DNA of 64,000 nucleotides from contig CP021228.1 in the NCBI GenBank assembly GCA_003999685.1, positions 1,674,001 to 1,738,000 on the forward strand, given 5' to 3'. The DNA is from Taiwanofungus camphoratus (Eukaryota > Basidiomycota > Agaricomycetes > Polyporales > Taiwanofungaceae). The position numbers and the translations under genes were made by a program. Position 1 is the stretch's first letter, and each line of letters begins with the position of its first letter. Positions 1 through 64,000 of this stretch are shown here, one piece after another. Under the pieces are notes generated by a model. The model searched no databases. It was not told the DNA's origin and saw only the letters and a program-made list of their open reading frames with translations.

Positions 1-267
1 GTGAAATGTCAAGATTGCTCTGGAAAGGAATATGAGTAGGTGTTTTTGGAAGAGGCCTGAACCTCTGCCTAGTATATAAACCCTGGTTCTCTTCTGTTGG
101 TGGGTCACAAATCATTTTCTTCACAACATCTGTCATGGCTGAGAAAATCACCACTGGATGCTGATAAGACTGGGAAGTTTGAAGCCTTAAGTGGTTTGTA
201 CCCAGGGGGAGTTCAAAGCCTTCAGTGGTTTGTACCCACATCCACCTAACAAGAGTTAGGTTTGACC

Positions 268-341
268 GACACTATAGCTTAATGGTCTAAAGCATTGGAA
301 GGCCAGTTGAGAGGATGCAGGTTCGAATTCTGCTAGTGTCG
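268..341 (+). tRNA. tRNA-like gene or tRNA-derived repeat head
   Basis: A 73-nt sequence with a perfect 7-bp acceptor stem (GACACTA with TAGTGTC), a 4-bp D stem (GCTT/AAGC), a T arm with loop TTCGAAT, an A box (TAGCTTAATGG), a near-consensus B box (GTTCGAATTC) and a downstream TTTT run like a Pol III terminator. The anticodon stem pairs poorly and loop position 33 is not T, so the anticodon cannot be read with confidence. It may be a tRNA pseudogene or the head of a tRNA-derived SINE. Confidence 0.5.
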
Positions 342-3300
342 CCCTTTTCTTGGTTCAGCCATTGTCTGTGCTCATCAATACTACATCATCAGCAGCCCTG
401 CTCTTGAGGACAGCAGCTTCATCGGCTGCAGACTTGCTAAAGATAGATCATTATGTCCCAAGCAAGTTGTGTCCTTGCCTCCAGGCATAGAGGCACCACG
501 TATAAGTACAATCCAGACTTCAGATAGAGATTTTGATGCATGTGAGTCTGCAGTGGGACATCATTGCTCTAGAGAATGGCCACTACAAATTCAAGATAGG
601 CAATGCACCTGTTGGTGAGAAGGACCATCTCCTTTGGGCATTTCTCGCTGGAGTTGGGGGTGAAGGGGATGAATGAATTATTACCTATCATGAGCGTTAC
701 AATGCTTATACGTAGGCCCTCTCTTGTGCACGTATCAGACCCTCTTCTTATTCTGACTTTGACAGTATCGAGGAAGTCAGTGAGGTGATACCAGACCTAG
801 GCTGGAAAGTTGCTTCTGCTGAGCCTGAGACTTAGGTGAATCTGGCTCCATTCTGAAATATATGCTTTAGATCGCTGTTTTCATCCTTATTGTTGGCCCG
901 AGTGTTCCTCCCACATTCCCTCTCAATGAGCTGTGGACAATATCGCGTGTCAACAAAGACTGAAGGCCCTTTTGTCAGGGGATGTAGTCTCTGAATGGAG
1001 AAGATTTCTTGATTGCTGTCATTGAGATATGTAGCATGTAACATTTGAAAATGCAACAGTGCAAGGTTCGTATAATGGCATGGGGAGCAAACCTGACTAA
1101 AGCTAGAGTTGATGGAAACACAAAACAAACATTCAAACTCGTCTAGGAGTGCAAATCAACATCTTGGAACGTGATTAAATCAACATGGCAGGGCTGCTCT
1201 ATCAGAGTAACTCACTGTCTGAGATTGCACACTCATTCATTTGTTCTTGGAAGGTCAATGTCATGAGTAAGCTAGTAAGTGAGACACAAGATGCCTCTTC
1301 TATCTTCCTCACATAATCTCTTACCTGTATAGTATTCATGTACGTTTCAATGTACACCAACAACTTATTATCTGAAATCAGGTCATTGATCACAACATAT
1401 TCCTAAGACATGCCTTTGCTCAAGCAAAAGCAATATAAGCACACTAAATCCAACATTGAGCATATAGCACATTTAATCACAAAAAGTCAACAGTAGCATA
1501 CTACGCTCCTCATTGGTACTGTGGCAAGTAAAATTGTCTCTCCACTCAACATATTGCTACTTATATAGTGAGCACAGATCATGAGAAGGTGTATGCTTCT
1601 CTCGTACCATGAAGTCAAGAATGTGGATGGTGATAGTAACATTATTGCAAAATGTACTGTTCAAGGCACTTAAACACATTCAAGCCAAGACATTTTCAGG
1701 GAGTACAGCATGCTGCTTAAATAGGTTTCACTTGCAGGCACCATCACAAATGTGCTTAGGAGCATTTTAAGAAGGAAGCTAGAACAATGGCTGCTTTCAC
1801 CATGAAGAATCTGCAGATCTGCGGACCTGCTGAAACAAGATGAGTATGAAGAGGGACTGGCCAGTCAGTGCCAGCATATCAAACATATTTGCTATTGTTT
1901 GTACTGTAATCTTACAGTGCAAAAATGCTGGAATACATTCCTGGAGTACAAAATGCTGCACATGATCCCTGCAATGTCATTGTATTCTATTGACTTCTGC
2001 TCTGTGAGCGACATGCCTGAAGTTGTGATGTTGACTTCAAGCCAGAGTCGGGTGAGAAGCTGAGTAACTAAAAAATCTATGATTTTCGATATCTGGACTT
2101 ACACAGTATGTCATTGAAGTGACTAAACCACTGCTATGCCACCAAAACACTTCACTGACCTGATTCAGATCTAGTGTGCAACTGTATACATCGAGAGCAC
2201 AACCCAGCCAGTGACGCTGAAATAATTGAACCATAATCCAAATAAAGAGCAGTTCATGCTGGGCAATGCTATATGCAGATGGGCATCAATTACTCTGTTC
2301 AAACCCATCACAATTGATATGATGATTTGACCAACATTAATATCTAAAAAGGCTTGTTGCCTGAAAAGGTCATGGCATCGAAGTGGAGGTCTCATCTCCC
2401 CTTAATGGCTGGTGACACATGCACCATGATCACCTGATTGCAAGCATATCAGAGGCAAGCCCTCAGACCACAGCATCTGTCAAGTGAGATATCCAATACA
2501 CAACATAGTTTCATATGGTCCAGGTCTGCTTCATTGACACCATGATTGTACAGCGACAGACTGCAAAGATGCTGAATGCTCACACCATGGATGGGGACCA
2601 GACCCATGTTCTTGTTTCAGACCACCTGCTATTGAGCATGAAGTTTGATGGTTCTGATCTATGAACTCAGTTGAATTATTCGAGGTACAATACAATAGAT
2701 GGTTTTATGAACTACCATGAGAGATCCACAAAGCTCCAGTCTGTATTATATAAAGCGAAAATTCACCTTGTATTCCCACAAGGAAGATGCCTCTGATAAG
2801 TGTGATGGTAAAACAGGGTTCTGATAAACAGTTGCTTCACACTCTGTGAATGTGATAAGACACAATCAGCCAGTGGAACCAGAGTCTGGGAAGTGAACAT
2901 GTATGACTGATGGACTTATTGGGTGTGGCCACTCATCTCACCAATGGCAGTGTGTCTCACTTAAAAAGCAGCACAAAGTTGAGTGAACATATTTATAACA
3001 TGCTTCTGACAGCCTGACAAGCTAAAAAGCATATTCCTCGATACCGCAGCAGAGCACTCATTGATTGTGGTTAGCCATACTTTCTCACTGAAGAAAAGCT
3101 GGTCAGGGAAGGAGGCATGATAGAACTGCAATAGTTCTCTATCAGACTACATGAATGTACACCACGCTTACCTTTGCAAGGAGTTCACCCGCTTTGGTCC
3201 ATGGAAGAGCAGAGAATTAGTGCCGCTGACCAATGTATTCCACCTTGTAATGTGTTCCATGTGAACCCGAAGCGTCCATTCATGGATTTCTTCGTCTACT

Positions 3301-3590
3301 GGTTTCTAGCCTATCAACAAGTGTCAAGTCGAAGACGTAAGGGCAATGCTACTTGTAGGAGCCGTACCGAGCACCAAAGCGTCTGAGAGTCCCTTTGATG
3401 CTCGAGATGGTCTGAGTATAGTAAACCAAGGAAGTATAGTGAAATTTCGGTTAGACCAGGGTAGATTTAAGTACAAGTTGGTCGATTGAGAGCGCAAGGC
3501 ATGACCGTGACTAGACGCGTCCGTAGACGATCGAAAATGTCATGTGATTCACATTCAGTAGTAGGTAGGCGAGCGCTTGAGAACAGTCGA
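342..3590. other. Stretch without a recognisable gene
   Basis: Only short open frames with no recognisable family on either strand. Upstream at 71-80 is a TATATAAACC box, and around 182-240 a motif ending in TGGTTTGTACCCA occurs twice. The composition and scattered broken frames suggest decayed repeat DNA, but I cannot assign a family. Confidence 0.4.
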
Positions 3591-3607
3591 ACGCAGTGCA
3601 GGCGACC

Positions 3608-6076
3608 ATGAGCACGACGGAATCGCAGGACATCGAACAGGCGACAACAGCCATTCAGTACGTCCATTCTATTTTATACACAACTATACTCCAATATTGC
3701 CTCCGCAGGGCCCCTGACCAAAAGACTCGCCGTTATGACCGCCAACTACGGTGCGCACCGAGGTCCGTACATAGGCATATTATTACTGACTCTACCGCAG
3801 ACTCTGGGCCACATCAGGCCAGTCCGCCTTAGAATCTTCCCGCATCCTCGTTTTGTCCTCTTCAGCGACCTCAACTGCTATCCTCAAGAATCTTGTACTC
3901 CCTGGGATTGGTCACTTCACCCTTCTTGACGATGCCATTACATCCCCTGCCGACGCCGGAAATAACTTCTTCCTTGAAGGCCCGGATAGCATCGGCAAGC
4001 CTCGCGCACAAGAAGCGGTCCCTTTACTGAGAGAACTCAACGACAGCGTGCAAGGCGAGGTAGTGCTCAAGGACGTCAAGGTCCTATTGACGACAGAGGA
4101 GGGGCGGGACTACGTACGATCCTTCTCGCTAGTCATCGCTCATAATCTGCAAAAGGATATTCTAGACGACCTTGCACGACTACTATGGGCAGATCCCGCA
4201 AATCCGCCACTCGTTGCCGTCCGCTCCGCCGGCTTCCTGGCCGAGTTCTTCATTCAGTTCCACGAACACTGCGGTACGCAGCTATGCATGGCTGACAAAT
4301 TAACAAACTGAATTTCTGTATAGTCTCGCAGCCACACACGGACGAGACCCTGCCCTCACTTCGCATCACGCGCCCGTTCCCCGCGCTCCTCGAGTGGGCG
4401 CGCAGCCTCGATCTTGACGCCATGGACCCCACCGACCACGGGCACATCCCGTTCGTCGTCATCCTCGTCCGTGCGGTTGACAACTGGCGCAGAGCCGTGC
4501 GTGTCCTCATCCATGCCTTCTGCCTATCCGCCCTATCCGCCCTGTCGCATTGGTGCTGGACTGACATACCACATCGTATTCCAGCACGACGGTGCACTGC
4601 CACAGACGTCTGAGGAGAAGCAGGCATTCAAGGCGGTTGTGCGCTCCCTGCGCAGGAAACCCGATGAAGAGAATTTCGATGAGGCCGAAGCGCAGGCGTG
4701 GCGCGTCTGGGCGGAGCCTGCCGTACGTCTTTTTCCTTCTATCCCCGCACGCTCACTTATCCCGACTTTAGGTGCCCTCCGACGTATCAGCTCTCTTTGC
4801 CCTTCCGCCGCTTTCTGCCTCCAGCACGACCCCCAACGCAAGCCCGAACCCGGCCTTCCACGCGCTACTCCACACACTCGCCGCGTTCGTAGCGAGCCCA
4901 GGCGGGCCGGGATGTCTCCCACTCAACGCGACGCTGCCCGACATCCGGACAGACACAGCGAGTTACGTCAAGTTGCAGACAATGTATCGCGAGTGGGCAG
5001 CGGTCGAGAAGGTGAGGACCCCTCCTGTCCTTGATATGCCCTCGTCTTACCCTCTGTGCAAACGCGCTAAATTGACCTCCACTTACGTACACAGGCTCAC
5101 TTTAGAGAACTCCTTTTCGAGTCATTCCCCGATCTAGCAAAGGAGATGGATGAAGAGGAGATGGATACTTTTGTGAAGAACGCACATCATGTGCGTGTTT
5201 TGCGAGGGAGAAGATGGGGTGCGTGGGAGGAGGATCGTGCTGGAGTCAGTGAGTCCTCGATTTTCCTTTTATTTAGGATCTTACAGCACGAGTTGGGTGT
5301 TTGATTTCGATTCGTTGCGATGTTGACTAGAAAATGGTTTTTTCCTCTTTTTCTTCTTCTGGCCATATGTTGTATCCCGCACTCATTGCGTTCTCCAAAG
5401 TCTCGACATTGCAAATATTTCCCCGTGAGACTGCGACGCATCTTGCATTGTCTGCATTGTCTACAATATTCGCCAAATCTCCCGGTGCGTCCCTTTTTGT
5501 CTAAAATTATATCTGAAGGAATGACACCCGAAGCTCTCTTTCCGATGTTGTTCCCGACCCTTGACCCACGTGAATCTGGTCATACATTCATGACGTGCTG
5601 GCGTGGCCTCTCCTCTTGTACATCGTGAACAGATGTATCGGACATGAAACCAGAAGCACTGACAAAACAACTGAGAGCGCAAATCCAGTCGATCGTCGGC
5701 ACAGATGTGGAACTGCCCAAGGAGGTAGAAGATGCAGTCGGTGAACTGTACGTCTTTCTTGCGTTCATCTCACTCGTCTACATGGCCTGTACACTGCACG
5801 GGCATGGTGAGCAAAAGGCACGGGCATGTGAACGAGGTCTACGTTTCCCACCCCTACTCTTTCATGTCGATTCGTTTCTCCTTTCATTTGTAGCTAACGC
5901 TGCCGTCGATACGCAGTGCCCGTGCTCCAACGGCGGATCTGCCAAACACAGCCTCCTTCCTCGGCGGCCTCGTCGCGCAGGAAGCGATCAAGATAATCAC
6001 GCGGCAGTATGTGCCCGTCAATGGGTACTGTGTTGTTGACCTTGTCGATTCGTGGACGGGGATCATCGGGCAATAG
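3608..6076 (+). CDS. ULA1: NEDD8-activating enzyme E1 regulatory subunit (ULA1/APP-BP1/NAE1)
   Basis: Regulatory half of the heterodimeric E1 that adenylates NEDD8/Rub1; the family partner is UBA3 and the pathway is cullin neddylation. The first exon starts at ATG 3608. A second short exon, then a junction near 3752/3801, joins the family signature YDRQLRLWATSGQSALE, followed by LKNLVLPGIGHFTLLDD and DAGNNFFLEGPDSIGKPRA. This is the ThiF-like Rossmann region without the catalytic cysteine of UBA3. The C-terminal exons give FLGGLVAQEAIKIITRQY, the conserved NAE1 end, then stop at 6076. At least seven introns of about 45-60 nt interrupt the frame, most with GT/AG ends. No break was found in the exons I joined by eye. 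Exact borders of the exons between 5100 and 5700 are less certain. Confidence 0.9.
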
Positions 6077-6378
6077 ACGTAGCGGTAGGTAGGAATGGTA
6101 TAGAATATTGTGCCATCATTACCTTGCTGTGAGCCAAATGTGCTGTATGCTCGATGTAGTTGTTAAATCCAGCGTACTTGTAATACTTTTTCATGAGCAA
6201 GGGCATGTCCCAGGAATCTGGTCTGATCAATGGCTATATCTCAAATAATGATTTGCAGATGCACATTAAGCCATACATGAATTTGATACAGATATGTGAA
6301 TATACAAATCTATTTCAAGCAGGATTGTTTTCACCTTTGTGCATCGAAAAACCTCTTTGTTACTTAGATTGCTTGTTG

Positions 6379-6527
6379 TCTTGTTGCAAGCGTGAATGAC
6401 CATAAGTCAACCGAAGACAATCAGATAATTGCTTGTGTCTTCCAAAACCCATTTTAAGAGGGAAAAAAAGTCACGAAGATAATTGTCTGATTGTCTTGTT
6501 GTGTCTTATGGTCTTTTTTGCTTGTGA
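6379..6527. repeat. Foldback (MITE-like) inverted repeat
   Basis: Two arms of about 35 bp face each other: 6398-6432, beginning GACCATAAG and containing AAGACAATCAGATAATT, and 6481-6513, ending CTTATGGTC. Weaker pairing continues outward (CTTGTTGCAAGC against GCTTGTGACAAG). No coding capacity. It resembles a short non-autonomous DNA transposon, but no target-site duplication was confirmed. Confidence 0.45.
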
Positions 6528-9480
6528 CAAGAAACCAAGCTGCGAAAGCATTGAGCGAGCATTGACAAGCAGAAATGGGGTTTTCCTGATGAGTGAATAG
6601 TTTCATATGTTCATAACCATTGTGGTAATCGAAGATCCATAACACCTTCGGACAGTATGATTCTGCGCTGCGCTTGTTTTTTTGCTCAAATTTCTGCATC
6701 TTCACTGTTTCCCACGGGACAGCCGGTTTCATCGCTCTGAAAGTCGACGATCATCAGACCTTTTAGGTTTGTTGGCCGCCTTGCCCCGACATATGTAACA
6801 TCGCCTCCAGGATGGATACGGGGGTTATAAAGAAGCAGAGGCGGAACAGCTTAGCTCTAGGCTTGCAGTAATTCTCGGAGAGCCGGGTGTACCATAGATG
6901 AATCTAGCTGACGAGGGGATTGTAGGAGCCGCATACTATCAAAATCCTCTCCGATGTCGGTGGCAATGCTCTACTAGGCAGAGACACCCGTGCTTGAGGA
7001 CGGCATGGAGCATGGTAAGCCCTCCCTGGGTAATTGCGTCTGAGTCAGAATAGTGCGTTGACAACCGAAGAAGGTTCACCTTGCAATTCAAGGGTGCTGG
7101 CTGCCTTAACAAATCAGTTTGCTGCAATACTGAATCATCACAAGTCAATCCCTAGTTCGTTGCAATAGTCATTCCTGTAGCGTTTGGTCGCCATTTTGAG
7201 GATGTCCTTTCCGTCTGAGGAAGGTGTGTCAAAGACAAAGGATTCGACATGTAGTTGTTGTGACATGCTTGATTATTCTCGGGACGAGAAACGCTGCCAG
7301 TGAGCTCCAAGCGAATTAAGTCTGGAGTGTAACATACACATACTTATAACAACTGTTCTCGTATTCCATCATTTTCGCTTAATTTCCGCGACGATCGATC
7401 GCAACTGATATAACAATACAGGATGGAGATACGTTCAGGAATCAGGGGAGACGAGCTCTCAGCAGGCTAGGCCATCATGCACATGGATGATTGCTTGGTC
7501 TCAGTCCTGGCTGCATAGGCTACTCACACCTGCCAAACCAGTCTCAGATCCTTACTGTCGCACACAAACAGGACCTCAAGATGTCACGATAAGGCTCCTG
7601 CCTGAGGTGTACCGTATGCTTGAATTTCCTGTGGCGGTTCGTGTTGATTTCGAATGCGGACTGACCCCCGATTATCCCTATAGAGCTCCGGTTCCGCGCA
7701 GCACCTTTCTCGGGGTTTCCAAAATCGCCATTTTCGGGGATTTGCACGTAACCTTCATCAGGAAAAATCAGGGTAGCTCCTGATGCTACGGCAACTACAA
7801 CCAAATCTGTAGCACTATATCGTGCTATAGATTAGGGATGTAGCAAATCCAGCTATATAGTTACCTGCATTTTTCCTGATTTCCCCAAGTTCTCCAGTTT
7901 TCGGGGTTTTTGTGTATCGAACCTCAAAAAATTTCCTGGGAGCTCCTGGTAGGAGCGGAAACGACAGTAGCCATATAACAATCACTGAATATAAGAATCC
8001 CATCCCCTCTTGACAATCCCCGGGCCCTCTTCAGTCTCCTTCACCTCGTCCCTGTTTATCGTCGTGTCACCTCTTTGATCAAACACATCTACAATGTCCA
8101 GCAAAGTAGCATGCATCAAGGTAAGACTTCACAAGGTGTTGAGGAGCTGCTGACATCTCCAGGGTGCTGTATAAACTCAGGATCCATGGGCTGTGCTGTG
8201 AGGAGAAATTGGGTACTAGTTGCTGTATTTATTTTTTAATCTCACATATCTACAGTAGTTGCCAAATGAGCCCCAACAATCTACATAAGTGTTTGGTAGC
8301 CATCTGTACAAAAAGGGGTACCCTAAGCCACTATGCCAGATTTACTTACATTCTGAATGTACAAGAGAGCAACCAGTGGACAGACTTGGGGCAGACGGAA
8401 CTGATCCAGTCTATGATCATCCTCTGTGATTGGGCCAAACGAAATGTATTTCGTGTCACCGCCACCGTGTCTCTCACACAAGCTGGGACCGTTCTGGACA
8501 CCCCAACAGGGCCACCGGGCCGAGATCAAGCCAATGGGAGAATGAAAGAAAAACTAATGAAGGGAGTGCAGATGGTGAAAAGGAAATGGTACTCGAAGTT
8601 GAAGGACTATCAAGTACGCTGGGTGAGAAACAAACAACGTGTAGCGAGATGTGGGAAAGACCTATTGAGTATGCTAGATGAGAAACACACAATGAGGTAG
8701 GAGAGAGAAATAGAGCCCATAAATACTGAGAAAGACTATCTATAGCAAAGCATAAGGTCTAAGTGATCGCCAATCCCTATACAAGCCTTGATCCCATCTC
8801 ACCTAGAATGGGGATCTGGGAGCCGAAATGTTTGATGCAAATAACCAAACTTCTGGTCTGCCGGGGTGCCCTGTTAGGTGCCAAAAATCACCGAAAATGG
8901 ACCGATCAGCGGGAGGTCCGGTGCCTAACCACCGAAATGGGGGGTTTCCGGCCATGGAGACACCCATTACAGTCATGCCTCCGGTCAGAAACGGGATGGT
9001 CCTCCAATACCGCGGAAACCGTTTTGAGGGGAAAAGATGCCAGGCAAATCAGGCGGCGAGCTTTTTAGAGGTTCGATTTCATTTTTGACCAAACCATTTG
9101 CGATGTGAAAACCCACCGAATTGGCCATGTCCGGACCACCGAAAAAGGACATGCTCAGGATCAAAGCTTAAGTTTGCCCGATCCATCCACGTACACGTGA
9201 TCGACGCGTCCATTCAACAGTTACCAAGTTAACGCCGCGCTCACATCAAGACTACCATTTCGACAATCCTAGGACCTATATACGTTGGGAATTGTGGGTT
9301 AATCTTTGACTGGATATAGGAGGTTGGAGTCTGTCGCTTTGTGCAACGTTTCCCATTCATTGTTTGACTTGACAAGCCACAGGCAGCCACGATCTCGCGC
9401 ACATCATATTACTGACCACACAAGAGACGACTCAGGTATAAAACATGAGTGTGGTATCATCAAGCTCAGACGAAGCACCA
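6528..9480. other. Intergenic DNA with no supported gene
   Basis: Between ULA1 and the kinase gene lies about 3 kb in which the open frames (the longest is 178 codons at 8164-8700) show no family signature. Around 7640-7990, AGGAAAAATCAGG-like and TTTTCGGGG-like stretches recur in both orientations, suggesting another decayed inverted-repeat element. Nothing firmer can be said. Confidence 0.35.
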
Positions 9481-9482
9481 CC

Positions 9483-12433
9483 ATGGGTGAGCAACAGTCT
9501 TCTCCTGCTACTCCTCCCTTCTGTCTTGTAGACATACGGAATTTACGCATTGATGACACCCCTCCCCTTGTCAAGTATACTTCAACATCATCATATGCAA
9601 CTGGAAGCCTTATGAATGGTCGTAGAGCCGTGTTGGCTGACTTGGGAGAATCCATTCCAGAGGTCCCAGTCCAATTCTTTCTCGTCAACATCCTGCCTCC
9701 TCTTCGTGGTGGTATCAATATTGGTAATGTTGTCGAGAAGCTCCAAAGGCGTAAAATAATTACAAGAGATGGTTTATGGAAATCTCTTCCCTCGAGACCC
9801 GCCTTGTCGCCCAGCTCTGAAAATGCTACCTTCAAGTCTCTCGAGGAAATTTCGAAGTCGATATGCGACGCCGCTCAAATCCGCGGAACCAAGAAAACAA
9901 TATACTTTGAAAATAATCCAAACATAACACCTGAATCCAAAATGAGAGATTCCACCTCTCGTCCTGACGGATACTTGATCTTACATGACAGGTTGAATGG
10001 TGTCCATTGGATGGATTTCGCACTTTGTGCTGAGTACAAAAAACGCAATACGCCAAAAAACGTAGACACTGTTGGTGTTAAATTTATGTCCAAGGTGAAG
10101 ATTCAAAATCCATTTTGTACAGAATGTTGAGAAGGTTGTATGGGGGATGCACCACTGTATGCGGGAGGATCCGCGCCGAAGATTCACATTTGGTCTCACA
10201 ATCGAGGATACCAACACGAGGCTATGATTTTGCAGCCGCGCAGAAATAATGGTTACTCAGCCTTTCAACTTCATGACTGTGAGTTACCGTTAGGCCCCGT
10301 AACTCGTTCTTCTTTGACGATGCCTCAGGACCATGATACCTTCACTCACTTCTTCTTATCGTTCGCGTATGCTGAAATGCATGAGCTAGGATGGGATCCC
10401 ACAATGAGATTCGTCAAGGACAGCAAGCGCACTGTTCAATATGACGGAAATGGTGCCCCCCGATACGACATTACAGTGCGCGTGTCAGATACAGAACACG
10501 TTGTATATCGCACTGTGAAGGTTCTCTCTGATATCGGTGCAAATGCCATGCAGGGAAGAGGTACTCGCGTTTGGGAGGCGAGGCAGATCGTGAATGGCGA
10601 GGAACGTCGTGATTCTGTTGCGCTCAAGGATTCGTGGATTGATAGCGACCGAGACAGGTACTGTCTTTCAAGCTCTCCGTGACTCGAATACTACAAAGAA
10701 GTTTCAAAAGAGGTTAGATAGACATTTTCTAACTGTTCTTTGTCACGGAGATGTCTATGTCCACGGTGAACAAGATCACACTCGAGACCTTATGACCCAG
10801 GGCGTAGAAATACCAAGCGGATGTGCTAAACTTCAAAATTCACCTCTCCCAGGTACTTCCGTCAAGCGGCAGGTACATACTAAGTCGAGACATGGTACGG
10901 GAGGTCATCGCACTGCGGAAGAGCACGATGATCAGGACCTCATGATACCTCCGACTCCCAAGGCCCATTATCGCATTGTTTTCAAGGAGGTCTGCAAACC
11001 GCTTTTCGAAATAACCTCGTTGGCATTGATCTTCAAGGTGCTTAGTTAGACCGTCCTAGGCAAGTGCTCCCAAAGTTGAAGTTGCAATTCTATGTCTGAG
11101 CTTTTTGTTTTGATTAGCCCTGGGTCTGATGCACTCTAGCGGGTGGGTCCATCGCGATATAAGTGCGGGAAATATTCACGTCGACGATTCTTCCAATGCC
11201 AGAATAGGTGATTTGGAATATGCAAAGAAGTATTTGAATAATGAAAGTATGGATAACAAGAGGAAGCATGACGTTCGAACGGTGCGCATCAGCTTGTCCG
11301 TGATTTCGTACAAAGTCAATGTCTAATTCTGGCACCTGCATATCTGCTAGGGAACTGCTAATTTCATCGCAGTGGAGGTTAATAACCGTGGATACAATTT
11401 CACACCAGGACCTTCTGCCTGGGTGCCCAAAAATGCGCTCGACATCGATAGTCTCGATCGACTGATGGATGATATTGCGGAAGACCCAGACACGGAACTT
11501 GGCAACATCGACATAGAGAAAACAGTAAAGTCGGCTGCTACAGTTGCATTCCGATATAACCCTATTCACGATCTTGAATCGGTCTGGTGGGTTGCAGTCT
11601 TCTTTGTGCTGAACAAGAGGGTCGTTCGCGTTGGTTGGAAACAGGCATCGAACGAAGGCCAGCTTGCAACTCAAGTACGTAATGCAAAGACGCTATTCTA
11701 CTACAGATCAAAGCGAACGGAAGCCATGCTATCCAATGGTACGTTTGCCGAGATGTTGGATTCTCTTCACTCTGCCGTTTGGGAACCTGACTGAACGCTG
11801 GAAGCTGCAAGACAGCACCTGGTTTCCCACTATTCTGAAGCCGAAACAAACCTAGCCGAGATTGACAATTACGTTGCCAACATCGATGAATTGCACTGGT
11901 CGCTCGTCGCGCTATTCGTAAACACCACGCAGGGCCTCAGTGTCGAGATCGGTCCATTCCGGGTTCATTCGCAAAGAGATGTCAAGCATCACCGTGGGGC
12001 GGAGGAAAATCAATCCGAAACTAATCACTCTTATGCTTCGGTACAGAATTTGAGAAATCACCAGAGAGCGGCCGTGGAAATTGATAGCGGCTTCAGCCAT
12101 GGCTCTATAACATACAATACCCGAGCTAGTGCCAGAAGCTCTACTGCAACATCTAGACAACGATCTACGATCATCGAGGAAAGACAATTGTCGCATCCGG
12201 TGAAGACAGTGATACGTGGATCTGGTATGGGAACGTGCTCCTGGAGAAAGATCGACAAAGCAGAGTTTGCCACAGGTACCGTAGATGGCCCTAGCACAGG
12301 ACCGTTTGGTATCAAAGGGAAGAAGAACCAGGCTGACAAAATACATGATGAAACGGGAAGGACTACGGATGCAATTGGCGTAGGAGTTGCGGGAGACAAA
12401 CGCGTTACCCGCTCAATGAACAGGCGGAAATGA
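9483..12433 (+). CDS. FunK1-family fungal protein kinase, with an in-frame stop near the C-terminus
   Basis: FunK1 kinases are a family expanded in agaricomycetes, with unknown substrates. The chosen ATG at 9483 begins MGEQQSSPATPP. The reading continues through short introns near 10075-10130, 10278-10330 and 10655, and before 11117. Kinase hallmarks are the catalytic loop VHRDISAGNIHV (HRD...N) around 11150 and the family's variant magnesium-loop region IGDLEYAKKY. These are followed by the diagnostic FRYNPIHDLESVWWVAVFF near 11550. A TGA at 11792-11794 lies in the same frame as the continuation (TLEAARQHLVSHYSEAE..., to VTRSMNRRK at 12433). So either the protein ends there, or the gene is recently damaged, or one base is a sequencing error. 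The kinase domain itself is complete. Confidence 0.8.
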
Positions 12434-12866
12434 GGCATGTCATTGACTGACCCTTTTGTATTTTCATTGTCCATCGGTACATTCTGTGATTACTGAGATT
12501 ATATCGGACAAGTTGACTAGCCCTATACACTGCAGCCAGGTGCATAACTCTATTCGAGAGGAAAAGACGTATATACAGTGTAGATCTGAGCCTAGACGAC
12601 CTTGAGAAGTGTTGTATGCATAAGATACACAATCTGCTGTTGGACGTTCGATAATAATGTTTAGAAAAGGCATCTATCAAATTCAGCAAAGACTGGTTAC
12701 GTCTAGTAGCGCGGAACCCCCACATAAGCACTGACGGGCCTTTAAGATATCCTCAGCACAAACCTATTTGAGACTACTGTAGAAGTGTGAGATGTCTCGT
12801 CGTGTATTGTATCTGACTCTGACAACTTACTGGTGGACACATGTGAGCAGAGTCAAAAACGGACCT
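12434..12866. other. Convergent intergenic spacer
   Basis: About 430 bp between the 3' ends of the kinase gene and UTP22, which converge. I see no RNA gene or repeat; presumably it holds the two 3' UTRs. Confidence 0.5.
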
Positions 12867-15800
12867 TCACTCCTGGAGAACGATTCTTGTGATTAGACCA
12901 GCTCCCATCCTCTCAATCTCACTAAGGACCGAGTTCTCGTTAAGAGCAACTATTGATTTGTCTTTTTCCTTCAACTTCTCGTTCGCCTGACAACAGGTTT
13001 GTGAGCGAACCCGGAACTGCGAGAGATAGGTCTCACCTTGCAAAGAGGCATGCTAGAAAATCCTCCAAGTACGCGGAAGGGCCTGTGAGGTTTGAGACTG
13101 GGATCCCACACGGCACCGAAACGAGCTCCACCGAACGAATCGTGGAAAATCACGAAAGTGTCTTTATACACTCGCTACAAGATATAACTCTCATGAATCC
13201 AAATTATCTCTGAGCCACAGCAGTAATAAATAGACGGACCCTGAGTTCGTTATAAAGGAACTGAGCAGGATCGAAACCAGGAAGGAGAGGCCGGTGTTGA
13301 TACTCTGTAGATTGAATGTTGGCATACTTTCCTTTCTTGGCCCATATACCTTGATCTACAGCGACACTTTGGATATATCGAGGAAGAATGGCAGGGTCAA
13401 GATCAATTATGAAGTCATAGTGCTCAACGGGATGAGCAAATAATGTCTGCAGATAGCGACGTGAACAATTGTTCTGGGAATACCAGATATTTCACGGACC
13501 AAAACATCGAATTTGTGAGTCTCTATCCCTCGTAGGCAATCCCAGGTCGCCTTTGCAACAGCCCTTACACGCCGGGCTACTATTGCATCCGGGCCCATAG
13601 ATGTCCACATGTGTCCATCAGGATCGTACTCCGTAGCTACGGCCCACACTCCAGCTCGTGTGCCAGCAGTGATGGTGACCGCCGAATTTCCGGAAGAGCC
13701 TGCATCTTCAGTACTCCCATACAACGGTACGAAGAGACCCTTGCTCCATTCCCAGTCTTTCAACAGCTCGACCACTAGTCCGAAGCCACGTTCCTTCGAG
13801 CCAGGTACTCCAGCTCTGGTGTTCGCCGTCTCCGCGCTCCAGCTGGTCCCATGCCGAAGGAAGACACTTGCACAAAGCAATTCCGCGACTTCCTCGCTGA
13901 CGTGTCCACGTAGTAGCCAGTGGGACGCCAGCCATCGTTTCACTAGCCTCACTGTCCCTGAGAAGGACGTAAAACGATGACATAGAGCGGCAATCGCACG
14001 ATGATGTCGAGGAGCATGAATAAAGCGCCGGTGATATATATTCCGAGCCTCTAACGCAGCCTGGCGTTCCTTCGCATCAACACCCGTCTTGCGCTTGAGA
14101 TGCTTGGGGACATGGGGTTTGTCATCAATGATTCGCTCCAGCAAAACTGCCTCGCGATCATGCCATATCCGCGCTCTGAACGCCCATCCATCAGCAGTAA
14201 TCACTTCTAAACTGGCTTGGTCTTGGATTTCCGATAATGAGACGCCATCACCAGTGACCACGGATGCTTTGAGGCTCTTCTGAGAGGTCATCAGGGCCGA
14301 AGCTAGCCGTTCAAAAAATGCCAACTTGATCTTTTGTATAGCACGCAGATCGTCTGGCCAACGACCGGATTTCTCAAACTCTATGATAATTTCCATCGGT
14401 GCCAAGTAGCGGGCACATTGTGGAAGCACAGAGACAATAGTTTCAGGCATGGAGACAGGACTGAAGACGCTTGTATATCTCAGCGATTCCGCGATGGGGC
14501 TGACATTCAGGATCGCAAGCGGTAGCTCCTCATCCAGAGCCTTCATGGCCCCCACCAGATTATCGAAAGCGGTCATAGCAGCCTTGAACCCCGTCGCCGC
14601 GTCGGCAGTCCGGTACAATGTTGCAACCGATTCCGGGAGCCTCAACACACTGTCAAATTGAGATTGCCATGTATGCACGGCCTCGTCTGAAATGTCACAA
14701 TGGCGGTGCAGGATATGCCGCATGATGAAGGAGGGAATGTGAGCACGCTCGTCGGAATGATTCACCGCCCAGACCACGCTCTCGACAATGCTCCCGTCTT
14801 TGAAGCGCCGCAGCTCCGCCTTGTCGCCCCAAAGCTCGCGGAAACGTTTGGCCATCTCACTGTCCTGCTCCGCTGCTGCAGGGCCGTGGTCAACCAAGCG
14901 GAACGCATGCTCTGTGTCCAGAATGACGCCAATGTAGATGATGGAGGGGTTGTAAGGATGCGCTTGTGAGGCGGGACGGGGCTGAGATGAGGGATGGAGG
15001 ACAGCGATTGCTCTGGCACGGTTACCGAGACTTTGTCGGAGTAAGGATATGAGAGTAGCGATCAATGCGTTGTACGCTGAACCGTGCTCCAACACCACCT
15101 GCGGAGCTGGCTTGCGAAGTTTTGCCGATGACAGATCCACGCTTATGGTATATCAGCAATGGCTGTCACCCATAAGACAGAGAACTAACCGAGCGATGAT
15201 ATCAAAACGCGTCGGTGTATCACGTTGTTCTTTGAGGAACACGGAGTGGAACGGATCATCGGATATGCTGGAACTGTCTAGCAAGTCCAAGGTCAGTTGG
15301 GCGTCATATTTGAGCTGCGAGGGTCAATTGAGTCAATGTATCGCACGATTCTAGTGAAAGGCTCACCATCTCAAGCGAGCAAAGAGGAACGCCGGCCAAC
15401 AGGTTGACCAAAGAGCTGGAATCGACGAATACAGCCTCATGCGAGTTGTAGTCCTGCGGCGAGAGCTAACTCTCGGCATAGTCAGTGCATGCCACACACA
15501 ACGAGCTGGATTTGGAACATACTCTATGGCCGTCTTTCGCCCGGACAAAAATTGGCTCCCGGCTGAAATCATGCTTCGCTGCACGCAGCGATATGAACAT
15601 CCTGTTGACCAGATCAAAAGAGTGGCGCGCACCTAGAAAATCCAGCGCGGCCTTGAAAAGCTGGTACGAGCTGAGGCCCTTCCCAAGCGGCTTCCGCTTC
15701 GTAGCAGCCTTGCCAAAGCTCGCGCCCACGCCGAGCGGCTCTTCGCCACTGACCAGTAGCTCGAGCAGCGCCGCCCACCACGGCCCGCGTCCCTCGAAGC

Positions 15801-17236
15801 CCCGTACGCAGAGCCGGTCGCCCGCACCGTACCCGCGCTGGTGCGCCCACACGCGCAGCAGCGCGAGCGCATCGCCAAAGGCAGGCACGGCCTCGCGGAG
15901 CGCGTGTGCGGCGAGGAGGTGCGGCTTGTAGGTCGCCGCGAGGAGGAGCGCGGTGTTGTAGAGCGGCGTCGGCGTCTCTGGGTGGGCGTCGGGCGCGGAC
16001 GAGGTACGGAGGTTGGAGCGCGAGGGCGCGAGGCGGGAGAGGGGAATGGGTGAGAGGGACGCGAGCGCGGGAATGATGCGCACTTGCGCGTTGAGCTTGG
16101 TGAAGTCGGTTGAGGACCCGTCTGGGTAATGTTAGCAAAACAGGGATGTACAACAGCGGTGTACACGTACCTTGTTTGGGCCGTAGGATCAGCGTCGTCA
16201 GGCGCGGGTCTCCTGACACAGACTCGTACAGGACATCGACGTTCATGCCGCATTTCTTGTCTGTTAGTGACGCCGCGATCACGGCCAGGTAGAACGCGCG
16301 CTTGTGGAAAAAGCGGCCATGGAGGTGATCCTTCTCTTGGAACAAGCTCTGGAGATTTTTATACCATATCAGTATCGGTCCTCCGTCAATTTAATTCTCG
16401 TACTCACTTCGGGCATCGCGACGGCGACATCGATGCCATACTTGTGCTGGTCCTTTGCCTTGACGGCGGTTTTGAGCGCCCAGCTGCCGACCAGCAAAAT
16501 TTCGCGCGGCTTCTCGAACGCCACCTTCCAGTTGGTCTCCTCGGTCGGGAGGGGGAGCGCGTACGGCACGGCGATGCCCTTCTTGAGCAGATCGCGAGAG
16601 GCAGCGAGGGGGTGCTGCGGTGCAATGGGGGGAAGCGCGGCGAGATGGTTGTGAAGGGATAGGAGAAACTTGTCGAGGGGCGCGGAGCGCTGGTACTTTG
16701 GGCGGACGTTGGGGAGGAGGGCGTCAATCTGTAGACGCAGTCGGAATCCTGCACCTCCAGGAGCAGCGAGGCCAGCATAAAGCACTCACCTGTAGCTTGA
16801 ACGAGGTAGACCTGTATAGCTCTGTCGCGTCTTTAATGTCTCTTAGCTCCTCGCCCTTTGGCGGCTTCTTGGGTTGCGTCCCAGTGTGATGTTCTGCGTC
16901 TCCTGCATCAGTCTCTTCCCTCCCACTGTCCTCACCGCCAATACCAGTCCACTGTTCATTTTCTTCGGAATCCTCGTCGTCGTCGTTCTCATTTTCGTCT
17001 TCCGACTGATTCTCGCCATTAATGCGGTCTTCGTCAAGCATGTCGGCATCGCTCAATTGCGTATCGGGACTAACATGGCGGCGCTGGAATTGTATTTGGT
17101 CAATATGCCCTTCGAACAAGTCGTGTGCAGTCTGACCTTTTCGTTGCGTTCTGTAGGCTCTTTTGCCCGTTTTCTTTTGAGATCGGCAGACATGGACGGT
17201 CGCGTGAAAAAGAGCACTTCCGCAAATGGTCGCCAA
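12867..17236 (-). CDS. UTP22: U3 snoRNP component Utp22 / Nrap nucleolar protein
   Basis: Nucleolar protein of the small-subunit processome (UTP-C with Rrp7), needed for early pre-rRNA cleavage in yeast. The long central exon has the Nrap signature ELWGDKAELRRFKDGSIV, from the nucleotidyltransferase-like fold shared with poly(A) polymerases. The coding region runs past the stop at 13407. A GTCCGT donor after ...FDVL joins TLFAHPVEHYDFIIDLDPAI, a second intron ends near 13180 and joins RVYKDTFVIFHDSFGG, then FGAVWDPSL. A last intron near 13040-12988 leads to ANEKLKEKDKSI...ITRIVLQE with the stop at 12867. The N-terminal part (about 16830-17150) is very acidic. The start is uncertain: ATG 17236 is in frame, while ATG 17193 gives a more typical basic start (MSADLKRKRA) but in another frame. 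Other introns lie near 15150, 15350, 16100, 16370 and 16790. Confidence 0.9.
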
Positions 17237-18477
17237 TCACAAGCATAGTCACGTGCTCACAGATTGTTATGCCAGGCAGCACTAAACTCGGGAAGGGCTG
17301 TACCTTGCTTGACAATTTTATACATATTTTCTACAAAAGGTACTCTCCCTTAGAGCAATGGAACATGTCATGGAACCGGTTCTAGTATCATTTTACTTGA
17401 CTTTTGTGGACACATAGATACCGTAGCCGAAAGATGAGCCGTAGATACTTACCCAAATTAAGCTCAAAACCTTGTCAAACAAGGTAACTGGATCCATCTA
17501 TAGATATCCGTTATACCGCTTCGTCTGTCAGGTCAGATACTCCCCAATCCGAGATGTCTGGGAGTAAAAGGTTTCCGGGTGGACAAGATTCTGTCAGTTA
17601 GAAATTAACAGGGCCGAATCAGGCACCATGCCACATTGACTATTCTGACTGTGGTTGAATGACTGTTTGATGACTGCAAGGCGCTGAAAGAGTCCAAGTA
17701 CAGCTGATTCTTGCACGCAGAGATAAGCACTTGTCCGGAGAAAATCACATGGGCGTTGCTTAATGACCGGGGCCTGGCGTGCGACTCTGCGCATTGGGAA
17801 TTGCAGTGAATACGGAACAACTAGTCGCGGGAGATGAGTCTGATGCGCATGTGGTATTTGGAGAGGCCAGCCGGGGGGGGGGGGGTGACGGCACCAGGAA
17901 GCCGGGGAATCTGCGGGAATCTGGTTCCCTTCATCCACGGAAGCTCTGCAGGAAGTACTCATATCATACGACCATCTGTGGGCGGCCCAGCACGCCCGAC
18001 GAGGCGTATGTTTTCTAGTGTAGAACTCCCGACTGCGGTGTATATCAACTCGACTTGGCCGTCTGCGCACGCCGCACGGCTGGAGACGTTGACGGTCGGC
18101 CGGGAGCAGTTGAGGTGCGCGCACAGCTTTTGATTGTTTGATGGACAAGTCGGTCCCGAATCTGAGATAACCCCCTGATTTCCGGCATCTCCATCACAGG
18201 TCCAAAGTGCGACTTCCCAGATTTGGCCATGTTGGACAAAATCATGCCCAGTGATGTTTCCGAGGCATTCGGCTCAAAAAATGCAGCCTCCCTGCCTGAC
18301 CGATTCTGGCATTCGCCCTCTTTGCTCCAGTCATTGCGTCTTAGAAACTTATCGCTCTGCGGAGCGTCCCCCCAGCGCTCTTGTTACCGCTTTATATAGG
18401 GCTCCCTCCATGCCCTCCGGCCCCCCCACATTTGTCGCCATTTGAATTTAACCTTCCCTCTTTCCCTCCGTCTAATT
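17237..18477. other. Divergent intergenic region, UTP22 / RTA1-like gene
   Basis: About 1.24 kb between two divergent starts. It includes a run of 13 G at 17873-17885 and GC-rich sequence with a 184-codon minus-strand open frame (17594-18148). That frame shows no family signature and is rejected as a gene. Confidence 0.4.
18391..18398 (+). promoter_or_regulatory. TATA box of the RTA1-like gene
   Basis: TTTATATA lies 80-87 bp upstream of the predicted start codon at 18478, a plausible position for a fungal core promoter with a short 5' UTR. Confidence 0.5.
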
Positions 18478-20028
18478 ATGGACCCACCAGGTATGCCTTT
18501 TCCCTCGGAAATTTCATTTTCTGCTTACACCATCTCCAGTCCTCGCGGCCCGCGACGATTCCAACACGACCTACGGGTATATACCCACAAAGTGGATTTG
18601 CATTCTCTTCATTGTTCTCTTCGGCCTGTCGACATGTGCGCCCCTGTCTGTCTTTGCCGCGATCGGAGCCTCACCCATTTCTGCAGTCGTCCACGCTGTC
18701 GAGGCCGTCTATTCGCGTCTGTGGTGGCTCTTTGGGACCGCATGCGTCGCCGGAATACTGGAGATCGTAGGATGGAGCGGGCGGTTATGGTCCAGCATCA
18801 ACCCGTCATCCCTCTCGCCTTACATCATGCAGTGCGTACCGCGATCCTCTCCTTCTGTCCAAATTCCGAGTTTCCCTGTTCAGAATGACCACCACCATCA
18901 TCGCCCCCACTCCTCTGGTCGCCGCAAACTTCGTCATCCTGGGCCAGATGATCCGAAGACTAGGCCAGTGCTACAGCCGACTCAGTGCCATGTGGTGTAT
19001 GTCTCATCCCCTTTTCTTCCGTCTGCATAAGGCTACGTGCTCATATTCTCCGCCTAATCAGACACCATCATCTTTTGCAGCTTTGTAAGTGGCGTGTACC
19101 CTTCCTCCCGCCCTCGCTAACTGCGAACGGCAGGATGTGATCGCCCTCATAATTCAGGCTGTCGGCGGCGCCAGCGCTGCCAACGCAGTCAACAGTAACA
19201 ACAACCCCGCCAAGGTAAAAAATTATCCCCGTTTGGCTACAACTGCGCAGCTCCAACTGATATCTTGCAGGGCGGACGTATCATGCTGGGTGGCATCGCC
19301 TTCCAACTGGGTGCGGACATGTTTGCCGGCTCGCATAGAACTACCCTAATCCTTCGTGATGTTGTGCCTGTAGCCGCTATCACGATCTACATTATACTCG
19401 CGGCCGAGTTCGTTTTGCGCTTCCTGTATAACAGGCCACTGCGCTCTGCAGAGTCGACCATGACGGGCTACGGCCTCGACAGGAACATGAAGCTGATGCT
19501 CCTTGGACTGGCGTTCAGTAGTCTGGTCATCTATATTCGGTGCGTCGGGATTTTTCGGTGATCGGGCTCCCAGTGCCGTGTTTTCTGACACCGCTGCTGC
19601 GCAGATCCGTGTACAGGACCATCGTAGGTGGCCCTCCGCGCCGGACAGCCGCACTCGCTCACCTGCAATAATCTTACTCTTGATTCACAGGAACTCGCGA
19701 ACGGGTGGACCGGCCGCATCATCAAGACCCAAGTGTACTTTAGTGCGTCCCTTCCCTCCTGCCGTCTCGGCCCTGCACGGTACTGACTGACTGCTATTCG
19801 CTGGCTCCTGCGCGGATAGACGTGCTCGACGGCGCGATGATCACGCTCGCGATGTACACGCTCAACGTGCTCCACCCTGGCTTCCTCCTCGGGCCCTCGG
19901 CGACATGGCGGGGTAGGGCGCCCACGGACCTCAAGCCGGTGGGCAGCCCCGAGCCGCAGGAGCAGGAGCAGGAGCAGGAGGCGGACTGCCTCAGCGAAAA
20001 GGACCAGCACACCGGCGGCGTGGTGTAG
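18478..20028 (+). CDS. RTA1-like seven-transmembrane protein
   Basis: Member of the fungal RTA1/RTM1/RSB1 family of membrane proteins; yeast members are linked to 7-aminocholesterol resistance and sphingoid long-chain-base translocation. The first exon is only MDPP. After an intron with donor GTATGC the frame reads VLAARDDSNTTYGYIPTKW, followed by hydrophobic segments separated by short introns. Family-typical stretches are LEIVGWSGRLWSS, FVILGQMIRRLGQ and VIALIIQAVGG near 19140. AFQLGADMFA follows near 19300, and the last membrane segment is ITLAMYTLNVLHPGF. The protein ends in a hydrophilic tail with an EQEQEQE run and the stop at 20028. Seven membrane segments fit the family. The substrate cannot be told from sequence. 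Confidence 0.87.
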
Positions 20029-20376
20029 CCCTCAGATAGAGCTGGACACGGTCAGCCACAGATCGCGTGATGTTTTACACTAGTTTGTCGATGAAATGGG
20101 CGCGCTCGTTTGCTACTAATTTATTACGGGGATGCGGCGCTCGGTCGTGGTATGTATCCAAAAGCCTTTGCGAGTTGATCAGAGAGAGACGTTGAACATT
20201 GCTACATGTACTAATAGTATCTAGTAGGAATAATTAGAGTGCTTGAGGATTTATCCACTAATAATCAGCGAGAACACATAAAAATGCATAAACACGCAGT
20301 CCTTCGTGCAATCTAGCAGACAAGTTGGGTGAAGGGAAAGGGTGCGGACGCGACGACATGGTACCGAGAAATTCCA

Positions 20377-21525
<1,149 letters not shown>

Positions 21526-21800
21526 CTTGCTAGAAGGAGACTTCAAGGAGTTGCGAGCTGCAGGCAAGCAAGCGTGAGAAGAAGACCTCGACACGTATCT
21601 CAGATCTTCTTTCATATCCATAAATGGAGTTATCGGAAAAAATACACCAGAATCTCCGAACTTGTGCTGCGGCTTTGAATTGCACTGGGCTGACTCGCAT
21701 CAACAGACTCTTTACTTTCCCCTTCCTGCTACCACCACTACGACCCTAGAAACTACAATGATCACTCGAATATCTCCCTGGCATTAAATATCACGTCCCC

Positions 21801-23367
21801 ATGTTTGGAGAGCACGAATCTGAAAGCCCCCGCGTTCCCAGCCCTTGGGATCCTTTTCTGCCTTCACCGCCGAGCAAGTCCGCTTCCCCAGAGGCCAAGA
21901 ACCACCTCCAGAATGGCATACCCAAGTTGGTTCCAGAGGCGGAAGAAGTGAAGTCTTAACTGACTCATTGTACATGCTTGAGTGTTCACATCGCAACAGG
22001 GAAACGTCGAGTATAAGCTGAAGCTGACTCACATCTCGCCCAGCCGCTTTGCTCGCCTCGTCACACAGCTCAAGTGGAGGCTTCTTGAAGGTGGCGGGCA
22101 GGCCTATTATGAGCTCGGTGTCGCCGATTCTGGTGCTCTCATCGGCCTTGCACGCACCGACCTCGAGGAATCATTGGAAACGCTCGAAATGATGGCTGGA
22201 GAAATTGGCGCATCCGTTATCGTGGTGAAGGAGATTGAGGTTCCTCCGGCTATGTACACCCTCGCGGACGAAGTGAGCAAGTACATTGATCCGGATACTG
22301 GAGAATGGACCAGAAAGATGAGAAGGAAGGTGGCTCCGTACAGTGAAGAGGATTCGACTACGACTACGACAGAGGCAGAAACAGAGCTTTCCACAACGGA
22401 CCTCACCGACTTCGATGATACTCCATCAGTCTCTAATTTGCACACACCGAAGGATTCTGTGAACGCTTTGCAATACCCGATCTACCCGAAAGCTTATTCC
22501 CACCGTCCTTTCCACACCCATCCCAGCCGTCCTGCATCGCAGTCCTCCCCCTTTATCGCTCCTCTCGATGACGACCTTGCTCTCTTCTCCATGGAGCCTG
22601 AGCCCCCTATTTCCATCAAAGGTGATGACGAAGCAGAGGTGGTGGTTGATGCATCTCCCTTCTCGATTGATTTGGAGATCTCATCAGTGTATAAACCGAG
22701 ACCTGTTCGCCAGCGTGTGCGCACTTCTGCGACCGATACGTCCGCCGCTCCAGTGCACATGCAGGGCAGGCACGGAAGGCGGCAGAAGGTCAAGGACAAA
22801 GAGAAGAAATCTCAACCTTGGCATACCTGGTCAACCGGACAGGAGAGTCGTCACGGAGAAAGCCAAAAGGAGGCATCTCCGATTCCCAACAGACAGGAGA
22901 CGAAGGCTGCACAACGCCGTCTAGCACGCGATCGGAGAAGGGAAGAGAAACAGAAGGCATTGCTCGTAGGCAGTGGTCTTGCGGCGAAAGATGAACTTAA
23001 TCCAAGCCCGGTTGGGGCCGGTACAACTGATAACCTGTCCATCTCAAACGGCAAGGACGGCGTTTGTCCTGTAGCAGTTCCTGCAGTTGTGAGCGTCAAT
23101 GCTACCGCCGAAGAGACTGTAGAGCTGGTATCTGGATTGGAAGCACTGCACGTTGCAGTGCAAACCTCCGTTGCGATAGCAGTGGTGCCTGCTCCCATAG
23201 TTCAGACTTCCGCTGGCGAAGACTCCGGTTCAGAGCAGCGGCAGGTTGGGCAGGCCAAGGGTGAAGAGAAAGAGAGGGAGCCTCGACTCATCGTCGAGGC
23301 ACTCATAGTGCGCAAGATGTCCATTGAAGAGGCATTTCTTGATTTCGGAGGGTTCTCCTTAGTGTGA
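21801..23367 (+). CDS. GTPBP1/2-like N-terminal domain protein without a GTPase domain
   Basis: Exon 1 starts at ATG 21801 (MFGEHESESPRVPSP) and ends PEAEE. An intron of about 50 nt joins GNVEYKLKLTHISPSRF, then LVTQLKWRLLEGGGQAYYELG and LEMMAGEIGASVIVVKE. This matches the N-terminal region that precedes the GTPase in animal GTPBP1/GTPBP2, translational GTPase relatives involved in mRNA surveillance. Here the rest (about residues 170-510) is low-complexity, Ser/Thr- and charge-rich, with no G1-G5 motifs, ending in MSIEEAFLDFGGFSLV at 23367. The domain therefore appears to stand alone. The start lies 275 bp from the E2 start on the other strand, so the two may share a promoter. The function is unknown. 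Confidence 0.75.
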
Positions 23368-24664
23368 AACACTGAGCAGTATTGCACAAGATTCGAGAAT
23401 TCTTGATTGGTAGCTGGCTCGGAGCGTGCTGTTTTTTGTATGTCAAGTAAGCATCGTGTTTGTGTGTTGGCTCAGATATGCCGTGCTACGGACTTCAATT
23501 CCGGGTCAGACAGAGACGTGTACCAAGACGTAGTGAATTACTGTATATTGAATTCATGTTTACCTCCCATGTGGACTAGCAATTTCTTTAGAACAGCAGC
23601 ATCCAAGTGGTCTGGCTTCTTGAGTTCGTCACACTTACGGCACATGCTTGATAAATACGTGCATCTTCGATTCCATCTGGTCAATAGCAAGGAGGGTCCT
23701 GTTACCGTTGTATCAACAGTCACAGAAGTGATGGATTCGATGTAGAACAAAACGTTGTAGCGGATGGTGCCAACTTGGTGACCAAACTGTTGCTCCGACG
23801 AGTTCAACGTCGAGCGACGTGGGTGCTACGTTTGGAGGTCTTGTCAGCTAACAACGGTTAGAGTTCACAGCTGACAGCGCCGAAAAATCACCGGAGGAGG
23901 GATGCGGTGATAATCTATGGCATAGGATCCTACGAGGAAGCTTTGAAGTGAGTTATGGTTCCATCGCAGGACAATGCGATCTACGCCTTGCCCGCAAATT
24001 GCAGTGATGACCTTTGAAATTTGAGGAGCTGTGTGTCTTGAGCATCAAGTCAAATCGTCGTCGGTGGCAGGATGGTGCCGATGAGTACACCCCTGCAGGG
24101 TTCTGATGGGCCACATACTGATTTGCACTCGAACGAGGACAAAATGCCGGCCGACGAGCGCAAATAGAGCATCTGAAAGCGCAGCACAATGTGGAACGGT
24201 GGAAAAGAACGGCTGCTTGAAGGCAAATTGGCAGGCCATGCGAATTCACGTGCTGCCCCGCGTCGTGACCAGTCGAAAGTATCTTTCGCTTTCACAGCCT
24301 ATCACAGCCACCACACTCACCTATCTCCTCCCCGACTCTGCTTTATCTCAAATCTCTTGCCTAGTTCCCCTACATACTATATATCACTCTGCCTCTTGTG
24401 TTTATTACTTGCTGCTCAGTGCTGTCCTCGTTTTGCGTGAGATCCGACACGCCAACTATCCCGGCAGTTCTCGTCGGCCTCGGATACCTTGAGAATATAT
24501 AAACGTCTGACGACCTCGCTTTGTACTTCTGCTCAATCTCGCTCTGTTGTCTTACTGCGGACTTCGTTCGTCTATTGTCCATTGTACAGTTTCCAAGCTT
24601 GTTTGCTATCCGGCCCCTCTGCTCTAAACCTTCACCTCTTGCTCGAGTACTTCAGTGATATGAA
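23368..24664. other. Intergenic region
   Basis: About 1.3 kb upstream of the OPT gene. An 89-codon minus-strand frame at 23538-23807 has reasonable amino-acid composition but no family I recognise. No RNA gene or clear repeat is seen. Confidence 0.35.
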
Positions 24665-27600
24665 ATGTCTGCAGAGGTAGATGAGGAACAGCGGGACTCT
24701 GCTACATCTTCAGATTATGCGTCCTTTGTCGAGAAATCAATACGTAAGTTTTCACTGAGCGCCTAACACACTGACAATACTCATTGGGCCCCAGACACCG
24801 ATCTTCATTATGACCCGGAGACTTCTTCGACATCTCATTCGTCCATTCCGCCTCCCGACTATTGGGACCCCAATTATGACTCAGAGTCTACTTGGCCAGG
24901 TTGGTACCCGGCTCTCAGCTCCCTTCGCCACTCTCATTCATTTGTCCACGTTCAGAGGATGACTCGCCATACCCCGAGGTTCGATCTGCTGTCGCCAATT
25001 TTGATGACCCTTCGATGCCCGTCACGACGCTACGATCATGGCTGCTCGGGATTTTCTGGGCAATCCTACTACCTGGTGTCAACCAGTTCTACTACTTTCG
25101 CTATCCGTCGTTATCAGTCGGAGGGGTGAGACTGCATGCGAACTTTCGCGCGATTGGACTCTCATTGTCTTGTAGATTGTCGCGCAGTTGGTGAGCTTCC
25201 CGCTCGGTAGAATATGGGCGAGATATGTCCCGCGGGTGAAGGTGCTTGGCATATCACTCAATCCTGGACCGTTCACGATTAAAGAACACGTACGTCAATC
25301 ACATTCTGTCTGTATACTGCTTCTTACGTCCTTATAGGTCCTGGTCACAATTATGGCCGGTGTTGGAGCCCAGTCCGCCTACGCAGTCAGCATATCGATA
25401 CTTGAGTCGTACGGGTCTAATTCACATCTATTCTTAGACCGGTATTATCGCTGTCCAGCGGTTGTGGTATCATCAAAATTTCAACTTCATTTGTACGTTT
25501 ACTTTTGTACCTTTTTTTCTCCTGGTTCAAGTTCATTATCGGCAATTCGTAGACAAATGGATGCTGGTAATGTCCACACAGGTATGATCGTCTCTCAAGA
25601 TTCAACCATAGACATTTCTCATCATTAGTGTAGCTCATTGGATTTTCTTTCGGTGGTTTGGCACGCCGACTGGTATGAACAGATTGGCGGTTGTAATTCA
25701 TTGTTACTCACAGAAGTTACCCAGCTCGTCGAGCCTGCGTCCATGAGTATGTCTCTCTTCTCGTGACATGACTATATCCTCATTCACGATGTTAGTCTGG
25801 CCCAACACCCTCGTCCAGTGTGCCCTCTTCAACACCCTTCATTCTCAAAGTTACGCCGGGATCGGGAATCGTGAGGGCCTTACCCGAGAACGATTCTTTA
25901 CGTACGCTTTTTTAATGGCTATGCTTTGGTGTAAGTCCGCCGCTGCTATAGTATACCTCCATCATTTTGCATGATTGAGTTTTGGTTTAGATACCGTTCC
26001 TGGATACCTATTTCAGGGTTTAAGGTAGTGCTTTACGAACATTCTACAATCTGCGGAGTCTCTGACCGATGACTATTTGCACCAAAGTTGGTTCACTTGG
26101 GTAGGTTCTAGCTTCGAATGTACTTTTTTTGGGAGAGTATTCATCCCCCCTCCAGGGATGCTGGATAGCGCCTGATAATCGGGTAAGCACCAAAAGGTCT
26201 CATCGTTCTCGGACTTCTGAACCATTTCACTGCAGACGATCAACCAATTATTTGGGTAAGCCGCAAGCGGAATCTTAGTCGGTTATCTTTACGAGCTGCC
26301 ATCAGGTATCACAGCGGTATAGGGTTCTCCGCTCTGACATTCGATTGGAATCAGATAGCCATGATTGGTAGCCCCCTTGCGACACCTTGTAAGTGTGCCT
26401 GTCATTCCGCTTGTGGAGAGGGCTGAGGGAGGCTGTTATAGGGTGGGCAGAGGCCAATGTTATCGCAGGTTTCGTATTCTTCTACTGTGAGCTTCGTCAT
26501 TTGTTCGATTTTTTTTGCTAAGGAAGTGTCATAGGGTTCTTGACGCCGGTATTATACGTATGTGGCCGTTGGCTGCCTCTCAAAGTTAGTCGTCCTAATC
26601 TTGGTATCAGTTTTCGAACGTCTGGTATAGCCAGTATATGCCGTGAGTGTATCATCCGCCACTATATTTTATTGCATATTGGCTTAGGTCCGACCACTTC
26701 TCTCACTCACGTAGAATTTCATCGAATCAGCCTTACGACAACCAAGGTAGTTCACTACTTTCACGTTCGTTATCGGACATATTCAAAATCTTGTCTAGGC
26801 AACGTCTATGATTTAAACAGGATCTTAAGGAACGATGCAACGTTCAATCACGATGAATACAGAGCTTATAGTCCACTATTTCTATCGCAAGTCCATTGAT
26901 GCCCAACGACCAATTGTATACTAACAAAATGGGGCAACTCTAGCATGACCTTTGCATTGTCGTATGGATTGTCTTTTGCATCCATCACGGCCGTTGTCGT
27001 CCACGCACTTCTCTATCTTGTGAAGCCGATAAGCATTCACTTGCGTCGACCACTAGCTGCACAGCCAGACGTCCATGCGCGATTAATGTCAAAGTACCCT
27101 CAAGGTATGTCTTGAATTCGTGGTATTCGATGTGCTGCAGAGTTTGAGACTACATTGACATTTTAGTGCCATGTTGGTGGTATGTCATGATTTCCTTCCT
27201 TTACAAACTCCAAATTGACGCTGAAGACTTGTATAGGTACGCATGTATCCTCGGTAAGTGCAGACCATCGTGCATCGCTTTTGCTTCACGGATTTATTAT
27301 CTTCGATTGCAGCGACTACGTTTTTGTTTGCATGCCTCTGCATCAAGTTGTGGCCGACGCAGATGACCATATGGGCTCTTATAATGGCCCTGGTTCTGGC
27401 TCTGGTGAGATCTTATACGGATTTGACAAATGCAGTTGCTCACAATGCTTGCAGGTGTACGTGATTCCTATAGGTAATCCTCACTTGACGATCATTATTC
27501 CGTTCGTCACTGAGAAATGTATCAGGAATGATACAAGCGGTCACCAATCAGCAGGTCGGCCTCAAGTAAGAGTAGCATTGTTTGCCATGCCTTATATCAG

Positions 27601-29391
27601 CTCAATTCGTCTTCAGCGTGATCACGGAGCTTGTGATTGGATACATGCTCCCACATAAACCAGTAGCCATGATGATGTATGACAGGTTTCTTCAACCGAA
27701 GTGTGCACTTTACTGATCTTGTGCCAGGTTTAAGGTTTACCTCTTCCTTATGTAGATGTGGGCTTATATCTGATCTACCGTAAAATAAAGACCTGGGGCT
27801 ATGTCTCTATGTCACAGGGTGAGTGCCATACGCTCACACTAACTGCTACAGGTGAAATCTGAAAATGTTCTCTAAGTCATGATGTTCACGGCGGATTTCA
27901 AACTTGGCCACTACATGAAGATTCCCCCTAGACCTATGTTTTGGTGTCAAGTGCGTGATGCAGTATTCTTCCTTCAGTATTTCTAACGCCATGGATCCTC
28001 TGACCAGGTTATTTCCACAATCATCGCTGGTACAGTGCAGCTTGGAGTCGAGTCCTGGTATGAGACTACTCTTCTTGAGTCCATAGCTTACTCACGCTCA
28101 CCTTCAGGATGTTTACCCATATACCGTGAGTGCACCTGAGTCCGTCAATGTTCTATCACTGAACTATTCTCAGAGACTTGTGTCAGCCTGCGCAGCAAGA
28201 ACTGTAAGGAACGTCAATTCATTGTCAAGGTCGTTTTCTGAGTCTTCCTGCAGATCTGGATTTACCTGCAACGACACTGAGGTGTGGGCTGACTAATCAT
28301 GCTCTTTTCGTCACTTGACTAATACTGCGCAGGTTTTTGCTACGGCTTCAGTCGTAGTAAGTCATTATCCATCGTTTGACAATCTGGATGAGTTTGACTA
28401 CTTACGAAATTCGCAGTGGGGGGTAATAGGCCCGGCTTTGCAGTTTTCCAAGGGTCGACTTTATTAGTGAGTGTCATGAGGGCTTCTCTCTGGTATGCTG
28501 TTGACACCGATTATCTTCGTAGTCGTTCGTAGTATGATTTGCAAGCATGCATGGATAGCTCTAATGACCTTCCAGCACTCCTTTTCTTCTTCATTGTCGG
28601 GGCTGCTTGTCCACTTCTCGTTTGGGCCTTGAACAATAAATACCCAGGGACATTTCTACATTATGTGAAGTAAGTTTCAACTCGTTAGATATAGCCATGC
28701 TTACTGACAGAATACCTTTCAAGCTTCCCGTGAGCGGATTAAGACCAGCCGAAGTGACACTGCATTGACCAGCGTTTGTAGTCTCATGTTCAGTGGCCTC
28801 AACATGATCCCTCCTGCTACCGCTCTCAATTACATACCATGGGCAATTGTGGGGTTTTTATTCCAATATGTTATCCGAAGACGACGCTTCCCTTTCTGGG
28901 CGAAGTATAATTGTTAGTACTTCTGTATGTCTTGTTACACGATCTAAGCTGATTTTTTCTTATTCAGACGTTCTTTCGGCTGCGCTCGATGCGGGGACAA
29001 GCATTTCAACTATACTTATATATTTTTGGTATGGTGTCATTTCTCGGCATGTCGAAATGGCTCTCATATTTCATTTTAGCTTACAGTATCCGCAGAATGG
29101 ACGTATAGGTGAGCATAATATCCTGCAATGGTGGGGTAATACTGTCTATAAGAACACATCGGATTGGAATGCCCTTCCGTTGAGAGAGCTCCAGCAAGGA
29201 GAGACATTCGGGTACGTCAGTCATGTTCATTATAGCGAGCCCAGTTTGTAATGACAGATTGAGTTTAGACCTCGGACTTGGTAGAGCTACTTACTGTATT
29301 GCTAGTACCTTGTATACCAGGGACACTGTTTCAGTTGTATTGTTGCAACCTTTCATTATAAGATCTCCTCTCAACTGCTATAAGCTTTGAA
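24665..29391 (+). CDS. OPT-family oligopeptide transporter
   Basis: Multipass plasma-membrane, proton-coupled importer of small peptides (OPT family). The first exon at ATG 24665 reads MSAEVDEEQRDSATSSDYAS, a hydrophilic N-terminus. Downstream exons give FWAILLPGVNQFYYFRYPS and then the family hallmark SLNPGPFTIKEHVLVTI with GVGAQSAYAV. Later exons give YPQNGRIGEHNILQWWGNTV near 29080-29150, the conserved OPT C-terminal block. The coding sequence is scattered over about 4.7 kb in many short exons with introns of about 50 nt. I identified the family blocks but did not resolve every junction. The stop is uncertain: reading through the last GTACGT gives a stop at 29251, while splicing there gives one at 29391. 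Confidence 0.85.
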
Positions 29392-29633
29392 GAATCAGTT
29401 ACAATTACAAATGCGAATGCAGACTTCAACCTTTGGTGCAGGACGGGCCTTAGCGAAAATATGGCTTTTTGGCTTTTACAAGGTGCATACAATGCCATTG
29501 CATAGCTTACACTACGGTGCACAATGTAACATCTCAGGCCATCACTGCAAGCGTGACCGCTCTAAAATGCATTCATATGGTCGATGTCGATGTCGTGCAT
29601 TGCAAGACATACTAAATCTGTCCTAGGAGGTCG

Positions 29634-31045
29634 TCATACCCGTACCAGTACTCCCATGTAGATCACTTGAGTAGCGGCAACAAGAAATAGAAAATATATC
29701 CGGCGAGAGCGCTGTGAAGGGCTGTTCACTGGTGCCGCTGTCACGGACGCATCCGGGAGGACCAAAGACCGTAGCGACCGCAGCTGTGAACACCAAATCA
29801 GAGGACATGCAGGTTGGCCATGGAAAATGGGGAATCACGTTGAGAAAAGATACCAATGAGGATTAGCTAGCATGAAAATATACTAAGGGAAGTGATGCTT
29901 ACGAGGAAGAACGCCAAGGAAATGAAAGAATACACGAAGGTAAGGGTGTATATTACTGTTCCCAGGTTGAGAAGACCTGCAATTAGCGTTACAATGACTC
30001 TGCAGAACAATCAGTTCGGAAGTAGGACGAGAGGGCTGCACACAAGCATCCTACCCGACAAACTTGTACCCATCATACGCCACAAGATCCAACACTTGGT
30101 TTATCCCACCCTGTTATCACAAATTCAGACACGAGTGCTAAGGGTCGAGACTACGGGTAATCGTACTGGTATATTCAGGAAATAGCACCCCAACTTGACA
30201 AAGACAAAATCGAGTAAAATCACAGCAAGGCCTTTTGAAGCTGTGATACCGAGAACTTCTGGGTGGAAGCGAGAATGCAGTCCCGAGTTCAGTGCAGCTA
30301 GAAGAATGTACGTCACGAACGCCATCACTAGATCAATGAATCCCATGGCGAATCAGTATTCCGAAATGTCATTTCGCTTTGACAGGACATACAAGGAATA
30401 TACAAGTCAGGACAATTGATGTCGTCTCGTGGCGGCTGCCATTCGGGCTGCCCATTTTCTGTGCGACGTAGTCGGCGAGGCCAAGGTTTATGTCTCCAAG
30501 GGAAGAGCAGCAGACGTAATTTATTCATGACATATGAATTTGATACATTAAAATGATGTTTCATCACTGAGATTGGGATTAGGCCCCCAAGCTGCGGATG
30601 CTCAAAATGAGTTAAGATGTGTATGATCAGAAGGATCCTTACATGCGTTTTTTTGCACGTAATCCTGACCAGCAGCTACTGCACTTTGTCCAAGTTGCAT
30701 GCCAAATTGCGCTGTAGCATCATTAATACCCCAGGCCGAGAAATCTACAGGTACGTTGGACACGTTCACACCAGGGTGTGGTTGACCGTGCACAGGTTGC
30801 CGCGGAGGGGAGCCTAAGGGTTGATATTGGCCTGTTGACGCTGTATACCCGGGAGGAATACGACTACCAGGACCAACACCTGGAACGGATTGAGTAAACG
30901 GCTGCTGGACTGGCGGGGAGCTAGTGTAACGTTGGTAGCCCTGTGGAGAAGCAGGAGTAGATGGGGGCTCTGGTATGTACGCCGGGTGAGTTGGCACTGG
31001 ATGCTGCAGCGGGGGGGGACTTCTGCTGTTGGTATAGTAAGACAT
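29634..31045 (-). CDS. YIF1: YIF1-type ER/Golgi trafficking protein
   Basis: Membrane protein that partners YIP1/YPT GTPases in ER-to-Golgi vesicle transport. The start at 31045 (MSYYTNSRSPPPLQ) precedes a Pro/Gln-rich cytosolic segment and the family block INDATAQFGMQLGQSAVAAG. After an intron comes FNVSNSYVMNKLRLLLFPW and PRDDINCPDLYIP. Membrane segments follow around 30120-30346 (FIDLVMAFVTYILLAAL, in part). The last exon reads RSRRIYFLFLVAATQVIYMG then VLVRV, stop at 29634, matching the YIF1 end. An in-frame ATG at 31210 would add 55 residues rich in Cys and Ser, but it overlaps the start of the divergent neighbour and is probably UTR. The gene is tail-to-tail with the OPT gene. Confidence 0.88.
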
Positions 31046-31208
31046 CGTGGATGGTGAGGGCAGCGACGGCGGACGCGCCGTCAACGTGGTCGGGCAGTGA
31101 GCTGGACAATAACTCGTGGAGAGCACGTGACAATAACAGATGCAAATAGGTTGTGTGTCGATAAAAGAGGAATGCGGGCAAGCTGCGGTGTAATTTGGGC
31201 GTGAATCC
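31046..31208. promoter_or_regulatory. Shared divergent promoter, YIF1 / sphingolipid methyltransferase
   Basis: Only about 163 bp separate the two divergent start codons (31045 minus, 31209 plus), so both promoters must lie here or overlap the genes. No clear TATA box is visible; GC-rich stretches are present. Confidence 0.5.
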
Positions 31209-33199
31209 ATGTCAGAGCCGGTCGTGACAAGTGTCCATATGTCGTCCTACTCGGTCAAGGCCACCAGGACTCCTGCCATCAAAAATGCGCCTCTCATTGG
31301 GCTGGCGGAAGGATGTGGCTATTTCAACAATTACCACTTCGTGGGTCTAATCATAGTCATTCCATGGTTCGTCAAACGGATGCTCCCGCTCGTGAATCGT
31401 GGTGGTTTCAAGACCTACTTGTTCATGGTTCTCTTACTTGGTCTTCCTATCGCCATTGCCTACTGGACCTTGATGAGCACGTATGGGCCTCGTAAGAACT
31501 ATAAGGTTCAGCTCCCTGGCAGGAGCCTCGAGGAATATTTAACGATCAAGGACGACGAGTTGAAGGCTAAGTACCATGGCAAGGAGAAAATCCCCATGCA
31601 AGTATTTCATGATGCGTTTTTTGACGACAAGATTGATTTCAACGGTTCGACATTACTTTGACACGGTCTGACGCGTCGTTGCTCACGTCGTTGGTGGTTC
31701 AGGTGATGTCCTCGACATCATGGAACAACGTCACGACTGGGCCAAAATGGCATTCACTCCGGCATTGTTCAAATATGTCTTTACACAATTCGTTCCTGAG
31801 GTAATCATGCACACAAAAAGTCAGGATGAAGAGCAAGTCCGTGGCCATTATGATCGTAAGCCTTCCCTCCATCCCATTCCTTTAGGCATTGTCTCAGGCT
31901 ACCTTCATTTAGGCGGTGATGACTTTTATGAATGGTAATCAACAATGATGAGACTCCGTTCACGATTGACGATCGGATTCAGGTTCCTTGGCCCACGTAT
32001 GGTATATACCTCTGGCATTGTCCACTCTTTAGAGACCGAAGAGTCGCTGGAACAACTCCAGGATAACAAACTGATTGTCGTCTGCGAGAAGGCCAGCACA
32101 ATCATGCGTAGTCTATGACTGTACTAACACTCGCACAGCTGGACCTTCAACCCGATGACCGCCTCCTTGACGTCGGGTGCGGATGGGGAACTCTGTGCGC
32201 TTTTGCCGCGAAGAATTACCATTGTGAGGTTACCGGTATCACGCTGGGAAAAAATCAAACAAAGTTCGGCAATGAGCGGATTGCGGCGAACGTGAGTGAT
32301 GTGCATGCCTCCCCTGATCTTGGCTAAGCGATCTTCATTCAGGGTGGAGATCCGTCCAGAGCCAAGGTCCTCTGCATGGATTACAGGGATATTCCAGGCG
32401 GGAAAAGCGCGTATACCAAGATTGTCAGTCTCGAGATGGCTGAGGTATGTCTTTCACAGTTTGTGGTTCCTGACTGCCAAACGGACACTCTCGACAGCAC
32501 GTCGGAGTTCGACGCTACGGGGCATTCTTGAGGCAGATGTACGATCTTCTCGATGACGATGGCATCTTTGTTTTGCAAGTCGCAGGCATTCGGCCACACT
32601 GGCAATACGAGGATCTCATTTGGTATGTGTCTATCTGTACACGCAGATTGTCTTAACTATTCTGTCATCGGTATCATTTATGTTGGTTGACGTTGTAGGG
32701 GCTTGTTCATGAACAAATACATCTTCCCCGGTGCAGACGCATCCTGTTCGCTTGGTTGGGTTATCAACCAGGTCGAAGCAGCCGGCTTCGAGGTGAAGAA
32801 CATTGATGTCCTCGGTGTGCATTATAGTGCTACACTCTGGCGTTGGTACAAGAACTGGGTCTCGAACAAGGACAAGGTGATCGAGGCGTACGGCGAGCGG
32901 TCAGTCGAGTATTATACTACTGCATCGCGGTCGATCAAGTCAACTGACATGGCGTTCATAGATGGTATAGGATATGGGTGTTCTTTTTGGCTTATTCTAC
33001 TATTGTCAGCCGGTAAGATGCTTGTGCAGCTGCCGTTGTGTTGCATGCTTACCCTATGATTGCTAATGCTCATAACAGCCAAGGAGGCGCATCTGTATTC
33101 CAGATAACTTTGCATAAGAACTTGAACGCGTACCCCAGAATACTAGGTGTTCCTAACCACGCCTCAATTCATGTCTCTCCTCAGAAAGAGATCTCGTGA
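31209..33199 (+). CDS. Sphingolipid C9-methyltransferase
   Basis: Transfers a methyl group from S-adenosylmethionine to C9 of the 4,8-sphingadienine of fungal glucosylceramides, at a membrane. The start at 31209 gives MSEPVVTSVHMSSYSVKATR. Two N-terminal membrane segments follow (FVGLIIVIPWFVKRML and YLFMVLLLGLPIAIAYW), as in this family. Next come HDWAKMAFTPALFKYVFTQF and DDFYEWFLGPRMVYTSGI. The cyclopropane-synthase-like SAM site is DVGCGWGTLCAFAAK, then VTGITLGKNQTKFG. Later blocks are SLEMAEHVGVRRYGAFLRQM and VLGVHYSATLWRWYKNW. The best last junction uses donor GTCAGC near 33008. It joins QGGASVFQITLHKNLNAYP to the stop at 33199. About six short introns. Looks intact. Confidence 0.88.
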
Positions 33200-33689
33200 G
33201 CTATAATTATTGTCACATTGACAGCTTTTCTGAAGCAATTGGTATATCAGGCTGGTCGTTTGATCTTAGTCGTGCTAATTTGGAGGAGTTGCCAGCGAAT
33301 GTACTGAGGATGAAAATTACTATAGGTCACATTACTATCCTGAGACTTGATGACCGCGGTTTTTGGCATAGGATATTGTTATGGTTGAGGCCGCAATTAT
33401 CACTAAATGATTGCTATTTGCAATTATATCATCAAGATGCAGATATTTCTGCTGAGATACTTGCTCTCGCTCTCGGACGCCAGAGAGGTCTGTGAGCATT
33501 TGGATGAAACGGTTTCAAAAGGAAGTTTTGAGGAAGGTTGAAGTCAATCGTGGGATCACCCGGTCATGACCGCGATTACTAAATAAGTCAAGGCCACGTG
33601 TCGATGTCGCAGAAAAAGTTAAGAGACTGCACAGTGCAAGCTACATAAGTAGTATCACAGAACGAGTAGGCAAGAGTTCGGTACTCTCG
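33200..33689. other. Intergenic spacer
   Basis: About 490 bp downstream of the methyltransferase. A 99-codon frame (33196-33495) overlaps the stop region but shows no family signature, so it is treated as 3' UTR or spacer. Confidence 0.4.
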
Positions 33690-35287
33690 ATGGTTGTTCA
33701 GAGACTACTCCACCGAAGTTGGATCACACTTTCATATAGGACGCTCTGCTGTCGATTGCGTATCCCTGCCCATCACCAATGCTTTACTTATGCGACTACC
33801 CCGAAGCATTACGTTGTACCTCAGAAGGACGTGCTGAGTGGGCTTGATAATGCACCCATTCTTCAGCACGTCAGAAGGAGAGTAGAAGAGCGAGATCAAT
33901 TACAGTTAGAAGTATGTTCATCTTTGCTCATGGTAGAAGATCTACCTATGTCCGGCCTTGCTTTTCTCGCAGGTTTCGGAGGATTTTTCTGACTCGGACG
34001 ATATTTCACGGGTCAAGCGAATCAAGGAGCTGGAACCCTTGTATGATGCTTGGAATAAATGGGTACATTTGCGGCAGGTTTGTGTAAAAATAAGTATCAT
34101 CATGTTTACTTCCCTTGACAACTAGCCCAACAGTAGTCATTACAAGAAATGCTGCCTATGCTCGACGATACTGATCCCGCAATGCGTGCTCTCGCCATAG
34201 AAGAGCATACTTCTCTTATGGAGACTCTTTCAAGACTCCTGGAAATCACTTTTCCCAAGTTGCTCGTTCCTCCATCTTCTACTGCCAGTCTTTCTGCCAT
34301 CATCGAACTCAAGGCGGGCGTAGGTGGCTCTGAAGCCTCGCTATTTCTGGGTGATCTCGTACGGATGTACCTTCAAGTTGCAACCACTCTGCGGTGGGGT
34401 GCGAACATTTTAAGTAGTAACGTCCTTGAAAATGGTGGTATGAAGGATGCAATTGTAGAGGTGAAGGGTGAGAAGGCCTATGATACTCTACGATGGGAAA
34501 GCGGCGTACATCGGGTACAGAGGGTTCCCGCTACTGAAGCAAATGGGAGAGTCCACACGAGCACCGTCGCGGTTGTTGTGCGCTAACATACCCGTCTCAT
34601 GCCGACTTCCTTTTTGTTCTGACATATTTTCAGGTCCTTCCCTTATCTGAAGATGGCGAAGCGTCCGCAGATAAGAATGACCTCTTCTCAATGGATGATG
34701 TCAAGATTGAGGTAATGCGCTCACGAGGTGCTGGTGGTCAGGTAGGCTTAACTGTTCGACCATTTTGGATGCCATCTCATGAAAAGTGTAGCATGTGAAC
34801 AAAACTGAATCGGCTGTCCGGTTGACCCATTTACCTACTGGAATTACCGTGTCAATGCAAGACGAGCGTAGTCAGCATCAGGTTTGTCACACAAGCTTCT
34901 GAATTTCCGGTGGGATTTACCCTTCCAATTCTTCAGAACAGACGTCGAGCATTCCAAGTTCTTCGGGCTCGTCTCATGGATCGGAAGCTCAGCCAAGAGG
35001 TGGTCGAGCGGCGACAAGTACGTCGGAACCTTGTTCGAAGCTCGGATAGAAGCGAAAAAATAAGGACATACAATTACGCTCAGGTACGGCTTCGCTCGCT
35101 GTAATCGAGGAGCAATAGAGTGATTAATCATGATGCTTTATAGGATCGAGTAACAGACCATCGTCTTGGACTCTCACTCATGAATCTCACTTCTGTAATG
35201 GAAGGTGATGGACTACAAGGAATTCTGCAAGCTTTGGATAGCAAGTATAATGAGGATATTTTAGAGGATATATTATCTCGCCAGTGA
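33690..35287 (+). CDS. MRF1: Mitochondrial peptide chain release factor 1
   Basis: Class-I release factor that hydrolyses peptidyl-tRNA at UAA/UAG on mitochondrial ribosomes. The start at 33690 gives a basic, hydroxylated N-terminus ([17 protein letters not shown]) fitting a mitochondrial targeting peptide. Domain order: helical domain 1 ([14 protein letters not shown]...), then [20 protein letters not shown], then [19 protein letters not shown]. The catalytic GGQ motif [17 protein letters not shown] is split by an intron just after GGQ (near 34741). The C-terminal part is [15 protein letters not shown], with the stop at 35287. About six introns. All conserved blocks are present, so the gene looks functional. 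Confidence 0.93.
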
Positions 35288-35560
35288 TCCATTCCGTCCA
35301 CCATCAGGGTTCATTCATTTTTAAATAGTTTCGGAGTTCTTTAAATAAGCTTGCTATCTATTTGCTTACATCGTCATAAGCAAAAGAGTCACTGCACCTG
35401 GCTTTCTCGCTCGTTTCAGTGCTTAGTACTCAGTGCTCAGCACCGTTTTGACTCAATTGCCGCGCGTTGTGATCGTCGGCTGCATCGCGTGCACGTGGGA
35501 GCATTGAGGCGTCTGTGCACAAGCTATTCGACTTGCTACCTCGTCGTTGGACTCTCAACG

Positions 35561-38500
35561 ATGTCCCACGGAAGTGGTGGTTTATCAAAGTGGTTTTCGA
35601 TACTTCTCAATGCTGAGCCCGGTGACGATGACCCTGGAGGACTACCTCCTGGCACCCCACCGACATGTAGGCAGAATACAAGCTAGATGGGTTTTTACCC
35701 AGAACTGATATATTTTCTCTCAAGACAAATTTGAAGGCCCTTGGTTCCTCACCCAAATTGTGCTTTCGTCTACTATTGGCCTTGTGTCGTTCCTCGTATT
35801 CTCTTATTGCCGGACCAGGTGGCCTTTGTTGTTTGCTCCTCGAACCAAATTGAAAGGTACGTCTCGCTACGGTTTGCCGCTCGCGTTTCCGGTTTCATCT
35901 TAGCTCCACAGGATTCTCCCCTCACGAAGCTCATGCACATCAAGCTTTCTTTGGCTGGATCTTACCTACCATCCGCACGTCTGAATTCTCTGTGCTTCAA
36001 ATCGTTGGCTTGGACGCAGCTGTAGTCAGTCACTAACCCAGCTTCGTATCTTGACACGGTTCCCTGAATAATTCTTAGCTTCTCAATTTCTTCAAAATGT
36101 CATTTTGGCTATTCTCGACATGTTCTGTTTTCGCAGCATTGATTCTTATGCCTCTGAATTTGAAGGTTTGTCTCCTATAAAATGACTTCGTTTATTTATT
36201 ACTAATCTGCTCATCAGAATAACATTGACATTGGCGACGGACGTGAGGACAGCGGTGGCGACTGGCGCTCTCCTTTGTCCCCTGATACAACCCCTGGACG
36301 CGATTGGCTTGACCTCATCAACGATGCTAACTCCTACCTATCAGTCCACCTGTTATTTACTTACTTGTTTACCTTGCTTGCCCTGTATTTTATTTACCTG
36401 AACTACAAGAGGTTCATCCGCGCTCGCCAGTTATTCTCCCTGGAGCTCGTCCATTCGATACCAGCGCGAACGGTGATGGTGACCCATCTTCCAAACCATT
36501 TACAGGGGGAGCGAAAATTGGCGGAATACTTCGAAAGCATGGGCTTGACAGTCGAAAGCGTCAGTATCTGCAGAGAGGTCGATTCACTGAAACTCTTATT
36601 GGACAAAAGGACGGCAGCTTTGCTGAAGTTGGAGGCCGCTTGGGTACGCTATGTGGGAAATCCCAGCGTCGCCGAAATACGCAATTTAACTGTTCGCGAG
36701 AATCAATCGCCTGACGATACGGATCTTGAAGCCAGATCGGAAGCCCATGTCGTACCTCAACGCAAGCGGCCTACTCTGCGACCTGGATGGTTCCAAAAGA
36801 AAGTAGACGCCTTGGAGTATTTGGGAAACGTATTCAGGGAGGCTGATGAACAGGTCAAAAAATGCAGGAGGATGGGAAGATTCAAAGCTACTCATACTGC
36901 TTTTGTCACCTTTGAGACGATGTCAAGTGCTGTAGGTCATGCTCACATTCAATCCCAAGTCGAAAATACTCATCATTATCCGGCTCAGCAAATAGCTGCG
37001 CAGACCGTCCATGGTCCAATACCTTCTCAATGTCTCACACGTCTCGCGCCTGAGCCTCGCGACATCGTATGGTCCAATATAACCCATTCTCCCGCCTCCC
37101 TTCGTGTTCGAGAGTCAATAGTACTCGGCGCTATGGGTCTCTTGTTTTTTTTCTGGCTCATCCCGACTTCTGCATTGGCGAGTTTACTGAGTTACAAGGA
37201 GATCAAGAAAACAATGCCTTGGCTTGGGCAACTGATAGATGCAAATGAGCAAGTTCGTGCGATTGTGCAAAATTCACTTCCGTCTGTCGCTATAATCACT
37301 CTGAACGCTTTGTTACCCTTTTTGCTTGAAGGTGACCTATTTGTCGTTTTCTGCACGAGTTTGCTTTCATTGAACGCACACTTCGTTTCTCTCATAGCTC
37401 TTACTTATATACAGGGATACCCTGCCCGTAGTTTGATTGAATATTCGCTCCTCAAAAAGTGAATCTATCTCATCACTATGTGTAGCATTCTTTATTGACA
37501 GGAAGCTCGAGATATTTTCTTTTTCTCTTAGTCAACGTTGTCTTCATCTTTTTAGTTGCCAGCACATATTGGCAACTTGTCCGAGATCTCGCGAGCTCGC
37601 CAGCGAAGGGCGTGGAAAAATTGGCGTATGCTTTGGCAGCGGGCAAAGCTAGGTGAGCGACTTCTCCCTTATCTCAATCCCATATATAGATATTGATTAC
37701 CTCTGATGTAGACATTTCTTCCTTTCGTATGTGATTCTACAAGGTGGGTGCTCGCGATCGAAACAAAAATCCTTATTGAACGATTATAGGTCTTGGTATT
37801 ATGCCCCTACAACTTCTCAACCTCGGCGTCCTGATTCCTCGACTCATATATCGCTTATTCATAACGCGAACACCTCGAGGTCAGAACGGATGTAATATTG
37901 TGAAGAAAGCGGCTTACATCGCACGCAGACTTTGCAGAGCTGAATGCTCCGCCCATGATTAACTATGGCGTTGTCTTCCCACAAGCCATTCTCATCTTTG
38001 TGATCACGCTGTTGTATAGTGTTATTCAACCTCTAATTCTGGTTTTCGGTGCAATTTATTTCGGCGTCGCCTATGTAGTATACAAGTACAAACTTCTATT
38101 CGGTATGTGTTCGTCTTCTGCGCAATATCATGGTAGCCTTTGGCTAATCTACTTCTGCAGTGTTCTACAAACCGTACGAATCCCAGGGTCAGGGTTGGCC
38201 CATTACGTTTGCCCGTCTCATATGGGGCATAGTTATATTTATCGTCTTCATGATTGGCATCTTCATTTTGAAAAAGTCCTACGTGCTGGCGACTCTATTG
38301 GCACCACTGCTCGCTGGAACGGTAATTTGGTCGTGGCACATTGATAAGGTCTTCCGCCCATTGAGCAAGTACGTCAATTTGAGTTCCGTCTTCGAAGTGC
38401 AGAGAGGGGAAGATTCAGCCGATGTTGTACGTTTGAGGGCTGGGCATCCTGTAACATGGTCACAGAGGTGAGTTTAATCCTACTTGTTGACATGGGCCAT

Positions 38501-39310
38501 CGGTCTGATGGTTACATCAAGTAATCTGAATCGCCGGCGATATGCGCAGAACGATGAGATACTTTATGTTGCCCCCGAAGATGAGCGGACAGATTATGTA
38601 CGTGTCAAGACGTTTGTATAATCCTCTCATCTGAAATTCGACGTAGTCACAGCCTCCCATGGCTAATTGGTACAGCGGAGTCCTTAAGTGAGATTAATTT
38701 GATCAAAATTTGCATCATCTGATGACTCTCCAGCACAGGAAAACGACGATATGGACATCCAGCTATAAACGGGGTGTTGCCTTCTCCATGGCTCCCCTCG
38801 GCACGTCCTCGCGGTTCGTCAGATGGTCTCCGTCCGGGAGTCTTACCTATCAGGCAGGATCTAAATCCGGCCGTTGTGTTGACGTTAACGAAGCGACGCA
38901 GCACGTTGCGGGCAGATGGGCGCCAGCAAGACATCGAAACCAGAACCGCTGCTCGTATGGCATGTAATGACGCGGATTCCAGCACGGCGCGGTCAGGACA
39001 CCAGATACTGGGTGAAGACACTACTGCAAACCCTTGGGAGGATGCCGAAGCGAGACAGTCGTCAATTATGGTTTCGCAGACTGATTTGAATCATCGACTA
39101 AGTTATGACGATGGATCTGGCGTCATAGTCCTCCCAGAAAATGAATGGCTTGCTGGAGGGGACAGCGACACAGATTCTGATGTGGGTGGCTCGAATGATT
39201 CGCATAGTTCGCAGCGATTAGAATGGCAGAGGCAGTCAGCCAGGCCAAGTCCATCCACATCCAACAGACGACATAGTACTTATTTTCACCATCCAGAACG
39301 ACGAAGATAA
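35561..39310 (+). CDS. CSC1/OSCA/TMEM63-family cation channel (Rsn1-like)
   Basis: Multipass membrane protein of the hyperosmolality- or mechanically gated calcium-permeable channel family (formerly DUF221). The start at 35561 gives MSHGSGGLSKWFSILLN. The first membrane segment (VLSSTIGLVSFLVFSYC) is followed by RTRWPLLFAPRTKLKG, typical of the family. The large exon 36275-37460 has YFIYLNYKRFIRARQLF and VMVTHLPNHLQGERKL, then the cytosolic RNA-recognition-like domain, ending in FVTFETMSSAVGHAHIQSQ and PEPRDIVWSNI. Then come the pore segments (GLLFFFWLIPTSALASL and on to YKYKLLF near 38090). The C-terminal tail is hydrophilic (DSDTDSDVGG) with the stop at 39310. This is the last ordinary gene before the subtelomeric array, only about 160 bp from the first telomere-like remnant. 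Confidence 0.87.
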
Positions 39311-39471
39311 GTATAGCATACATGATATCACTCACTCTCAGGGCATGTTATGATGTGTCTGTATACTTTGGACTACTTACACATCTAATTTTGAAAGCTG
39401 GTGACAGCTGCAACATGAGTGTTTTGTGCTCAGTGGCATTGTCAGTCTCATTATATAGGGATTTGCATGAT

Positions 39472-39890
39472 TTAGTTAGGGTTTGGAGGAAGAGCGAGCA
39501 GCGCCGCAGGTGCTGCAAGTGCGATACGGGCTTGAAAGAGCTGGAACTTAGTGATGCTAGTACTAATTAGTCCGCCTATGGGGGGGCAGACGACTCATTT
39601 TGACTAAGTCTCATCAGAGCACTAGCGTCGATTATAACCTTGTTCAGTTTAGGGCAAACCTAAGGCTGAGTCATGGTCCGGGGACCGATGACTAAGTCAG
39701 TTTGACTTAACCTGGGCAAAGGGTTGCAGATGGGAGCGAATCACGTCTCTCCCTCCTATCCTAATCAGTCAGCGTCAAGAAAGAAGCATTGTCTAGAATC
39801 GCCTAGACACCATTACTGATCAGATGTCAGAGTCATCTGATTAAGATTAGAATCTAGACCCGAGGCCTGGGCCTCAGGTGACTAGAGTGG
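39472..39890. repeat. A-type subtelomeric unit A0 (oldest, truncated)
   Basis: Begins with a telomeric remnant (TTAGTTAGGGTT) and carries the unit tail, a degenerate hammerhead and the first third of an A unit, then stops at a TTAGG tract. It is more diverged than the others and is nearest the genes. Confidence 0.8.
39556..39626 (-). ncRNA. Degenerate hammerhead ribozyme
   Basis: Same architecture as the other copies (CUGAUGA, stem II GAC/GUC, stem I), but the GAAA core is AAAA here and stem III has a mismatch, so it should be inactive. Confidence 0.75.
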
Positions 39891-39905
39891 TTAGGTTAGG
39901 TTAGG

Positions 39906-40766
39906 AGGAGGAGACAACAGCGCCGAAGGTGCTGTTGGTGCGCTAAGAAAGGAAGAGGCTTAGGAGAAGCTAGTACTAATTAGCCCGATATCGCTATCGG
40001 ACGGCTAATTTCGACTAAGTCTCATCAGAGCACTAGCGTCGCTTATAACCAAGTTCAACCAAAGTCACGCTTATGGTTGAGTCATGGCCCGGAGGCCGGT
40101 GACTAAATCAGTTTGACCTTTCCAGGGCAAAGGGTTGCAAGTGGGAGCGAATCACGTCTCTCCCTCCTATCCTGATCAATCAGCGATGAGCAATCATCAT
40201 TGTCTAGATTCGCCTAGACACCATTACTGATCAGATGTCAGAGTCATCTGATTAAGATTAGAATCCAGACCTCAAGCCTAGGCTCAAGATCCGAGATAAG
40301 AGATAGGAAGTCCGGGCCGGAGGTTAATCCGGGCCGGGCATAGATAGGAACAACATAGCCGGTGCCGCGCCGATCATGTGACCGGGCCGCTTTCCGGGCG
40401 TCTACTAAGGGTAGCGTGGACCACTGAGGAAGCATCATGTCATGGCACAAACCTGGGAATCCCCGTGAACACCCTGTCCGAGCCATGCGGGGCGGGGGAA
40501 GGATATTCAATAGGACCGCGTCCAGCAAGTTGCCGCACCGTGCTCTAGCATGTTACAACCCACAGATCACCAGATCATGGACTAACACAGCAGAGGGGCG
40601 CTGGGGACCATAGTAGTTATCGCGCGCTCCGCTAGCATGCGGGGACGGCGCGCACCGGGCCGCAATGAAGGGCCGGTCCGTACTAAGTGCCGAACATATC
40701 ATATGACACGTAAGGCGTCTATCTATTTTAGGCAACCCTAAGCGCAGGACTGGGTAAGTCCGGCGG
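39906..40766. repeat. A-type subtelomeric unit A1 (full length)
   Basis: About 860 bp from AGGAGGAGAC to AAGTCCGGCGG. In RNA (minus) sense the order is 5' CCGCCGGACTT..., body, hairpin, hammerhead, tail hairpin, telomere-like UAACC tract. A 94-codon minus-strand frame recurs in sister copies but not in all of them. Confidence 0.85.
39969..40037 (-). ncRNA. Hammerhead ribozyme (unit A1)
   Basis: 69 nt in RNA sense: stem I GCUAGUGCU with AGUACUAGC (9 bp), CUGAUGA, stem II GAC-UUA-GUC, GAAA, stem III UUAGCC/GGCUAA with a GNRA (GCGA) capped extension, and cleavage after ...CUAAUU. All invariant core bases are present; helix I is the open one (type I). Confidence 0.93.
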
Positions 40767-40818
40767 TTAGGTTAGGTTAGGTTAGGATTAGCGTTAGGTT
40801 AGGTTAGGTTAGGTTAGG
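40767..40818 (+). repeat. Interstitial (TTAGG)n tract
   Basis: About ten 5-bp TTAGG repeats with the recurrent interruption GGATTAGCGTTAGG. The G-rich strand is +. Confidence 0.95.
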
Positions 40819-41670
40819 AGGTGGAGCGAGACCGCCGATAGGCGGGCGAGCGTAGTAAGAGATGAGAAGAAGATAGAGAAGACAAGAGTAAACAATAGTA
40901 TCTGTCGCCAGATACCAACTTGTTTCGCTAAGAGCTCATCAGTACTCTCGTCGTACTTTTAACCGATGGTTCAGGGTCATCAGCTGATTGACCCTGAGTC
41001 ATCGGCCGGAGGCCGATGACTGATTCAATTTGACCAACCAGGCCATGAGGTAGGATGACCATCCAATCACATGAATGGTATTTCTCTTATCTCTTATCAG
41101 CGGGCCGACAAAAGGCAGGCTAGAACGCCCTAGCCTTTACCAATACCGCCACCTGATCAGAGATATCAATCAGATGTAAAGATAAGGAGTCATTTGATAT
41201 GACTCATAGATAAAAGATCCCTTATCATCGGTTAAGATGACAGGGTGGGAATAGAACAATCCGGGCCGGTGCCGACCGAGTCACATGACCGGTCCGACTT
41301 CCGGGCGCCTAGATAAGGGCAGCGTGGACCACTGAGGAAGCATCATGTCACGGCACAAACCTGAGGATCCCTAGGAACACCCTCACCGAGCCATGCGGGG
41401 CGGGGGCGGGATATTCGCTAGGACCGCGTCCGGCAAGTTGCCGCACCGTGCCATAGCATGTTACACCTCACAGATCACCGGATCATGGACTAACACAGCA
41501 GAGGGGCGCTGGTGACCATAACTAGGTAGTGCCCAGGCCAGTCCAGCCTCGCGGCTCAACCGGTCCGTGCCTGGATGCTGATCACATGGCCGGCCCTCTC
41601 GGGCGAGTCACGTGACGAGCGTCTTATTTCCCAAGACTACCAAATGGAGAAGGCGCGGTAGCGCCTTCAG
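40819..41670. repeat. B-type subtelomeric unit B1
   Basis: About 850 bp, related to A units in the shared block GGCAGCGTGGACCACTGAGG, but otherwise diverged. It ends with a GGCGCGGTAGCGCC hairpin before the tract. Confidence 0.85.
40884..40949 (-). ncRNA. Hammerhead ribozyme, B type (unit B1)
   Basis: CUGAUGA, stem II GCU/AGC, GAAA. Stem III is CAA/UUG plus an upper hairpin GUAUCUG-GCGA-CAGAUAC. Stem I is GAGUA/UACUC, extended outward. The core is intact, with arms different from the A type. Confidence 0.88.
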
Positions 41671-41690
41671 TTAGGTTAGGTTAGGTTAGG

Positions 41691-42561
41691 AGGTGGAGCG
41701 AGCAGCGCCGCAGGTGCTGCGAGTGCGATACGGGCTTGAAAGGAGGACTTAGAGGAAGCTAGTACTAATTAGCTCGCCTATGGAGGGGCGGGCAGCTAAT
41801 TTCGACTAAGTCTCATCAGAGCACTAGCTGTCGATTTTAACCGAGTTCAACCAAAGTCATGCTTATGGTTGAGTCATGGCCCGGGGGCCGATGACTAAGT
41901 CAGTTTGACTTAACCAGGGCAAAGGGTTGCAGGTGCGAGCGAATCACGTCTCTCGCTCCTATCCTAATCAATCAGCGCTGAGCAATCAACATTGTCTAGA
42001 TTCGCCTAGACACCATTACTGATCAGATGTCAGAGTCATCTGATTAAGATTAGAATCCGGACCTAAAGCCTAGGCTTCAAGATCCGAGATAAGAGATAGG
42101 AAGTCCGGGCCGGAGGTTAGTCCGGGCCGGACATAGATAGAAACAGCTTAGCCGGTGCCGCACCGATCATGTGACCGGGCCGCTTTTCCGGGCGTCTACT
42201 AAGGGCAGCGTGGACCACTGAGGAAGCATCATGTCATGGCACAAACCTGGGAATCCCCGTGAACACCCTGTCCGAGCCATGCGGGGCGGGGGAAGGATAT
42301 TCAATAGGACCGCGTCCAGCAAGTTGCCGCACCGTGCTCTAGCATGTTACAACCCACAGATCACCAGATCATGGACTAACACAGCAGAGGGGCGCCGGGG
42401 ACCATAGTAGTTAACGCGCGCTCCGCTAGCATGCGGGAACGGCGCGCACCGGGCCGCAGTGAAGGGCCGGTCCGTACTAAGTGCCGAACATATCACGTGA
42501 CACGTAAGGCGCCTATCTATTTTTAGGCAACCCTAAGCGCAGGACTGGGTAAGTCCGGCGG
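41691..42561. repeat. A-type unit A2 (full length)
   Basis: 870-bp unit with the variant tail AGCAGCGCCGCAGGTGCTGC and a variant stem III in its ribozyme; ends AAGTCCGGCGG. Confidence 0.85.
41758..41828 (-). ncRNA. Hammerhead ribozyme (unit A2)
   Basis: Intact core. Stem III is UUAGCU/AGCUAA instead of UUAGCC/GGCUAA, a compensatory change, with a different upper stem (CGCC/GGCG). Confidence 0.92.
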
Positions 42562-42593
42562 TTAGGTTAGGTTAGGTTAGGATTAGCGTTAGG

Positions 42594-43453
42594 AGGTCTA
42601 TGTATCAACACTACAAGGGCTGCGAGTGCAGGGCAGGAAGGAGGCTTAGAGGAAGCTAGTACTAATTAGCCCGATATCGCTATCGGACGGCTAATTTCGA
42701 CTAAGTCTCATCAGAGCACTAGCGTCGCTTATAACCAAGTTCAACCAAAGTCACGCTTATGGTTGAGTCATGGCCCGGGGGCCGGTGACTAAATCAGTTT
42801 GACCGAACCAGGGCAGAGGGTTGCAGGTGGGAGCGAATCACGTCTCTCCCTCCTATCCTAATCAGTCAGCGATGAGCAATCATCATTGTCTAGATCCGCC
42901 TAGACACCATTACTGATCAGATGTCAGAGTCATCTGATTAAGATTAGAATCCGGACCGAAAGCCTAAGCTTAAGATCCGCGATAAGAGATAGGAAATCCG
43001 GGCCGGAGGTTAGTCCGGGCCGGACATAGATAGGAACAACATAGCCGGTGCCGCACCGATCATGTGACCGGGCCGCTTTCCGGGCGTCTACTAAGGGCAG
43101 CGTGGACCACTGAGGAAGCATCATGTCATGGCACAAACCTGGGAATCCCCGTGAACACCCTGTCCGAGCCATGCGGGGCGGGGGAAGGATATTCAATAGG
43201 ACCGCGTCCAGCAAGTTGCCGCACCGTGCTCTAGCATGTTACAACCCACAGATCACCAGATCATGGACTAACACAGCAGAGGGGCGCTGGGGACCATAGT
43301 AGTTATCGCGCGCTCCGCTAGCATGCGGGAACGGCGCGTACCGGGCCGCAGTGAAGGGCCGGCCCGTACTAAGTGCCGAACATATCATATGACACGTAAG
43401 GCGCCTATCTATTTAAAGGCAACCCTGAGCGCAGGACTAGGTAAGTCCGGCGG
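42594..43453. repeat. A-type unit A3 (full length)
   Basis: 860-bp unit with tail variant AGGTCTATGTATCAACAC; otherwise very like A1. Confidence 0.85.
42655..42723 (-). ncRNA. Hammerhead ribozyme (unit A3)
   Basis: Identical in structure to the copy in A1, core intact. Confidence 0.93.
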
Positions 43454-43495
43454 TTAGGTTAGGTTAGGTTAGAATTAGCGTTAGGTTAGGTTAGG

Positions 43496-44358
43496 AGGAG
43501 GAGACAACAGCGCCGCAGGTGCTGTTGGTGCGCTAAGAAAGGAAGAGGCTTAGGAGAAGCTAGTACTAATTAGCCCGATATCGCTATCGGACGGCTAATT
43601 TCGACTAAGTCTCATCAGAGCACTAGCGTCGCTTATAACCAAGTTCAACCAAAGTCACGCTTATGGTTGAGTCATGGCCCGGGGGCCGGTGACTAAGACA
43701 GTTTGACCGTACCAGGGCAAAGGGTTGCAAGTGGGAGCGAATCACGTCTCTCCCTCCTATCCTAATCAGTCAGCGCCAAGTCAAAAGACATTGTCTAGAT
43801 TCGCCTAGACACCATTACTGATCAGATGTCAGAGTCATCTGATTAAGATTAGAATCCGGACCGTAAGCCTAGGCTCAAGATCCGAGATAAGAGATAGGAA
43901 GTCCGGGCCGAAGGTTAATCCGGGCCGGACATAGATAGGAACAACATAGCCGGTGCCGCGCCGATCATGTGACCGGGCCGCATTCCGGGCGTCTACTAAG
44001 GGCAGCGTGGACCACTGAGGAAGCATCATGTCATGGCACAAACCTGGGAATCCCCGTGAGCACCCCATCCGAGCCATGCGGGGCGGGGGAGGGATACTCA
44101 ATAGGACCGCGTCCAGCAAGTTGCCGCACCGTGCTCTAGCATGTTACAACCCACAGATCACCAGATCATGGACTAACACAGCAGAGGGGCGCTGGGGACC
44201 ATAGTAGTTATCGCGCGCTCCGCTAGCATGCGGGAACGGCGCGCACCGGGCCGCAATGAAGGGCCGGCCCGTACTAAGTGCCGAACATATCACGTGACAC
44301 GTAAGGCGCCTATCTATTTTAAGGCAACCCTAAGCGCAGGACTGGGTAAGTCCGGCGG
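43496..44358. repeat. A-type unit A4 (full length)
   Basis: 863-bp unit with the same tail variant as A1 (AACAGCGCCGCAGGTGCTGTT). Confidence 0.85.
43559..43627 (-). ncRNA. Hammerhead ribozyme (unit A4)
   Basis: Identical in structure to the copy in A1, core intact. Confidence 0.93.
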
Positions 44359-44410
44359 TTAGGTTAGGTTAGGTTAGGATTAGCGTTAGGTTAGGTTAGG
44401 TTAGGTTAGG
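44359..44410 (+). repeat. Interstitial (TTAGG)n tract
   Basis: TTAGG repeats with the same ATTAGCG interruption found at the right end of the other A units. Confidence 0.95.
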
Positions 44411-44438
44411 AGGTGGAGCGAGCAACGACGAAGGAGTC
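44411..44438. repeat. A-type micro-copy A5a (28 bp)
   Basis: Only the terminal tail of the unit (AGGTGGAGCGAGCAACGACG then AAGGAGT) between two TTAGG tracts: a strongly 5'-truncated copy. Confidence 0.8.
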
Positions 44439-44456
44439 AGGTTAGGTTAGGTTAGG

Positions 44457-44752
44457 AGGTGGAGCGAGCAACGACGAAGGAGTTGCGAGCGTTGAGAAGA
44501 CTTAATGGAAGCTAGTACTAATTAGCCCGATATCGCTATCGGACGGCTAATTTCGACTAAGTCTCATCAGAGCACTAGCGTCGCTTATAACCAAGTTCAA
44601 CCAAAGTCACGCTTATGGTTGAGTCAGGGCCCGGGGGCCGGTGACTAAGTCAGTTTGACCGTACCAGGGCAAAGGGTTGCAAGTGGGAGCGAATCACGTC
44701 TCTCCCTCCTATCCTAATCAGTCAGCGCCAAGTCAAAAGACATTGTCTAGAT
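44457..44752. repeat. A-type truncated unit A5b (about 296 bp)
   Basis: Matches the tail, ribozyme and first third of an A unit, then breaks off inside CATTGTCTAGAT and continues directly as TTAGG repeats. Confidence 0.85.
44511..44579 (-). ncRNA. Hammerhead ribozyme (unit A5b)
   Basis: Core and all three stems intact, same as A1. Confidence 0.93.
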
Positions 44753-44805
44753 AGGTTAGGTTAGGTTAGGTTAGGTTAGGTTAGGTTAGGTTAGGTTAGG
44801 TTAGG
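44753..44805 (+). repeat. Interstitial (TTAGG)n tract
   Basis: Uninterrupted 5-bp repeats for about 53 bp, added directly on a truncated unit end. Confidence 0.95.
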
Positions 44806-45660
44806 AGGTGGAGCGAGCAACGACGAAGGAGTTGCGAGCGTTGAGAAGACTTAATGGAAGCTAGTACTAATTAGCCCGATATCACTATCGGACGGCTAAT
44901 TTCGACTAAGTCTCATCAGAGCACTAGCGTCGCTTATAACCAAGTTCAACCAAAGTCACGCTTATGGTTGAGTCAGGGCCCGGGGGCCGATGACTAAATC
45001 AGTTTGACCTTACCAGGGCAAAGGGTTGTAGGTGGGAGCGAATCACGTCTCTCCCTCCTATCCTAATCAGTCAGCGATGAGCAATCATCATTGTCTAGAT
45101 TCGCCTAGACACCATTACTGATCAGATGTCAGAGTCATCTGATTAAGATTTAGAATCCGGACCGCAAGCCTAGGCTCAAGATCCGAGATAAGAGATAGGA
45201 AATCCGGACCGGAGGTTAGTCCGGGCCGGATATAGATAGGAACAACATAGCCGGTGCCGCGCCGATCATGTGACCGGGCCGCATTTCCGGGCGTCTACTA
45301 AGGGTAGCGTGGACCACTGAGGAAGCATCATGTCATGGCACAAACCTGGGAATCCCCGTGAGCACCCTATCCGAGCCATGCGGGGCGGGGGAAGGATACT
45401 CAATAGGACCGCGTCCAGCAAGTTGCCGCACCGTGCTCTAGCATGTTACAACCCACAGATCACCAGATCATGGACTAACACAGCAGAGGGGCGCTAGGGA
45501 CCATAGTAGTTATCGCGCGCTCCGCTAGCATGCGGGGACGGCGCGCACCGGGCCGCAGTGAAGGGCCGGTCCGTACTAAGTGCCGAACATATCATGTGAC
45601 ACGTAAGGCGCCTATCTATTTTTAGGCAACCCTAAGCGCAGGACTGAGTAAGTCCGGCGG
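44806..45660. repeat. A-type unit A6 (full length)
   Basis: 855-bp unit next to the 3' side of PLE1; tail variant AGCAACGACGAAGGAGTTGC. Confidence 0.85.
44860..44928 (-). ncRNA. Hammerhead ribozyme (unit A6)
   Basis: Core intact; the stem III cap is GUGA instead of GCGA, still a GNRA tetraloop. Confidence 0.93.
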
Positions 45661-45758
45661 TTAGGTTAGGTTAGGTTAGGATTAGCGTTAGGTTAGGTTA
45701 GGTTAGGTTAGGTTAGGTTCGGTTAGGTTAGGTTAGGTTAGGTTAGGGTTAGGTTAGG
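45661..45758 (+). repeat. Interstitial (TTAGG)n tract at the PLE1 3' end
   Basis: 98 bp of TTAGG repeats with one TTAGGG and one TTCGG variant, running directly into the PLE 3' terminus. Confidence 0.95.
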
Positions 45759-48700
45759 TCTGGTTTGAACAGACAACCCTAATACACCAACACACTAAGA
45801 TAACGTTACACCTGATGTAACCGATGCTAATCAAACTGACTTAACAGTTTTAAATATCCATTTCCAGAAGTGCGTCATCCGCACTTTGGGCATTAATAAC
45901 ACTTCTGCGCCATTTACTTGCTAGGTCAGCGAAATTGGTTTCCCGTTTCCGCGACACAAGCCAGCGCTTGTCTAAGAATCCGAGTTGGGAAAGGTCAGGG
46001 ACCTTCTCCGCCTCAATAAATCCGGTGGGTTTCCTTAGGTACCGCCCAGTCCATACCCAGCCCTCGTCTGCGCGGTTATCATGGACAACCGCCGCCAGTG
46101 TCGAGATTTGATCAGACCGCCGGGCTTCAGCGGCGGTACGATCTGCTGCTGCCGAAGCAGCCGCCGTTTCGCGCGACAGCTTTCGCTGGGCTACTCGGGC
46201 GGGATCCCACCACTCCTCAAGCGTGGTCTGAACTGTGCCGGAAAGGGTCGCATCCCGCGAACCCCCAGCCGAATAATCGAAAATCGGAGCGGCCGAGTTT
46301 TCCCAGCTCGCCGAAAAGAAGTTTTTGAAGAAACTCAAAGACTCCACCCAAGATCCGGTGACACGTGTCATTAATTCATGAATATCGAAAGAATCCCATG
46401 AAGGGTTGAATTGTGATTTAAGCACAAGTACGCCATCATTCGCGTCCGCTTTTTCGGTCGAAGTTTGTTTTATATCCAAACGTTTCGCCCAGCGTACTGC
46501 TTTATGTGCATCAAGCCAGGAGACCACCAGAGCAGGAGGATAGCCACGGCCGACGTACAAATCGACAAGCCCTTTAAGGGCATCTAAGTAGTGTTCCAAC
46601 TTAGAACTTAGCGTAGCTAAACGGCTCATCTCCCCAATGAACGTGCCTTTTTTAACGTCCTTTGGGTGGTGAGATATCCATGGTATTCTTTCATGATGGT
46701 TAAGTGCTTTCCGATACGGCTTATGTTCCACCCGGTTGGTAGCGGGGTCAATATAAATAAGCATGTCAAGGAACGGCGTTGCCCATTCCGACACTTCCCA
46801 TGTTATAGTACAGCCAGTGTATGAAATACGACTGGTACAGAGTTCAAGTGCTTCTGCTGCACTACCTGCTTCAACGATAGCGAATACATCATCGATGTAC
46901 CGCCCATAATAAAGAAAGGGTGGGCTAACCTGCCCAGAAGGCCAGACTTTATTTTCAAAATGGCATCCATATAGGTTAGCGAGGTCGGGCGAACATGCCA
47001 CTCCCATTGCTAACCCTCGTTTTTGAAGAAATGTGTGACCGTTGAAGTCGACTATTAGATCGTAATTGGCTGATTGCATACACCGAATAAACAAGGCATT
47101 GTAAAATTCGGGGTGGTCCGTAGTTTGACTACCCAGTGGATGACTAATATACAGTTTTGAGACAATGCCAACGCATTCTCTGAGTGGTACATTAGGGTAG
47201 AAAGCGACGACGTCGCCGGCCACTAACCAATACTTTTTATATTTTAGTGTTTTAACCGTTGCTAACTTGCCAGCAAGATCTTTACTGCCATGTATAATAA
47301 AGGGCTCAGCCTCTATGATAGGTTTCAACAACTTGGATACTACTTTAGCCGCGGGGCCTTGAGCGCATGAATGACAGGGCACAATCGGCCGCATCTTCAC
47401 TGGTGTCTTATGGATTTTTGGGATACCATAGAAGATGGGAACCTTAGGCTCTTCCAACTCGCTCTCGGGACATTTTGACCGAAGGTATTTGGCTAACTGG
47501 AGTGTCTGATCATGAGGCAAAGCCCCTTCGACCCAATCGCTTAACTCCTTAACCCGCTTAGTAACCTTTTCTAAGTACATCTGTCGTTGACCGGGATTAA
47601 TTTCCTGATAGTCAGCCGTATTTGACAGAAGTAAGTTGCAACCATTAATGAACCATTCCTTTGTGACTACAGCAGCGCCGAGGTTCTTATCCGTTTGGAG
47701 GACGAGGTAGTTATGCTCGTCCAGCCAGAGGCGAACTTTGTCCAGGTCTACAAGTCGATTAGGACGACTTCTAGCTTTCAAACCGGGTACGACAGTGCGT
47801 ATGAATTCAGTGACGTATGTTTGCCCGCGTTTAAGACCAAGCTCGATATATTGGCTGGCTTGAGGCGCGTTGCTATCACGCTTTAATCTCAAGTCGTAGT
47901 CAGGATCATAAGGTGGTTGACTTATTCCTTGCCGTTCAAGAATTTTTTGTTTGCAGGCGAAATGAATTCTCCACCGAATTCTTTCACAAAAATCATCATA
48001 AGCGTTTTGAACCAACTCCCCTGAAGGGGGAGCGTACAGCATGTACTTAAGTCCGCAAGAAATGTGAATACTGATCTCCGCCGGTAATCTAACATCGTCG
48101 CCAACATGAACCCATGTCCGGAACCTCTGTGCCTCGACTAAAGCGGCCGGTGCAAAGTAAAGGAGGGTGCGTGCCCCGACTGGTGTAGGTAGATCAAGTA
48201 TTGCGTCAGGATAGGTGGAGGGTTGCGAGAATCTGAGTCGCGACCGAAGGACATACCGTATTAGTTCGGTCTCCCTTTCCCTTTTCCTTTGTTCTTCTTC
48301 GTCGAAGCCTTTTTCGACGAAGCGGCTTGCTTCTGCTTTGCCGCGCGCTGCGGAGTTTTGGGAGGGCGTCCTCCTGTACTCATGCGCGCTGAACGATTCG
48401 GCGCCTTGCCTTTGCCCTTCTAAAATACGAGAGAGAGCGGCGCCAGGTAAGTTTTTAGGTATTGAACCGTATACAAAACTGACCTGTTGTTTAACGTTCT
48501 TCGAGGTGCCCTCACCTTTCAACCGACGATCAACAGCATCATCGATCAGTTTCTTCAAGGCGGCAGGGTTCTCAGTGGTGTCACTCATTTCCACCTCTGC
48601 AACCGCCTTGAGGGCACTCTTCGCACTGGCTCGAGTCGCCGCATGAGCTAGCTGTGATTCGCGAATATTCACGACACGGAAGCAAAAACGGGGGAGCACA

Positions 48701-49560
48701 GCGACGAATCGCTTGTGTTCCGACTCGAGGACGGGGTCGTTCTGCCATCCCTCAATCTCAACGTTGCCGTCAAGAGAAGTTTTCCACTTAGGAACACGCG
48801 AACTCTGAGAGATCGCGGCCCATTGTGAATCGACCACATCGCGCGCCTTCCCCAACATAGTAGTAGGGTCCAGCGCGCCCTCGAAGAACGTGAGCTCAGC
48901 ACGCTTTTGCGAAATCGCTAAAGCAAGTGCTTCGCGACGAAACGTTTGAAATTTCGTCGCAAGAGCCCCTGGTTCCGCCGGGTGTGTTTCCAGCCAAACT
49001 TTCGCCGACTGGAAAACGGGTTCCCCCATGCCTTGTAACTGGGGCGGAAGGGAACCGTTGGCAAGATGAGCCTCGAGCTCACCCACTTGCTTCGACAAGG
49101 AAACGCAGCGTTCCTTTGCTTCCGCAATGCTAGCCAAAACCGGGCGGAGTACCTCCCGATATACGAGAGGCACAACTGAAAGGACGGTGTCAAATGTCTC
49201 AGCTGAAAGGACGGCGCGGAACTCATCGGCAATAGTCTCAAGTGTCGTCGCTCCCATGGCATAAGCCAACGAGGGGGGAGCAAGATTCCGTGCGATAGCG
49301 GCGCGAAGTGATGCTCCACCTGGTCCGGCGGAAGTCGAACGGGTGGGTCCAGAACGAGGTAGGCGATTGGCCATGTTAAGCAGGGGCAAGGTGTCTCAGC
49401 GGGTAAGAAGTGGAATGAGATGGGACACCTAGCGAAGCAAAGGGCAAGCAAACGGTATTCCTGGATAGGGTTGACAGGCGGTGGAGTAGGAGGCAGGACC
49501 CTGTAGCGCCGTCGAAAACCGAGATGCGGGATGAGAGACAGTTTGGAAGTCGCTGATTGG
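45759..49560 (-). mobile_element. Penelope-like retroelement PLE1 (endonuclease-lacking, telomere-attached)
   Basis: A 90-bp 3' UTR, a 3.5-kb ORF and about 170 bp of 5' leader lie between TTAGG tracts. The element's 3' end abuts the G-rich strand of a telomeric tract and its 5' end faces the chromosome end. This is the orientation known for EN-minus PLEs (Athena, Coprina) that prime on chromosome ends. The intron-bearing unit A7 lies just distal, after only two TTAGG repeats. It could be its 5' leader or a later separate addition. Confidence 0.88.
45850..49389 (-). CDS. Penelope-like reverse transcriptase (EN-minus, Coprina/Athena type), copy 1
   Basis: 1179-codon uninterrupted frame. The likely start is the second Met (49374, MANRLPRSG), because the residues before it differ between copies. 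An N-terminal region of about 550 residues contains a coiled-coil-like segment and basic stretches. RT motifs follow: YGIPKIHKTPVKMRPIV (about residue 653), AGDVVAFYPNVPL (motif A, about 725), GLAMGVACSPDLANLYG (motif B) and YYGRYIDDVFAIV (motif C, about 833). Next is WATPFLDMLIYID (about 873). The fingers/PKIHK pattern and FLDM are typical of PLEs, the group nearest telomerase RT. No GIY-YIG endonuclease follows. The last 200 residues hold an Ala/Arg-rich helix and the conserved end WRRSVINAQSADDALLEMDI. The frame is open throughout, so the copy may be competent. Confidence 0.93.
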   Translation of the reverse strand: MPLLNMANRLPRSGPTRSTSAGPGGASLRAAIARNLAPPSLAYAMGATTLETIADEFRAVLSAETFDTVLSVVPLVYREVLRPVLASIAEAKERCVSLSKQVGELEAHLANGSLPPQLQGMGEPVFQSAKVWLETHPAEPGALATKFQTFRREALALAISQKRAELTFFEGALDPTTMLGKARDVVDSQWAAISQSSRVPKWKTSLDGNVEIEGWQNDPVLESEHKRFVAVLPRFCFRVVNIRESQLAHAATRASAKSALKAVAEVEMSDTTENPAALKKLIDDAVDRRLKGEGTSKNVKQQVSFVYGSIPKNLPGAALSRILEGQRQGAESFSAHEYRRTPSQNSAARGKAEASRFVEKGFDEEEQRKRERETELIRYVLRSRLRFSQPSTYPDAILDLPTPVGARTLLYFAPAALVEAQRFRTWVHVGDDVRLPAEISIHISCGLKYMLYAPPSGELVQNAYDDFCERIRWRIHFACKQKILERQGISQPPYDPDYDLRLKRDSNAPQASQYIELGLKRGQTYVTEFIRTVVPGLKARSRPNRLVDLDKVRLWLDEHNYLVLQTDKNLGAAVVTKEWFINGCNLLLSNTADYQEINPGQRQMYLEKVTKRVKELSDWVEGALPHDQTLQLAKYLRSKCPESELEEPKVPIFYGIPKIHKTPVKMRPIVPCHSCAQGPAAKVVSKLLKPIIEAEPFIIHGSKDLAGKLATVKTLKYKKYWLVAGDVVAFYPNVPLRECVGIVSKLYISHPLGSQTTDHPEFYNALFIRCMQSANYDLIVDFNGHTFLQKRGLAMGVACSPDLANLYGCHFENKVWPSGQVSPPFLYYGRYIDDVFAIVEAGSAAEALELCTSRISYTGCTITWEVSEWATPFLDMLIYIDPATNRVEHKPYRKALNHHERIPWISHHPKDVKKGTFIGEMSRLATLSSKLEHYLDALKGLVDLYVGRGYPPALVVSWLDAHKAVRWAKRLDIKQTSTEKADANDGVLVLKSQFNPSWDSFDIHELMTRVTGSWVESLSFFKNFFSASWENSAAPIFDYSAGGSRDATLSGTVQTTLEEWWDPARVAQRKLSRETAAASAAADRTAAEARRSDQISTLAAVVHDNRADEGWVWTGRYLRKPTGFIEAEKVPDLSQLGFLDKRWLVSRKRETNFADLASKWRRSVINAQSADDALLEMDI

Positions 49561-49570
49561 TTAGGTTAGG
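49561..49570 (+). repeat. Two TTAGG repeats between PLE1 and unit A7
   Basis: TTAGGTTAGG only; the same two-repeat spacing recurs at 56949-56958. Confidence 0.9.
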
Positions 49571-49576
49571 AGGTGG

Positions 49577-50739
49577 CATGCGTATACACTTTTGAACTCT
49601 GTCCGAGTCCCAGGATGTGTACGGTTTCGAAGCTATGATCAGGGAGATTCGTCGTTCCCCAAACCCTTTATCCACCAAAAGTCGCCCCTAAGTGCTGGAC
49701 CCCCGGCATCCCGGTAGACAATCCCAAGGAGGGCCATGCCTGCCGTAATAGTCACGAAGGTACACAATCTCCGGTTGACAGATCCCTTGGCAACGACCCT
49801 AGTGCCCGAGGGCTTCGGGCGGTCATCTCTCGGCAAAGCCCGCAGAGCTTTCATAGCCATATGGGTGTACCGACCAAGACATACCCCGATCAAAAAACAG
49901 CAGAGGCATCTCACCATAGGGTGTACCGACCAGACCCATCGTCGACAGACACCTGAAGGTTCAATATGGAGGAGGGTGAGTTAGATAAATCAAGATCCCG
50001 TCAACATACACCAGAACACTGAGTCAGGGGAGTCTACGAGGGATTGAATCCGACCCGTGTAACCATCCTGTAAGTGCTGAGGTGGCGACCCTAACGGCTA
50101 CAGTTTTCACCGAGTCGGGCCGACTATGCGACTATCCGGAGTTCGCGCACCATGGGCAGCTGGGTCCCAAGAAGGGCCATGCTCTGATCTGCGCCCCACA
50201 GTGTTTAGCTACCGGACACGGGTTTCCCCGCTATAAAGACTATATCTTAAGATGTCACTACCGTCTCGTCATTGGCACGGAAAAGAAGATGACCCAGCAT
50301 CACGCCAAGGTGCCATCCCCTAATCCTGGGCGTCGTCCCGCCTAGAGAGGAATAGTAGCCGCAGCCAACGACACCCGACAACCACTTAGTCGTTGAACGC
50401 TGATCCAGAGCCCTTTCAGGTTGGACCTTCGCTGCGGGTAACCCATTTTGCTCGCGCTCATCCTTTGGATTATTACCATACCCGCTCCCCAGCGGTGCCT
50501 AACACCTTGCGGTGAGTCGGCGGTACCTCAGGCTTTAGGGTGTTCCCGAACAATTCGGTCGTCTCGCCCCGCGCAGTAGAGACTTGCCAGGAGGGTACCC
50601 CGTTGTCTCAGTCCTTTAGACCTACGAGACTTCAGGTCCTGACATCGCCCAATGGACCACTCACCTGAAACGGCTAGGCACTTCAGAGGCCTACTCTCTC
50701 GCTAGAGAGGCTTGGAGATGCTGGTAGCCATGGTCCTCG
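49577..50739 (-). ncRNA. Group I intron (IC1-like) interrupting unit A7
   Basis: 1163 nt; RNA runs from 50739 to 49577. Core elements: GGGUAUGGUAAUAA (P5-P6 region, 50470-50483); P3 GACGACC (50557-50563) with GGUUGUC (50377-50383), 7 bp; R element GUUCAACGACUAAG (50386-50399); P7 GACUA with UAGUC (50238-50242); J8/7-P7 UAAGAUAUAGUC identical to the Tetrahymena intron; P9 hairpin GCGGG-GAAA-CCCGU (50218-50231); and a CACC-GCAA-GGUG loop in P5. The 5' exon ends GCUCGCU and the intron ends in G before CCACCUCC. Candidate guide GGUGAG (50660-50665) pairs with CUCGCU with the required U-G wobble. The 3' extension of about 620 nt has no recognisable homing endonuclease. Confidence 0.92.
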
Positions 50740-50787
50740 AGCGAGCAACGACGAAGGAGTTGCGAGCGTTGAGAAGACTTAATGGAA

Positions 50788-50856
50788 GCTAGTACTAATT
50801 AGCCCGATATCACTATCGGACGGCTAATTTCGACTAAGTCTCATCAGAGCACTAGC
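50788..50856 (-). ncRNA. Hammerhead ribozyme (unit A7)
   Basis: Core intact, GUGA cap as in A6. It lies upstream of the intron in RNA sense. Confidence 0.93.
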
Positions 50857-51165
50857 GTCGCTTATAACCAAGTTCAACCAAAGTCACGCTTATGGTTGAG
50901 TCAGGGCCCGGGGGCCGATGACTAAATCAGTTTGACCTTACCAGGGCAAAGGGTTGTAGGTGGGAGCGAATCACGTCTCTCCCTCCTATCCTAATCAGTC
51001 AGCGATGAGCAATCATCATTGTCTAGATTCGCCTAGACACCATTACTGATCAGATGTCAGAGTCATCTGATTAAGATTTAGAATCCGGACCGCAAGCCTA
51101 GGCTCAAGATCCGAGATAAGAGATAGGAAATCCGGACCGGAGGTTAGTCCGGGCCGGATATAGAT

Positions 51166-51242
51166 AGGTTAGGTTAGGTTAGGTTAGGTTAGGTTAGGTT
51201 TAGGGTTAGGTTAGGTTAGGTTAGGTTTAGGGTTAGGTTAGG
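51166..51242 (+). repeat. Interstitial telomeric tract with mixed TTAGG/TTTAGGG repeats
   Basis: 77 bp; includes two TTTAGGGTTAGG interruptions, shared exactly with 58554-58630. Confidence 0.95.
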
Positions 51243-52103
51243 AGGTCTATGTATCAACACTACAAGGGCTGCGAGTGCAGGGCAGGGGGGAGGCTTAGAG
51301 GAAGCTAGTACTAATTAGCCCGATATCGCTATCGGACGGCTAATTTCGACTAAGTCTCATCAGAGCACTAGCGTCGCTTATAACCAAGTTCAACCAAAGT
51401 CACGCTTATGGTTGAGTCATGGCCAGGGGGCCGGTGACTAAGTCAATTTGACCGAACCAGGGCAAAGGGTTGCAGGTGGGAGCGAATCACGTCTCTCCCT
51501 CCTATCCTAATCAGTCAGCGATGAGCAATCATCATTGTCTAGATTCGCCTAGACACCATTACTGATCAGATGTCAGAGTCATCTGATTAAGATTAGAATC
51601 CGGATCGCAAGCCTAGGCTCAAGATCCGAGATAACAGATAGGAAGCCCGGGCCGGAGGTTAATCCGGGCCGGGTATAGATAGGAACAAATTAGCCGGTAC
51701 CGCACCGATCATGTGACCGGGCCGCTTTTCCGGGCGTCTACTAAGGGCAGCGTGGACCACTGAGGAAGCATCATGTCATGGCACAAACCTGGGAATCCCC
51801 GTGAGCACCCTGTCCGAGCCATGCGGGGCGGGGGAAGGATACTCAATAGGACCGCGTCCAGCAAGTTGCCGCACCGTGCTCTAGCATGTTACAACCCACA
51901 GATCACCAGATCATGGACTAACACAGCAGAGGGGCGCTGGGGACCATAGTAGTTAACGCGCGCTCCGCTAGCATGCGGGGACGGCGCGCACCGGGCCGCA
52001 GTGAAGGGCCGGTCCGTACTAAGTGCCGAACATATCACGTGACACGTAAGGCGCCTATCTATTTTAAGGCAACCCTAAGCGCAGGACTGGGTAAGTCCGG
52101 CGG
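51243..52103. repeat. A-type unit A8 (full length)
   Basis: 861-bp unit with the AGGTCTATGTATCAACAC tail variant, nearly identical to A11. Confidence 0.85.
51304..51372 (-). ncRNA. Hammerhead ribozyme (unit A8)
   Basis: Core and stems intact, as in A1. Confidence 0.93.
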
Positions 52104-52175
52104 TTAGGTTAGGTTAGGTTAGGATTAGCGTTAGGTTAGGTTAGGTTAGGTTAGGTTAGGTTCGGTTAGGTTAGG
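52104..52175 (+). repeat. Interstitial (TTAGG)n tract
   Basis: 72 bp of TTAGG repeats with the ATTAGCG and TTCGG interruptions. Confidence 0.95.
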
Positions 52176-53045
52176 AGGTGGAGCGAGCAGCGCCGCAGGT
52201 GCTGCGAGTGCGATACGGGCTTGAAAGGAGGACTTAGAGGAAGCTAGTACTAATTAGCTCGCCTATGGAGGGGCGGGCAGCTAATTTCGACTAAGTCTCA
52301 TCAGAGCACTAGCTGTCGATTTTAACCGAGTTCAACCAAAGTCATGCTTATGGTTGAGTCATGGCCCGGGGGCCGGTGACTAAGTCAGTTTGACTTAACC
52401 AGGGCAAAGGGTTGCAGGTGCGAGCGAATCACGTCTCTCGCTCCTATCCTAATCAATCAGCGCTGAGCAATCAACATTGTCTAGATTCGCCTAGACACCA
52501 TTACTGATCAGATGTCAGAGTCATCTGATTAAGATTAGAATCCGGACCGAAAGCCTAGGCTTAAGATCCGAGATAAGAGATAGGAAGCCCGGGCCGGAGG
52601 TTAGTCCGGGCCGGGTATAGATAGAAACAGTTTAGCCGGTGCCGCACCGATCATGTGACCGGGCCGCTTTTCCGGGCGTCTACTAAGGGCAGCGTGGACC
52701 ACTGAGGAAGCATCATGTCATGGCACAAACCTGGGAATCCCCGTGAACACCCTGTCCGAGCCATGCGGGGCGGGGGAAGGATATTCAATAGGACCGCGTC
52801 CAGCAAGTTGCCGCACCGTGCTCTAGCATGTTACAACCCACAGATCACCAGATCATGGACTAACACAGCAGAGGGGCGCTGGGGACCATAGTAGTTAACG
52901 CGCGCTCCGCTAGCATGCGGGGACGGCGCGCACCGGGCCGCAATGAGGGGCCGGTCCGTACTAAGTGCCGAACATATCACGTGACACGTAAGGCGCCTAT
53001 CTATTTTAAGGCAACCCTAAGCGCAGGACTGGGAAAGTCCGGCGG
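52176..53045. repeat. A-type unit A9 (full length)
   Basis: 870-bp unit, variant like A2, lying on the 3' side of PLE2. Confidence 0.85.
52243..52313 (-). ncRNA. Hammerhead ribozyme (unit A9)
   Basis: Intact core with the A2-type covarying stem III (UUAGCU/AGCUAA). Confidence 0.92.
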
Positions 53046-53143
53046 TTAGGTTAGGTTAGGTTAGGATTAGCGTTAGGTTAGGTTAGGTTAGGTTAGGTTA
53101 GGTTCGGTTAGGTTAGGTTAGGTTAGGTTAGGGTTAGGTTAGG
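53046..53143 (+). repeat. Interstitial (TTAGG)n tract at the PLE2 3' end
   Basis: 98 bp, with the same irregular repeats as the tract at PLE1. Confidence 0.95.
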
Positions 53144-56100
53144 TCTGGTTTGAACAGACAACCCTAATACGCCAACACACTAAGATAACGTTACACCTGA
53201 TGTAACCGATGCTAATCAAACTGACTTAACAGTTTTAAATATCCATTTCCAAAAGTACATCATCTGCACTTTGGGCATTAATAACACTTCTGCGCCATTT
53301 ACTTGCTAAGTCCGCGAAATTGGTTTCCCGCTTCCGAGACACAAGCCAGCGCTTGTCTAAGAATCCGAGTTGGGAAAGGTCTGCGACCTTCTCCGCCTCA
53401 ATAAATCCGGTGGGTTTCCTTAGGTACCGCCCAGTCCATACCCAGCCCTCTTCTGCGCGGTTATCATGGACAACCGCCGCCAGGTTAGAGATTTGATCAG
53501 ACCGCCGGGCTTCAGCGGCGGCACGATCTGCTGCTGCCGAAGCAGCCGCCGTTTCGCGCGACAGCTTGCGCTGGGCTACTCGGGCGGGATCCCACCACTC
53601 CTCAAGCGTGGTCTGAACTGTGCCGGATAGGGTCGCATCCCGCGAACCCCCAGCCGAATAATCGAAAATCGGAGCGGCCGAGTTTTCCCAACTCGCCGAA
53701 AAGAAGTTTTTGAAGAAACTCAAAGACTCCACCCACGATTCCGTAACACGTGTCATTAATTCATGAATATCGAAAGAATCCCATGAAGGGTTAAATTGCG
53801 ACTTAATCACAAGTACGCCATCATTCGCGTCCGCCGCTTTGGTCGAAGTTTGTTTAATTTCCAAACGTTTCGCCCAGCGTACTGCTTTATGTGCATCAAG
53901 CCATGCAACAACCAGAGCAGGGGGATAACCACGGCCGACGTACAAATCGACAAGCCCTTTAAGGGCATCTAAGTAATGTTCCAACTTAGAACTTAGCGTG
54001 GCTAAACGGCTCATCTCTCCAATGAACGTGCCTTTTTTAACGTCCTTTGGATGGTGAGATATCCATGGTATTCTTTCATGATGGTTAAGTGCTTTCCGAT
54101 ACGGCTTATGTTCCACCCGGTTGGTTACGGGGTCAATATAAATAAGCATGTCAAGGAATGGCGTCGCCCATTCAGACACTTCCCATGTTATAGTGCAACC
54201 AGTGTAAGAGATACGACTAGTACAGAGTTCAAGAGCCTCTGCTGCACTACCTGCTTCAACGATGGCGAATACATCATCGATGTACCGCCCATAATAAAGA
54301 AAGGGTGGGCTAACCTGCCCAGAAGGCCAGACTTTATTTTCAAAATGGCATCCATATAAATTAGCTAGGTCGGGCGAGCACGCCACTCCCATAGCTAGTC
54401 CACGTTTTTGAAGAAATGTGTGACCGTTGAAGTCAACTATTAGGTCATAATTGGCTGATTGCATACACCGAATGAACAAGGCGTTGTAAAATTCGGGGTG
54501 GTCCGTTGATTGACTACCTAGTGGATGACTGATGTACAATTTAGATACAATGCCTACGCATTCTCTGAGGGGTACATTTGGGTAGAAAGCGACAACGTCG
54601 CCGGCCACCAGCCAATATTTTTTATATTTTAGTGTTTTAACCGTTGCTAACTTGGCAGCAAGATCTTTGCTACCATGTATAATAAAAGGCTCAGCTTCTA
54701 TGATGGGTTTCAACAACTTGGATACTACTTTAGCCGCGGGGCCTTGAGCGCATGAGTGACAGGGCACAATTGGCCGCATCTTTACAGGTGTCTTATGGAT
54801 TTTTGGGATACCATAAAAGATGGGAACCTTAGGCTCATCCAACTCGCTCTCGGGACATTTAGACCGAAGATATTTGGCTAACTGGAGTGTCTGATCGTGA
54901 GGCAAGGCCCCTTCGACCCAATCGCTTAACTCCTTAACCCGCTTAGTAACCTTTTCTAAGTACATCTGTCGCTGACCGGGATTAATTTCCTGATAGTCAG
55001 CCGTATTAGACAGAAGTAAGTTGCAACCATTAACGAACCATTCCCTTGTGACTACAGCAGCGCCGAGGTTCTTATCCGTTTGGAGGATGAGGTAGTTATG
55101 CTCATCCAACCAGAGGCGAACTTTGTCCAGGTCTACAAGCCGATTAGGGCGGCTTCTAGCTTTCAAACCGGGTACGACAGTGCGTATGAATTCAGTGACG
55201 TATGTTTGCCCGCGTTTAAGACCAAGTTCGATATATTGGCTGGCTTGAGGCGCGTTGCTATCGCGCTTTAGTCTCAAGTCGTAGTCAGGATCGTAGGGTG
55301 GTTGACTTATACCTTGCCGCTCAAGGATCTTTTGTTTACAGGCAAAGTGCACTCTCCATCGTACACGTTCACAAAAGTCATCATAAGCGTTTTGAACCAA
55401 CTCCCCAGAAGGGGGAGCGTACAGCATGTACTTAAGTCCGCAAGATATATGTATACTGATTTCCGCAGGTAAACTAACACCGTCGCCAACATGAACCCAA
55501 GTCCGGAACCTCTGTGCCTCGACTAAAGCCGCCGGTGCAAAGTAAAGGAGGGTGCGTGCCCCGACTGGTGTAGGAAGATCGAGTATACAATCAGGATAAG
55601 TGGAGGGTTGCGAGAAGCGGAGTCGCGACCGAAGAACACACCGTATTAGTTCGGTCTCCCTTTCCCTTTTCCTTTGTTCTTCTTCATCGTCGAAGCTTTC
55701 TTCGATGAAGCGGCCTGCTTTTGCTTTGCCGCGCGCTGCGGAGCTTTGGGAGGGCGTCCTCCTGTGCTCATGCGCGCTGAACGATTCGGCGCCTTGCCTT
55801 TGCCTTTCTAAAATACGAGAAAGGGCGGCGCCAGGTAAGTCTTTGGGTACTGAACCATGTACAAAACTGACCTGCTGTTTAACGTTCTTTGAGGTGCCCT
55901 CACCTTTCAACCGACGATCAACCGCGTCATCGATCAGTTTTTTCAAAGCAGCGGGGTTCTCGGTGGTATCGCTCATCTCTACCTCCGCCACTGCTTTGAG
56001 GGCACTCTTTGCATTGGCTCGAGTCGCGGCATGTGCTAACTGTGATTCGCGAATGTTCACGACACGAAAGCAAAACCGCGGGAGCACAGCGACAAAGCGC

Positions 56101-56948
56101 TTGTGTTCCGACTCGAGGACGGGGTCGTTCTGCCAACCTTCAATCTCGACGTTCCCATCGAGAGAAGTTCTCCACTTAGGGACACGCGATCCTTGTGAGA
56201 TCGCAGCCCATTGAGTGTCGACCACGTCGCGCGCCTTCCCCAACATGGTAGTAGGGTCCAGCGCGCCCTCAAAGAACGTGAGCTCAGCACGCTTTTGCGC
56301 AATGGCTAAAGCGAGTGCTTCGCGGCGAAACGTTTTAAATTTCTCCGCAAGAGCCCCTGGTTCCGCCGGGTGTGTTTCCAACCATGCTTTCGCAGACTGG
56401 AAAACGGGTTCCCCCATGCCTTGTAACTGGGGCGGAAGGGAACCGCTGGCAAGATGAGCCTCGAGCTCACCCACTTGCTTCGACAAAGAAACGCAGCGTT
56501 CCTTTGCTTCCGCAATGCTAGCCAGAACCGGGCGGAGTACCTCCCGGTATACGAGAGGCACGACTGATAAGACGGTGTCAAATGTTTCAGCTGAAAGGAC
56601 GGCGCGGAACTCATCGGCAATAGTCTCAAGTGACGTCGCTCCCATGGCATAAGCCAACGAGGGGGGAGCAAGGTTCCTCGCAATAGCGGCGCGAAGTGAC
56701 GCTCCACCTGGTCCTGCGGAAGTCGAACGGGTGGATCCAGGACGAGGTAGGCGATTGGCCATTGTAAGCAAGCGCAAGGTGCGTCAGGAGGGAGAAAATG
56801 AAAAGAGATTGGGCACCGAGCGAAGCAGAGGGCGAGCAGTCGGTATTCCTGGATCGGATTGACGGGTGGGGGGGTCGGAGGCAGAACCCGATAACGTCGT
56901 CGAAAACCGAGATGCGGTATGAGAGACAGTTTGGAAAGCGCTGATTGG
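53144..56948 (-). mobile_element. Penelope-like retroelement PLE2
   Basis: Same arrangement as PLE1: 3' end on a TTAGG tract, ORF, short leader, two TTAGG repeats, then an intron-bearing A unit. The nucleotide sequence differs from PLE1 throughout the ORF at many scattered, mostly third-codon, positions. Confidence 0.88.
53235..56777 (-). CDS. Penelope-like reverse transcriptase (EN-minus), copy 2
   Basis: 1180 uninterrupted codons (likely start MANRLPRPG at 56762). All RT motifs of copy 1 are present and identical (PKIHK, AGDVVAFYPN, AMGVACSP, YIDDVF). Differences from copy 1 lie mainly in the N-terminal third and in the linker near SFDDEEEQRKRE. The open frame despite many silent differences suggests that selection kept the protein. 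No endonuclease domain. Confidence 0.93.
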   Translation of the reverse strand: MRLLTMANRLPRPGSTRSTSAGPGGASLRAAIARNLAPPSLAYAMGATSLETIADEFRAVLSAETFDTVLSVVPLVYREVLRPVLASIAEAKERCVSLSKQVGELEAHLASGSLPPQLQGMGEPVFQSAKAWLETHPAEPGALAEKFKTFRREALALAIAQKRAELTFFEGALDPTTMLGKARDVVDTQWAAISQGSRVPKWRTSLDGNVEIEGWQNDPVLESEHKRFVAVLPRFCFRVVNIRESQLAHAATRANAKSALKAVAEVEMSDTTENPAALKKLIDDAVDRRLKGEGTSKNVKQQVSFVHGSVPKDLPGAALSRILERQRQGAESFSAHEHRRTPSQSSAARGKAKAGRFIEESFDDEEEQRKRERETELIRCVLRSRLRFSQPSTYPDCILDLPTPVGARTLLYFAPAALVEAQRFRTWVHVGDGVSLPAEISIHISCGLKYMLYAPPSGELVQNAYDDFCERVRWRVHFACKQKILERQGISQPPYDPDYDLRLKRDSNAPQASQYIELGLKRGQTYVTEFIRTVVPGLKARSRPNRLVDLDKVRLWLDEHNYLILQTDKNLGAAVVTREWFVNGCNLLLSNTADYQEINPGQRQMYLEKVTKRVKELSDWVEGALPHDQTLQLAKYLRSKCPESELDEPKVPIFYGIPKIHKTPVKMRPIVPCHSCAQGPAAKVVSKLLKPIIEAEPFIIHGSKDLAAKLATVKTLKYKKYWLVAGDVVAFYPNVPLRECVGIVSKLYISHPLGSQSTDHPEFYNALFIRCMQSANYDLIVDFNGHTFLQKRGLAMGVACSPDLANLYGCHFENKVWPSGQVSPPFLYYGRYIDDVFAIVEAGSAAEALELCTSRISYTGCTITWEVSEWATPFLDMLIYIDPVTNRVEHKPYRKALNHHERIPWISHHPKDVKKGTFIGEMSRLATLSSKLEHYLDALKGLVDLYVGRGYPPALVVAWLDAHKAVRWAKRLEIKQTSTKAADANDGVLVIKSQFNPSWDSFDIHELMTRVTESWVESLSFFKNFFSASWENSAAPIFDYSAGGSRDATLSGTVQTTLEEWWDPARVAQRKLSRETAAASAAADRAAAEARRSDQISNLAAVVHDNRAEEGWVWTGRYLRKPTGFIEAEKVADLSQLGFLDKRWLVSRKRETNFADLASKWRRSVINAQSADDVLLEMDI

Positions 56949-56964
56949 TTAGGTTAGGAGGTGG

Positions 56965-58127
56965 CATGCGTATACACTTTTGAACTCTGTCCGAGTCCCA
57001 GGATGTGTACGGTTTCGAAGCTATGATCAGGGAGATTCGTCGTTCCCCAAACCCTTTATCCACCAAAAGTCGCCCCTAAGTGCTGGACCCCCGGCATCCC
57101 GGTAGACAATCCCAAGGAGGGCCATGCCTGCCGTAATAGTCACGAAGGTACACAATCTCCGGTTGACAGATCCCTTGGCAACGACCCTAGTGCCCGAGGG
57201 CTTCGGGCGGTCATCTCTCGGCAAAGCCCGCAGAGCTTTCATAGCCATATGGGTGTACCGACCAAGACATACCCCGATCAAAAAACAGCAGAGGCATCTC
57301 ACCATAGGGTGTACCGACCAGACCCATCGTCGACAGACACCTGAAGGTTCAATATGGAGGAGGGTGAGTTAGATAAATCAAGATCCCGTCAACATACACC
57401 AGAACACTGAGTCAGGGGAGTCTACGAGGGATTGAATCCGACCCGTGTAACCATCCTGTAAGTGCTGAGGTGGCGACCCTAACGGCTACAGTTTTCACCG
57501 AGTCGGGCCGACTATGCGACTATCCGGAGTTCGCGCACCATGGGCAGCTGGGTCCCAAGAAGGGCCATGCTCTGATCTGCGCCCCACAGTGTTTAGCTAC
57601 CGGACACGGGTTTCCCCGCTATAAAGACTATATCTTAAGATGTCACTACCGTCTCGTCATTGGCACGGAAAAGAAGATGACCCAGCATCACGCCAAGGTG
57701 CCATCCCCTAATCCTGGGCGGCGTCCCGCCTAGAGAGGAATAGTAGCCGCAGCCAACGACACCCGACAACCACTTAGTCGTTGAACGCTGATCCAGAGCC
57801 CTTTCAGGTTGGACCTTCGCTGCGGGTAACCCATTTTGCTCGCGCTCATCCTTTGGATTATTACCATACCCGCTCCCCAGCGGTGCCTAACACCTTGCGG
57901 TGAGTCGGCGGTACCTCAGGCTTTAGGGTGTTCCCGAACAATTCGGTCGTCTCGCCCCGCGCAGTAGAGACTTGCCAGGAGGGTACCCCGTTGTCTCAGT
58001 CCTTTAGACCTACGAGACTTCAGGTCCTGACATCGCCCAATGGACCACTCACCTGAAACGGCTAGGCACTTCAGAGGCCTACTCTCTCGCTAGAGAGGCT
58101 TGGAGATGCTGGTAGCCATGGTCCTCG
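56965..58127 (-). ncRNA. Group I intron, second copy (unit A10)
   Basis: Same 1163-nt length and same flanks as the first copy. The only difference I found by eye is one base (GGGCGGCG against GGGCGTCG near 57720). It has the same U|C 5' splice site, terminal G and core motifs. Confidence 0.92.
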
Positions 58128-58175
58128 AGCGAGCAACGACGAAGGAGTTGCGAGCGTTGAGAAGACTTAATGGAA

Positions 58176-58244
58176 GCTAGTACTAATTAGCCCGATATCA
58201 CTATCGGACGGCTAATTTCGACTAAGTCTCATCAGAGCACTAGC
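58176..58244 (-). ncRNA. Hammerhead ribozyme (unit A10)
   Basis: Core intact, identical to the A7 copy. Confidence 0.93.
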
Positions 58245-58553
58245 GTCGCTTATAACCAAGTTCAACCAAAGTCACGCTTATGGTTGAGTCAGGGCCCGGG
58301 GGCCGATGACTAAATCAGTTTGACCTTACCAGGGCAAAGGGTTGTAGGTGGGAGCGAATCACGTCTCTCCCTCCTATCCTAATCAGTCAGCGATGAGCAA
58401 TCATCATTGTCTAGATTCGCCTAGACACCATTACTGATCAGATGTCAGAGTCATCTGATTAAGATTTAGAATCCGGACCGCAAGCCTAGGCTCAAGATCC
58501 GAGATAAGAGATAGGAAATCCGGACCGGAGGTTAGTCCGGGCCGGATATAGAT

Positions 58554-58630
58554 AGGTTAGGTTAGGTTAGGTTAGGTTAGGTTAGGTTTAGGGTTAGGTT
58601 AGGTTAGGTTAGGTTTAGGGTTAGGTTAGG
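58554..58630 (+). repeat. Interstitial telomeric tract with mixed repeats
   Basis: 77 bp, same irregular pattern as 51166-51242. Confidence 0.95.
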
Positions 58631-59491
58631 AGGTCTATGTATCAACACTACAAGGGCTGCGAGTGCAGGGCAGGGGGGAGGCTTAGAGGAAGCTAGTACT
58701 AATTAGCCCGATATCGCTATCGGACGGCTAATTTCGACTAAGTCTCATCAGAGCACTAGCGTCGCTTATAACCAAGTTCAACCAAAGTCACGCTTATGGT
58801 TGAGTCATGGCCAGGGGGCCGGTGACTAAGTCAATTTGACCGAACCAGGGCAAAGGGTTGCAGGTGGGAGCGAATCACGTCTCTCCCTCCTATCCTAATC
58901 AGTCAGCGATGAGCAATCATCATTGTCTAGATTCGCCTAGACACCATTACTGATCAGATGTCAGAGTCATCTGATTAAGATTAGAATCCGGATCGCAAGC
59001 CTAGGCTCAAGATCCGAGATAACAGATAGGAAGCCCGGGCCGGAGGTTAATCCGGGCCGGGTATAGATAGGAACAAATTAGCCGGTACCGCACCGATCAT
59101 GTGACCGGGCCGCTTTTCCGGGCGTCTACTAAGGGCAGCGTGGACCACTGAGGAAGCATCATGTCATGGCACAAACCTGGGAATCCCCGTGAGCACCCTG
59201 TCCGAGCCATGCGGGGCGGGGGAAGGATACTCAATAGGACCGCGTCCAGCAAGTTGCCGCACCGTGCTCTAGCATGTTACAACCCACAGATCACCAGATC
59301 ATGGACTAACACAGCAGAGGGGCGCTGGGGACCATAGTAGTTAACGCGCGCTCCGCTAGCATGCGGGGACGGCGCGCACCGGGCCGCAGTGAAGGGCCGG
59401 TCCGTACTAAGTGCCGAACATATCACGTGACACGTAAGGCGCCTATCTATTTTAAGGCAACCCTAAGCGCAGGACTGGGTAAGTCCGGCGG
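58631..59491. repeat. A-type unit A11 (full length)
   Basis: 861-bp unit, near-identical to A8. Confidence 0.85.
58692..58760 (-). ncRNA. Hammerhead ribozyme (unit A11)
   Basis: Core and stems intact. Confidence 0.93.
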
Positions 59492-59543
59492 TTAGGTTAG
59501 GTTAGGTTAGGATTAGCGTTAGGTTAGGTTAGGTTAGGTTAGG
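59492..59543 (+). repeat. Interstitial (TTAGG)n tract
   Basis: 52 bp of TTAGG repeats with the ATTAGCG interruption. Confidence 0.95.
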
Positions 59544-59606
59544 AGGTGGAGCGAGCAACGACGAAGGAGTTGCGAGCGTTGAGAAGACTTAATGGAAGCT
59601 AGTACT
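59544..59606. repeat. A-type micro-copy A12 ending at the ribozyme cleavage site
   Basis: 63 bp of unit tail ending ...GCTAGTACT, followed at once by TAGGGTTAGG. In full units the sequence goes on AATTAGCC. The break is exactly the predicted hammerhead cut. Confidence 0.88.
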
Positions 59607-59631
59607 TAGGGTTAGGTTAGGTTAGGTTAGG
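59607..59631 (+). repeat. Telomeric repeats capping A12
   Basis: One TTAGGG-like repeat and then TTAGG repeats, 25 bp. Confidence 0.9.
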
Positions 59632-60484
59632 AGGTGGAGCGAGACCGCCGATAGGCGGGCGAGCGTAGTAAGAGATGAGAGAAATAGGGAAGACAAGAGT
59701 AAACAAAGGTATCTATTGCTAGACACCCACTTGTTTCGCTAAGGAGCTCATCAGTACTCTCGTCGTACTTTTAACCGATGGTTCAGGGTCATCAGATGAT
59801 TGACCCTGAGTCATCGGCCGGAGGCCGATGACTGATTCTATTTGACCAACCAGGCCATGAGGTAGTGGTGAGCTCCAATCACATTAGAGCTATTTCTCTT
59901 ATCTCTTATCAGCGGGCCGACAAAAGGCAGGCTAGAACGCCCTAGCCTTTACCAATACCGCCACCTGATCAGAGATAACAATCAGATGTAAAGATAAGGA
60001 GTCATTTGATATGACTCATAGATAAGAGATCCCTTTATCATCGGTTAGGATGATAAGGGTGGGAATAGAACAATCCGGGCCGGTGCCGACCGAGTCACAT
60101 GACCGGTCCGGTTTCCGGGCGCCTAGATAAGGGCAGCGTGGACCACTGAGGAAGCATCATGTCACGGCACAAACCTGAGGATCCCTAGGAACACCCTCAC
60201 CGAGCCATGCGGGGCGGGGGCGGGATATTCACTAGGACCGCGTCCGGCAAGTTGCCGCACCGTGCCATAGCATGTTACACCTCACAGATCACCGGATCAT
60301 GGACTAACACAGCAGAGGGGCGCTGGTGACCATAACTAGGTAGTGCCCAGACCAGTCCAGCCTCGCGGCTCAACCGGTCCGTGCCTGGATGCTGATCACA
60401 TGTCCGGCCCTTTCGGGCAAGTCACGTGACGAGCGTCTTATTTCCCAAAACTACCAAATGGAGAAGGTGCGGTAGCGCCTTCAG
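59632..60484. repeat. B-type subtelomeric unit B2
   Basis: 853-bp relative of B1 with scattered substitutions; ends in the same GGTAGCGCC hairpin region, then a TTAGG tract and PLE3. Confidence 0.85.
59695..59761 (-). ncRNA. Hammerhead ribozyme, B type (unit B2)
   Basis: Core intact. Stem II is GCU-CCUU-AGC. The upper stem III is GUGUCUA-GCAA-UAGAUAC against GUAUCUG-GCGA-CAGAUAC in B1: a paired change and a kept GNRA loop. Confidence 0.88.
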
Positions 60485-60563
60485 TTAGGTTAGGTTAGGT
60501 TAGGATTTAGCGTTAGGTTAGGTTAGGTTAGGTTAGGTTAGGTTAGGTTAGGGTTAGGTTAGG
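60485..60563 (+). repeat. Interstitial (TTAGG)n tract at the PLE3 3' end
   Basis: 79 bp of repeats ending TTAGGGTTAGGTTAGG before the element terminus. Confidence 0.95.
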
Positions 60564-63500
60564 TCTGGTTTGAACAGACAACCCTAAATGCGAATAAACG
60601 CAGAAGGTAGTTACACCGATAACCTTAAGCTAAACAAATCGAATCAACCGATTTATATGTCCATTTCCAATAGTACATCATCTGTACTTTGGGCATTAAT
60701 TACACTTCTGCGCCACTTGCTTGCTAAGTCAGCGAAATTGGTTTCCCTTTTCCGTGACACAAGCCAGCGCTTGTCTAAGAATCCGAGTTGGGAAAGGTCA
60801 GGGACCTTCTCCGCTTCGATGAATCCGTTGGGTTTCTTCAGGTACCGCCCAGTCCAAACCCAGCCCTCGTCCGCGCGGTTGTCATGGACAACTGCCACCG
60901 GTTTCGAGATTTGATCGGACCGCCTGGCTTCAGCGGCGGCGAGTTCTGCTGCTGCTTCCGCAGCCGCCGTTTCGCGCGACAGCTTGCGCTGGGCTACTCG
61001 GGCGGGATCCCACCACTCCTCAAGCGTGGTCTGAACTGTGCTGGATAGGGTCGCATCCTTAGGACCCCCAGACGAATACTCAAAGATCGGAGCGGCCGAG
61101 TTTTCCCAACTCGCCGAAAAGAAAGACTTAAAGAAAGATAAGTCTTTCACCCACGATTCCGTAACACGTGTCATTAATTCATGAACATCAAACTGATCCC
61201 ATGAGGGGTTGAACTTCGACTTAATCGCAAGTACGCCCTCAACTTGGTCTGCATCTTCGGTCGAAGATTTTGGTTTTCCAAGACGTTCTTTCCAGCGTAC
61301 CGCTTTATGCGAGTCGAGCCAGGAAGTAACCAGAGCAGGGGGATAGCCACGGCCGACATACAGGTCGACAAGCCCATGAAGGGCATCTAAGTAGTGTTCC
61401 AACTTAGAACTTAGCGTAGCTAAACGGCTCATCTCCCCAATGAACGTGCCTTTTTTCACGTCCTTTGGGTGGTGAGATACCCATGGAATCCGTTCGTGAT
61501 GGTTAAGTGCTTTCCGATATGGCTTATGTTCCACCCGGTTAGAAACGGGGTCAATATAAATAAGCATGTCTAAGAATGGCGTCGCCCATTCAGACACTTC
61601 CCATGTTATAGTGCAGCCATCATAAGATATACGACTTTGGCAGGCTTCTAGAGCTTCTGCCGCACTACCTGCTTCAACTATGGCAAATACATCATCAATG
61701 TATCGGCCATAATATAAGAACGGTGGAGTAACCTGTCCACCGGGCCATACTTGATTTTCGAAATGGCATCCGTAGAGATTAGCTAAGTCAGGCGAGCATG
61801 CCACACCCATAGCTAATCCTCTTTTTTGAAAGTAAGTACGACCGTTGAAGTCGACAATTAAATCGTAATTGGCCGTTTGCATGCATCTGATAAACAATGC
61901 ATTATAAAACTGGGGCTGGTCCATAGACTGACTACCCAGAGGATGTCTTGTGTATAGTTTGGACACAATGCCAACACAATCTCTGAGTGGTACATTAGGG
62001 TAGAAAGCGACAACGTCGCCAGCCACTAACCAATACTTTTTCCATTTTAACGTTTTAACCTTTGCTAACTGGATCGCAAGATGTTTTGATCCATGTATGA
62101 TAAAGGGCTCAGCCTCTATGATAGGTTTCAACAGTTTAGATACAACTTTAGCCGCGGGCCCTTGAGCGCATGAGTGACATGGAACAATAGGTCGCATCTT
62201 TACTGGGGATTTATGGATTTTTGGAATCCCGTAGAAGATAGGTACCTTTGGTTCCTCTAACTCGCTCTCGGGACATTTAGACCGGAGGAATTTGGCTAAT
62301 TGGAGTGTCTGATCGTTAGGCAAAGCCCCTTCGACCCAGTCGCTTAACTCCTTAACCCGCTTTGTAACTTTTTCTAAATACATCTGCCGCTGACCAGGGT
62401 TTATTTCCTGATAGTCAGCCGTATTTGACAGAAGATTCATGCAACCAGTAATGAACCATTCCCTTGTGACTACTGCCGCACCAAGGTTCTTATCCGTTTG
62501 GAGAACGAGGTAGTTATGCTCGTTCAACCAGAGGCGAACGCGGTCCAGGTCTACAAGCCGATTAGGGTGGCTTCTAGCTTTCAAACCGGGTACGACACTA
62601 CGTATGTAATCAGTGACGTAAGTTTGCCCGCGTTTAAGACCGTTTTCGATATATTGTGTGGCCCTAGGGGCGGACGAGTCCCGCTTAGCCCTAAGGTCGT
62701 AGTCAGGATCATAAGGTGGTTGACTTATACCTTGCCGTTCAAGTTGAATCTGTTTAACTTTAAAATACACTCGCCAGCGTATTCGTTCGCAGAAATCATT
62801 GAACGCCGTTTGAATGAGTTCCCCGCTCGGGGAGGAGTACAACATATATTTCAGACCGCAAGATATGTGTATGCTAATGTCCGGCGGTAATAAAACATCC
62901 TCGCCACAGTGCACCCAGCTTCTGAACCTCGCCGCTTCGACTAAAGCAACCGGAGCGAAATAAAGGAGGGTGCGAGCTGCAACAGGCAAGGGTAACATTA
63001 GAATACTGTCTGGGTAAGACGACGGCTGGGAGAAGCGGAGACGCGAGCGAATAACTGACCGGATTATTTCGCTCTCCCTTTGCCTTTCCGATCTTTGGTC
63101 TTCTTCTGCTTCTTCGCAGAGGAAGCGGCCTGCTGCTGCTTGGCCTTGCGCTGCGGAGGTTTGGGAGGACGTCCTCCCGTACTCATGCGCACCGATCGTT
63201 TTGGCGCCTTTGCCTTTGCTCCCTAAAATACGTGATAGAGCGGCGCCTGGTAAGCTTTTTGGAACAGAACCATGTACAAAACTTACCGCGTTCTTTGAGC
63301 TGCCTTCGCCTTTAAGACGACGATCAACCGCATCATCGATCAGCTTTTTCAAAGCTGCAGGGTTCTCGGTGGCGTCACCCATCTCGACCTCCGCTGCAGC
63401 CTTGACGGCAGACTTTGCTTGCGCTCGAGCCGCGGCTTGTGCCAGTTGTGATTCACGGATATTAACTACCCGGAAGGCAAAGCGTGGGAGCACGGCGACG

Positions 63501-64000
63501 AATCGCTTGTACTCAGACTCGAGGACAGGGTCATTGGTCCACGTATCTAGGCGTTGACCGCCATCGATAGTTTCCCTCCAAACAGGGACGCGACTAGACT
63601 GGCTAATGCGCGCCCATTGTTCGTCAACCACTGTCCGCATTTTCTCCAACATTGCTGTCGGGTCCAATGCGCGATCAAAGAACGCGAGCTCTGCTCGCTT
63701 TTGGGCGATGGCCAAGTCAAGAGCCTTCCGACGGAAGGATTGGAACTCGGTTATTAGAGCTGCGGGTTCCGCCGGCGACGTCTCGAGCCAGAGTTTTGAG
63801 CTCTGGAAGACGGGTTCGCTGAGCCCCTGTAACTGGTGGGGGAGCGAACCGTTAGCTTTGTGCGACTCAAGGTCACCCAATTGCTTCTGCAAAGAAACAG
63901 AACGTTCCTTTGCTTCCGCAACGCTAACCAACACCGGACGGAGCACCTCTCGATAGACGAGAGGTATAGCTGAGAAGACTTGGTCAATGGTCTCTGCGTG
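60564..64000 (-). mobile_element. Penelope-like retroelement PLE3 (continues beyond the window)
   Basis: Third element in the same orientation, with the conserved 3' terminal hairpin and AACCCTAA box. It is more diverged from PLE1 and PLE2 than they are from each other. Its 5' end is outside the window. Confidence 0.88.
60653..64000 (-). CDS. Penelope-like reverse transcriptase (EN-minus), copy 3, 5' end outside window
   Basis: At least 1115 open codons. The frame continues upstream of Met 63946 to the window edge (HAETIDQVFSAIPLVYREVL, matching the other copies), so the start is missing. RT motifs are complete: YGIPKIHKSPVKMRPIV, AGDVVAFYPNVPL, GLAMGVACSPDLANLYG, YYGRYIDDVFAIV. Differences concentrate in the N-terminal part (GGQRLDTWTNDPVLE; a shorter linker SKNAVSFVHGS) and near the thumb. 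The C-terminal end WRRSVINAQSTDDVLLEMDI is kept, again without an endonuclease domain. Confidence 0.92.
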   Translation of the reverse strand, partial: HAETIDQVFSAIPLVYREVLRPVLVSVAEAKERSVSLQKQLGDLESHKANGSLPHQLQGLSEPVFQSSKLWLETSPAEPAALITEFQSFRRKALDLAIAQKRAELAFFDRALDPTAMLEKMRTVVDEQWARISQSSRVPVWRETIDGGQRLDTWTNDPVLESEYKRFVAVLPRFAFRVVNIRESQLAQAAARAQAKSAVKAAAEVEMGDATENPAALKKLIDDAVDRRLKGEGSSKNAVSFVHGSVPKSLPGAALSRILGSKGKGAKTIGAHEYGRTSSQTSAAQGQAAAGRFLCEEAEEDQRSERQRESEIIRSVIRSRLRFSQPSSYPDSILMLPLPVAARTLLYFAPVALVEAARFRSWVHCGEDVLLPPDISIHISCGLKYMLYSSPSGELIQTAFNDFCERIRWRVYFKVKQIQLERQGISQPPYDPDYDLRAKRDSSAPRATQYIENGLKRGQTYVTDYIRSVVPGLKARSHPNRLVDLDRVRLWLNEHNYLVLQTDKNLGAAVVTREWFITGCMNLLSNTADYQEINPGQRQMYLEKVTKRVKELSDWVEGALPNDQTLQLAKFLRSKCPESELEEPKVPIFYGIPKIHKSPVKMRPIVPCHSCAQGPAAKVVSKLLKPIIEAEPFIIHGSKHLAIQLAKVKTLKWKKYWLVAGDVVAFYPNVPLRDCVGIVSKLYTRHPLGSQSMDQPQFYNALFIRCMQTANYDLIVDFNGRTYFQKRGLAMGVACSPDLANLYGCHFENQVWPGGQVTPPFLYYGRYIDDVFAIVEAGSAAEALEACQSRISYDGCTITWEVSEWATPFLDMLIYIDPVSNRVEHKPYRKALNHHERIPWVSHHPKDVKKGTFIGEMSRLATLSSKLEHYLDALHGLVDLYVGRGYPPALVTSWLDSHKAVRWKERLGKPKSSTEDADQVEGVLAIKSKFNPSWDQFDVHELMTRVTESWVKDLSFFKSFFSASWENSAAPIFEYSSGGPKDATLSSTVQTTLEEWWDPARVAQRKLSRETAAAEAAAELAAAEARRSDQISKPVAVVHDNRADEGWVWTGRYLKKPNGFIEAEKVPDLSQLGFLDKRWLVSRKRETNFADLASKWRRSVINAQSTDDVLLEMDI

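Follow-up and report, generated by a model that had tools for sequence, protein, structure and literature searches.

A group I intron at a precise site in the tail of a reverse-transcriptase element from a telomere-repeat array of Taiwanofungus camphoratus

RESULTS AND DISCUSSION

Content of the locus

The stretch of DNA analyzed here, referred to below as the window, comprises 64,000 nucleotides of T. camphoratus contig CP021228.1 (assembly GCA_003999685.1, positions 1,674,001 to 1,738,000 of the forward strand). Its right part is an array of units separated by TTAGG-type telomere repeats on the plus strand, from which we infer that the chromosome end lies to the right and that the units read on the minus strand toward the centromere. 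Three long reverse-transcriptase (RT) open reading frames (ORFs), here called A, B, and C, and 13 predicted hammerhead motifs lie on that strand, and two nearly identical copies of a group I intron (copies A and B) interrupt the tail module shared by the units. The features are as follows, with all coordinates given in the window.

49577-50739, minus strand: group I intron, copy A, 1163 nt (5' end 50739, 3' end 49577)
56965-58127, minus strand: group I intron, copy B, with 1 mismatch to copy A
50216-50643, minus strand: ribozyme core of copy A matched by the full RF00028 model
57604-58031, minus strand: ribozyme core of copy B matched by the full RF00028 model
50645-50649, minus strand: proposed internal guide sequence GGCGA (intron nt 91-95), pairing with 5' exon UCGCU
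50557-50563, minus strand: P3 5' strand GACGACC (partner 50377-50383, GGUUGUC)
50387-50391, minus strand: P7 5' strand GACUA (partner 50238-50242, UAGUC)
50370-50376, minus strand: P8 5' strand GGGUGUC (partner 50250-50256, GACAUCU)
50218-50231, minus strand: P9 hairpin with a GAAA loop
49577-50215, minus strand: 3' extension of about 640 nt after P9, with two short direct repeats
50740-50796, minus strand: 5' exon, 57 nt between the predicted hammerhead cleavage and the 5' splice site
49559-49576, minus strand: 3' exon, CCACCTCC followed by two telomere-complement repeats TAACC
50788-50856, minus strand: hammerhead ribozyme motif of the unit carrying intron copy A (predicted cleavage between 50797 and 50796)
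58176-58244, minus strand: hammerhead ribozyme motif of the unit carrying intron copy B
44812-45240, minus strand: intron-less sequence, 429 bp identical to the upstream flank of the intron at 50740-51168
44804-44816, minus strand: empty site UCGCU/CCACCUCC (others at 40817-40829, 41689-41701, 44409-44421, 44455-44467, 52174-52186, 59542-59554, and 59630-59642)
45850-49395, minus strand: RT ORF A, 1181 aa stop to stop, downstream of intron copy A, with an ATG at 49374-49372
53235-56783, minus strand: RT ORF B, 1182 aa stop to stop, downstream of intron copy B
60653-64000, minus strand: RT ORF C, which runs off the window and whose upstream part is not in view
49399-49556, minus strand: coding-like segment upstream of the RT ORF, in another frame and without AUG
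51165-51242, plus strand: telomere-repeat stretch (TTAGG)n next to the unit that carries intron copy A

Core structure of the intron

The whole window was scanned on both strands against 4227 Rfam families, which returned three matches. Two were to the group I intron model Intron_gpI (RF00028), at 50643-50216 and 58031-57604 on the minus strand, each covering the full model (positions 1 to 253) with 57.7 bits (gathering score, 50) and an E value of 4.9e-12; both were found again in a separate scan of 39000-64000. The third was a tRNA at 268-341, identified as a tRNA-Gly gene with anticodon gcc (267-344, plus strand) at the left end of the window. A covariance-model hit had been named beforehand as the result without which the assignment would fall, and both copies exceeded the curated cut-off.

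The sequence-only reading had placed a group I intron at 49577-50739 on the grounds of three motifs in the right order and strand, a 7-bp P3, a 5-bp P7, and a P9 GAAA hairpin, and this observation was confirmed. In intron numbering (50739 is nt 1), P3 pairs nt 177-183 with nt 357-363 (7 bp), P7 pairs nt 349-353 with nt 498-502 (5 bp, GACUA with UAGUC), P8 pairs nt 364-370 with nt 484-490 (7 bp), and P9 spans nt 509-522. The letters around the P7 3' strand, AAGAUAUAGUCU, read as the model consensus. As only one independent intron sequence is at hand, the helices of the intron itself were not tested by covariation. The reading did not mention the second copy, the RT start codon downstream on the same strand, or the predicted hammerhead cleavage upstream.

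The same reading had regarded this set of features as diagnostic of introns of the IC1 kind. That label rests on the Rfam core plus a P5abc-like motif, GGGUAUGGUAAUAA, which resembles P5abc of the Tetrahymena intron; no subgroup model was run, and the resemblance leaves the subgroup undecided between IC1 and other kinds, although IC1 is considered likely. The extension of about 640 nt after P9 contains short direct repeats of 18 nt (49722-49739 and 50165-50182) and 14 nt (49863-49876 and 49919-49932), and some S1389 rDNA introns also carry direct repeats there (PMC8395846).

Intron boundaries and 5' splice site pairing

The ends of the intron were fixed without any RNA model. On the minus strand the 13-nt motif UCGCUCCACCUCC is intact at eight places in the window and split at two, with 1163 nt (1 mismatch) between UCGCU and CCACCUCC both times, and removal of 49577-50739 gives GCUCGCU/CCACCUCC. 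One base (C) can be slid across the boundary; the choice U/C...G/C gives a 5'-exon U and a terminal G, the arrangement that group I introns use (PMC8395846). The boundaries proposed by the sequence-only reading are therefore right. The 429 bp on the 5' side of copy A are identical to an intron-less sequence, as expected for recent gain or for precise loss through spliced RNA. However, later conversion of the flank alone could also give such identity, since the array is visibly homogenized, so that recency is suggested and not proved.

In unconstrained folds, the 5' exon UCGCU pairs with intron nt 91-95, putting U.G at the splice site, followed by a P1 extension and then by P2. Pair probabilities for P1 were 0.86 to 1.0 in three windows ending at intron nt 110 to 180 and fell to 0.57 to 0.64 in the window ending at nt 560; for the U.G pair itself they were 0.997, 0.999, and 0.986 in the three windows and 0.639 in the longest. 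P2 also formed unforced, at 0.99 or more in two windows and 0.70 in the longest. With the real exon the mean pair probability of P1 was 0.97, whereas of 150 random 20-nt pieces of the window ending in U, 1 formed this P1 at a mean probability above 0.9 and 13 paired the last U to some intron G above 0.9.

A looser test of the guide was less impressive: 472 of 2000 shuffled exons had 5 or more pairs starting with U.G within 5 nt of nt 91. Two other places in intron nt 20-176 also give U.G and 5 or more pairs, namely, nt 75 with 8 and nt 172 with 6, the latter lying next to and partly in P3, and neither is excluded. A guide AGCGAG near the 5' end would give U-A at the splice site and was set aside in favor of the U.G guide that folds unforced. 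For P10, we observed either one pair next to the guide or a distant 4-bp CCAC/GUGG pairing (nt 80-83), which is not convincing and does not settle whether this helix exists. The free nested fold of the 5' exon plus 560 nt of intron does not choose P3 or P8 and is about 14 kcal/mol better than the fold with P1, P2, P3, and P8 forced (-228.6 against -214.8); however, nested energy folding does not represent the P3-P7 pseudoknot.

The host element

Pfam RVT_1 matched ORFs A, B, and C with E values of 9.4e-5, 6.4e-5, and 3.3e-6, respectively, all below the curated gathering score, and NCBIfam gave only weak RT-family matches (E value of 0.003 at best), far below cut-offs. No GIY-YIG domain was found by Pfam in ORF A at an E value of 10 or in ORFs B and C at 0.001, although the search filters can lose weak matches. 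Comparison of A with B gave a dN/dS of 0.08 with a dS of 0.27, and comparison of A with C gave a dN/dS of 0.16, so the ORFs come from lineages under purifying selection. Membership in the Penelope-like element (PLE) class is inferred from architecture and these RVT_1 matches and not from a phylogeny, as the RT was not placed relative to the PLE/telomerase clade; no PDB sequence matched it, and the structure model was too poor (mean pLDDT, 37) for a fold search. The short hammerhead-bearing units of the array, many about 900 nt apart and without an ORF of 150 aa, look like 5'-truncated copies of the RT element.

Thirteen hammerhead motifs with a CUGANGA...GAAA core lie on the minus strand between 39969 and 59763; 11 belong to one sequence family and 2 to a clearly different one with compensating stems. 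In their alignment (13 sequences, 5 distinct), 98.8% of cells in stems I, II, and III paired, compared to a mean of 79.2% for shuffled and 20 to 47% for slid controls, and 9 of 17 pairs changed on both sides. However, 20 of 500 shuffles also reached 9 such pairs, the number of further pair types was no higher than in shuffles (414 of 500), the changes come from few sequence families, stem II has only 3 bp, and no Rfam hammerhead family matched at an E value of 0.5 or better in 39000-64000. The pattern used to find the motifs also matched five places outside the telomeric array (near 346, 6727, 7732, 13687, and 34904), which were left out of the 13 and not pursued. Some tail copies, such as those at 44409 and 59542, have no hammerhead before them.

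For 11 of the 13 hammerheads, the tail with its UAACC-type repeats begins 108 to 134 nt after the first letter of CUGAUGA, while for the other 2 the intron makes this distance 1271 nt. The tails were sorted by eye into five families; each of the four that were folded (the fifth was not) forms a hairpin before the tail, and three of the five carry the intact motif UCGCUCCACCUCC. A tandem duplication of 46 nt at 44393-44483 contains the empty intron site twice in a row with short telomere repeats.

No rRNA family reached its gathering score in the window, and genes such as Nrap and PHM7/RSN1, which are eukaryotic, together with the telomere-repeat stretches, place the intron in a nuclear chromosome outside rDNA.

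Position of the intron and number of events

The 5' splice site follows the predicted hammerhead cleavage by 57 nt, the 3' exon is CCACCUCC plus two UAACC repeats, and the RT-coding unit comes next, with its ATG 202 nt after the intron. This ATG is the first in the modelled spliced leader, whose 259 nt up to the RT start hold none, while the intron holds 22. The intron can be described as lying either in the 3' tail of one unit or in the leader of the next, with no evidence here as to which transcript matters. Splicing would join GUUGCUCGCU to CCACCUCCUAACC, a junction that empty units give as well; no RNA data were examined for it and self-splicing was not assayed, so splicing is not shown.

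A segment just upstream of the RT ORF, in another frame, evolves as protein coding. In 49396-49565 (56784-56953 in copy B), 28 codons differ between A and B but only 2 amino acids, and over 49399-49556 the dN/dS was 0.02 with a dS of 1.2. It has no AUG and an in-frame UAA precedes it in the telomeric tail, so that its start is unexplained; a non-AUG start or a spliced upstream exon is possible. At 49553 (minus strand), CTAACCTAACCAATCAG/CG before this segment looks like a spliceosomal branch point and 3' splice site made from telomere repeats, and a donor-like site, CAG/GTGAGT at 50664 (minus strand), lies inside the P1 extension of the group I intron, one of five donor-like matches.

The two intron copies lie in a block of 2605 bp (49551-52155 against 56939-59543) that contains the intron, hammerhead, telomere repeats, and a further unit and differs at one base only, while the ORFs next to it differ at a dS of 0.27. 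The block has a sharp edge at the telomeric junction; its left edge lies 26 nt from the 3' end of the intron, and on the other side it reaches about 1.4 kb beyond the intron. As the block was homogenized or copied as a whole, the two copies count as one event.

Searches for relatives and for an endonuclease

No relative of the RT or of the intron was found in the collections searched. A search with RT ORF A in viral contigs gave one pattern match and no relative. An 18-nt P7/P3 pattern in viral contigs gave 3 loci, with no Rfam match at gathering score and no similarity beyond the 18 nt, and a 16-nt P5abc pattern gave 27 loci. Comparison of the intron with all 30 loci by blastn returned 15 rows, each 17 to 24 nt long; 8 of the 27 loci were scanned with Rfam, the other 19 being left out, and showed no group I match. 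A P7 pattern in bacterial and archaeal genomes gave 0 matches. An rDNA source in the same organism was not sought.

Likewise, no homing endonuclease was found in the ORFs tested. Of the 15 ORFs of 40 aa or more listed over the intron, 10 were scanned against Pfam at an E value of 10 and none matched, although HMMER's filters drop most very weak matches. Two of these were also compared with the PDB and gave only chance-level hits and no endonuclease.

Interpretation

The sequence-only reading had proposed that the intron colonized a noncoding RNA of a telomere-linked PLE family, and this interpretation is supported within the limits given above for splicing, subgroup, and PLE membership. The host RNA is better described as the hammerhead/telomere-tail module shared by the units, which here also forms the leader of an RT-coding unit. 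With fairly good confidence, we favor the view that a group I intron ribozyme has entered the RNA of a telomere-linked, hammerhead-bearing, Penelope-like retroelement and is carried by it. The structure of the core, its position, its strand (that of the RT genes), and its precision are shown, as it interrupts with no extra or missing base a motif that ends three of the five tail families and is followed by telomere-complementary UAACC repeats. In contrast, recency is only suggested, and splicing, the route of entry, and an origin from an rDNA intron are inferences.

In this view, the intron splices itself out of the RNA of the element, which would restore the hairpin-CCACCUCC-(UAACC)n module and give the RT-coding unit an AUG-free leader. 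In Terminons, the hammerhead plus reverse-complement telomeric repeats is taken to attach the RNA of the element to the G-rich overhang (PMC6431247). If that holds here, the intron separates the hammerhead and hairpin from the annealing tail, and splicing would rejoin them. Most likely the intron arrived by reverse splicing into the RNA of the element, probably starting from an rDNA intron, and the element's own RT then copied the chimera onto a chromosome end. The guide pairs over 5 nt, within the 4 to 6 nt described for reverse splicing (PMC1299323). The same paper calls the availability of RT a likely determinant of the rate of such movement, and experimental evidence for the complete pathway appears to be in question (PMC3679873); an RT-bearing host RNA would supply that step.

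Among the alternatives, a dead passenger survives best but is still unlikely. The intron would have entered once by any route, would no longer splice, and would have been amplified only because the telomeric block was copied. Indeed, there is effectively one event and P10 is weak. However, the core matches the full RF00028 model, with AAGAUAUAGUCU equal to consensus, and the otherwise identical 429-bp copy without the intron suggests recent gain or precise loss, leaving little time for decay.

Arrival by DNA-level homing is somewhat less likely but remains possible. Here an endonuclease, now lost or acting in trans, would have cut the multicopy tail site, and gap repair would have copied the intron together with its flanks. 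The 2605-bp tract beside more divergent RT ORFs is what such co-conversion leaves, and the extension after P9 could be a decayed endonuclease gene. However, no endonuclease was found in the 10 of 15 intron ORFs tested, and the block reaches about 1.4 kb beyond the intron on one side but 26 nt on the other and includes a further unit, so ordinary gene conversion or break-induced copying between telomeric arrays explains it equally well.

It is also unlikely, though possible, that the intron is a regular part of the retroelement cycle and serves as a processing ribozyme, for example through circular intron RNA or timed removal of the 22 upstream AUGs before RT translation, rather than being a neutral parasite. 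The AUG-free modelled leader and the position 57 nt after the predicted hammerhead cleavage are in line with this. However, 628 of 5000 shuffles of that leader are also ATG free, so this is no evidence of design, and 11 of the 13 hammerheads are followed by a tail without the intron; the upstream part of ORF C lies outside the window. An assembly artifact joining an rDNA intron fragment into the array is very unlikely, because although the window is highly repetitive and the block is present twice with 1 mismatch, an assembler would not be expected to insert exactly at a U/...G/ boundary that restores a motif found intact 8 times in the same array, on the RT strand, and no rRNA sequence was found in the window.

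A further reading, which we offer only tentatively, is a working partnership between a group I ribozyme and a telomeric retroelement in a eukaryotic nucleus. The intron would reverse splice into the multicopy tail RNA, the element's RT would fix it at chromosome ends, and splicing would keep the telomere-annealing tail and RT translation intact. If true, this would be a eukaryotic, RNA-level counterpart of the IStron and a second nuclear niche for group I introns.

Comparison with known systems

Group I introns are a kind of self-splicing RNA parasite. A 2013 review and papers of 2021 and 2022 state that nuclear group I introns lie only in rDNA (PMC3679873, PMC8395846, PMC9223047), in agreement with the view taken in the sequence-only reading. 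A precise insertion into a non-rRNA, telomere-linked retroelement breaks that rule and could show how such introns leave rDNA. Our searches of the open PMC literature, which covers few subscription papers and was not surveyed in full, found no report of a group I intron in a telomeric or Penelope-like element; the papers considered included two that mention both group I introns and Penelope (PMC7761336, PMC5718144), PMC10085805, whose group I introns are mitochondrial, and PMC11167929. What is new is the host, not known to carry a group I intron, while the ribozyme itself is ordinary. The locus also makes testable an old question, whether group I introns spread in nature by reverse splicing followed by reverse transcription, as the host RNA would carry its own RT and attachment site and empty and occupied sites lie side by side. 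Two predicted catalytic RNAs, a hammerhead and a group I intron, lie 57 nt apart in one element.

Retrozymes are hammerhead-bearing nonautonomous retroelements and share with this array the short hammerhead-bearing units beside an RT-coding element. Circular RNA was not tested here, and the short units look like 5'-truncated copies of the RT element and contain telomeric tails. Terminons and other endonuclease-lacking telomeric PLEs, such as Athena and Coprina, likewise have units bounded by telomeric repeats in a head-to-tail array, a 3' hammerhead followed by reverse-complement telomeric repeats, a long RT ORF, and no GIY-YIG match (PMC6431247). However, the Terminon repeats follow the hammerhead immediately, whereas roughly 60 to 80 nt lie between hammerhead and telomere complement here, and a group I intron sits in that spacer.

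Nuclear group I introns of rDNA (IC1 subgroup; the Tetrahymena LSU intron and fungal and myxomycete SSU and LSU introns) share with the present intron the P3-P9 core matched by RF00028, a P1 with U.G at the 5' splice site, which is predicted here, a terminal G, a multicopy repeat as target, and a long extension after P9, as in some S1389 introns (PMC8395846). The host sequence here is a telomere-linked retroelement and not rRNA. The nearest idea is that of the IStrons, chimeras of a bacterial group I intron and an insertion sequence, in which a group I ribozyme is likewise partnered with an unrelated mobile element (PMC4227781). However, IStrons are bacterial and their partner is a DNA transposon that moves the intron, whereas here the intron lies inside a eukaryotic retroelement's own RNA.
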